Below are positions 1 through 36,024 of a DNA stretch of 36,024 nt, piece by piece. Each line of letters starts with the position of its first letter. Positions within the stretch are counted from its first letter, which is position 1. A program made the translations under genes and the position numbers. The stretch is from the NCBI RefSeq assembly GCF_021026335.1, contig NZ_JAJNCY010000016.1, positions 1 to 36,024 of the forward strand, given 5' to 3'. The notes below the pieces were generated by a model, which was not told the origin of the DNA, made no database searches, and saw nothing but the letters and a program-made list of their open reading frames with translations. Source of the DNA: Rhizobium sp. C1. Its GTDB lineage: Bacteria; Pseudomonadota; Alphaproteobacteria; Rhizobiales; Rhizobiaceae.

Positions 1-13
1 TTTTAAAACATAA

Positions 14-90
<77 letters not shown>

Positions 91-104
91 ACCTCTCAAC
101 CACC

Positions 105-142
105 AAAAAAAGCCCGCCATGGAGAAATCCGGCGGGCTTTTT
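105..142 (+). terminator. Rho-independent terminator after tRNA-fMet
   Basis: Arms AGCCCGCC (111-118) and GGCGGGCT (131-138) form a perfect 8-bp GC stem around a 12-nt loop. An A-run precedes it and a T-run follows (to 142), so the A/T extension lengthens the stem. It lies 15 nt after the tRNA and would end transcription of the presumed rrn operon. The symmetrical A and T runs mean it could also act on the opposite strand, for transcripts from the chemoreceptor gene. Confidence 0.9.
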
Positions 143-189
143 GGCGTACAGGGGCTCAAGTCAGGGGACTAGAGATACCCTCGTCGTGC

Positions 190-1617
190 TTACGCTACTC
201 GTCTACTTCTGTCGTTCTGCTGCTGCGCGCGTCCTACCTTGAGGCGCGAGACCAGCTCGGCCAGATGCGCAGCTTCCGAAGCGAGCGTATGGCTGGCATT
301 TGCCGTGTTGGAAACCATCGCGGCGTTCTGCTGTGTCATCTGGTCCATCTGGTTGACGGCCGTGTTGATTTCGCGCACGCCCGTCGCCTGTTCCTTGGCC
401 GATTGCGCAACATCGGAGATCAGGCTCGTAATACCGGCAATTTCGCTGACGATCGTTTCAAGCGCCCGTCCGGTTTCGCCGACGAGGCCCACGCCCTTGC
501 CGACCTGATCGCTCGAGGTTGAGATGAGCTGCTTGATTTCCTTGGCGGCATTGGCCGAGCGTTGTGCGAGTTCGCGCACTTCCTGAGCGACGACCGCAAA
601 GCCCTTGCCGGCTTCGCCGGCGCGAGCCGCTTCAACACCGGCATTGAGCGCCAGAAGGTTGGTCTGGAACGCGATGTCGTCGATGACGCCGATGATCTGG
701 TTAATCTGGCCGGAAGAATGCTCGATCTGCGACATGGCGGCGATGGCGCTCTGCACAACGCTGCCCGAATGCTCGGCGGCATGGCGGGTCTTGGTCGCGG
801 CGGAGGCCAGTTCGTTGGTGTTCTGCGCAGTGCGCTGAACCGTCGAGGTGATTTCTTCGATGGCGGCGGCAGTTTCTTCGAGCGAACTTGCCTGCTGCTC
901 TGTGCGGCGCGAGACTTCATCCGACGAGCGACTGATTTCGGAGGAGCCGTTGCTGATGCTGTGAACAGCTTCGATCACGGAAGTGATGACGTCTTCAAGC
1001 TGCTGGGTCGCCGTATTGAAGTCCCGCTTCAAAACTTCCGCCTTTGCCGGCATCGCGGTGTCGATACGATAAGTCAGGTCGCCAGCCGCCAGTGCGGTCA
1101 TCGCCGTGCGAAGGGCCGCGATGGTTTCCTGATCCTCGCGTGTGGCCGCCTCAGAGCGTTCGCGCAGCAGCACCTGGTCATGAATGTCGGTGAAGGTGCC
1201 ACAAAGCCGCACGGTCGTCCCATCGGGAAGATAGCGGGAGCCCGACGTCGAGCGGAACCAGCGATAGGAGCCGTCCTTGACCTTGATCCGGAAGGTCTCT
1301 TCGTAGCGCGCCTTGCCGCTCTTGTCGGTCAAAAACTGGGCGAGACCGGTGAACACACGCTCCAGATCTTCAGGGTGGGCTTTCGTCACCCAGGCTTCCA
1401 GCGTGTCTGGAAAATCTGCTTCTGTATAACCAGTCAACCGTCTCAGTTCGGAGGAATAACGCCAGCGCGATTGCGGATGCTGGCCGTTTGCCTCAGGCAA
1501 ATATGCTTCCCAAAGTCCAACGCCACAGTACCCGTCTAGAAGATCGAGCCGCTCCTGTGCTGTCTCATACTTGCTCTGAAAGTCTTTCGCGTCCGCCTTT
1601 GCCTTGCCCCAAAACAT
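190..1617 (-). CDS. Soluble PAS-domain methyl-accepting chemotaxis protein
   Basis: A 475-aa chemoreceptor with no membrane segment or signal peptide, so it should act in the cytoplasm. Residues about 25-150 are a PAS/PAC sensor (a YRWFRSTSGSRYLPDG-type core). Residues about 160-220 are a HAMP-like linker containing ALAAGDLTYRI. Residues about 235-450 are the MCP signalling hairpin, whose tip reads IAFQTNLLALNAGVEAARAG, followed by the FAVVAQEVRELAQRS stretch that contacts CheA/CheW. The start at 1617 has an AGGGGGA ribosome site 6 nt upstream. The PAS ligand cannot be deduced. It stands alone between the tRNA and a divergent SDR, with no che genes nearby, so it presumably signals to an array encoded elsewhere. 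The family assignment is firm; the stimulus is unknown. Confidence 0.95.
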   Translation of the reverse strand: MFWGKAKADAKDFQSKYETAQERLDLLDGYCGVGLWEAYLPEANGQHPQSRWRYSSELRRLTGYTEADFPDTLEAWVTKAHPEDLERVFTGLAQFLTDKSGKARYEETFRIKVKDGSYRWFRSTSGSRYLPDGTTVRLCGTFTDIHDQVLLRERSEAATREDQETIAALRTAMTALAAGDLTYRIDTAMPAKAEVLKRDFNTATQQLEDVITSVIEAVHSISNGSSEISRSSDEVSRRTEQQASSLEETAAAIEEITSTVQRTAQNTNELASAATKTRHAAEHSGSVVQSAIAAMSQIEHSSGQINQIIGVIDDIAFQTNLLALNAGVEAARAGEAGKGFAVVAQEVRELAQRSANAAKEIKQLISTSSDQVGKGVGLVGETGRALETIVSEIAGITSLISDVAQSAKEQATGVREINTAVNQMDQMTQQNAAMVSNTANASHTLASEAAHLAELVSRLKVGRAQQQNDRSRRVA

Positions 1618-2137
1618 GCAGATTCCCCCTTGAGAGTGACCGTATAGAGGCGAAAAATATCAAGCCACACATAATGAATGGTTAAACAAAACGGAGCTGT
1701 TGGTGCTCTGAAATACCTCATCGTCTTTTGATGGTGGCGGATCGAAGCACTCAATTATGCGGTGCCCGAACCGGCCTTGTTTGAGAATATTCTGAAAAGA
1801 TAATTTAAAACAATGGGTTGTGGGCGTGAGAGTCGGCGTGTTTTACGGCTTTATCCGCTTAATTCAAGAACGATTGCTACTGGCCGCGCTCCGCTTTTAT
1901 TCAAAACATCTCACCGAATTGTTCAATTCAATCGGGTTCCTTCCCCGGATCATGGCGTCGATTGAAGAGGCCTGAACCTTCCCTTCGGGGTCTTTCGTGA
2001 ACGCGCCGGTCGCGAAAGCTTGTGCCTGCGACTGTTGACCATGGAGCAAGCGCTGCACTGCGTCGAGGGCCTCTTCTTTTCATTTCGCGCCAGCGCGGAT
2101 GGCTCAACAATCAACAACAGTTATCCAGGAGGAAACG
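1618..2137. other. Divergent intergenic region, chemoreceptor / SDR
   Basis: A 520-bp stretch with no convincing gene. It must hold the promoters of the chemoreceptor (leftward) and of the SDR (rightward). Visible structure: an inverted repeat GAATTG-TT-CAATTC at 1916-1929, a possible operator; and a long-range complementary pair GAAGAGGCC (1964-1972) / GGCCTCTTC (2068-2076) that could close a structured SDR leader. The left third (1618-1930) is clearly more AT-rich than the flanking genes. No clear sigma-70 or sigma-54 promoter was assigned. Confidence 0.4.
1916..1929. promoter_or_regulatory. Inverted repeat, possible operator
   Basis: GAATTG and CAATTC flank a 2-nt TT centre, giving a perfect 6-2-6 inverted repeat in the region between the chemoreceptor and the SDR gene at 2138. 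It lies about 210 bp upstream of that SDR and 300 bp upstream of the chemoreceptor start. Its size suits a dimeric regulator, but the cognate protein is unknown. The call rests on symmetry alone. Confidence 0.3.
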
Positions 2138-2899
2138 ATGAGCAGATTTTCAGGCAAGGTTGTCCTGATCACAGGTGCCGCGAAAGGGCTTGGCTTTGCC
2201 ACGGCCAAGCGTTTTGCCGAGGAAGGCGCAAAGGTCGCGATCACCGACCGCGACATAGCGGGGGGCAATGCTGCAGCGGCCGAACTCGGTGGCAATAGCC
2301 TGTTCCTGGAACAGGACGTAACTGACGAAGCCTCCTGGGCGCAGGTCTTCGATGCGGTTTCGAAACAACTCGGCCCTGTCGACGTCGTGGTCAACAATGC
2401 GGGCATCGGTCATTTCGAAACGATCGAGACGATGACCTACGAGCGGTGGCTGAAGACCATTGATGTCAACCTCAACGGCGTCTTCCTCGGAACAAAGATT
2501 GCCGTGGAGCGGCTGAAGCCGCGTGGCGGTTCCATTGTCAATGTGGCTTCGATTGAGGGCTTCGTGGGCGATCCGGCGCTTCCAGCCTATAATGCGAGCA
2601 AGGGTGCAGTCCGCATCTTCACCAAATCGACCGCCATTCTCTGCGCGCGTTCGGGCTACAACATCCGCGTCAATTCTGTCTGCCCTGGCTTTGTTGAAAC
2701 AAAGCTGGTTTCGGACGCCCTGACGGCTTTGGGTAACGAAGCCGCTGATGCGGCTTCTGCCGGGACAATTGCGCGCATCCCGATGGGTCGCTTCGGCCGG
2801 CCGGAGGAGATCGCCTCGGCCATCGCCTTCCTTGCCTCTGATGATGCAAGCTATGTGACTGGCTCCGATCTTGTCGTGGATGGCGGCTTTACGGCGTAA
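2138..2899 (+). CDS. Short-chain dehydrogenase/reductase (NAD-type SDR)
   Basis: A 253-aa classical SDR, probably oxidising or reducing a secondary alcohol/ketone pair in the cytoplasm. Visible motifs: the TGAAKGLG nucleotide loop at 12-19, an Asp at the end of beta-2 (ITDRD, D37) that favours NAD(H), NNAG at 86-89, and catalytic N111, S138, Y151 and K155 (YNASK). The C-terminal VTGSDLVVDGGF is typical of the FabG-like branch. I chose the ATG at 2138 because AGGAGG sits 5 nt upstream; an in-frame start 13 codons earlier has no such site. It is followed by a terminator and then the AraC regulator, so it is probably its own unit. With acetone carboxylase downstream, a 2-propanol-type dehydrogenase role is possible, but specificity cannot be read from sequence. 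Confidence 0.9.
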   Translation: MSRFSGKVVLITGAAKGLGFATAKRFAEEGAKVAITDRDIAGGNAAAAELGGNSLFLEQDVTDEASWAQVFDAVSKQLGPVDVVVNNAGIGHFETIETMTYERWLKTIDVNLNGVFLGTKIAVERLKPRGGSIVNVASIEGFVGDPALPAYNASKGAVRIFTKSTAILCARSGYNIRVNSVCPGFVETKLVSDALTALGNEAADAASAGTIARIPMGRFGRPEEIASAIAFLASDDASYVTGSDLVVDGGFTA

Positions 2900-2925
2900 T
2901 GCCTGCAGCCTGATCTGACCTTAAG

Positions 2926-2958
2926 CGGCCGCGGGGCAACCTGCGGCCGTCATTGTTT
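2926..2958 (+). terminator. Probable terminator after the first SDR
   Basis: CGGCCGC (2926-2932) and GCGGCCG (2943-2949) form a perfect 7-bp GC stem around a 10-nt loop, followed by a T-rich stretch (TCATTGTTTT). It separates the SDR from the AraC-type regulator. Confidence 0.6.
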
Positions 2959-3147
2959 TGCAGATGGGAAACCCGCTGCGAAAGAGGAAAGGGGATTGCC
3001 GAGGATGAAGGCTGTTCAAGCTGGCCGTGTACTGTCGCCAAAGCTGTACAACCTGTCAGAATTGACAAAAGTCTGAACGGGAGTATCGTCCAAGCTCTGC
3101 GTAACGGGTGGGGAGACCCGAATCCGTTGGATTGGACGCGGGAGGAT

Positions 3148-4071
3148 ATGATGGTGGAACTGGTTTCGCAGGTCGATCTGCGAAAAAGCATCCGGCCCGA
3201 GGACGTCATACGGTTTGCGCCGGGCGAGATCGTAGCAGAGGCGGACTCGGGCGATGCGGCGGGCCGCAGTGTTTTCTTTCGCGATATTGCCTACGGCGCT
3301 TCGACCGTTGCGGCTCCAGGGATCGACAGTATCCTGATGGTGGTCTATCGGCGCGGACAAACGCGCATGCGCCGCAAGGTGGAAACGAACTGGCGTGAAG
3401 GCTTTGTAAAGCCGGGCACGATCTCAATGCTCGGTGTCGACCGGTCTTCCGATTGGGAATGGGACGGCAATATCGAGGTCTCGCATTTCTATCTGTCGAA
3501 AGACCTGATGTCAAAAATGGCCTTGCGTGCCTTCGAGAGCGAGTATCGCCATTTCCACGCGATCGACGATCTCTGTATCGAAGATTCGTCGCTGCTGGCG
3601 CTCACTGATGCGCTCGAAGCGGAATTGCGCAATGGCGCCTCCGGATCGCGGCTTCTGACGGATCTTTTGTCACAGGCGCTCACGCTTCAGGTCCTGCGCA
3701 ATCACCACATCTGCGACAGGGCGAGCCGGGATAGCGTCGATGCGGGGACGACGCTGACGGGCGCGCAACGTCAGCGCGTGATCGATTTTGTGGAAGCCAA
3801 TCTCGCCAAGAATTTCAGTCTTGCCGATCTCGCCAATACGGCGGGTCTTTGCGAGCACACCTTTCCGCGCCGTTTTAAGGCCGCTTTCGAACAAAGCCCC
3901 TGGCAATTCGTGCTGATGCGGCGGGTGCATCGCGCCATGGCGCTGATCAACGACACGCGGCTCTCGCTCGCCGAAATCGCCTTCCTGACCGGCTTCAGCG
4001 ATCAGGCGCATATGACCCGCGTCATGAAGAAGGCAACAGGCCAGACGCCGGGCAACCTGCGACGCCTCTAA
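3148..4071 (+). CDS. AraC-family transcriptional regulator
   Basis: A regulator of about 307 aa. Residues about 203-307 are the AraC/XylS DNA-binding domain with two helix-turn-helix units; the second carries the family signature (LSLAEIAFLTGFSDQAHMTR followed by GQTPGNLRRL). Residues 1-200 are an unassigned effector-binding half. The reading frame is open back to a TTG at 2953, but GGAGG at 3141-3145 lies just before tandem ATGs at 3148 and 3151, so I take the start there; the earlier stretch is poorly protein-like. It lies 274 bp upstream of acxA in the same direction and is the obvious candidate activator of the acetone carboxylase genes. Well-studied acetone carboxylase operons instead use a sigma-54 activator, AcxR. 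Target assignment is inference. Confidence 0.9.
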   Translation: MMVELVSQVDLRKSIRPEDVIRFAPGEIVAEADSGDAAGRSVFFRDIAYGASTVAAPGIDSILMVVYRRGQTRMRRKVETNWREGFVKPGTISMLGVDRSSDWEWDGNIEVSHFYLSKDLMSKMALRAFESEYRHFHAIDDLCIEDSSLLALTDALEAELRNGASGSRLLTDLLSQALTLQVLRNHHICDRASRDSVDAGTTLTGAQRQRVIDFVEANLAKNFSLADLANTAGLCEHTFPRRFKAAFEQSPWQFVLMRRVHRAMALINDTRLSLAEIAFLTGFSDQAHMTRVMKKATGQTPGNLRRL

Positions 4072-4345
4072 CCAGACCGCGCGGCGTTCCCTTCAGTCTC
4101 TCTCGTCCTTCGGCCGTGCGGTGGAATTGTACAAAATCGCTAACCCGATCCTTCAATATCGCCTGCCGCTAACCTGACACTCTTCCTCTCATGCCGGGAT
4201 CGTGAGGGAGGAGCCTTGCGGATCGCCGGCTCCGTCTCTGGGAGGAGGCTCGCGTCGGTTCTGTGATGGTCGCAAGGCGTTTTAACGTCGTGCGGGCAGC
4301 GTGTCGCCTTTTCTCCCTGTCTGGCAAAAGGGAGGCTTTTCAACA
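4072..4345 (+). promoter_or_regulatory. Upstream region of the acxABC operon
   Basis: This 274-bp gap probably holds the acx promoter. CGCTAACC occurs twice in direct orientation, at 4138-4145 and 4167-4174, 29 bp apart; tandem direct repeats are the usual form of AraC-family sites. A palindrome TTGTACAA (4127-4134) lies just upstream, and TGTACAA also occurs at 3045-3051 before the regulator gene. No sigma-54 promoter (GG-N10-GC type) is visible. GGAGG at 4331-4335 is the acxA ribosome site. The binding-site reading is inference. Confidence 0.4.
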
Positions 4346-6496
4346 ATGAATCAATTCATCATGTCCATGGATGCCGGTGGCACCATGACGGATACGTTCT
4401 TCGTCGATGACACGGGACGTTTCGTCGTCGGCAAGGCGCAGACGACGCCCGCCGATGAATCGATCGGCTTCGGCCGCTCGGTGGAGGACGCACTGGCGCA
4501 ATGGGGGCAGGCCCCGGAAGCGGTGTTTCCGAAAGTGGCGACCGGCATCTATTCCGGTACGTCGATGCTCAACCGCCTTCTCGAGCGCAAGGGCCGCCGC
4601 CTGGGCGTCATCGTGACGGCCGGCATGGAGGATTACTTCCAGCTCGAACGCGGCATCCAGACCTATCTGGGCTATTCCTATCAGGATCGTCTCAAGGTCT
4701 CGACACATCGTCACAACCAGCCGCTGGTGCCCCGCGAGCGGATGAAGGGCGTGCGCGGCCGCATCGATCTCTTCGGCACCGAAGCCATTCCGCTTTACGA
4801 ACACGAGGCAGAGGCAGCCGTCGCCGAGCTTCTCGACATGGATGTCGAGGGCATCGTCGTCAACCTGCTGTTCTCCTATGTCAACGGCGCGCATGAAAAC
4901 GCCGTCAAGGAAGCGGCGCTCAAGGTCATGCAGCGCAAGGGCAAGAGCGTTCCGATCTATCTCTCGTCCGAGCTTTATCCGGTCATGCAGGATTTCGCCC
5001 GGCTCAACACCGTGACGATCGAGGCCTATGCGGCCGAACCGTCACGCGGCCAGTTCCAGAAGATCGCCGACCGTGCGAAGAATTTCGGCGGGCAGTTCGA
5101 ACTCCGCGTCATGGCCTCGCATGGTGGCACGATCTCGACGGAAGCGCGCGAGCTTGCCCGCACGCTGATCTCCGGTCCGATCGGAGGCATGGTTGGTGCG
5201 CGCTATCTGGGCGCCGAACTCGGCATTGGCAACATCGTCTGCTCGGATATCGGTGGCACGTCTTTCGACCTCGGTCTCATCACCGGCGGCGAATTCACCA
5301 CCAAGACGCAGCCGGATATGGCGCGTTTCGTGCTCAAGCTGCCGCTGGTCGATATCGACTCGGTCGGTGCCGGCACGGGTTCCTATGTCCGCCTCGACCC
5401 GATCTCCAAACGCATCGAGTTCGGACCGGACAGCGCCGGCTCGCGCATCGGCATGTGCTTCGAGCAGGGCGGGGTCGACACGCCGACGCTTTCGGATTGC
5501 AACATCATCCTCGGCAATCTCAATCCGAACAACTTCCTCGGGGGCGAGGTCATCCTCAACAAGGAGCGCAGCTATCAGGCGATCAAGGAACGCATTGCCG
5601 ATCCGCTGGGTCTCGACCCGTATGATGCGGCGGAAGGCGTTCTCCAGCTTTTCGAAAACCACCTGCGTAACGAAGTCTATGCCCGCGTCTTCGGCAAGGG
5701 CTACTCGCCGGAGGATTACACGCTGTTTTCCTATGGCGGCGGCGGGCCAATGCATGTCGCCGGCTATACCAAGGGACTGAACTTCGCCGACGTGCTGGTT
5801 CCGGCCTGGGCGGCGGGCTTCTCGGCCTTCGGCTGCGCCTGCGCAGATTTCGAATACCGCCTCGACCGCACGGTCAATGTGGCCACAGCCAGCCCTGATC
5901 TTGCACCGGCCGCTTTCGAGCAAGGTTTCGACCTGCTTTCCGGCGCGGTCAATGCCGGCTGGGAAGGGCTTCGCGCCAAGGTGAAGGACGAGTTCGCCAA
6001 GTCCGGCGTCGAGGCCGGCCAGATCGAATATCGGCATTGCCTGCGCGTGCAATATGTCGGCCAGCTCAACGATGTGGAAATCGAGCTGCCCTTCCAGGCG
6101 ATCCGTTCGGTGGACGACATCCGCGAGATCATCGAGCGCTTCGAGGCTGCCTATTCGAAGGAATTCTCCCGCTCGGCGAAATCCCCCGAACTCGGCTACC
6201 TTGTCACCAACGTTCTGGTGCGTGGTGTCGTGAAGGTGATGAAGCCGGCGCTGCCGAACTTCCCCTTGCATGGCCCCGAGCCCACTGCCGATGCCCTCAA
6301 GGAGATCCGCCCGATCTATCGAAACGGCAAATGGCACGATGCCCGTATCTTCGACATGGACGAGCTTCTGCCCGGCAATGTCATCACGGGCCCGGCCGTC
6401 ATTGAGGCCTCTTCCACGACATTCATGGTTCCGCCCGGTGCTGAAGCCCGGCTCGACCAGCACCTCATCTTCCACCTGCGTCACCTCGAAGACTGA
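4346..6496 (+). CDS. acxA: Acetone carboxylase beta subunit (HyuA/oxoprolinase-type ATPase)
   Basis: A 716-aa member of the hydantoinase A/oxoprolinase family, matching the acetone carboxylase beta subunit in length and sequence. The complex (alpha2 beta2 gamma2) carboxylates acetone to acetoacetate with bicarbonate and ATP hydrolysed to AMP; this subunit supplies the nucleotide/phosphotransfer site. Visible: N-terminal phosphate-binding DAGGTMTDTFFVDD (about 9-22), the SGPIGGMVGARYLG region, the second ATPase motif CSDIGGTSFDLG, and the conserved VPAWAAGFSAFGCA stretch. Start at 4346: GGAGG lies 10 nt upstream, and the 15 codons before it look untranslated. It is followed after 18 bp by the alpha subunit and then gamma, the classic acxABC order, which rules out an ordinary hydantoinase. 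The substrate could be a larger ketone. Confidence 0.92.
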   Translation: MNQFIMSMDAGGTMTDTFFVDDTGRFVVGKAQTTPADESIGFGRSVEDALAQWGQAPEAVFPKVATGIYSGTSMLNRLLERKGRRLGVIVTAGMEDYFQLERGIQTYLGYSYQDRLKVSTHRHNQPLVPRERMKGVRGRIDLFGTEAIPLYEHEAEAAVAELLDMDVEGIVVNLLFSYVNGAHENAVKEAALKVMQRKGKSVPIYLSSELYPVMQDFARLNTVTIEAYAAEPSRGQFQKIADRAKNFGGQFELRVMASHGGTISTEARELARTLISGPIGGMVGARYLGAELGIGNIVCSDIGGTSFDLGLITGGEFTTKTQPDMARFVLKLPLVDIDSVGAGTGSYVRLDPISKRIEFGPDSAGSRIGMCFEQGGVDTPTLSDCNIILGNLNPNNFLGGEVILNKERSYQAIKERIADPLGLDPYDAAEGVLQLFENHLRNEVYARVFGKGYSPEDYTLFSYGGGGPMHVAGYTKGLNFADVLVPAWAAGFSAFGCACADFEYRLDRTVNVATASPDLAPAAFEQGFDLLSGAVNAGWEGLRAKVKDEFAKSGVEAGQIEYRHCLRVQYVGQLNDVEIELPFQAIRSVDDIREIIERFEAAYSKEFSRSAKSPELGYLVTNVLVRGVVKVMKPALPNFPLHGPEPTADALKEIRPIYRNGKWHDARIFDMDELLPGNVITGPAVIEASSTTFMVPPGAEARLDQHLIFHLRHLED

Positions 6497-6514
6497 CCGG
6501 AAAGGACGACCATC

Positions 6515-8731
6515 ATGTTGAACAAAGTACAAGCTGTAGACAGCCGCATCGAAAATATCGGCTGGGAAGGCAAGACCCTTCGCCAGATGCTGAAGGAGTC
6601 GGACGACATCTTCGACCGGACCGGGCATTACCAGGGTCTCAAGGATCTGAAGATCCGCACCGGCCAGCCGATCCTCTATGAAAAGATCTTCTCGCATCTG
6701 CGCGGCGGTCTGGTGAATGCGCGCTCCACCGCGCTCAACATCTCGGCCTCGCCGATCGTGAAGGAAATCGGCGAACTCTCCTTCGCGCTCTATACGCCGG
6801 AAGGCGAATCCGTTGCGCTCTCCACCGGCATCATCGTGCATGTGCACACGATGGCGGATGCGATCAAATACATGATCCGCAACAATTATGAGCAGAATCC
6901 GGGCATCGCGCCGGGACATGTGTTCTGCAACAACAACTCGATGATCGGCGACGTTCACACTGCCGATGTGCATACGCTGATCCCGATCTTCTGGGAAAAC
7001 GAGCTGATCGGCTGGGCCGGCGGCGTCACCCATGAAATCGATGTCGGCGGCATCCAGCCGGGTTCCATGTGCTACGGCCATGCCGACCGCTATGGCGATG
7101 GCCTCCTGGTCTCGGCCGAGCTTGTCGGCACCAATGACCTCTTCCACGAGGACTATCTCCAGCGTTGCCGCGACAATGTTCGCGCCGAAATGTACTGGGT
7201 GCTGGACGAAAAGACCCGTCTCACCGGCTGCCAGCTCGTCCGCGAACAGGTCTATCGCACGATCGAGGAAGTCGGTCTCGACACCTACAAGGCCTTCATT
7301 CGCGAGGCCGTCGAAGAGGGCCGCCGCACGCTGATCGGCAAGGTCAAGCAGATGGGCTTTCCTGGCGAATACGAAGCGCCGACCTTCATCGATCTGCCCT
7401 GGAAGAACGACGAGACGGTGCATCCTCTCGCCCGCAAGGACACGATGATGCATGCGCCGCTGCGCATGAAGATCACCGGCGACGGACATCTGGGGCTGAG
7501 CTTCGACGGGGCGAACCAGTGGGACTACCACTCGTTCAACTGCGCGCCGTCACCCATGCAGGGCGCCATGTGGGTTCAGCTCACCCAGACGCTCTGGAAT
7601 TCGGACAAGATCAATGACGGGGCCTATTACGCCACGTCCATTGAACTGCCGAAGGGGTCGTGGTGCAATCCGGACTATGACAAGGTCTCGACGACGCTCA
7701 CCTGGTTCTTCCTGATTCCGAGCTTCACCGGCTTTGTCCGCAGCCTGGCGCGGTCTTATTTCGCGCGCGGCTATCTGGAGGAGATTTCCGCCTCCTATCC
7801 CTGCACCTGGAACCTGTTGCAGGGTGGGGGGATCAACCATTTCGGCCAGCCTTCCGCCTTCACGAACTTCGAAATCTCCTGCCAGGGCACCGGTGCGGCC
7901 TATGTCAAGGACGGGGAGGCGACATGCGCCGCCATGTGGAACCCCGAAGGCGACATGGGCGAGGTCGAGACCTGGGAGCATCTCGAACCGCTGCTTTATC
8001 TCGGTCGTGGCCGCAAGGCCAACACGTCGGGCGCGGGTAAGTATCGCGGTGGCTGCGGGGCTGAAAGCCTGCGCATGCTATTCAAGACCGAGTCGCAGAT
8101 CCTCTTCAGCGCCGGCGAAGGCCACGTCTTCTCCTCTGCAGGCGTGTTCGGCGGTTATCCGGGTAATTCCGGCTATCGCCATAACGTCCACAACTCCAAC
8201 ATGAAGGAACTGGCGGCGAACAAGGCGCCTTATCCGACGCTCGACGGCGATCCCGAAAACAGCGCCATTAGCGCCATGGTCAAGGGCGACGAGGTCTTCG
8301 ACCTCAACCAGATGACCGGCCCGCATCCCTTCGGCGAATATGACCTCTATGCTTCCGTCCAGCGCGGCGGTCCGGGTCTGGGCGATCCGCTGGAGCGCGA
8401 TCCGGCCTCGGTGGCCGCCGATGTCAATGGCGGTGAACTCCTGGAGCGCTTCGCCAAGCCCATCTACGGCGTCGTGCTCACCAAGGGGGCGGACGGCAGG
8501 TTGCAGGCCGATGTGGCGGCGACGCAGGCCGAACGCACAGCGATGCGCAAGCGTCGTCTTGAACGTGCGGTCGACACCAAGGACTTCATCGCGCGTGAGC
8601 GCGAGCGGGTTCTGGAAGGCCATATCCACGCGCCGGTTCGCGCCATGTACAAGAGTTCCATGAAGCTCTCGCCGCGCTGGGCTGCGCATTTCCGCAACTT
8701 CTGGAGCCTCGCAGACGACTTCTCGTTCTGA
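6515..8731 (+). CDS. acxB: Acetone carboxylase alpha subunit (HyuB-type, Mn site)
   Basis: A 738-aa hydantoinase B-family protein, the catalytic subunit that binds Mn and joins the ketone enolate to carboxyphosphate/CO2. The Mn ligands known for the Xanthobacter enzyme (His150, Asp153, His175) are matched with identical spacing by H148, D151 (in GDVHTADVHT) and H173 (in GGVTHEID). This spacing is strong evidence for a functional site. GGAAAGGA precedes the ATG at 6515 and the gene begins 18 bp after acxA, so the two are co-transcribed and probably translationally linked. It is somewhat shorter than my recollection of the Xanthobacter subunit (about 775 aa). A long open frame on the opposite strand here is a codon-bias shadow. 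Confidence 0.93.
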   Translation: MLNKVQAVDSRIENIGWEGKTLRQMLKESDDIFDRTGHYQGLKDLKIRTGQPILYEKIFSHLRGGLVNARSTALNISASPIVKEIGELSFALYTPEGESVALSTGIIVHVHTMADAIKYMIRNNYEQNPGIAPGHVFCNNNSMIGDVHTADVHTLIPIFWENELIGWAGGVTHEIDVGGIQPGSMCYGHADRYGDGLLVSAELVGTNDLFHEDYLQRCRDNVRAEMYWVLDEKTRLTGCQLVREQVYRTIEEVGLDTYKAFIREAVEEGRRTLIGKVKQMGFPGEYEAPTFIDLPWKNDETVHPLARKDTMMHAPLRMKITGDGHLGLSFDGANQWDYHSFNCAPSPMQGAMWVQLTQTLWNSDKINDGAYYATSIELPKGSWCNPDYDKVSTTLTWFFLIPSFTGFVRSLARSYFARGYLEEISASYPCTWNLLQGGGINHFGQPSAFTNFEISCQGTGAAYVKDGEATCAAMWNPEGDMGEVETWEHLEPLLYLGRGRKANTSGAGKYRGGCGAESLRMLFKTESQILFSAGEGHVFSSAGVFGGYPGNSGYRHNVHNSNMKELAANKAPYPTLDGDPENSAISAMVKGDEVFDLNQMTGPHPFGEYDLYASVQRGGPGLGDPLERDPASVAADVNGGELLERFAKPIYGVVLTKGADGRLQADVAATQAERTAMRKRRLERAVDTKDFIARERERVLEGHIHAPVRAMYKSSMKLSPRWAAHFRNFWSLADDFSF

Positions 8732-8767
8732 AGCCGCTGCCATCCGGACAAACTATTGGAGAATGCC

Positions 8768-9262
8768 ATGAGTGTATCCCACGACATCAATACCTTGCGG
8801 GAACTGAAAGACGGCAAGCTGAGCTTCGAAAAGCTGCACGGCCTGATCAGCGGCTTCAAGGACGCGGACCGTTTCGACAAGATGGTCCAGATCTGGCAGG
8901 AAAGCGTGGAATGGGACGATCCCATTCTGCTGCCCCTGGCCGAACATCTCTTCGTGGTCCGCAAGCCGGACGGCCGCCGCGTCGTCAAGTCGACCTGGGG
9001 CTATGAATATTGCGACGTGCAGGAAAACTGGAAGCTTCATGCCAAGGTGTTCGTGCGCGACAGCGAGGAACTGATCAACGAGATCTATCCCGACAAGCTG
9101 GGTTGCGATCCGGAATGGATGCAGCTTCGCGAGTACTACGATCCGCTTTCCGGCGCGTTGCTGGAAGTGGAGGTGGTCCCGCCGGGATATCCGATCGTTC
9201 ACGATTTCAAGCCGGATATCGACACATTCTACCGCGATTGGCTCGGCCGGCCGGTCCCGTGA
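8768..9262 (+). CDS. acxC: Acetone carboxylase gamma subunit
   Basis: A small 164-aa acidic protein matching the acetone carboxylase gamma subunit family in size (about 165-170 aa) and in conserved blocks such as STWGYEYCDVQENWK, then EIYPDKLGCDPEWMQLREYYDP, given here as landmarks at residues about 75-90 and 102-125. Gamma is a structural partner of the alpha/beta pair, and its presence distinguishes acetone carboxylase from hydantoinases. The ATG at 8768 has TTGGAG 6 nt upstream; an in-frame TTG four codons earlier would overlap that ribosome site. The gap from acxB is 36 bp. A strong hairpin follows at 9289-9325. Confidence 0.92.
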   Translation: MSVSHDINTLRELKDGKLSFEKLHGLISGFKDADRFDKMVQIWQESVEWDDPILLPLAEHLFVVRKPDGRRVVKSTWGYEYCDVQENWKLHAKVFVRDSEELINEIYPDKLGCDPEWMQLREYYDPLSGALLEVEVVPPGYPIVHDFKPDIDTFYRDWLGRPVP

Positions 9263-9288
9263 GCGGCTGACGTTCCCAAACCGCCGCC

Positions 9289-9325
9289 GGAATAGCCGGG
9301 GTATGTTCAATGCTCCGGCTATTCC
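9289..9325 (+). terminator. Strong intergenic hairpin after acxC
   Basis: GGAATAGCCGGGG (9289-9301) and CTCCGGCTATTCC (9313-9325) form a 13-bp stem (one G-U pair) around an 11-nt loop. No T-run follows, so it may be an mRNA-stabilising or partially terminating element that sets the level of acxABC above the downstream SDR and ligase. Confidence 0.6.
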
Positions 9326-9357
9326 CGAACCGCTTCAAAGCAGGAAAGGAAATCACG

Positions 9358-10119
9358 ATGGAATCAATCTTCATCACGGGGGCTGCCTCCGGTATCGGCC
9401 GGCAGACGGCCGCACTCTTTGCCGCCAAGGGCTGGCGCGTCGGGCTCGCCGACACCAACGGAGCGGCGGCGGCCGCCCTTGCCGGCGAACTGGGCGCGAA
9501 TGCAAAAGCCTATACCGTCAACGTCACCGATCTGGATTCCATCAAGACGGCGCTTTCCGATTTTGCCGGTCCGAACGGCTCGCTGAAGGCTATCTTCAAC
9601 TCGGCGGGTCTTCTGGAAATGAAGCCCTTCGCTGAAGCCGATCTTGCTCGCCTGCACGCGGTCTTCGATGTGAACGTAAAGGGCGTGATCAATACCACCA
9701 GCGCCGCCTTGCCCTATCTCGAACGGCATGGCGACGCCCGCATCATCACGATGGGCTCGGTCTCGGGCATTTACGGCATTCCGGATCTGGCGGTCTATTC
9801 GTCCTCCAAGTTTGCCGTGCGCGGGCTGACCGAAGCGCTGAATGTCGAACTTGAAGGCAAGGGCATCTGGGTCTGCGACCTCATGGTTGCCTATGTGAAG
9901 ACGCCCATGGTGATGGACGCCGCCAGCAAGGCGAAGTCCGTCGATCTTCTCGGCGTCAATGTTACGCCCGAACAGGTGGCGGAGACGGTACTCAAGGCCG
10001 TGGACGGACGTCAGGTCCATTGGTTCGTGACGCCTGAAGATGCGGGCGTTGCAACCCAGGTGGACAGCATGCCCTGGGAAAGCCGGCGCGATTTCGTCAA
10101 GCAGATCACCGGTTACTGA
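9358..10119 (+). CDS. Short-chain dehydrogenase/reductase
   Basis: A 253-aa SDR with TGAASGIG at 7-14, Asp at the end of beta-2 (LADTN, D32) suggesting NAD(H), NSAG in place of the usual NNAG at 81-84, and catalytic S134, Y147 and K151 (YSSSK). The C-terminal part (PEQVAETVLKAV) is typical of SDRs that act on small alcohols or acyl derivatives and lacks the DGG ending of FabG-like enzymes. The ATG at 9358 has AGGAAAGGA upstream; an earlier in-frame ATG lies inside the hairpin and is unlikely. It sits in the acx transcription unit, between gamma and the CoA ligase, so oxidation of a secondary alcohol to the ketone substrate is a reasonable but unproven role. Confidence 0.88.
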   Translation: MESIFITGAASGIGRQTAALFAAKGWRVGLADTNGAAAAALAGELGANAKAYTVNVTDLDSIKTALSDFAGPNGSLKAIFNSAGLLEMKPFAEADLARLHAVFDVNVKGVINTTSAALPYLERHGDARIITMGSVSGIYGIPDLAVYSSSKFAVRGLTEALNVELEGKGIWVCDLMVAYVKTPMVMDAASKAKSVDLLGVNVTPEQVAETVLKAVDGRQVHWFVTPEDAGVATQVDSMPWESRRDFVKQITGY

Positions 10120-10136
10120 TCACATTGCTGGAGATG

Positions 10137-10173
10137 CGAGCCCGCGGCCGCGCAAGGATGAAAAGCGGGCTCG
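10137..10173 (+). repeat. Intergenic inverted repeat before the CoA ligase
   Basis: CGAGCCCGC (10137-10145) and GCGGGCTCG (10165-10173) are perfectly complementary 9-mers separated by 19 nt. The hairpin lies between the SDR and the ligase and has no T-tail. Like the one after acxC, it may modulate mRNA stability or read-through. Confidence 0.5.
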
Positions 10174-10198
10174 GCTGGCGAAGAGGATACATTGAGGA

Positions 10199-11749
10199 AT
10201 GGCGACAATGGATATGCGCATGCGTCTGGTCGATTATCTGGATACGGGTGCGTCCCTCGGAGCGGGTCAGCCGTGTCTTACGATGGCGGGCCGGGACTAC
10301 AGCTACGCGGAGGTGCAAACTCTAAGCTACCGCATCGCCCGCAGCCTCGTCACGAGCGGCATTGCGGCAGGCGACAAGGTTGCCATTCTGTCGGGGAACG
10401 ACCCCATCGCCTTTTCCTGCGTTTTCGGCATTTCGCGGGCAGGGGCTGTCTGGTGTCCCATCAATCCGCGCAACGAGGCGAACGAGAACCGCTATATCCT
10501 CGACAATTTCGATTGCCGCTTTCTGATCTTTCACAGCGCCTTTGCCGAGATGGTGGAGAAGATGCTGCCGGATCTGCCGAAGCTGGTTGAGGTTGTCTGC
10601 CTGGATGCGGAACTGCCCTTTGCCAAATCGCTTTCAGCCTGGCTCGACGGTGTGGACGACAGCCCGTTTTCCCGTGCGCCGCTCGACGATGTCGCGATGA
10701 TCCCAGGCACGGGCGGAACGACCGGCAAACCAAAGGGTGTCATGCTGACCGACACCAATCTCGAAATCATGTCGGCGCTGACGCTGATGGGCTACCCTTT
10801 TAAGGGGCGGCCACGCTATCTCGCCCTTGCACCACTGACGCACGCTGCCGGCGTTCTCTGCTTTCCCGTCATGGCGCTCGGCGGTCAGATCGTCATCATG
10901 CCGCGCCCGGATATCGCGGAGTTCGCTCGCCTGATCGAGGCGCATGCGATCACACACACATTCCTGCCGCCGACGCTGATCTACATGCTGCTCGACAGCC
11001 CCTATCTCGACAAGACCGATCTGTCCTCGTTGCAATGCTTCTGGTATGGCGCAGCCCCGATTTCTGTGGCGCGCCTGAAGGAGGCGCTCGTGCGCATCGG
11101 TCCCATGGCGCAATTCTTCGGCCAGACCGAAGCGCCGATGATGATCACCGTCATGCCGCCTAAAGACCATTACAACGAAGACGGATCGATTGCCGGGGAT
11201 CGTCTGCGCTCGGCCGGGCGGGCCGGCCCGCTCGTGCGGCTCGGCATCATGGATGGCGAGGGCAGGCTGCTGCCCGCCGGCGAGCGCGGTGAGGTGGTGC
11301 TGCGCAGCTCGCTGGTCATGAAGGGCTATTACAACAACCCGGCTGCGACGGCAGAAGCCTTCGCTCATGGCTGGCACCATACCGGCGACATCGGCTATCT
11401 CGACGAGGACAACTTCCTTTACATCGTCGATCGCGCCAAGGATATGATCATCACCGGCGGCTTCAACGTCTATTCCGTCGAGGTCGAGCAGGCGCTGGCA
11501 CAGCACGACGACGTTCTCGACTGCGCTGTCGTCGGCCTGCCGGACGACAAATGGGGGGAACGCATCGTTGCCGTCGTCCAGCCGAAGGTCGGCAAGAAGA
11601 TCGACGCCCAAGCCCTCATCGCCTTCGTCAAGGCCCAGATCGGCAGCATCAAGGCCCCGAAACAGCTCGAAGTCTGGGCCGATCTGCCGCGCTCGCGTGT
11701 CGGTAAAGTGCTCAAGGCGGAAATCCGGCTAAAGCTGATGCAGCGATGA
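10199..11749 (+). CDS. AMP-forming acyl-CoA ligase
   Basis: A 516-aa member of the ANL superfamily that activates a carboxylic acid with ATP and CoA. Visible: the P-loop at about 169-180 (GTGGTTGKPKG, where most relatives have TSGTTG), the FGQTEAP motif, the hinge TGDIGYLDEDNF, the core RAKDMIITGGFNVY, and the catalytic lysine in PRSRVGKVLK near the C-terminus. At 516 aa it is the length of medium-chain/aromatic acid ligases and shorter than acetoacetyl-CoA synthetases (about 650 aa). It is last in the acx unit, so the carboxylated ketone (a 3-oxo acid) is a plausible substrate. ATGs at 10199 and 10208 are both possible; GAGGA at 10194-10198 fits 10208 better, AGAGGA at 10182-10187 fits 10199. 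Confidence 0.9.
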   Translation: MATMDMRMRLVDYLDTGASLGAGQPCLTMAGRDYSYAEVQTLSYRIARSLVTSGIAAGDKVAILSGNDPIAFSCVFGISRAGAVWCPINPRNEANENRYILDNFDCRFLIFHSAFAEMVEKMLPDLPKLVEVVCLDAELPFAKSLSAWLDGVDDSPFSRAPLDDVAMIPGTGGTTGKPKGVMLTDTNLEIMSALTLMGYPFKGRPRYLALAPLTHAAGVLCFPVMALGGQIVIMPRPDIAEFARLIEAHAITHTFLPPTLIYMLLDSPYLDKTDLSSLQCFWYGAAPISVARLKEALVRIGPMAQFFGQTEAPMMITVMPPKDHYNEDGSIAGDRLRSAGRAGPLVRLGIMDGEGRLLPAGERGEVVLRSSLVMKGYYNNPAATAEAFAHGWHHTGDIGYLDEDNFLYIVDRAKDMIITGGFNVYSVEVEQALAQHDDVLDCAVVGLPDDKWGERIVAVVQPKVGKKIDAQALIAFVKAQIGSIKAPKQLEVWADLPRSRVGKVLKAEIRLKLMQR

Positions 11750-11823
11750 TATTGGAGGTTCCTGGGTCGCAAACCTCTGGCAAGCAGTGTTCTCAGACCA
11801 TACAGCTGTTGGTTTCCACGCGG

Positions 11824-11886
11824 AACTGAGCCGGTTTTGGAGTGAGCCCTCCGGACTGTACCAGCGGAACGCTTCAAACTGAGCCG
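11824..11886. repeat. Short direct repeats, possible mobile-element scar
   Basis: AACTGAGCCG occurs at 11824-11833 and again at 11877-11886, 53 bp apart, in the 256-bp gap between the convergent ligase and TetR genes. Repeated short blocks of this kind occur at ends of IS21-type elements, but no transposase or partner end is visible. Nothing else recognisable is in the gap. Confidence 0.25.
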
Positions 11887-12005
11887 CCTGCTGGGCGAGT
11901 TGGATCACTCCCTGTCGAATATCGTAAGAGCCTCAGCCCGATAATTTAATACAGTCAATTTTTACCCGCGCTCGCGCCGGGTCATTTCCCAATGGAAATC
12001 AAAAG

Positions 12006-12707
12006 TCACTCAGTATTAAAAGCCTTTAAAACAAAGGAGGTGACTAACTCGATATAGTCAGACGTGGAAACTTTCCTGCGCGCATACTTTGCGCGCTTGA
12101 CATACCAGTCTTGCAGAAGCGGCTTGACCAGAGCGGCGGCCATTTGAGCGCTGGGAGTCCTGAATACACCGACCTCTATGCCGGCTTGCAATACGTCGGC
12201 GAACATCTTCTCTGTTGCCTCTTCGCTGTCGACAGCCATCCGCCGCGCCGGCTGCGGGAAGGCCTTTGCTTCCATGAACGAGAACACGAACCAGGGCTGC
12301 ATCGTCTCTGTAAGCCGAATATGCCGGTCTATCAGCCAGCAAAGATGGCTACGAGGATCTGCCCTGATCTCGGCCGGCGCATGATCCAAAACCTCTGTAA
12401 CGGTCACGCCCACCTCCATCAGCACCATCATCAGCAACGTGGTCTTGCTGTCGAAATAGGAATAGAGCCCTCCCATGGAGACGCCACTCTCGCGCGCCAG
12501 ATCGCGTAGCGTCATGGCGTGAAAGCCTAGACGGTTTGAAAGATCCAGCGCCGCACTCGTAATCTTCACCAGTTTCTTGACGGCGAGATGGTCCTTCTGA
12601 ACCCGGATCACATCGCGATGCCGTTCGAGCATCCGCTGGCAGAGACGCTCGGTCGAAAAGCTCTCGGGCGCGTAGTCTTCATCCTTACCTGTCGCCGTGT
12701 CCTGCAT
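12006..12707 (-). CDS. TetR-family transcriptional regulator
   Basis: A 233-aa regulator. Residues about 44-92 are the TetR helix-turn-helix (MTLRDLARESGVSMGGLYSYFDSK), preceded by an unusually long hydrophilic N-terminal arm of about 43 residues. The C-terminal two-thirds is a variable ligand-binding domain. It is divergent from the SDR / acyl-CoA dehydrogenase / SDR operon, with 109 bp between. That gap contains a promoter overlapped downstream by a near-palindrome, so a local repressor relieved by an acyl-CoA or ketone pathway intermediate is the likely role. The inducer is unknown. Start at 12707 is the first ATG of the frame; a shorter start further in would still keep the DNA-binding domain. 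Confidence 0.92.
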   Translation of the reverse strand: MQDTATGKDEDYAPESFSTERLCQRMLERHRDVIRVQKDHLAVKKLVKITSAALDLSNRLGFHAMTLRDLARESGVSMGGLYSYFDSKTTLLMMVLMEVGVTVTEVLDHAPAEIRADPRSHLCWLIDRHIRLTETMQPWFVFSFMEAKAFPQPARRMAVDSEEATEKMFADVLQAGIEVGVFRTPSAQMAAALVKPLLQDWYVKRAKYARRKVSTSDYIELVTSFVLKAFNTE

Positions 12708-12752
12708 GCCGAACTTCCAGAAAGTGATGCCATCTTCTTATACGAAACCGCA

Positions 12753-12779
12753 TTGCAATCAAACGGAAAGGCATATAAT
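12753..12779 (+). promoter_or_regulatory. Sigma-70-type promoter for the 12817-15498 operon
   Basis: TTGCAA (12753-12758) and a consensus TATAAT (12774-12779) are separated by 15 bp, slightly short of the ideal 17. The start codon of the SDR is 38 bp downstream of the -10 box, and the inverted repeat at 12785-12798 covers the expected transcription start. Confidence 0.55.
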
Positions 12780-12784
12780 AAAAA

Positions 12785-12798
12785 CGAACGCTCGCTCG
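12785..12798. promoter_or_regulatory. Likely TetR-family operator
   Basis: CGAACG-CT-CGCTCG is a 6-2-6 inverted repeat with one mismatch from CGAACG/CGTTCG. It resembles the CNAACG-NN-CGTTNG sites bound by TetR-family regulators of acyl-CoA catabolism such as PaaR. It begins 5 bp downstream of the -10 box, a position suited to repression by the divergent TetR protein. Confidence 0.55.
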
Positions 12799-12816
12799 AT
12801 TTTGAGGACGGTCGAT

Positions 12817-13560
12817 ATGTTTGAGGACCTTTCGGGGAAGAAGGCGCTGGTGACAGGCGCGTCGAGTGGTCTCGGCCTTCACTTTGCACGCGTGCTCGTA
12901 CAGCACGGTTGCCATGTGACGCTGGCGGCCCGGCGGCTCGACATCGTTTCGCAGGAGGCAGCGAGTTTGAGCGCGTCGGGAGGCGCCGCGCAGGGAGTGG
13001 CGCTTGACGTGGCATCCCCCGCCTCCGTCAAAGCTGCACTCGCCATCCCGTTCGATATCGTCGTCAACAATGCCGGCGTCACCGCAAGCGAGCCCGCACT
13101 GGACATGGCGGACGGCGCCTTTGAGCGGATTGTCGAAACCAATCTCAACGGTGTTTTCCATGTCGCAAGAGAAGCAGCGCGGGCGATGCGCGCAACTGGT
13201 AGACCCGGGTCGATCATCAATATCGCCTCCATACTGGGGCTGCGCGTGGCCAACCACCTTTCCGCCTATGCAGCATCGAAAGCAGCCGTCGTCCAATTGA
13301 CAAAGTCGCTCGCGCTGGAATGGGCCCGCTTCGGCATCCGCGTCAACGCGCTCTGCCCGGGTTATATTGAAACGCCTTTGAATGCCGATTTCTTTGCCTC
13401 CGACGCAGGCAAGGCCCTTATCAAGCGAATACCGCAACGTCGGCTCGGCACCGCTGCCGAACTCGACGCCCCGCTTCTACTTCTGGCTTCCGATGCCGGA
13501 AGCTACATGACTGGTTCCGTGATCGCCGTCGACGGCGGCCATCTCGTTTCTTCACTGTGA
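12817..13560 (+). CDS. Short-chain dehydrogenase/reductase (NADP-type)
   Basis: A 247-aa classical SDR: TGASSGLG at 13-20, AARR at the end of beta-2 (R39, R40) which favours NADP(H), NNAG at 84-87, and catalytic N111, S138, Y151, K155 (YAASK). The C-terminal MTGSVIAVDGGH is FabG-like. The ATG at 12817 has GAGGA 8 nt upstream; a 40-codon in-frame extension would run through the promoter and operator and is rejected. First gene of a three-gene operon with an acyl-CoA dehydrogenase 7 bp downstream, which points to a hydroxyacyl- or oxoacyl-CoA substrate. Substrate not determinable. Confidence 0.9.
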   Translation: MFEDLSGKKALVTGASSGLGLHFARVLVQHGCHVTLAARRLDIVSQEAASLSASGGAAQGVALDVASPASVKAALAIPFDIVVNNAGVTASEPALDMADGAFERIVETNLNGVFHVAREAARAMRATGRPGSIINIASILGLRVANHLSAYAASKAAVVQLTKSLALEWARFGIRVNALCPGYIETPLNADFFASDAGKALIKRIPQRRLGTAAELDAPLLLLASDAGSYMTGSVIAVDGGHLVSSL

Positions 13561-13567
13561 GGGCACC

Positions 13568-14782
13568 ATGGATTTCGAAATTTCTCCCGCCATCGAGAAT
13601 CTGAGAAAAGGCATAGCGTCCTTTGTCGAAGCGAATATTTTGCCGTTGGAAGCTGATCCAACGGCTTACGACCCCCATGGCAATATACGCACCGACCTGC
13701 TCGACCAAATCCGCGCCAAGGCGAAGGCTGAGGGCCTTTGGACCCTGCAACTCAATCGCCCGCACAAACCGGATATCGGTCGTGTGGGCATGGCGGTCTG
13801 CTACGAGGAAATGAACCGTTCGATCTTCGGCCCGGCCTGTTTGAATTCCGCCGCCCCGGATGATGGGAACATGATGCTGCTGGATGCGGTAGCCACTCCG
13901 GCGCAGAAGGAACGTTGGCTGAGGCCCATCGAAGATGGCCTCGTCAGATCCGCCTTCGCCATGACCGAACCCCATCCTGGCGGCGGCTCCGACCCGTCGA
14001 TGATGCGCACCTTCGCCGAGAAGGTGGGCGACAAATATGTGGTGCGCGGTCGCAAGTGGTTCATTACGGGCGCTGAGGATGCGAGCCATTTCATCCTGAT
14101 TGCCCGCACATCCGATGATGCCCGCAATGGACTGACGGCTTTCCTGTTTCATAAGGACCAGCCCGGCTGGCGTATCGTGCGTCGCATCGGCATCATGGGT
14201 CCAGAGGAACATGGCGGCCATTGCGAACTGGAATTCGATGGCCTTGAAATACCGGCCGAAAACGTTCTGCTTGGCGAGGGCAGGGGGCTCAAGGCAACCC
14301 AGATCCGGCTAGGCCCGGCGCGCCTCACGCATTGCATGCGCTGGCTCGGTCTCTCCAAGCGCTGCGTCGAAATTGCCACCGCCTATGCGGCGGAGCGCTC
14401 CGGTTTCGGGATCAGACTTGCCGACCGCGAAAGCATCCAGATGATGCTCGGCGATCTGGCGATGGGCATCGAGATCGGCCGCCTGCTGGTCATGAAAGCG
14501 GCTTGGGAGCTTGATCGCGGCAGTTTTGCGCGCAAGGAAATCTCCATGGCGAAAATCCATGTGGCGAACCTGCTGCATAAGGCGGCGGACACGGCCATCC
14601 AGATCAACGGCGCCCGCGGCTATTCGACCGACACGGTCCTGGAATGGATTTATCGCTATGCACGTCAGGCCAGGCTCGTCGATGGCGCCGACGAGGTCCA
14701 CAAGATGGTGCTTAGCCGACATCTGCAGGAAGAGGGTCGCGCCTTCTGGCATTGGGATGTCGCGGGAGCATATGCGCCATGA
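13568..14782 (+). CDS. Acyl-CoA dehydrogenase, ACAD10/11-like
   Basis: A 404-aa flavoprotein of the acyl-CoA dehydrogenase fold. N-terminal helices are at 1-120, the FAD/substrate beta-domain at about 125-230 (FAMTEP at 130-135, RGRKWFITGAE at 160-170), and the C-terminal helical domain at about 240-390. The loop that carries the catalytic Glu in classical enzymes (YEG) here reads VDGADEVH, placing Asp372 there, as in ACAD10/11-type enzymes. It is encoded between two SDR genes, 7 bp after the first and overlapping the next by 4 bp (ATGA). It may act on a hydroxy- or phospho-acyl-CoA instead of doing simple alpha,beta-dehydrogenation; that is inference. Confidence 0.92.
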   Translation: MDFEISPAIENLRKGIASFVEANILPLEADPTAYDPHGNIRTDLLDQIRAKAKAEGLWTLQLNRPHKPDIGRVGMAVCYEEMNRSIFGPACLNSAAPDDGNMMLLDAVATPAQKERWLRPIEDGLVRSAFAMTEPHPGGGSDPSMMRTFAEKVGDKYVVRGRKWFITGAEDASHFILIARTSDDARNGLTAFLFHKDQPGWRIVRRIGIMGPEEHGGHCELEFDGLEIPAENVLLGEGRGLKATQIRLGPARLTHCMRWLGLSKRCVEIATAYAAERSGFGIRLADRESIQMMLGDLAMGIEIGRLLVMKAAWELDRGSFARKEISMAKIHVANLLHKAADTAIQINGARGYSTDTVLEWIYRYARQARLVDGADEVHKMVLSRHLQEEGRAFWHWDVAGAYAP

Positions 14783-15498
14783 GCGGCATTCAACCCTCAG
14801 ATATCGCCATCGTTACTGGCGCGGGCCGGGGAATTGGCGCAGCAATTGCGCGAGCACTGACGGGCGCCGGCTGGCGGGTCGCCGGCGTTGACCGCATGTG
14901 GGCGGATGATGACGGCGTTTGCGCGATCCGCGAAACGCTGGACATCACAGATTACGCTGCCGTTGCGGCCTTCGTGGCGCGGCTTGGGACGGACGGGACT
15001 ATCGGCCTTTTGGTCAACAACGCGGGTATCACACGCGACGCTATCGCGCACAGGATGGAGCCCGACGATTTTCGAACGGTCATCGAGGTGAACCTCATCG
15101 GCGCCTTCAATTTCTGCCGCGCCGTTCTGCCCGGCATGCGCGCCCATAATGCCGGAAAGATCGTCAGCCTCACCTCCATGAATGCGCTGCGTGGCGCTGC
15201 GGGTCAGGCCAATTATGCCGCTGCCAAGGCAGGACTGATCGGCATGACGAAATCGATTGCCCTGGAAAATGCTTCCAAGGGCATCACAGCCAACTGTATC
15301 GCCCCAGGCTACATCGAAACGGAAATGACCCGCGCGATCCCGACTCAAATTCGCGAGGCGGAAATTCAGCGCATCCCGGCCGGGAGGGTCGGTACGCCTG
15401 ACGACATCGCGGGAACCGTTCTGTTCCTCGCTTCGCCCGCCGCCGACTTCATCACCGGTCAGGTGATTTCCGTCAATGGCGGACAGTTGATGCCCTAG
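14779..15498 (+). CDS. Short-chain dehydrogenase, FabG-like
   Basis: A 239-aa SDR with TGAGRGIG at 13-20, Asp at the end of beta-2 (GVDRM, D38) favouring NAD(H), NNAG at 80-83, and catalytic N105, S133, Y146, K150 (YAAAK). The segment GYIETEMTRAIP and the ending ITGQVISVNGGQ are strongly FabG/PhaB-like, so a 3-hydroxyacyl-CoA/3-oxoacyl-CoA interconversion is likely. The start overlaps the stop of the acyl-CoA dehydrogenase gene in an ATGA, so the two are translationally coupled. Last gene of its operon; a hairpin follows at 15608. Confidence 0.92.
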   Translation: MSGIQPSDIAIVTGAGRGIGAAIARALTGAGWRVAGVDRMWADDDGVCAIRETLDITDYAAVAAFVARLGTDGTIGLLVNNAGITRDAIAHRMEPDDFRTVIEVNLIGAFNFCRAVLPGMRAHNAGKIVSLTSMNALRGAAGQANYAAAKAGLIGMTKSIALENASKGITANCIAPGYIETEMTRAIPTQIREAEIQRIPAGRVGTPDDIAGTVLFLASPAADFITGQVISVNGGQLMP

Positions 15499-15607
15499 CA
15501 TTGGTATGCGCTATATTGAAATGGGACTTTTGAAACGTTGGCAGGATGTCGAAGAACGAAATGACATCCTTTTGACGACGAACGTGCCCGATATCGTGGC
15601 CTTCGGC

Positions 15608-15638
15608 CCGGCTGACGTCAGGCGCTGACATCAGCCGG
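15608..15638. terminator. Hairpin between convergent operons
   Basis: CCGGCTGACGTCA (15608-15620) and TGACATCAGCCGG (15626-15638) form a 13-bp stem with one mismatch and a 5-nt loop. It sits between two convergent operons (ends at 15498 and 15669) and could stop transcripts from both sides, although neither side has a T-run. An 11-base G-tract follows at once. Confidence 0.55.
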
Positions 15639-15639
15639 C

Positions 15640-15650
15640 GGGGGGGGGGG
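15640..15650. repeat. G11 homopolymer
   Basis: Eleven consecutive G residues directly after the hairpin, 19 bp from the stop codon of the leftward acyl-CoA dehydrogenase gene. It lies outside any reading frame. It may be slippage-prone or a sequencing-length uncertainty. Confidence 0.7.
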
Positions 15651-15668
15651 AGGATGGCCCCATGTTGG

Positions 15669-16910
15669 CTATTCCGAATAGAGGTATTTCAGCGACTGGC
15701 CGAGGGTCTTGCCACGTTCCTTCAGCTCCATCCTTCCAATGGAGCGCAGGTGAACTTCGTCCGGACCATCAATCAGGCGCAAGGCGCGGCCCCAGGTGAA
15801 GATATCGCCAAGGGGGGTGTCTGGGCTCAGCCCCATGGCGCCGAAAGCCTGGATGGCGCGATCCGTGACTTCACACTGCATTTGCGGAATCAATGTCTTG
15901 ATCATGGAGATTTCCTTGCGTGCGCTCTGAGCACCACCCTGATCGATCATCCATGCGGTTTTCAGAACCAGCAGCCGGGCCTGTTCGATGGAAACGCGCG
16001 AGCGGGCGATCCATTCGAGGATGGTGTCACGTTCGGCCAGATGGCGGCCGAATGTCTTGCGCTCCCGCACGCGGTCGCACATGAGATCGAAGGCGACTTC
16101 CGTCTGGCCGATCGAGCGCATGCAATGATGGATGCGGCCGGGCCCCAGCCGAGCCTGTGCCATCATGAAGCCATCGCCTTCCGTGCCGAGCAGGTTTTCG
16201 ACTGGAACGCGCACATTCTCAAAGCGTATCTCGCAATGGCCTTCAGGCGAGAAGTGATTGAGGATATTGATGTTGCGAACGACGGTCATGCCGGGCGTGT
16301 CGCGCGGGACCAGAACCATGCTCTGCTGCCGGTGCGGCTCTGCCTCCGGGTCGGTCTTGCCCATCACGATCATGATCTTGCAATTCGGGTGGGCGGCGTT
16401 GGTGATGAACCACTTGCGGCCATTGATGACATATTCGTCGCCGTCACGCCGGATGCTGGTCTGGATATTGGTGGCATCGGAGGATGCGACATCTGGTTCC
16501 GTCATGCAGAAGGCGGAACGAATATCGCCGGCCAGAAGCGGCTTCAGCCAGGCCTCGTATTGCTCCGGCGTGGCAAACATGTGCAGGAGTTCCATATTGC
16601 CGGTGTCGGGCGCGTTACAATTGAACACTTCGGATGACCAGAAGACTCTCCCCATGATTTCCGCCAGCGGTGCATAGTCGAGATTGCTCAGGCCCTGGCC
16701 GGGCTCGTCGGGGCGCAGCGACGGCAGAAACAGGTTCCATAGCCCTTGTGATCTGGCAAGCGCTTTCAGGTCTTCCATGAACGAAACCGGATACTGGCCG
16801 GCCTTGACTTCCTTATGCCAGAGGCGATCGCGCGGGATGACGTGCTCTTCCATGAACTCCGTCAATTGCTGCCTCAGCGCATTGCAACGGTCCGAATAGG
16901 TAAATTCCAT
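15669..16910 (-). CDS. Acyl-CoA dehydrogenase, ACAD11-like
   Basis: A 413-aa acyl-CoA dehydrogenase-fold flavoprotein with strong resemblance to the C-terminal enzyme domain of ACAD10/11: FCMTEPDVASSDATNIQ, NGRKWFITNAAHP, GPGRIHHCMRSIG and the helix ARKEISMIKTL. The catalytic-base loop reads LIDGPDEVH, with Asp381 at the position of Glu in medium-chain enzymes. ACAD11-type enzymes and LvaC of levulinate catabolism act on 4-phosphorylated acyl-CoAs made by an APH-like kinase; such a kinase is encoded nearby at 27255. Start at 16910: GGAGGA lies 7 nt upstream, while the 80 in-frame codons before it are the shadow of the SDR gene. It is the last gene of the eight-gene leftward operon. Confidence 0.93.
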   Translation of the reverse strand: MEFTYSDRCNALRQQLTEFMEEHVIPRDRLWHKEVKAGQYPVSFMEDLKALARSQGLWNLFLPSLRPDEPGQGLSNLDYAPLAEIMGRVFWSSEVFNCNAPDTGNMELLHMFATPEQYEAWLKPLLAGDIRSAFCMTEPDVASSDATNIQTSIRRDGDEYVINGRKWFITNAAHPNCKIMIVMGKTDPEAEPHRQQSMVLVPRDTPGMTVVRNINILNHFSPEGHCEIRFENVRVPVENLLGTEGDGFMMAQARLGPGRIHHCMRSIGQTEVAFDLMCDRVRERKTFGRHLAERDTILEWIARSRVSIEQARLLVLKTAWMIDQGGAQSARKEISMIKTLIPQMQCEVTDRAIQAFGAMGLSPDTPLGDIFTWGRALRLIDGPDEVHLRSIGRMELKERGKTLGQSLKYLYSE

Positions 16911-16939
16911 CTCATATTCCTCCGCCCGGTCGCGGGCTC

Positions 16940-17734
16940 TTACATTGCGGTCAGACCGCCATCGATTCCCAGCGCCTGCCCGGTCATAAAGCTGTTGTCC
17001 GGATCGGCCGCAAACCGCACCGCTACGGACACTTCGGCCGGATCGGCCAGGCGGCGCATGGGTATGCCTTGCGCCAGCTGATCGACATCCGAGTGATCCT
17101 GCCCGGGCGCGATCTGACCGAGCATGGGGGTACGCGCGAATGACGGGCACACCGCGTTGATGCGGATACCCCTGCGGGCATATTCCAGAGCAGTCGAGCG
17201 CGTCAGCCCGACGACGGCATGTTTCGAGGCCGCGTAGACCGCGAGGTGAGACGCGCCGACAAGGCCGGCAACGGAGGCCATGTTGACGATCGCGGCGCGC
17301 TGCCCTGTTCTGACAAAGGCCTCGCTCATTGCCGACAATTCATGACGCATAGCATGAATGACGCCGAGCACATTGATCGCGATCACCCGTTCTGCCTCGT
17401 CCGCACCTGTTTCCGCCAGCCGCGCAAGCGTAGAAGCAATGCCGGCATTGTTGACGGCGATATCGAGCGTGCCGAAATTTTCAAGCGCCGCCGCGACCAT
17501 GGCCGCCGCCGTTGTTTCACGGGCGATGTCGCCCACGGAGATCACCGCCTCGGCGCCATGCCCGCGGAGTTCATCTGCCAATGCTTCCAGCAATGCGCCA
17601 TCCCGGTCGCAAAGCAGCAGCCGCGCACCCTCATCGGCAAAGTCGGCGGCCATCTGCCGTCCGAGCCCCCCGGCGGCGCCCGTGATCAGTACCGTTTTTC
17701 CGGCGAACCGGCCTGTTGACTTAGATGCCGGCAC
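16940..17734 (-). CDS. Short-chain dehydrogenase/reductase
   Basis: A 264-aa SDR: TGAAGGLG at 18-25, Asp at the end of beta-2 (LCDRD, D43) favouring NAD(H), NNAG at 95-98, and catalytic N121, S154, Y167, K171 (YAASK). GTG start with a perfect AGGAGG 6 nt upstream; it overlaps the end of the acyl-CoA ligase gene by 14 bp, so translation is coupled. The acyl-CoA dehydrogenase begins 29 bp downstream. In a levulinate-like scheme it would interconvert the 4-keto and 4-hydroxy acyl-CoA, the LvaD role, but LvaD-like specificity cannot be shown from sequence. Confidence 0.9.
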   Translation of the reverse strand: MPASKSTGRFAGKTVLITGAAGGLGRQMAADFADEGARLLLCDRDGALLEALADELRGHGAEAVISVGDIARETTAAAMVAAALENFGTLDIAVNNAGIASTLARLAETGADEAERVIAINVLGVIHAMRHELSAMSEAFVRTGQRAAIVNMASVAGLVGASHLAVYAASKHAVVGLTRSTALEYARRGIRINAVCPSFARTPMLGQIAPGQDHSDVDQLAQGIPMRRLADPAEVSVAVRFAADPDNSFMTGQALGIDGGLTAM

Positions 17735-19352
17735 GAGCAGCCTCCTGTCTGAGTTCGGTCTTCACCAGCTTTCCATTGACGTTGCGCGGCAGAGGCTCGG
17801 TGCGGATCGTGAAACGATCAGGCACCTTATAATCGGCCACCCGCGCGGCTAGAAACGCGCGCAGCATCGCCTCGTTAACCGTACTCATGCCTTCGCCGGC
17901 ATAGACGAAGGCATGAGCACGCTCGCCAAGAACCGCACAAGGATAGGGCACCAGCGCCGCCTCGCGGACACCTTCGTATTCCAGCAGAAGGTTCTCGATC
18001 TCGGCGCTGAAAATCTTGTAGCCGCCGCGATTGATGACATCCTTCTTGCGGTCGCGAATACGGATATTGCCCTCGGCATCGCGTGCGGCGATATCGCCGG
18101 ACTTCCAGTAGCCGTCGTGGAACGAAAGCGCATCGGCCTCCGGATTTTCCCAGTAGCCCGGGACGACCATGGGCCCCTTGATCAGAAGTTCGCCTTCCTC
18201 CCCTTCTGCTACATCGCGACCGGCATCGTCGACAATGCGCAGCTCGCCGCAGGGAACAACGCGGCCAACACTGTCTGTGACAGCCGAAAGCCCGAGCGGA
18301 ACCAGCGTTGCGGGAGAGGTTGTCTCGGTTGCGCCATAGGCATTGTGAAGGCTGAGATGCGGTAGGGTTTCAGCCAGCCGAAGCCTGATGGCCTCAGGCA
18401 TCGGGGCGCCGCCAAACGCTCCGATGCGCCAAGTCGGCAAGGCCACGTTTTTCAGCGCATCTCGATGGAGCAGAAGCGTGTACATGGCCGGTACCATGAT
18501 CGTGTATGTCAGGGCGTGTTGCGCGGCGAGTTCGACGAACCGGCCGGTGTCAAAATGTGGCATCATGACCAATGTGCCCGCACAGCCGAACATGACAAGG
18601 ATCTGAGCGGCAAGCCCTGTCACATGGGTACAGGGAACCGCGAGCACGGAGACCTCGCCATCCTTCAACTGGAAGACCATCCTGTAATGCAGAACGGTGT
18701 GAACCATGCCGAAATGGGTGATCTTCGCCCCTTTTGGCCTGCCGGTTGTGCCTGACGTGTACATCAGCACCGCGCAGGCATCTTCGTCGATTTTCGGCTG
18801 TTCGAACTGCGGGTGCAACGGCGCCGTCCCCAGAAGCTCGGCATAGGATGTACCTTGCTCCCCGGCGCTCACAACATCCGTAGCGACACCGATATAAAGT
18901 CGAAGCGAAGGCACCTCCGTTCGGTCTGGCTGTTCCGGCGCTGTTTCCGCATCGCACAAAACCGCACAGACGCCGGCATCGCGATAAAGCCCCACCAGTT
19001 CGGCGCGGCGGTGACGATGGCCGACCGGCATGGCGATAAAGCCGGCCTTGAAGGCGGCCAGAAGCCCCACAACGAATTCGATCCTGTTTCCGGTGTTGAG
19101 AGCGATGCGATCACCGGGGCACAGGCCGGCAGCGCCAAGAGCTGAGGCAAATTTCGTGGCCTCCGCATCCAGCGCAGCATAGGTCAGCGCCCTTTGCGCA
19201 TCGCGCACCGCCACGCGTTCGGGCGCAAGGCGAACGGCGGTATCGAAGATATCGCGCATGTCATGAGGACGCGGCGTCAGACACAGAACAGATCTATTTC
19301 CGAAATGGGTTTCACGATGCAAGCCGATCTCGTTGAGCGCAAAGCCCGCCAT
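17721..19352 (-). CDS. AMP-forming acyl-CoA ligase
   Basis: A 543-aa ANL-superfamily ligase. Visible: P-loop MYTSGTTGRPKG at about 197-208, the NAYGATETTSP motif, the hinge YWKSGDIAARDAEG, RDRKKDVINRGGYKIF, and the C-terminal catalytic lysine in PRNVNGKLVK. It should activate the imported acid to its CoA thioester (the LvaE role in the proposed pathway). GAGGAG sits 9 nt upstream of the ATG at 19352, so I keep this start over an internal ATG at 19259. It follows the ABC ATPase gene by 94 bp and overlaps the SDR by 14 bp, which ties the enzymes to the transporter in one operon. Confidence 0.92.
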   Translation of the reverse strand: MAGFALNEIGLHRETHFGNRSVLCLTPRPHDMRDIFDTAVRLAPERVAVRDAQRALTYAALDAEATKFASALGAAGLCPGDRIALNTGNRIEFVVGLLAAFKAGFIAMPVGHRHRRAELVGLYRDAGVCAVLCDAETAPEQPDRTEVPSLRLYIGVATDVVSAGEQGTSYAELLGTAPLHPQFEQPKIDEDACAVLMYTSGTTGRPKGAKITHFGMVHTVLHYRMVFQLKDGEVSVLAVPCTHVTGLAAQILVMFGCAGTLVMMPHFDTGRFVELAAQHALTYTIMVPAMYTLLLHRDALKNVALPTWRIGAFGGAPMPEAIRLRLAETLPHLSLHNAYGATETTSPATLVPLGLSAVTDSVGRVVPCGELRIVDDAGRDVAEGEEGELLIKGPMVVPGYWENPEADALSFHDGYWKSGDIAARDAEGNIRIRDRKKDVINRGGYKIFSAEIENLLLEYEGVREAALVPYPCAVLGERAHAFVYAGEGMSTVNEAMLRAFLAARVADYKVPDRFTIRTEPLPRNVNGKLVKTELRQEAARAGI

Positions 19353-19446
19353 GATGATGTGCTCCTCAAATTTTCGTCACGCGCACGACAAGACATCCGT
19401 CTCTAGTAACGACAGGTCTGCGACGGCTCGGCGCGGCGCCGACGCG

Positions 19447-20955
19447 TCAGTGAACGGCGGCAAAGATGATCTTTTCCTCACTGGCATCTCGCGCTTCGAA
19501 TTCCTCGACAATCTGCCCCTGGCGTGCCACGAGGATTCGGTCGGAAAGCGTCAGGATTTCAGGCAGGTAGGACGAAACAACGACGACAGCGATTCCCTCG
19601 TCCGCGAGTTGCTGAATGAACTCATGGATCTCGCGGATGGCGCCGACATCGACGCCGCGCGTGGGTTCGTCAAAGATTACCAGCTTCGGCGTTTTGGTCA
19701 GCGCCTTGGCAATCACAACCTTCTGCTGATTGCCGCCGGAGAGTTCGATCACCTTGGCATCGCTGCTGATCGCGCGGATATTCAAACGCTTGATCCAGTG
19801 GTCCGCCAGGTCTCGGGCGCTGCGATAATCGATGACATTCCACATGCTGCGATTGGCCACCGTGTCGCCGACCTGAATGTTCTGGCCGATCGTCATCGTA
19901 TCGAAGAAGCCTTCGCTTTTGCGATCCTCGGTCACGTAAACGATTCCGTCTTCGACGGCCGGACCCGGCACGCGATAGCGTATCGGACGGCCTTCCAGCA
20001 TGACATTGCCGCCATGAAAGAGGTCGCGCTTGTAGATGCCTGCAACCACTTTCATCATTTCGGTGCGGCCCGAACCGATCAGGCCGAACACGCCGGTGAC
20101 CTGTCCCGAAAAGACCGAAAAAGACGCGTTGCGCACGGCAACACCCATGGAGATGTTTTCGACGCTGAGTGTGCGATCGCCGGGCGGGCGCTGCTTGATC
20201 TCGCGACTTGCAAGGTCCGCATAGGCGGAGTCCGAGAGGTCGCGGCCGATCATCGCCTTGACGATGCGGCCTCGATCGAATTCGGCGCAGGGTCCGCTGT
20301 CCACGATCCGCCCGTCCCGCAGCACGGTAATCGAATCGGAAATGCTGAGCGCCTCTTCAAGCGCATGCGAAATGAAGATGATCGCGACCCCACTTTTCTT
20401 CAGCCGTCTTACAAGGCTGAAGAAATGGTGCTTTTCCTCGGGCGTCAGGGTTGCTGTCGGTTCGTCGAAGATGATCACCCGTGCCTTGTGATGCACGGCG
20501 CGCGCAATCTCCACCATCTGGCGCTGGGCCGCGCCCAGTTCCGACACATAGAGCGTCGGATTGACATGGAAGTTCAGCGACTGGAGGAATTGCTGCGCGG
20601 CAATATTGAGTTTGCGCAGACCGTTGAACAGCTTCTCGTCGCCCAGATAGATATTCTGAGCGACCGACATGGTCGGGACAAGGCTGTTTTCCTGATACAC
20701 CATTGCAATGCCCTTCGAGAGCGCATCGGCTGGCGATCGAAAGGCGATTTCCTCACCGTCTAGAAGCAGCTTGCCGGCGGTGAGCTGATGCACGCCCGCC
20801 ATGATCTTCGTCATCGTGGACTTGCCCGCTCCGTTCTCGCCAAGCAGCGAATGGACTTCGGCGGGCATGAGACGAAAATTGATGTCTTCATTCGCAACCG
20901 CGCCATGGAATTCCTTGCGGCCGTCGCGAATTTCAATGATCGGTGTCTCGCTCAT
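19447..20955 (-). CDS. Sugar-type ABC transporter double ATPase (RbsA/MglA family)
   Basis: A 502-aa protein with two fused ATPase domains, as in RbsA, MglA and XylG. Domain 1: Walker A GENGAGKS at 39-46, atypical signature LGAAQRQMVEIARA, Walker B VIIFDEPTA. Domain 2: degenerate Walker A GLIGSGRTE, signature LSGGNQQKVVIAKAL, Walker B LVIFDEPTRGVD. One complete and one degenerate site is normal for the family. ATG at 20955 with GGAGG 6 nt upstream, 1 nt after the stop of the free propeller gene; a 40-codon extension is rejected. It energises the permeases encoded at 22048 and 25318. Confidence 0.94.
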   Translation of the reverse strand: MSETPIIEIRDGRKEFHGAVANEDINFRLMPAEVHSLLGENGAGKSTMTKIMAGVHQLTAGKLLLDGEEIAFRSPADALSKGIAMVYQENSLVPTMSVAQNIYLGDEKLFNGLRKLNIAAQQFLQSLNFHVNPTLYVSELGAAQRQMVEIARAVHHKARVIIFDEPTATLTPEEKHHFFSLVRRLKKSGVAIIFISHALEEALSISDSITVLRDGRIVDSGPCAEFDRGRIVKAMIGRDLSDSAYADLASREIKQRPPGDRTLSVENISMGVAVRNASFSVFSGQVTGVFGLIGSGRTEMMKVVAGIYKRDLFHGGNVMLEGRPIRYRVPGPAVEDGIVYVTEDRKSEGFFDTMTIGQNIQVGDTVANRSMWNVIDYRSARDLADHWIKRLNIRAISSDAKVIELSGGNQQKVVIAKALTKTPKLVIFDEPTRGVDVGAIREIHEFIQQLADEGIAVVVVSSYLPEILTLSDRILVARQGQIVEEFEARDASEEKIIFAAVH

Positions 20956-20956
20956 G

Positions 20957-22051
20957 TCAAACCTCCGACTCTGCCACCGCAAGGACGAGGCCATCGCCCT
21001 TCGCGCCGATCCACAGATGCTGCAAGCCGTCAACATGCGCCGTTGCCAGACTGGTGATGCCATGAACCCGGCCATTGGCGCGGCTGTGCAGGCTCGACAA
21101 GGGCCGCAGATCGTTTCCGAGACGAATGACCAAACCGTAGGAAAAGGTGGGTGCCCAAGGTTTCAGAATGCCCATCTGCTTGACGCCGCCGCCCTGAAGC
21201 GGCTCGCGGAAGTCGCGTGCCGAGCGCAGCATCGGCGCCACCCAGAATTCTTCTGGCACCGAGGCCATCATTCGCTGGCGATATTCGATTTCCGATAGCG
21301 TGAATTCGACAAGCTGATTGCGCGGTGCAAACACGCTGAGCCAGTAGCCTCCGCCGTGCGCCCGCACGATCCGGGAGGGATAGCCGGGTAGCCGTTCTAA
21401 CGGTGTGGGTGCGGGCGCCGCGCCCGGCCTCAGCGGATCGATGAGCACGAGACGATGCCGCCAACTTTCCGACACGACCAGCTGGCCAGACGGCGCCTGG
21501 GCCAGCCCGTAAGGCCAGGCGAGCCCGCGCGCCAAAGTAACGGGCGCGGATGAATCGCCGGCCCAGAGCAGCACACTGCCGGTCGCGCCATGGTCCATGA
21601 GGTCGCGGCGCCAGCGGTCGGGCGCATTCTCTGCGGACCCGCTGGCAATTGCCAGCCGGCCGTCATTAAGAAAAAGCAATGCGGTGGGGCAGGCAATATC
21701 GAGCGTCGCGAGGCGATCGCCACCGGCTGCTGCGGTCAGCAAAACCCGCCCCTCGTCAAGTCCGATGGCGACGCGTCCGTCCTCGGCGACAGCGAGTGCT
21801 GAAATCGGACTGCTGAACTCGGCTACCGTTTCAAGATCGACCCCGACGATGCGGAGAAGTTTCGGACCGCTACTGGCCAGAAGGCCCGTCCCGTAGGCGG
21901 TCAGATTGTCAATGGCTTCAATCCGGTGCCGTACCTCACAGGCATCCAGCGTCTCGTTCGCCTTCAACGGTCCATCCATGACGGGAACGAAAATGCTGGC
22001 CTCGCCCCGTCCGAAGAAGTGATCGATATGACGTCTGATCGCGGCAATCAT
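20957..22051 (-). CDS. Stand-alone beta-propeller, strictosidine-synthase/SMP-30-like
   Basis: A 364-aa protein homologous to the propeller half of the upstream fusion gene: both contain an LPGYP...GGYWL block (LPGYPSRIVRAHGGGYWL at 221-238) and a matching WPYGLAQAPSGQLVVSES block. The metal-binding residues of SMP-30/strictosidine-synthase-like propellers appear lost here: the Asn of the PNG motif is Tyr181 (WPYG), and the Asp of the YPDNI motif is Ser226. It is therefore probably not a conventional metal-dependent lactonase; a ligand-binding or accessory role is possible. No signal peptide. The ATG at 22051 overlaps the fusion gene's TGA (ATGA), and the ABC ATPase follows 1 nt later, so it is made together with the transporter. 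Confidence 0.85.
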   Translation of the reverse strand: MIAAIRRHIDHFFGRGEASIFVPVMDGPLKANETLDACEVRHRIEAIDNLTAYGTGLLASSGPKLLRIVGVDLETVAEFSSPISALAVAEDGRVAIGLDEGRVLLTAAAGGDRLATLDIACPTALLFLNDGRLAIASGSAENAPDRWRRDLMDHGATGSVLLWAGDSSAPVTLARGLAWPYGLAQAPSGQLVVSESWRHRLVLIDPLRPGAAPAPTPLERLPGYPSRIVRAHGGGYWLSVFAPRNQLVEFTLSEIEYRQRMMASVPEEFWVAPMLRSARDFREPLQGGGVKQMGILKPWAPTFSYGLVIRLGNDLRPLSSLHSRANGRVHGITSLATAHVDGLQHLWIGAKGDGLVLAVAESEV

Positions 22052-24165
22052 GTCTTGTCCCCCCAATAGGATTGGGTGCCCTGCCAGGACGCATCGGCGT
22101 CCGGCAATTTGTATTTCCCGATGCGGTTGTTGGAGATGCCGCCCAGATAAAGGTGGCCCTTGTGCTCGCGCATGGACGTCACCATCGGATGATTGACGCC
22201 GCCGAGATCCCAAAGCGAGGTGACGACCTCGCCCGCCTCGGTGAATTTGAGAACGCACCCGGTGTTGATGTTCGGAAACAGCCAGTTCGATCCCGAAACC
22301 CGGCGCGACATGCGTTTGCGGAAGTCCGGCATTTTCAGCGCGAGATCGAGCGCGGGGCCGCGCATGCCGACCAGCGCCAGCCAGTAGCCGCCATCGGAGG
22401 CGCGGTTGATATTGTCGGGATAACCGGGAAGATTGTCGATCACCACCTCGACCTTGCCGGCTTTCGGACCGTCAAACCAGTAGCGCGAGATGCGGCAGGC
22501 CCAGGTTTCGGCAAAGAGGAATGACTTGCCATCGCGGCTCATGCAGATGCCATTCGGGAAGACGAGCCCTGTCAGAACGGTCCGTGTTCGCCCCGTCGCC
22601 GGATCGTAACAGACGATGCGCCCGTTGCCGCGGCTTTCGAGCGCGTCGACCGGCCAATTGTGCAGATCGTAACGTTTGGTCGCCTCAGAGAAGAAGATCC
22701 GTCCGTCAGGCGCGATGTCGAGGTCGTCGGCAAGGCTAAGGCGCGAATCGTCGATGATCGAGGTCAGCGAGCGGTTGGTCTCGTCCGTCACCTTTCTGAC
22801 ATCGCCGGCAGGCGAGACAGCATAGACGCCCATGCCGCCGACACAGGTCACGAGATTGCCCTGTCTATCGAAGGCCAGACCGAGCGGATGGCCACCGATA
22901 TGGGCGAAAATCTCATGTCGTTTGTAATCTGGGGCGAAGAAGCGGACGATGTCGCCATGGCGGGTGCCGGTGTAGAGGTTGTCCTCGGCGTCCAGGATCA
23001 CGTCTTCCGGCCCCTCGACATCGCCGAGGCCGATCAGTTCAACCTCGCGCAGCCTGTTGTTCTGGGCATAGGGCGAGGCGCTATCCGCCGCAGTTTCGGG
23101 TGCTGCCGGCAATGCCGAATAAGCCGGAGAGACATAGACCTTGTTGAGAAGTTTGGTACGGTTCTTGGTCCAGCGCACCTCGACAATGACCGAGAGCAAG
23201 AGCGTCAGGCCGAAGACCAGCGCAGTCGCTCCGCCCTGAATCCCGAACTGGATCAGGCCGTTCGACAGGAAAAGCACGATCAGGCCGCCGAGCAGCGCCT
23301 TGGCCGCCGAGCCACGGCCGCCGCCAAGGCTCGTGCCACCGAGAATGGCTGCCGTCAGCGCCACCATTTCCATGCCCATACCGGTTTCCGCGCCGGTGCT
23401 GGCAAGCCGTGCAGCGTACATATAGGCAGCTATGGAGCACAAAAGGCCGCTGACGACATAGGTGAAGAAGACCGTGCGCCGGACATTGATGCCGGCATTA
23501 TAGGCGGAACGCCGCGCACCACCGACCGAGACCAGATGCCAGCCCGCCCGCATGCGACTGATCACAATATGCGTGAACACGAAGATCAGGGCGGTGGCGA
23601 TGATCGTATAGGGAAACCCGAAAAACGCCCCTTCGCCAATGGCTGCCCAAACGTCCGAGTCCGGAAAGACGGAGGAAATCGCCAGCGCATATTTGAGCAG
23701 CAGAATATCGACGATGGCTCGGAAGATGATCAGCGAGACGAGCGTCGTCAGGAAGGCGCGCATCCTCAAAAAGCCGATCAGCACACCATTGAACGCCCCG
23801 CAGAGAATGCCCGTCAGCCCGGTCAGCACGAAGGCCAGAGCCGGATTGAGCCCCAGAGCGTGGACGCAGTACAGAGCGACGAAATTGCACACGGCGAAAA
23901 TGGACCCGACCGACAGATCGATGCCGCCGCCGAGCATGACAACCGCCAGCGCAAGTGTGACAAGGCCAAGTTCCGCAAACTGGCGGCTATATTCGCTCAG
24001 CGCATAGGGCGAAAAGAAGCCCGGCAGGCTCACGTAAAGTCCGATCAGAAGCAAAATCAAGACCGAGAACGGAATTGCATTGTCGATCCAGCGCTTTGAG
24101 AGAATTTCGCCAAGGACGTGATCGGGCACGACCCGATAGCGCCACTTTCTGTAGGTTTCCAGCAT
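22048..24165 (-). CDS. ABC permease fused to a strictosidine-synthase/SMP-30-like propeller
   Basis: About 705 aa, nearly twice the length of an ordinary RbsC-type permease. Residues about 30-335 are a BPD_transp_2 permease with about eight to ten membrane segments and the family blocks VMLGGGIDLSVGS (77-89) and ILGGTSLGGGRGS (274-286). A short linker (about 340-380) leads to a six-bladed propeller (about 380-690) with GPED (E387), LADDLDIAPDG, FPNGI (N538) and GYPDNI (D584): the Glu/Asn/Asp metal set of SMP-30-like lactonases. RbsC-type permeases end in the cytoplasm, so the propeller should meet the substrate as it enters. ATG at 24165 chosen; a GTG at 24228 is possible. No frameshift is needed, so the fusion is real unless the sequence is wrong. 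Confidence 0.92.
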   Translation of the reverse strand: MLETYRKWRYRVVPDHVLGEILSKRWIDNAIPFSVLILLLIGLYVSLPGFFSPYALSEYSRQFAELGLVTLALAVVMLGGGIDLSVGSIFAVCNFVALYCVHALGLNPALAFVLTGLTGILCGAFNGVLIGFLRMRAFLTTLVSLIIFRAIVDILLLKYALAISSVFPDSDVWAAIGEGAFFGFPYTIIATALIFVFTHIVISRMRAGWHLVSVGGARRSAYNAGINVRRTVFFTYVVSGLLCSIAAYMYAARLASTGAETGMGMEMVALTAAILGGTSLGGGRGSAAKALLGGLIVLFLSNGLIQFGIQGGATALVFGLTLLLSVIVEVRWTKNRTKLLNKVYVSPAYSALPAAPETAADSASPYAQNNRLREVELIGLGDVEGPEDVILDAEDNLYTGTRHGDIVRFFAPDYKRHEIFAHIGGHPLGLAFDRQGNLVTCVGGMGVYAVSPAGDVRKVTDETNRSLTSIIDDSRLSLADDLDIAPDGRIFFSEATKRYDLHNWPVDALESRGNGRIVCYDPATGRTRTVLTGLVFPNGICMSRDGKSFLFAETWACRISRYWFDGPKAGKVEVVIDNLPGYPDNINRASDGGYWLALVGMRGPALDLALKMPDFRKRMSRRVSGSNWLFPNINTGCVLKFTEAGEVVTSLWDLGGVNHPMVTSMREHKGHLYLGGISNNRIGKYKLPDADASWQGTQSYWGDKT

Positions 24166-24249
24166 CGCCACGACTTCAACTCGAATGTTTTTGAGGGGTG
24201 TGTGGGCGGCGGCCGTCCTGGCAGCCACCGCCCTTGCCTTGGGAGCAAC

Positions 24250-25278
24250 TTACTTCGAGGCGAGGCCTTCGACGGTCCAGCAGGCACCGAAATTTCGATA
24301 CTTGTCGAGATTGTCGGCTGTCAGCATCTGCAACTGAGTGTAGAGCGAATAGTTGTTTTCACCGGGCTTGGACTTGGACTGGAAAAGCGCCTTGATGCCA
24401 TTTGCCAGATCGCGGGCCTGGCCGGGCACGTCATAGCTGATATCGAGGTCGAACACGCCGTCCTTCAGATTGTCGCAGCCGGCCTTTCCGCCACCGCCCG
24501 ACGTGACGATGAAGACGTCCTTGTCGCGTCCGGCCTGCTTGACGGCCGCACCCGTGCCCACATCCATACCGTCCCAGAAGCCGATAATGCCGCACAGATC
24601 CTTGTTCTGCTGCAAGGTGGTTTCGGTGATGGCGCGGGCCTTGGAAGCATCCCAGTCGGCTGCCTGATTGGAGACGATCTTGATCTCGGGGTGCTTCTCG
24701 AGAACCTTGGAGATTCCGCGAAGCTGATAGGCGCTCGCCGCCGCAGTCGGTACGCCCTGAACGATCGCGATCTTGCCGGATGTGCCCTGACCGCACTTGG
24801 CCACCACAGCTTCGGCAGCCCGGCGGCCGATATCCATATAGTCGGCGCCAGCGAATACATCGGTCGCATAAGCTGATTTCATGTTGATCTGAAGGACACG
24901 AATGCCGGCTTGCTCTGCCTTGCGCAGCAGCTTGGCATAGGTCTGAACGTCGGGATTGTGGACAACGATGGCGTCCGGCTTTTCGGCAATCAGCGAGGTG
25001 ATGGCACGGGAACCGGCATCCGTGCTCCAGTTCGGGTCGCGCACATCGACGCTGACGCCTAGAGGCTCAAGCTGGTTCTTGAGGCTTGCATACCAGCCGT
25101 CGGTCAAATCGAAGCCGAGAGCCAGTGGCACGAAGACGACTTTCTTGCCCTTCAGCGCCTCGTAATAGGCATCGCGCTGGGGATCGTCGATCCCCATGTC
25201 CTCGGCGCGCGCCACGGCAGTCAGGGGCAGCATGAAGGCCAGAGCCAGGCCTGCGAGTTTGATTTTAAGCGATGTCAT
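24250..25278 (-). CDS. Periplasmic substrate-binding protein, RbsB-like
   Basis: A 342-aa secreted binding protein of the sugar-type (Peripla_BP_4) family. Residues 1-25 are a Sec signal peptide (positively charged start, hydrophobic core, VARA cleavage site before ED). The mature part shows the two-lobe pattern: FVPLALGFDLTDGWYASLK near the N-terminus, then IAEKPDAIVVHNPD, IRVLQINMKS and GIIGFWDGMDVGTG. ATG at 25278 with GGAGG about 5 nt upstream. It sits between the two permease genes. Members of this family bind sugars, polyols, autoinducer-2 and other small polar ligands, so the ligand here cannot be named. Confidence 0.94.
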   Translation of the reverse strand: MTSLKIKLAGLALAFMLPLTAVARAEDMGIDDPQRDAYYEALKGKKVVFVPLALGFDLTDGWYASLKNQLEPLGVSVDVRDPNWSTDAGSRAITSLIAEKPDAIVVHNPDVQTYAKLLRKAEQAGIRVLQINMKSAYATDVFAGADYMDIGRRAAEAVVAKCGQGTSGKIAIVQGVPTAAASAYQLRGISKVLEKHPEIKIVSNQAADWDASKARAITETTLQQNKDLCGIIGFWDGMDVGTGAAVKQAGRDKDVFIVTSGGGGKAGCDNLKDGVFDLDISYDVPGQARDLANGIKALFQSKSKPGENNYSLYTQLQMLTADNLDKYRNFGACWTVEGLASK

Positions 25279-25317
25279 TCTTTCCTCCCAGAATATGACA
25301 GTAGGGTTTCAAGTGGT

Positions 25318-26349
25318 TCAGATGTCGCCTTGTTGACTTGTCTGCTCGTCGCGCGGGTTCAGGATCGTATCAACAAGGATTGCCAGCAGAAGGATCAAGC
25401 CCTTGATCAAACTCTGCTCGTTGTAGGAAATGTTCAGAATAATCATGCCGTTGAGCAGCGTTCCGATCAGCAGTGTTCCGATCAGTACGTTCTTCATCCC
25501 CCCGCGCCCGCCCGACAGCCCGATCCCGCCGACAACGACGACGAGAAGCACATCGTAGATAAGCGTCGAGTTGAACATGCGCGTGTTGATGTTGTTCACC
25601 GCGCCAGCCGTTAGAAGACCCGCAAAATAGGCAACCAGACCAGCGAAGACATAGATCACCACGGTCGCTGGACGCGCGGGAATGCCGGCGGAGCGCGCCG
25701 CCACTGGATTGTCGCCCATGGCGTAGATGAAGAGCCCCAAAGCCGTCTTGCGCAAGACGATGTGAACCAGCACCAGCACGACCAGGAAGCAGATGATCGA
25801 GATCGGAATGCCAAAAAGCTGGCCCCTGCCGAGTGCGAAGACCCAGGTGGCGCTCTCCGGCAGATAATTGGCCTCGGCCGGCAGGAAGAGCACACGCCCC
25901 ACACCGTAGATCACACTGCCCATGGCGAGCGTCGTGAAAACCGCCGGCAGATCGGCATAGGCAATGATCGCGCCGGTCAATGCCGTCACGATGACGACGA
26001 AAACCAGCCCGAGCAGGGCACCCTGCCAGAAAGGCAGGCCGCCGGGCAAGGGGCCGTCCGGGCGCGAAAGAACGATTGCAACGCCGGCGCCCACCGCAAG
26101 GGTTGCGATCAGGGACAGATCGATACCCCGACTGATGACGACAACGGCCATTCCTACACCGAGAATGCCGAGAACCGACACACTGCGCAGCAGCGTGAGG
26201 AGGTTCCCCGTCGTCAGGAAGCCATTCAGAAACAGGCTGAACCCGACAAACAGGATAACCGTGATGGCGATGACGATGTTTTCGTGGCTCGCCTTGAAGC
26301 GTCTTCTTGGCCCCTGGGCGGCCGCCATTTTTCCTGAAGATTGTGTCAT
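25318..26349 (-). CDS. ABC transporter permease, RbsC-like
   Basis: A 343-aa BPD_transp_2 permease with a hydrophilic N-terminus, then about eight to ten hydrophobic segments. Family blocks: VVISRGIDLSLIATLAVG near residues 65-85 and VGGIGLSGGRGGMKNVLIG in the C-terminal third. Unlike its partner encoded at 22048, it has no C-terminal propeller. The two different permeases probably form a heterodimer served by the ATPase at 19447. It is the first gene of the leftward operon; its start is 138 bp from the divergent GntR gene, with a FadR-type operator between. Confidence 0.94.
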   Translation of the reverse strand: MTQSSGKMAAAQGPRRRFKASHENIVIAITVILFVGFSLFLNGFLTTGNLLTLLRSVSVLGILGVGMAVVVISRGIDLSLIATLAVGAGVAIVLSRPDGPLPGGLPFWQGALLGLVFVVIVTALTGAIIAYADLPAVFTTLAMGSVIYGVGRVLFLPAEANYLPESATWVFALGRGQLFGIPISIICFLVVLVLVHIVLRKTALGLFIYAMGDNPVAARSAGIPARPATVVIYVFAGLVAYFAGLLTAGAVNNINTRMFNSTLIYDVLLVVVVGGIGLSGGRGGMKNVLIGTLLIGTLLNGMIILNISYNEQSLIKGLILLLAILVDTILNPRDEQTSQQGDI

Positions 26350-26382
26350 GTCACACGCGCTTTGCTGTTGCCTAATATCCGT

Positions 26383-26393
26383 TTGTCTGACAA
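26383..26393. promoter_or_regulatory. FadR/GntR-type operator
   Basis: TTGTCTGACAA is a perfect 5-1-5 inverted repeat and fits the TNGTNNNACNA consensus of FadR-subfamily GntR regulators exactly. It lies in the divergent gap between the ABC operon and the GntR gene, where it can control both. A second perfect palindrome, GTGATATCAC, follows at 26395-26404. Confidence 0.7.
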
Positions 26394-26394
26394 T

Positions 26395-26404
26395 GTGATA
26401 TCAC
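26395..26404. promoter_or_regulatory. 10-bp palindrome next to the GntR operator
   Basis: GTGATATCAC is perfectly self-complementary and starts one base after the GntR-type operator. It may be a second regulator site or an extension of the operator. The call rests on symmetry and position only. Confidence 0.4.
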
Positions 26405-26487
26405 TATATTCAGATTAATAGACTTCTTGCAAGAGGGTTTCGCCATTGGTATCTCACAATGCTCCAGAGGCACCGGAGAGATGGAAA

Positions 26488-27258
26488 ATGAAAGCGCGTC
26501 CCATTGTCGTTCAGACCTCCTATCGGGAAGTCTTCAACCAGCTTGAGGACGCGATCCTGCGTGGAGAGCTGAAAATTGATGAGCCGCTGCCGACGGAGGC
26601 GGAGCTGTGCGACATCCTTCAGGTCAAGCGCTCGACCGTGCGCGAAGGCATTCGACTGCTGGAGCAGAGCGGTCTCGTGACACGCAACAGCGCCCGACGC
26701 CTTGTCGTTTCAGCCCCGGATGCCAGCCGTTCGTCGGAAAACATCATCCGCTCGGTGACGCTCAACAAGGTCACGCTGGAGGAGCTGTGGCGTGTCCAGC
26801 GCGAGCTGGAAGCGCTTGCCAGCCGGCTTGCCTGCGACAACATTTCCAAGCCTCTGCTCGAGGCGCTTGCCGACAATATCGAACAGACGCGGGTGTCGCG
26901 CGACGATCCCAAGACCATCGTCAAGATCGACATGGAGTTTCATCGCCTGATCGCGCATGCTTCCAACAACCGGGCCCTGACGCTGGCGCGTGATCCGCTG
27001 GGCTTGTTGCTCTATGCGTCGAGCGACTTCGTCATCACACGCCTTGCCCAATCGACCGATCGCCTGATCGCAGCGCATCAGCGCATCTACGATTCAATTG
27101 CAGCGAACGATCCAGAAAATGCTGCCAAATGGATGTTGAAGCATATGGATGACTTCAAGCGCGGCTGCATCATGGCTGGCGCCGTCTTTGACGACCCCAT
27201 TCTCGATTTCGTTGATATTGATGTCCTCTCCGGACTGACGGAAGCCCTTAGAAAATGA
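26488..27258 (+). CDS. GntR-family regulator, FadR/FCD subfamily
   Basis: A 256-aa regulator. Residues about 12-75 are the GntR winged helix (GELKIDEPLPTEAELCDIL, then KRSTVREGIRLLEQSGLV). Residues about 95-235 are an FCD ligand domain with the metal-site pattern D148-x3-H152 in IDMEFHRLIAHAS. FCD domains usually bind small carboxylic acids, which suits an acid or lactone catabolic operon. ATG at 26488 with GGAGAG 7 nt upstream; 14 earlier in-frame codons are rejected. Divergent from the ABC operon, with its probable operator between, and overlapping the kinase gene by 4 bp. Confidence 0.94.
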   Translation: MKARPIVVQTSYREVFNQLEDAILRGELKIDEPLPTEAELCDILQVKRSTVREGIRLLEQSGLVTRNSARRLVVSAPDASRSSENIIRSVTLNKVTLEELWRVQRELEALASRLACDNISKPLLEALADNIEQTRVSRDDPKTIVKIDMEFHRLIAHASNNRALTLARDPLGLLLYASSDFVITRLAQSTDRLIAAHQRIYDSIAANDPENAAKWMLKHMDDFKRGCIMAGAVFDDPILDFVDIDVLSGLTEALRK

Positions 27259-28295
27259 CCATGCAAGACCGCTGCGATATTGATCTCGATCAGGACCGCC
27301 TTGGAGCCTATCTCGGCCACGTGTGGCCGGAAGCCGGCAAACTCGTGAGGATTCAGCGATACAAGGGTGGACAGTCCAATCCCACTTACAGGCTGTATTT
27401 CGAACGCAGCAGCGCCGTGCTGCGTCGCAAGCCGTTTGGAACGCTGCTGAAATCAGCGCATGCGATCGAACGTGAGTATCGTGTGCAGGATGCGCTGAAA
27501 GGAACCGGCGTGCCACTGGCGCGCATGATCCATCTGTGTGACGACACCGAGGTCATCGGGGCCGCTTTTTATGTCATGGAACATGTGGAAGGACGGATCT
27601 TCTGGGACCCGGCCCTTGCCGAGATAGACCCTTCGGAACGCCGCGCTTATTATGAGGCCATGGCCCGCTCGCTGGCAGCTCTCCACCGCGTCGATCCGAA
27701 CGAGGTCGGCCTCGGCGATTTCGGCCGGCCGGGCAATTATTTCGAGCGCCAGATAGCTCGCTGGACAACGCAATATCGCGCCAGCGAAACCGAGAAGCGC
27801 CCCGATATCGATCGTATCATCACCTGGCTGAGCGAGACGCCTTCGCCGGCGGATAACAGCGCCTCTCTCGTGCATGGCGATTTCCGCATCGACAATATGA
27901 TTTTCGATCCCAGAAAGCCCGAGATTCTCTGTTTCCTCGACTGGGAATTGTCCACCATTGGCCACCCGATTGCCGATATTTCCTATCAATGCATGCAGTG
28001 GCGCTTGCCGAACCAGGGCGTGATCAGCGGTCTCGGCGGCATTGACCGGGCGGCCGCCGGCATACCAACGGAAGACGAATATCTTTCCATTTATTGCCAG
28101 GCGGCTGGAATTCCGGAAATTCCACACTGGCCGTATTATCTGGTCTTCAATTTCTTCCGGCTGGCGGCCATCCTCGACGGAGTTTACCGCCGCGTGCTTG
28201 ATGGCAATGCCTCGGATCCGGAACGCGGACGCAAAATGGCCGCATCAATCCCCATGCTGGCGGAGATGGCCGTGCAGATCATCGACGAGGGTTGA
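27255..28295 (+). CDS. APH-fold phosphotransferase, LvaA/ACAD10-11 kinase-like
   Basis: A 346-aa protein of the aminoglycoside-phosphotransferase/choline kinase fold: ATP-site lysine in VLRRKPFG (K59), a helix Glu at 72, the catalytic loop HGDFRIDN (H207, D209, N214) and the metal motif FLDWE (D229). It most resembles the kinases linked to ACAD10/11 and to LvaA of levulinate degradation, which phosphorylate the 4-hydroxyl of an acyl-CoA. It is not expected to be a resistance gene: the N-terminal GGQSNPTYRL is typical of the ACAD-associated group, and the neighbourhood is catabolic. The start overlaps the GntR stop in ATGA, so it is made with the regulator that faces the ACAD11-like operon. 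Confidence 0.88.
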   Translation: MTMQDRCDIDLDQDRLGAYLGHVWPEAGKLVRIQRYKGGQSNPTYRLYFERSSAVLRRKPFGTLLKSAHAIEREYRVQDALKGTGVPLARMIHLCDDTEVIGAAFYVMEHVEGRIFWDPALAEIDPSERRAYYEAMARSLAALHRVDPNEVGLGDFGRPGNYFERQIARWTTQYRASETEKRPDIDRIITWLSETPSPADNSASLVHGDFRIDNMIFDPRKPEILCFLDWELSTIGHPIADISYQCMQWRLPNQGVISGLGGIDRAAAGIPTEDEYLSIYCQAAGIPEIPHWPYYLVFNFFRLAAILDGVYRRVLDGNASDPERGRKMAASIPMLAEMAVQIIDEG

Positions 28296-28464
28296 GCATC
28301 TTCAATCTATACGACACGCGCTGGTTCAAATTGGAAACAGCATGAACTCAGCATTCCGTTGCCGGCCCGACGTTGTGGCTTCGGCTAGCGCGTCCATCAT
28401 GCCGATACCCACAAGGCTCTCACGCATATCTGCTGATACGGAAGCTAGGTCGCGCTGATCAAGC

Positions 28465-28680
28465 TTGCCTGCAGCAAACGGCGACGGCTTCGACGATCTG
28501 CTCGTCGGCGCACGGACCAATGATGTCGACGAAGGTGATGACAGGGGCGCGGCCTGCTTCTTTTTCGGCGAGACATATGTCGGCGGGCGGGACTACCGAG
28601 GCCCAGGCGACGACGATGTGATTGCCCAGGCGCGGTTCAGAAAGCACCGGCTTGGGCTTCTATCGGGCAAATGCCGGTAG
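28465..28680 (+). pseudogene. FG-GAP repeat relic
   Basis: The 365-bp gap between the kinase and the RND pump holds a short frame from a TTG at 28465. It reads NGDGFDDLLVGART, then DRGAACFFFGETYVGG: one FG-GAP (integrin-alpha-type, calcium-binding) repeat, with the NGDGFDD calcium loop and the closing FG. A stop lies in frame at 28456 and only one repeat remains, while real FG-GAP proteins carry several and are secreted. It is probably the debris of a larger surface-protein gene. Its 3' end runs into the RND coding region on the opposite strand. The rest of the gap (28296-28464) shows nothing certain. Confidence 0.45.
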
Positions 28681-31600
28681 AGCGTTCGCGTCCTTTCTGT
28701 TCCGCAGCTTGTCGAGAAGCAGATAGATGACCGGTGTCGTGTAGAGAGTCAGGATCTGGCTGACGATCAAACCACCAACGATGGCGTAGCCCAGCGGCTG
28801 GCGTAATTCCGAACCTGCACCATGTCCGATTGCCAGGGGCACGCCTCCGAGGAGGGCCGCCATTGTCGTCATCAGAATAGGTCGGAAACGCATCTGCGCC
28901 GCCTTCATGATCGCCTCTTCGCTGCTTAGGCTTTCCTTACGCTCGGCTTCGATGGCGAAATCGACCAGCATGATGCCGTTCTTCTTCACAATGCCGATCA
29001 GCAGGATGACGCCGATCATCGCGACGAGGCCGAAATCGAGACCGGCGATCTGCAGGGCAAGCAGGGCGCCGAGGCCCGCGGAAGGCAATGTCGACAGGAT
29101 CGTCAGCGGATGGATGAGGCTCTCATAGAGCACGCCAAGAATGATATAGACGACGACCAGCGAGGCGAGGATCAGAAGCGGCACGGTTGAGAGCGAATCC
29201 TTGAACGCCTTGGCGCTGCCGGAAAAGCCGGTTTGCAGGGATGCTGGCGGATGCATCTGCAGGACCGCGTTTTCCACCGCCTTGGTCGCATCGCCGAGCG
29301 CAACATTGGGCGCCAGATTGAAAGACACAGTGACCGCCGGCGACTGGCCCTGATGCGAGATCGAGACCGGCGCGACACTGTCCGTCGTCCATTTCGCCAC
29401 GACAGACAGCGGCACGAGCGTCCCGTTATTGGCTCGCACCGACAGGCGGTCGAGGGTTGCAATGTCCCGTTGCAAGTTCGGCAGGACTTCGAGGATCACA
29501 TGATAGGTGTCGCTCTGGGTCGAATAGGACGCGACCTGGCGTTGTCCGAATGCATCGTAAAGCGTCTGGTCGATATTGGCGGGCATCACGCCGTAGAGCG
29601 TTGCGGCGGCACGGTCGATGGTGATGGCAAGCCTCGGCGCTTCCGCCTGCTGGTCGCTGCCGACATCGCGCAGATCGGGAAGGCCCTGAAGACGCTCGGT
29701 GATTTTCGCCGCCCAGTTGTCCAGCTCCGTAATGTCCGCATCCTGAAGGGTGAACTGATATTGTGTCTTGGCCGGGCGGGCGCCGATATTGATGTCCTGC
29801 GCGGAATGCATGAAGAGCTTGATGCCTTGCTGCGCGTTCAGCGCCTGGCTGAGGCGGTCAATCACCTCCTTGGAGCTTACATTGCGCTCGCTCAAGGGCT
29901 TGAGCGTGATGTTGACGTGGCCCTGGTTCATCGCATTGCCGCCATTGCCGCCGCCAATGTCCATGAAGACGCTGTAGACTGCCGGGTCCTTCAGGATGAT
30001 GGCGCTGACCCGCTCCTGAAGTTTGGCCATTTCGGTGAAGGAAATATCGGGCGAGGCCTGCGAGAGACCGTCAATGAAGCCCGTGTCCTGCTCGGGAAAG
30101 AAGCCCTTCGGGATCGTGACAAAGATATAGCCTGTCGCGGCAACGGCGCAGAGAAAGACGATGAATGTCAGATATCGGTGGCGCATCACCGGCTTCAGGC
30201 TGCGCATGTAGAGCGATGTCAGCCCGTCGAAGAAAGCTTCGCCCGCCTTGTAGAAGCGGCCATGCGTCTCCTCGTCCGTCCGCTTGATGAAGCGCGAGGC
30301 GAGCATCGGGGTGAGTGTCAGGGAGACGATGGCCGAAATCACGATGGCCACGGTGAGCGTCATTGCGAATTCGCGGAACAGCCGCCCGACAATCCCGCCC
30401 ATGAGCAGAATGGGGATCAGGACGGCAATCAGCGACAGGCTGATCGACACGATGGTGAAGCCGATCTCACCCGCGCCCTTGCGTGCCGCCTCCAGCGGGG
30501 CCATGCCGTCTTCGATGTGCCGCGTGATGTTTTCCAGCATCACGATCGCGTCATCCACGACGAAGCCGACGGCGACGACGAGCGCCATGAGCGACAGGTT
30601 ATCGAGGCTGTAGCCCATGATCCACATGGGCGCGAGCGAGCCGACCAGGGCAATCGGCAGCGTCAGAACCGGAATGATCGTCGCGCGAACGTTGCGCAGG
30701 AACAGGAAGATCACCGCTACCACCAGACCGATGGTCAGCATCAGCGTGAATTGCACATCATCGACGGAGCTTCTGATCGTTGTGGTGCGATCCGTCACGA
30801 GTTCCAGCTTGATCGATTTCGGCAGCGTGGCCTGAAGCGCCGGCAGCTGCTCTTTGATGGCATTGACGACCTCGATGACATTGGCGCCGGGCTGGCGGAA
30901 GACGTCGAGTGCGATACCGCGGGCGCCATTGGTCCAATGCGCCATCTTGTTGTCTTCGGCGCCGTTGACCGCCTGTCCGATATCGCGAATGCGAACAGGT
31001 CCACCATTGCGATAGGCGATCACGGCGTCGTTCCACCCGGCGCTCGTTTCGATCTGGTCATTGGTGTAGATCGGGAAGGTGCGGGTTGGATCGTCGATAT
31101 TGCCCTTCGGCGCGCTGAGGCTGAGATTGCCGATGGCGGTGCGCACATCTTCCAGCGTGATGTCGGCCTGGGCGAGACGGCCCGGATCGACCGCGATGCG
31201 GATGGCCGGCCGCTGCTTGCCGCCAATGTTGACGAAGGCGACGCCGGAGACCTGCCCGATTTTCGAGGCAACATTGCGCTCTATATACTGGTCAAGTTCC
31301 GGCAGTGTCAGCGTGTCGGAGGTCGCCGACAATTGCATGACCGGCGCGTCGGCCGGGTTGGCCTTGTGAACCGTCGGCAGCGACGCCATGTCCTTCGGCA
31401 ATTGGCCCGCGGCCTCGCTGATCGCGGTCTGCACATCGCTGGCGGCGGTCTGGATATTCTTGTCGAGATCGAACTGCACGGCAATCGAGGTCGTGCCGAG
31501 CGAGCTGTTGGAGGTCATTTCCTTGACGCCGCTGACTCGCGAAAGCGCCTGCTCGATCGGCTGGGCAACGCTCGCCGCCATGGTCTCCGGCGACGCGCCC

Positions 31601-31803
31601 GGCAGGCTGGCCTCAATCTGGATGGTCGGAAAATCGATCTGCGGCAGCGAAGAGACCGGCATGATCGGATAGCAGATCGCGCCGATCAGGAAAATCCCCG
31701 CCATGATCAGGCCGGTCGCGATCGGATGCATGATGAAGAAGTCGAAAAAACCGGAAGTTCGAGATTTTGGCGCAGGCGTCGGCTGTCCGGTTTCGATTGT
31801 CAT
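28660..31803 (-). CDS. RND efflux pump inner-membrane transporter (MdtB/C-like)
   Basis: A 1047-aa resistance-nodulation-division transporter of the hydrophobe/amphiphile efflux family, a proton-driven exporter spanning inner membrane and periplasm. First membrane segment at about 28-48, two large periplasmic loops, and the proton-relay Asp pair D417-D418 in GFVVDDAIVMLEN of TM4. The sequence MPVSSLPQIDFPTIQIEASLPG near the N-terminus is more like MdtB/MdtC and MuxB than AcrB. MdtBC-type systems normally have two transporter genes; only one is here. The ATG at 31803 overlaps the stop of the membrane-fusion gene (ATGA). No outer-membrane channel gene is nearby. Confidence 0.95.
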   Translation of the reverse strand: MTIETGQPTPAPKSRTSGFFDFFIMHPIATGLIMAGIFLIGAICYPIMPVSSLPQIDFPTIQIEASLPGASPETMAASVAQPIEQALSRVSGVKEMTSNSSLGTTSIAVQFDLDKNIQTAASDVQTAISEAAGQLPKDMASLPTVHKANPADAPVMQLSATSDTLTLPELDQYIERNVASKIGQVSGVAFVNIGGKQRPAIRIAVDPGRLAQADITLEDVRTAIGNLSLSAPKGNIDDPTRTFPIYTNDQIETSAGWNDAVIAYRNGGPVRIRDIGQAVNGAEDNKMAHWTNGARGIALDVFRQPGANVIEVVNAIKEQLPALQATLPKSIKLELVTDRTTTIRSSVDDVQFTLMLTIGLVVAVIFLFLRNVRATIIPVLTLPIALVGSLAPMWIMGYSLDNLSLMALVVAVGFVVDDAIVMLENITRHIEDGMAPLEAARKGAGEIGFTIVSISLSLIAVLIPILLMGGIVGRLFREFAMTLTVAIVISAIVSLTLTPMLASRFIKRTDEETHGRFYKAGEAFFDGLTSLYMRSLKPVMRHRYLTFIVFLCAVAATGYIFVTIPKGFFPEQDTGFIDGLSQASPDISFTEMAKLQERVSAIILKDPAVYSVFMDIGGGNGGNAMNQGHVNITLKPLSERNVSSKEVIDRLSQALNAQQGIKLFMHSAQDINIGARPAKTQYQFTLQDADITELDNWAAKITERLQGLPDLRDVGSDQQAEAPRLAITIDRAAATLYGVMPANIDQTLYDAFGQRQVASYSTQSDTYHVILEVLPNLQRDIATLDRLSVRANNGTLVPLSVVAKWTTDSVAPVSISHQGQSPAVTVSFNLAPNVALGDATKAVENAVLQMHPPASLQTGFSGSAKAFKDSLSTVPLLILASLVVVYIILGVLYESLIHPLTILSTLPSAGLGALLALQIAGLDFGLVAMIGVILLIGIVKKNGIMLVDFAIEAERKESLSSEEAIMKAAQMRFRPILMTTMAALLGGVPLAIGHGAGSELRQPLGYAIVGGLIVSQILTLYTTPVIYLLLDKLRNRKDANALPAFAR

Positions 31804-32957
31804 TGGGATGCCTTCTGCGCGAGTTCGCCGGTCGGCGAGCCTGTCCACGGGGTGACCTCGACCTTCTCGCCATCGCCGATGCGCGACTGGCCATCCATCA
31901 CCACCTGATCGCCATCGCTGATGCCGCTTTTGACGAGCGCACGGGCGTCGGTAACAAAGGCCGTCTGCACGTTTTTCTTCGACACCTTGCCGTCCTTTCC
32001 GACGACATAGGCATAGAGCCCGTCGCGGCCGCGCGCCAAGGCCTTGTCGGGGACGACAACGCCCTTCACCTTGTCCACCGTCAACGTCGTTGCGACCGGC
32101 AATCCGGGCCAGAGCGAGCCGTTCTTGTTGTCGAAGGTCGCTCTCAGATGGATCGAACCGTTCGTCGCATCGACCGCGTTGTCCATCGTCGTCAGCTTGC
32201 CCTTTGCCAGCGTCCGGGTGCCATCCGTGCTGGTCAGCGTCACCTCGGCGATCCCCTTCTCAAGCGCGTCACGGATTTCTTCAAAGCGGTCGCCTGGGGC
32301 GACGAAGGAGACGGCAATGGGGTCCATCTGCGTGACCGTCACGATCCCGCTTGTCGAACTGGCGCTGATGACGCTGCCGACATCGACCTGCCGGAAGCCG
32401 GTTCGGCCGGTAAACGGAGCGACAACGGTGGCGAAGCCGAGCTGCGTTTCCGCGCTCTTGATCATCGCGTCGTCATATTGAACGGCTGCGGCATATTGCT
32501 GGCTCAGCGCGTTCTTTTCTTCCATGGTCGAGGTCGATGCCGCCCCCTTTGAGGCGAGCGATGCATAGCGCTGCGCATCCGACTGCGCATTATGCAACTG
32601 CGCCTCGTCCTGCGCCTTCTTGGCGCGGGCGGAGTTGACCGCCGAGACGAGCTCCCGGTCATCCAGCTTCAGAAGCACGCTCCCCTTCTCGACCATCTGA
32701 CCTTCCGTGAAGGGCACCTCCACCACCTGACCGTCGATGCGGGGCCGCACCGTGACCGACTGCAGGGGCGCGACGGTGCCAATGCCATTGATCACGCGAT
32801 CAAGCGTCTCGGAATGGGCGACAATCGCCGTCACAGGCACGGCCAGGATGTTCTCGGCTCTGGCTGTCCGGACAAGAACCATCTCTGTCAGAATAATCGG
32901 ATACGTCGCTGCCAACGCGGAGATGATCACGGTCCGGCGGGCAAAGGAATTGGTCAT
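31800..32957 (-). CDS. RND membrane-fusion (periplasmic adaptor) protein
   Basis: A 385-aa HlyD/AcrA-type adaptor. An N-terminal hydrophobic segment (about 9-27) anchors or exports it. Then come the lipoyl half-motif VAPLQSVTVRPRIDGQVVEV, an alpha-hairpin (about 95-150, rich in Ala/Gln/Ser), the second lipoyl half ATVVAPFTGRTGFRQVDVG, and beta-barrel and membrane-proximal domains. The start at 32957 has GGAG 9 nt upstream; an in-frame ATG ten codons earlier is less likely. It is first in a two-gene operon, overlapping the RND gene by 4 bp. No regulator is adjacent. Confidence 0.94.
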   Translation of the reverse strand: MTNSFARRTVIISALAATYPIILTEMVLVRTARAENILAVPVTAIVAHSETLDRVINGIGTVAPLQSVTVRPRIDGQVVEVPFTEGQMVEKGSVLLKLDDRELVSAVNSARAKKAQDEAQLHNAQSDAQRYASLASKGAASTSTMEEKNALSQQYAAAVQYDDAMIKSAETQLGFATVVAPFTGRTGFRQVDVGSVISASSTSGIVTVTQMDPIAVSFVAPGDRFEEIRDALEKGIAEVTLTSTDGTRTLAKGKLTTMDNAVDATNGSIHLRATFDNKNGSLWPGLPVATTLTVDKVKGVVVPDKALARGRDGLYAYVVGKDGKVSKKNVQTAFVTDARALVKSGISDGDQVVMDGQSRIGDGEKVEVTPWTGSPTGELAQKASQ

Positions 32958-33251
32958 GAGCGTAGCTCCAGAAAAGCTTCGAAACAACGCGGATTGCGGG
33001 CATGGGTTCCCGTATCAGCATCGCAGCAATCAAATTTTTGCAAACCTCGGCGTACGACCTCTAAGTTCACACATTAGGATTGCATGCCTGCGACAGGTGG
33101 TAGCCCGTTTAAAGTGAATGAATTCGCGGCTCAACAGCTTTGCTTTTTGATCTTTCCAAGTCCGATTTTTTTGACGATTCGCATCGTTTTCGCGGCACTT
33201 TATGATTGCTTTGAGATCTGGTCTCTGCAACCAATGGCGATGGGGGTGCTA
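32958..33251. other. Intergenic region between the RND operon and the Cas3 fragment
   Basis: About 294 bp between divergent genes. It must hold the RND operon promoter. The right half is AT-richer than the surroundings. TTGACG at 33171-33176 could be a -35 box for the Cas3-like fragment, but no well-spaced -10 follows. No CRISPR repeats are seen. An upstream in-frame extension of the Cas3 frame (from 33084) looks non-coding. Confidence 0.4.
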
Positions 33252-34151
33252 ATGACTTGGTATGCGCATACGGGACGGGAGGAGGACAAGCGCGACTGGC
33301 AGGGGCTCGCCAATCACCTGTCTGCGGTGGCGGAGCGGGCTGCGCTGATGGTGAAAAGCTTCGGCCTCGAGGGGGCGGCCTTTATCGCCGGGCTATTTCA
33401 TGATCTCGGCAAATACAATCCTGCCTTCCAGTTGAAGCTCGAAGGGCGGGAACTTCGCGTCGACCACTCCACCGCCGGCGCGCAGGTTTTGCTTGGACTG
33501 GTTCCACCCAAAGACAGGTTGATCGCGGAATTGATCGCCTATGCCATTCTCGGTCATCACGCCGGTCTGCCCGACCGAACGAACGAGACGGATGCCTGTT
33601 ACAATCAGCGCATGGAGCGTTCGGTAGCCATTGATGGGGCATGGCGGGATGAGTTGCAGGTCGATCTTTCCGCCCTTGTCCCGCATGCGCTGATGAGCCG
33701 TGCGCCGTTTAGGAAGGAGACACGGGACTTTGCGGTCTCCTTCATGGGCCGGATGATTTTCTCATGCCTTGTGGATGCCGATTTCAAGGATACGGAAGCT
33801 TATTACGCCAGCATCGGTGAAGCAGGCGCGGATCGCGACTGGCCGAAGCTGGCCGAGCTGGTCGATCACTTCATAGAACGTTTCGACGCCCATATAGATG
33901 GCTTTCAGGCTCTTGAAGGCGATCTCAATCGCTTGCGTTCCCAAGTCCTGTGGCACGTCCGCGCCAGAGCGGGGGAGGCTCCGGGTCTTTTCACGCTGAC
34001 CGTACCGACGGGCGGTGGCAAGACGCTGGCATCGCTCGGTTTTGCCCTGGACCACGCCAGGCGGCACGGGCATGGCCGGATCATTTACGCGATCCCGTTC
34101 ACGGGGGCGTGGATCAAAACCTACAGACATCCTCCCGCCCAAGCCGATTGA
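33252..34151 (+). pseudogene. cas3: Truncated Cas3 (type I-C-like): HD nuclease domain and Walker A only
   Basis: 299 aa matching the N-terminus of a CRISPR type I Cas3, closest in feel to type I-C (starts MTWYAHTG). HD-nuclease metal residues are all present: H22, H50-D51 (GLFHDLGKY), H72 (DHSTAG), H102-H103 (GHHAG) and D175. The helicase Walker A PTGGGKT is at 252-258, and the match stops at RIIYAIPFT (about 276-284); an unrelated 15-residue tail follows. Full Cas3 is more than 700 aa, so the DEAD box, motif VI and C-terminal domain are missing. No other cas gene and no repeat array are visible. Most likely a relic cut by deletion or insertion; an intact HD domain could still fold. The RBS is weak (GGGGG at 33242). 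Confidence 0.85.
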
Positions 34152-34230
34152 CATTGACCTGCTCCGTCCAAATTGAATCTCCGGTGTCTGCGTCGTTCGC
34201 AAGGATCGGTGGCGTAACTTCGTGTGTTTG

Positions 34231-35457
34231 CTACTGACCGTTTGGTCTGAAGGGCGCGGATTGCCGACACATCGACCCCAGCCGGGAAACAATCATCTCT
34301 GCGATGGGTATGGCCGAGGTTGCGGCGGGAGATGGCGCGTTGCAGACATGCAGGGTTCTGTCCGTCTGGGCAAAGAGGAAGTCGTGCACGAGGGAGCCAT
34401 CCGCCTTGACGGCCTGAGCTCTTATGCCTGCCTCGTGCGGCAGCAGGTCGCTGAGCCGCAGTTCGGGGCAGTATTTTCGGCACTCATCGAGATAGCCCGG
34501 CTTCCACAGGGAGTTTCGAAGTTCCTTCACGGCCGAACGGCGATTGGCGAAGACCGTTTTCCAGAATCCGGGGAAAAGCGCGTAATCTGTCACGTCCGCA
34601 AAATTGAGGGAGAGCTTAGGATAGCCTTCGCGGGCAAACCCGAGGACTGCGTTTGGACCGACCGTCACACTGCCGTCGATCATGCGCGTCAGATGGACCC
34701 CGAGAAACGGGAGCGACGGATCCGGGACAGGGTAGATAAGATGCTTGACGATGTCGTTCTTGTTTGCGGGCAGCCGATAGTATTCGCCGCGGAAGGGTAC
34801 GATCCGGAAGTCGACGGCAAGGCCTGCCAGACGCGCCAGGCGATCGGCCTGCAGCCCGCCGCACACGATCAGTTCGTTGGCCCGCCAGCTTGCGCCGTCA
34901 CTGTCGATTTCCACGCAATCGGTCTTCTCGCGAATGCCGGTGACACGGGTCGACAAACGTATCTCTCCACCGCCGTCGACGATGCGCGCGCCCATCTTGC
35001 GGCATACATCGAGATAGCTGACGATACCGGTTGAGGGCACGTATAAAGCCCCCATGCCGACGATGTTGGGTTCCCGCTCGACAAGTTCAGCGGCCGAGAG
35101 ACGATGGACTTCGATAGTGTTTTGCTTCGAGCGCTCGTAGAGCGCGTCCATGCGCACCACTTCCTGGTCCGAGGTGGCGACGACGAGCTTGCCGCACACG
35201 TCGTAGCGGATGGAATTCTGTTCGCAGAATTCCTTGGTGGCGATGGCCCCTTTGCGGCAGAGTTCAGCCTTCAGGCTTCCCGGCGCGTAGTAGATGCCGG
35301 CGTGGATGACGCCGCTATTGTGGCCGGTTTGATGTTTGCCTAGAAAATCTTCCTTTTCAAGAAGGATCAGACTGCTGCCGGGGCGGGCCTCGAGAAGACG
35401 CATGGCTGTGGCGAGTCCGACGATGCCGCCGCCGATAATGCAGTAATCGTATTTCAA
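34231..35457 (-). CDS. lhgO: L-2-hydroxyglutarate oxidase/dehydrogenase
   Basis: A 408-aa FAD-dependent oxidoreductase of the DAO family. N-terminal dinucleotide fold IIGGGIVGLATAM at about 6-18, then HQTGHNSGVIHAGIYY, the hallmark of LhgO/L2HGDH, and GKLVVATSD. The C-terminal half carries FLGVHLTRMIDGSVTVGPNA and GIRAQAV. It oxidises L-2-hydroxyglutarate to 2-oxoglutarate, passing electrons to the quinone pool at the membrane. I take the TTG at 35457 as start because AGGAG precedes it by about 8 nt and the protein then begins like other members; the GTG at 35481 has no ribosome site. The C-terminal tail (RQSAPFRPNGQ) looks a little extended. It has no evident link to its neighbours. Confidence 0.93.
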   Translation of the reverse strand: MKYDYCIIGGGIVGLATAMRLLEARPGSSLILLEKEDFLGKHQTGHNSGVIHAGIYYAPGSLKAELCRKGAIATKEFCEQNSIRYDVCGKLVVATSDQEVVRMDALYERSKQNTIEVHRLSAAELVEREPNIVGMGALYVPSTGIVSYLDVCRKMGARIVDGGGEIRLSTRVTGIREKTDCVEIDSDGASWRANELIVCGGLQADRLARLAGLAVDFRIVPFRGEYYRLPANKNDIVKHLIYPVPDPSLPFLGVHLTRMIDGSVTVGPNAVLGFAREGYPKLSLNFADVTDYALFPGFWKTVFANRRSAVKELRNSLWKPGYLDECRKYCPELRLSDLLPHEAGIRAQAVKADGSLVHDFLFAQTDRTLHVCNAPSPAATSAIPIAEMIVSRLGSMCRQSAPFRPNGQ

Positions 35458-35477
35458 CGTGTTTCTCCTTCCAAACC

Positions 35478-35860
35478 TCACGCGGTCTTAGCGTGGAGCC
35501 CGGCATAGCCGTTGCGAAGCACATAAAGGCGCGAGCCAGATCCAGGCACACGTGCGGTCGACTGCTCGACGACCAGAAGCGTGGGCCACCGTCGCTCAGC
35601 CGCGCTATACTCTCATAAACCTGATCGACGACCAGTAGCGCAAGACCCAGCGACGGTTCGCCAATCATCAGAAGGGAAGGGCGTTGAAGAATCGCGCGCA
35701 ACTGCCGACTGGTGCTGTTCGCCGCCTGAGAGGTGGTGGGCAATACCATTGTAGCGCGTTTTGACGTCTGTTGCCGTGTGTGACGCCGTGCATGACGGAG
35801 GGCATCGAGCGCGTCACGCCGATGCTGAAATTTGACCTCCGAACGGTCGCGTGGAGGCAC
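35478..35860 (-). pseudogene. livF-like branched-chain amino acid ABC ATPase relic
   Basis: Three reading frames on this strand each carry part of a LivF C-terminal half. The ABC signature LSGGEQ is at about 35716-35733 in one frame. RAILQRPSLLMIGEPSLGLA, then VVDQVYESIARLSDGG, follows in a second (to about 35590). The ending PTLLVVEQSTARVPG...LYVLRNGYAG is in a third, with a TGA at 35478-35480. At least two frameshifts are needed to join them, and the Walker B Asp is Gly (LMIGEPS in place of LLDEPS). The N-terminal half is not recognisable. It is thus a decayed gene just upstream of lhgO, perhaps the remains of an amino-acid transporter operon. Confidence 0.7.
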
Positions 35861-35938
35861 GATGCCGGAAGCAAATCACCAAAACGTTTTAAGAATCATA
35901 TACTTATTTAATTTCTTCATTTTTTTGTTTTGTTGGTG

Positions 35939-35968
35939 TTGACTGTTTCTGGGGTGTGGGTCTATAAG
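35939..35968 (+). promoter_or_regulatory. Probable rRNA operon promoter
   Basis: TTGACT (35939-35944) and TATAAG (35963-35968) are separated by 18 bp, preceded by an AT-rich stretch (35880-35935) like an UP element. The downstream GC-rich leader (GACGAGGGCGGCGGCG and CTCGTCCTTGAGA at the window end) resembles alphaproteobacterial pre-16S leaders as I remember them. No coding sequence is visible from 35861 to the end. The 16S gene itself would lie outside the window. Confidence 0.6.
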
Positions 35969-36024
35969 GCGGTCACTGACGAGGGCGGCGGCGCTGCTAG
36001 CGACTGACGAGCTCGTCCTTGAGA

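Follow-up and report, generated by a model that had tools for sequence, protein, structure and literature searches.

A candidate importer for hydroxy acids or lactones, with a permease-fused propeller, beside ACAD10/11-type genes in Rhizobium sp. C1

We analyzed positions 15,669-28,295 of a 36,024-nt window (i.e. the whole stretch of DNA studied) from Rhizobium sp. C1 (GCF_021026335.1, NZ_JAJNCY010000016.1), for which we determined the genes and their order, conservation, protein families, active-site residues and linkage pattern (Table 1). The initial annotation, which proposed uptake and breakdown of a lactone or 4-hydroxy acid, had named an importer with a fused putative lactonase, a CoA ligase, an SDR, an ACAD11-like dehydrogenase, a FadR-type regulator and an APH-like kinase, and we found all of these genes in frame with strong family matches. 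The start of the ACAD was corrected to 16910 (413 aa rather than 493) and that of the ATPase to 20955, and we found one extra gene (20957-22051, 364 aa) absent from the initial annotation, which did not include the second dehydrogenase at 13568-14782 either. The eight minus-strand genes are closely spaced (gaps of 39, 21, -4, 1, 94, -14 and 29 bp) and diverge from the GntR-kinase pair, whose frames share 4 bp; GC content is uniform over the window (0.57-0.62). The GntR/FCD regulator may in fact begin at an ATG at 26488.

Between the divergent operons, the 10-bp palindrome GTGATATCAC (26395-26404) was considered as an operator candidate. Since 46/100 shuffles of the window gave at least one match (at most one mismatch), and since the divergent region of L018, a related locus described below, has no copy, we dropped it as evidence.

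Table 1. Genes of the neighborhood and the basis of each assignment
Feature	Position	Strand	Basis
Importer gene 1: CUT2-type permease, 343 aa	25318..26349	-	PF02653
Importer gene 2: periplasmic binding protein, 342 aa	24250..25278	-	PF13407
Importer gene 3: permease-propeller fusion, 726 aa	22048..24228	-	PF02653, PF20067, PF03088; fold search
Importer gene 4: second degenerate propeller, 364 aa	20957..22051	-	AF2 pLDDT 90.1, STR/PON fold
Importer gene 5: double ATPase, 502 aa	19447..20955	-	PF00005, two stretches
Acyl-CoA (AMP-forming) ligase	17721..19352	-	PF00501
SDR dehydrogenase	16940..17734	-	PF13561
ACAD10/11-type dehydrogenase, 413 aa	15669..16910	-	Mouse ACAD11 match, tree, residues
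FadR-type GntR/FCD regulator	26446..27258	+	PF00392, PF07729
APH-fold kinase, ACAD10/11 type, 346 aa	27255..28295	+	3dxp, ACAD11 kinase-domain matches
Second ACAD10/11-motif dehydrogenase	13568..14782	+	Motif residues, tree

We found that the kinase and the ACAD fall in the ACAD10/11 group by bit score, tree, and catalytic and phosphate-binding residues, the placement by which the initial annotation had agreed to be judged; the assignment was made against ACAD11. Enzymes of this kind render 4-hydroxy acids degradable in mammals and bacteria. The best solved relative of the ACAD (15669-16910) is mouse ACAD11 (420 bits vs 153 for the first ACAD of another kind), and its R254, R259, H262, R265 and D381 correspond to ACAD11 R626, R631, H634, R637 and D753, as do R247, R252, H255, R258 and D372 of the second dehydrogenase (13568-14782). 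The kinase has an APH-like fold, is 40.1% identical to mouse ACAD11, has 3dxp (347 bits) and the ACAD11 kinase domain (264 bits) as closest solved structures (next 179 bits), and carries its catalytic D209, within VHGDFRIDN, at the position of ACAD11 D220. The roles of the ACAD11 residues (phosphate site R626/H634/R637, R631, catalytic D753 and kinase D220) are taken from passages of PMC12440821. In a tree of 53 rows, where the program flagged long branches (including window_acad2 and the outgroup), the ACAD lies within the ACAD11 clade (support 100/99) and the second dehydrogenase in a sister clade (96/82), and the two are jointly separate from ordinary ACADs (100/100). The ACAD is predicted to convert a 4-phosphoacyl-CoA to a 2-enoyl-CoA, and the SDR, which has a 49% identical counterpart beside a paralogous kinase in the same genome, possibly interconverts 4-oxo and 4-hydroxy forms.

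The second dehydrogenase is probably linked in function to the importer's route, as relatives adjoin the importer genes in six other loci (L018, L037, L053, L067, L072 and L083). This subfamily was rejected as a marker of the importer: 36/190 class genomes have a match (at 1e-85 to the L072 member, by score rather than motif), vs 4/190 for the permease-propeller fusion. Nine of the 36 have a kinase match no more than 3 kb away when the two sets of results are compared.

The likeness to levulinate and ACAD10/11 catabolism that the initial annotation drew holds for the ACAD10/11-type enzymes but fails for the make-up of the Lva operon, as there is neither LvaB nor a sigma-54 regulator; the locus is not an lva operon in its make-up. 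No LvaB-like gene lies in the gaps of more than 60 bp (170, 94, 96 and 364 bp), which hold only frames of 62-82 aa with TTG or GTG starts, and the sole intergenic gap above 170 bp (28296-28659) has no frame longer than 82 aa mostly inside it. The small partner is thus absent, as claimed. Its absence is not unusual, since the part of PMC6692424 that we used reports no lvaB in the Pseudomonas citronellolis lva region either. Among small frames beside ACADs in loci across the phylum, none could be named as LvaB.

Five genes make up the importer cassette, in the order permease, binding protein, permease-propeller fusion, second degenerate propeller and ATPase, and 88 of 109 loci keep exactly this order. 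Its BPD_transp_2 permease, Peripla_BP_4 binding protein and double ATPase are the families of CUT2 systems, and in NCBIfam its parts come closest to ribose, arabinose, allose and xylose systems, in each case with a score under the cut-off. The binding protein has a hydrophobic N-terminal segment (residues 4-24), and D57, W62, C162, C229, W235 and C268 are invariant in its family alignment of 101 sequences. We compared it with 2ioy at the positions that we take to be the sugar-coordinating residues of ribose-type binding proteins, and found Asp replaced by N132 (94/101), Asn by W235 (101/101), a further Asp by G262 (93/101) and Arg by A183 (A, V, L or I in 83/101). The window's binding protein therefore lacks the ribose-type set. 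Among the full-text matches listed, with mostly open-access coverage, no paper describes the importer in its title or the start of its abstract, and we found nothing relevant to it in the portion of PMC9007349 consulted.

The gene set recurs in locus L018, with identities of 75% for the permease, 80% for the binding protein, 77% for the fusion, 77% for the ATPase, 56% for the second propeller, 73% for the GntR regulator, 63% for the ligase (located after the ATPase), 62% for the kinase and 76% for the ACAD (over 76 residues up to the contig end). Hence, the grouping of these genes exceeds chance. ACAD10/11-type enzymes with the HCMR motif occur in 7/93 cassette loci, and the other 86/93 lack an ACAD of HCMR type in the flanks examined (at least 7 kb on both sides in 73/93). 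Hence, the cassette alone does not imply a 4-hydroxy acid, and the kinase and ACAD were rejected as constant partners of the importer. The importer can be regarded as a module of its own, as most of these examined flanks contain no ACAD10/11-type gene.

Kinase-like genes lie close to the cassette in L008, L018, L037 and L067; those of L008, L037 and L067 are 24-31% identical to the window's kinase, and the L008 kinase as query gave 0 matches at 1e-40 in 150 genomes of the phylum. We considered whether the kinase and ACADs are a general clearance route for 4-hydroxy fatty acids that merely adjoins an importer with another job. The kinase type is found in 77/190 class genomes, vs 4/190 for the fusion gene, ACADs 67-72% identical to the window's occur in kinase clusters without the cassette, and the window's genome itself carries a second kinase/SDR/ACAD unit, all in line with such a route. 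However, the ACAD closes the importer operon, the kinase is read in the opposite direction from the shared promoter region, L018 retains both genes together with the importer, and L008 and L037 have similar neighbors; we regard mere adjacency as very unlikely.

We found that the 68 operon-linked proteins of cassettes include AMP-binding (6), CoA_transf_3 (4), ECH (4), HMG-CoA reductase (2), thiolase (2) and MaoC (2) members; CoA ligases or transferases are the partner genes at further cassette loci, and some cassettes adjoin ADH/ALDH or SDR genes. In 40/93 loci, no acyl-CoA gene of the search panel lies within 9.5 kb. Among the 54 proteins linked to control CUT2 importers are xylose-isomerase-like proteins (5), PfkB (4), FGGY (3) and mannitol dehydrogenase (3), whereas the 25 families listed for cassette-linked proteins (single-member families fall outside this listing) have no glycosidase or sugar kinase. 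These neighbors bear on the possibility that, in line with the family annotation, the cargo is a sugar or a sugar acid and the CoA genes next to the importer are unrelated to it. The CUT2 architecture and the sub-cut-off sugar names fit that cargo, and SMP-30 relatives open sugar lactones, but the sugar genes of control loci have no counterpart among the families listed for the cassette, and the operon overlaps, the conserved set of L018 and the replaced ligand residues also count against it. A sugar importer is thus highly improbable, and although parts of this kind are usually annotated as a sugar pump, the cargo here is probably of the hydroxy-acid or lactone class.

The fusion consists of a permease (residues ~45-354), an R/K-rich linker and a propeller (~372-726) that resembles strictosidine synthase and paraoxonase in fold searches. 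Using the five catalytic-calcium (Ca1) ligands of PON1 given in the part of PMC7766523 that we used, aligned by motif rather than superposition, we found equivalents at E408, D501 (D or N), N559, D605 and N606, each in 108/109 sequences. The H115/H134 dyad of PON1 is not recognizable in this propeller, and position 447, beside the matching motif, varies. For the second propeller, neither Pfam nor NCBIfam gave a match to the longer frame; its AlphaFold model (pLDDT 90.1) has the strictosidine-synthase/paraoxonase fold, and its metal site is lost (A, G or S at the D605 position in 30/30 and R at the N606 position in 29/30).

Rather than being enzymes, these propellers might work as a pair in the cytoplasm, gating the permease or sensing for it, with a free hydroxy or oxo acid imported as such. 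The lost metal site in all 30 second propellers compared is in agreement with a gate, as are the permease fusion, the strict gene order and L037, where permease and both propellers form a single frame of 1060 aa. A pure gate would not need the metal positions that the first propeller retains in nearly every sequence, and we think this reading unlikely. Against the opening of a gamma-lactone by the first propeller, two beta-propeller lactonases were inactive on gamma-valerolactone in one study (PMC12362111, in the part consulted).

A degradative HMG-CoA reductase (mevalonate breakdown), called by a score above the TIGR00532 cut-off, is linked to the cassette at eight loci. In L017, L020, L024, L040, L052 and L056 it directly precedes either the cassette itself or the CoA-transferase/hydratase genes that go with it, and in G023 and G046 it lies 2.2 kb from the fusion on the same strand. 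The enzyme exceeds the cut-off in just 13/101 relatives and 4/190 class genomes; in 11 of the 13 relatives it is away from the cassette. Degradative HMG-CoA reductase is absent from the genome that contains the window, hence the link to mevalonate, a compound that lactonizes readily, concerns other cassettes. Together with the loss of sugar-ligand residues, these linked cassettes lend independent support to the earlier idea of a lactone or hydroxy-acid importer.

The same linkage argues against an ester or conjugate as cargo (e.g. an acyl glucoside of plant-hormone type), which the propeller would cleave as an esterase before the freed acid is activated and degraded. Among PDB sequences, the first propeller matches TGW6 best (8kg3, 8.1e-26), and TGW6 ranks second in the fold search; it is an IAA-glucose hydrolase (PMC10958001, in the part consulted), hence an ester hydrolase and not a lactonase. 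Many cassette carriers are rhizobia, which would also suit a plant conjugate. But the linked genes include the degradative HMG-CoA reductase and CoA transferases, the listed families have neither glycosidase nor sugar kinase, and the binding protein has lost the sugar-ligand residues; we think an ester cargo unlikely.

We therefore lean, with modest confidence, toward an importer whose cargo, a small hydroxycarboxylic acid or its lactone, feeds a ligase-kinase-dehydrogenase route that removes the 4-hydroxyl. Its cargo, flux, lactonase activity, membrane side, second-propeller role, regulation and pathway order we infer as follows. The binding protein would deliver the acid or lactone, which in the window could be a gamma-lactone, to the permease pair. 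The metal-dependent paraoxonase/SSL-type propeller, on the probably cytoplasmic end of the permease, most likely hydrolyzes the ring or ester on emergence, so the cargo would be trapped as a carboxylate; the metal-less second propeller may be its partner or gate. The CoA ligase would form the acyl-CoA from the imported acid, the SDR would interconvert 4-oxo and 4-hydroxy forms, the kinase would phosphorylate the 4-hydroxyl of the acyl-CoA, and the ACAD10/11-type dehydrogenase would take off the phosphate to give a 2-enoyl-CoA for beta-oxidation. The GntR regulator may control both transcription directions.

More tentatively, and with a good deal of doubt, the cassettes could represent a general family of lactone/hydroxy-acid ABC importers with one-way uptake, in which a neutral lactone would be hydrolyzed at the channel exit by the permease-tethered lactonase and the pseudo-enzyme propeller would serve as gate. 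Lineage-specific catabolic modules would follow, for the breakdown of mevalonate, for 4-phospho-acyl-CoA elimination by a pair of ACAD10/11-type enzymes, or in the form of CoA-ligase/hydratase sets. If the importer does carry hydroxy acids or lactones, a function could be assigned to a system that is widespread but annotated, part by part, as one for sugars. It would also account for how bacteria of soil and plants take up mevalonate, 4-hydroxy acids or lactones, and be an example of an ABC permease bearing an enzyme at its exit.

Compared with the lva operon of Pseudomonas putida (PMC6692424, in part), the locus shares the enzyme set of phosphotransferase, ACAD, SDR and CoA ligase, but it is without the 12-kDa LvaB and the sigma-54 LvaR and has instead a GntR/FCD regulator and an ABC importer with propellers. 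With CUT2 sugar importers (RbsABC, AraFGH and AlsABC), it shares the permease, binding-protein and double-ATPase families, whereas it has two distinct permeases, one of them propeller-fused, an extra propeller gene, altered ligand residues and non-sugar neighbors. The propeller fold and the metal positions of the first propeller are those of the lactonases PON1, SMP-30, Drp35 and RPA3624 and of strictosidine-synthase-like proteins including TGW6; unlike PON1-type lactonases, this propeller is tethered to an ABC permease, the PON1 His dyad is not seen and a second propeller without a metal site accompanies it. Mammalian ACAD10/ACAD11 have the same kinase and ACAD subfamilies, with phosphate-site and catalytic residues kept (PMC12440821 and PMC11342911, in the parts used). 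The kinase/ACAD pair is a bacterial counterpart of the human enzymes, but as two separate genes, in an operon with importer, ligase and SDR and with a second ACAD subfamily nearby, and this natural operon may name the pair's substrate.

The five importer genes (permease, binding protein, permease-propeller fusion, second propeller and ATPase) stand in the same order at 88 of the 109 loci with a long fusion gene, a count that takes in the locus of the window; 12 of the other 21 reach the locus end, and 9 have one slot with a gene unrecognised by the calls used. These loci form 39 groups at 80% identity, and carriers include alpha-, beta- and gammaproteobacteria. We found at least 79 loci in a genome scan with the fusion, which was present in 13/101 relatives, 4/190 class genomes and 8/200 phylum genomes (window's genome counted every time), and 15 plasmid records by tblastn at ≥80% coverage, with the regions of all 15 opened. 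At locus L037 (17037-20216), a single 1060-residue frame encodes the permease and both propellers and faces a second complete cassette, and a Dongia MAG has three tandem cassettes (L026, 187-22034), the first cut at the locus end. No description of the importer was found among the full-text matches listed, a coverage that most subscription papers fall outside.

Features of the window (G000:C8:1-36024, in the 4.53-Mb genome of Rhizobium sp. C1)
Feature	Coordinates	Strand	Remark
tRNA-Met	14-90		contig end
MCP receptor with PAS domain	190-1617		
SDR, AraC, HyuA-like, HyuB-like, SDR, CoA ligase cluster	2099-11749	plus	
TetR gene	12006-12707		
Further SDR	12697-13560		directly before second ACAD, divergent from TetR gene
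P0001, second ACAD10/11-motif dehydrogenase	13568-14782		RLGPARLTHCMR + DGADEVH
ACAD	16910-15669	minus	8th in transcription order
SDR	17734-16940	minus	7th in transcription order
CoA ligase	19352-17721	minus	6th in transcription order
ATPase	20955-19447	minus	5th in transcription order
Second propeller	22051-20957	minus	4th in transcription order
Permease-propeller fusion	24228-22048	minus	3rd in transcription order
Binding protein	25278-24250	minus	2nd in transcription order
Permease	26349-25318	minus	1st in transcription order
GntR/FCD regulator	26446-27258	plus	divergent from minus-strand importer genes
Kinase	27255-28295	plus	divergent from minus-strand importer genes
RND efflux pump and HlyD-type adaptor	28660-32987		adjoining kinase's far side, opposite strand

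The importer cargo is probably not a sugar. In the binding protein family (101 sequences), W62, W235 and three cysteines are invariant and a fourth cysteine occurs in 99%; the positions that we take to be sugar-holding in ribose-type binding proteins are replaced. The 68 proteins in line with the cassette, which 25/38 groups have, are most often SDR (9), AMP-binding (6), CoA_transf_3, ECH and zinc ADH (4 each), followed by ALDH (3), HMG-CoA reductase, thiolase, MaoC and CMD (2 each). As a control, CUT2 importers of relatives gave 54 linked proteins from 17/20 loci, whose top 25 families include aldo/keto reductase (6), xylose-isomerase-like (5), PfkB (4), FGGY, mannitol dehydrogenase and DeoR (3 each) and, as the one acyl-CoA-type family, CoA_trans (2). 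In the BLAST panel, an acyl-CoA gene lies within 9.5 kb of the cassette at 53/93 loci (18/30 groups).

Among cassette loci, mevalonate appears to be the clearest anchor for the cargo. Degradative HMG-CoA reductase exceeds the TIGR00532 cut-off at L020 (Alcanivorax), L024, L040, L052, L056 and L017, and all of these except L017 also have CoA transferase, ECH and HMG-CoA lyase (BLAST panel); the lyase is NCBIfam-confirmed in L020, L024, L052 and L056, and the L040 lyase is encoded on the opposite strand. Two further relatives (G023, G046) have the reductase on the same strand as the fusion, 2.2 kb away. This enzyme is uncommon (over the cut-off in 13/101 relatives and 4/190 class genomes), lies away from any cassette in 11 of those 13 relatives, is joined by the fusion in 0/4 of those class genomes and was not found in the window's own genome. 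Both mevalonate and 4-hydroxy acids are able to lactonise, in keeping with the presence of a lactonase-like domain on the importer. Two other cassette loci, L003 and L068, continue with two SDRs and two large genes, annotated in L003 as MFS transporter and dihydrolipoamide acetyltransferase; these neighbours are perhaps a diketone/acetoin-type route.

Propeller 1, the domain fused to the permease, was predicted at pLDDT 84.2, with fold matches to strictosidine synthase, TGW6, Drp35, RPA3624 lactonase, DFPase and SMP30. The catalytic calcium ligands of PON1 listed in PMC7766523 (E53, N168, N224, D269, N270) match E408, D501, N559, D605 and N606 of the fusion by motif, and each position is kept in 108/109 fusions (D or N accepted at 501). 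Against a lactone reading, the closest solved sequence to propeller 1 is an ester hydrolase; no PON1 His dyad was seen in this domain. Propeller 2 (pLDDT 90.1) has no Pfam match; its fold hits begin with strictosidine synthase and include PON1 and TGW6. Its calcium-ligand positions are mostly lost (D605 and N606 in 30/30), with N559 still N in 11/30 and the E408 position D in 30/30. Both propellers are probably cytoplasmic, since a simple hydropathy scan found no hydrophobic segment in propeller 2 and, in the fusion, some ten such segments with a stretch rich in R and K after them.

The initial annotation had proposed a variant Lva/ACAD10/11-type pathway for the kinase and ACAD, and comparison with ACAD11 supported the ACAD10/11 type of both enzymes. 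Against solved structures, the ACAD matched mouse ACAD11 best (419.9 bits, vs 153 for the first ACAD of another kind), and the kinase matched 3dxp (346.7), the ACAD11 kinase domain (263.6) and then 9o56 (178.8). Every ACAD11 residue given for the 4-phospho substrate in PMC12440821 (R626, H634, R637, R631, D753) has an equivalent in the window ACAD, as has D220 of the ACAD11 kinase in the window kinase. In a 53-row tree, the ACAD falls inside the ACAD11 clade (100/99), nearest to Burkholderia, Azoarcus, Caballeronia and Ruegeria proteins and one further genome. Judged by sequence comparison with ACAD11, both enzymes would be new members of the known ACAD10/11-Lva kind in a new setting. A second kinase/SDR/ACAD unit lies elsewhere in this genome (L113, contig C16, 6010-9284); its ACAD has the motif RLGGGRIHHTMR, with C changed to T. 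The 19 kb examined around this unit yielded no cassette protein.

P0001 also matched ACAD11 best (221.7 bits vs 156 for the first ordinary ACAD). Same-group, same-motif ACADs adjoin cassettes in L018, L037, L053, L067, L072 and L083, and with P0001 they make up a long-branched sister group of the ACAD11 clade (96/82, same tree); matches to the L072 member are common (36/190 class genomes at 1e-85). In L018, an ACAD of this group, an SDR and a ligase directly follow the kinase, and their window counterparts (same families, 28-40% identity) are in the plus-strand cluster ending at 15498. We infer that both window ACADs may act in one pathway. The HyuA- and HyuB-like genes are acetophenone-carboxylase/caprolactamase-type, with scores under equivalog cut-offs, and their cluster (2099-11749) looks like a module that would convert a secondary alcohol to a ketone and then to a carboxylated, CoA-activated acid.

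The neighbourhood as a whole bore out the earlier proposal of lactone or 4-hydroxy acid uptake and degradation only in part: the examined flanks of 86/93 cassette loci have no HCMR-type ACAD (ACAD10/11 phosphate-site motif), which speaks against the hydroxy-acid reading, as do the kinases of L008, L037 and L067, remote from that of the window (24-31%). In a quick tree of 49 fusions, the window groups with L018, the mevalonate-linked L024, L040, L052 and L056 share with these two a larger, weakly resolved part, L037 and L053 are together near Comamonadaceae, and L008 is far off. Kinase/ACAD-type enzymes probably joined the cassette more than once, because this label must have changed twice or more along branches with good support. 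On Salipiger abyssi plasmid pPABY1 (L012, L177), which is circular, a cassette and an FCD-regulator/kinase/ACAD set lie some 26-29 kb apart across the record start. In L008, a 157-aa protein with no Pfam match (6583-7053), between the remote kinase and a CoA ligase and adjoining the cassette, is a possible LvaB-like partner.

The absence of a small LvaB-like partner from the window was confirmed: the gaps above 60 bp in the gene set (170, 94, 96 and 364 bp) conceal no LvaB-sized gene, because frames mostly inside them have only 62-82 aa. In four opened plasmid regions (L173-L176), ACAD11-clade ACADs are accompanied by a kinase, and in three by an SDR too; no cassette proteins were found there at 1e-30. 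These regions resemble the P. citronellolis cluster, described in PMC6692424 as lvaB-less and containing a histidine phosphatase, which the Azoarcus and Caballeronia regions also hold; hence, the missing LvaB would fit the kinase group of the window. The importer itself is CUT2-like and differs from CUT2 importers in its fused propeller, its second propeller and its probably non-sugar cargo.
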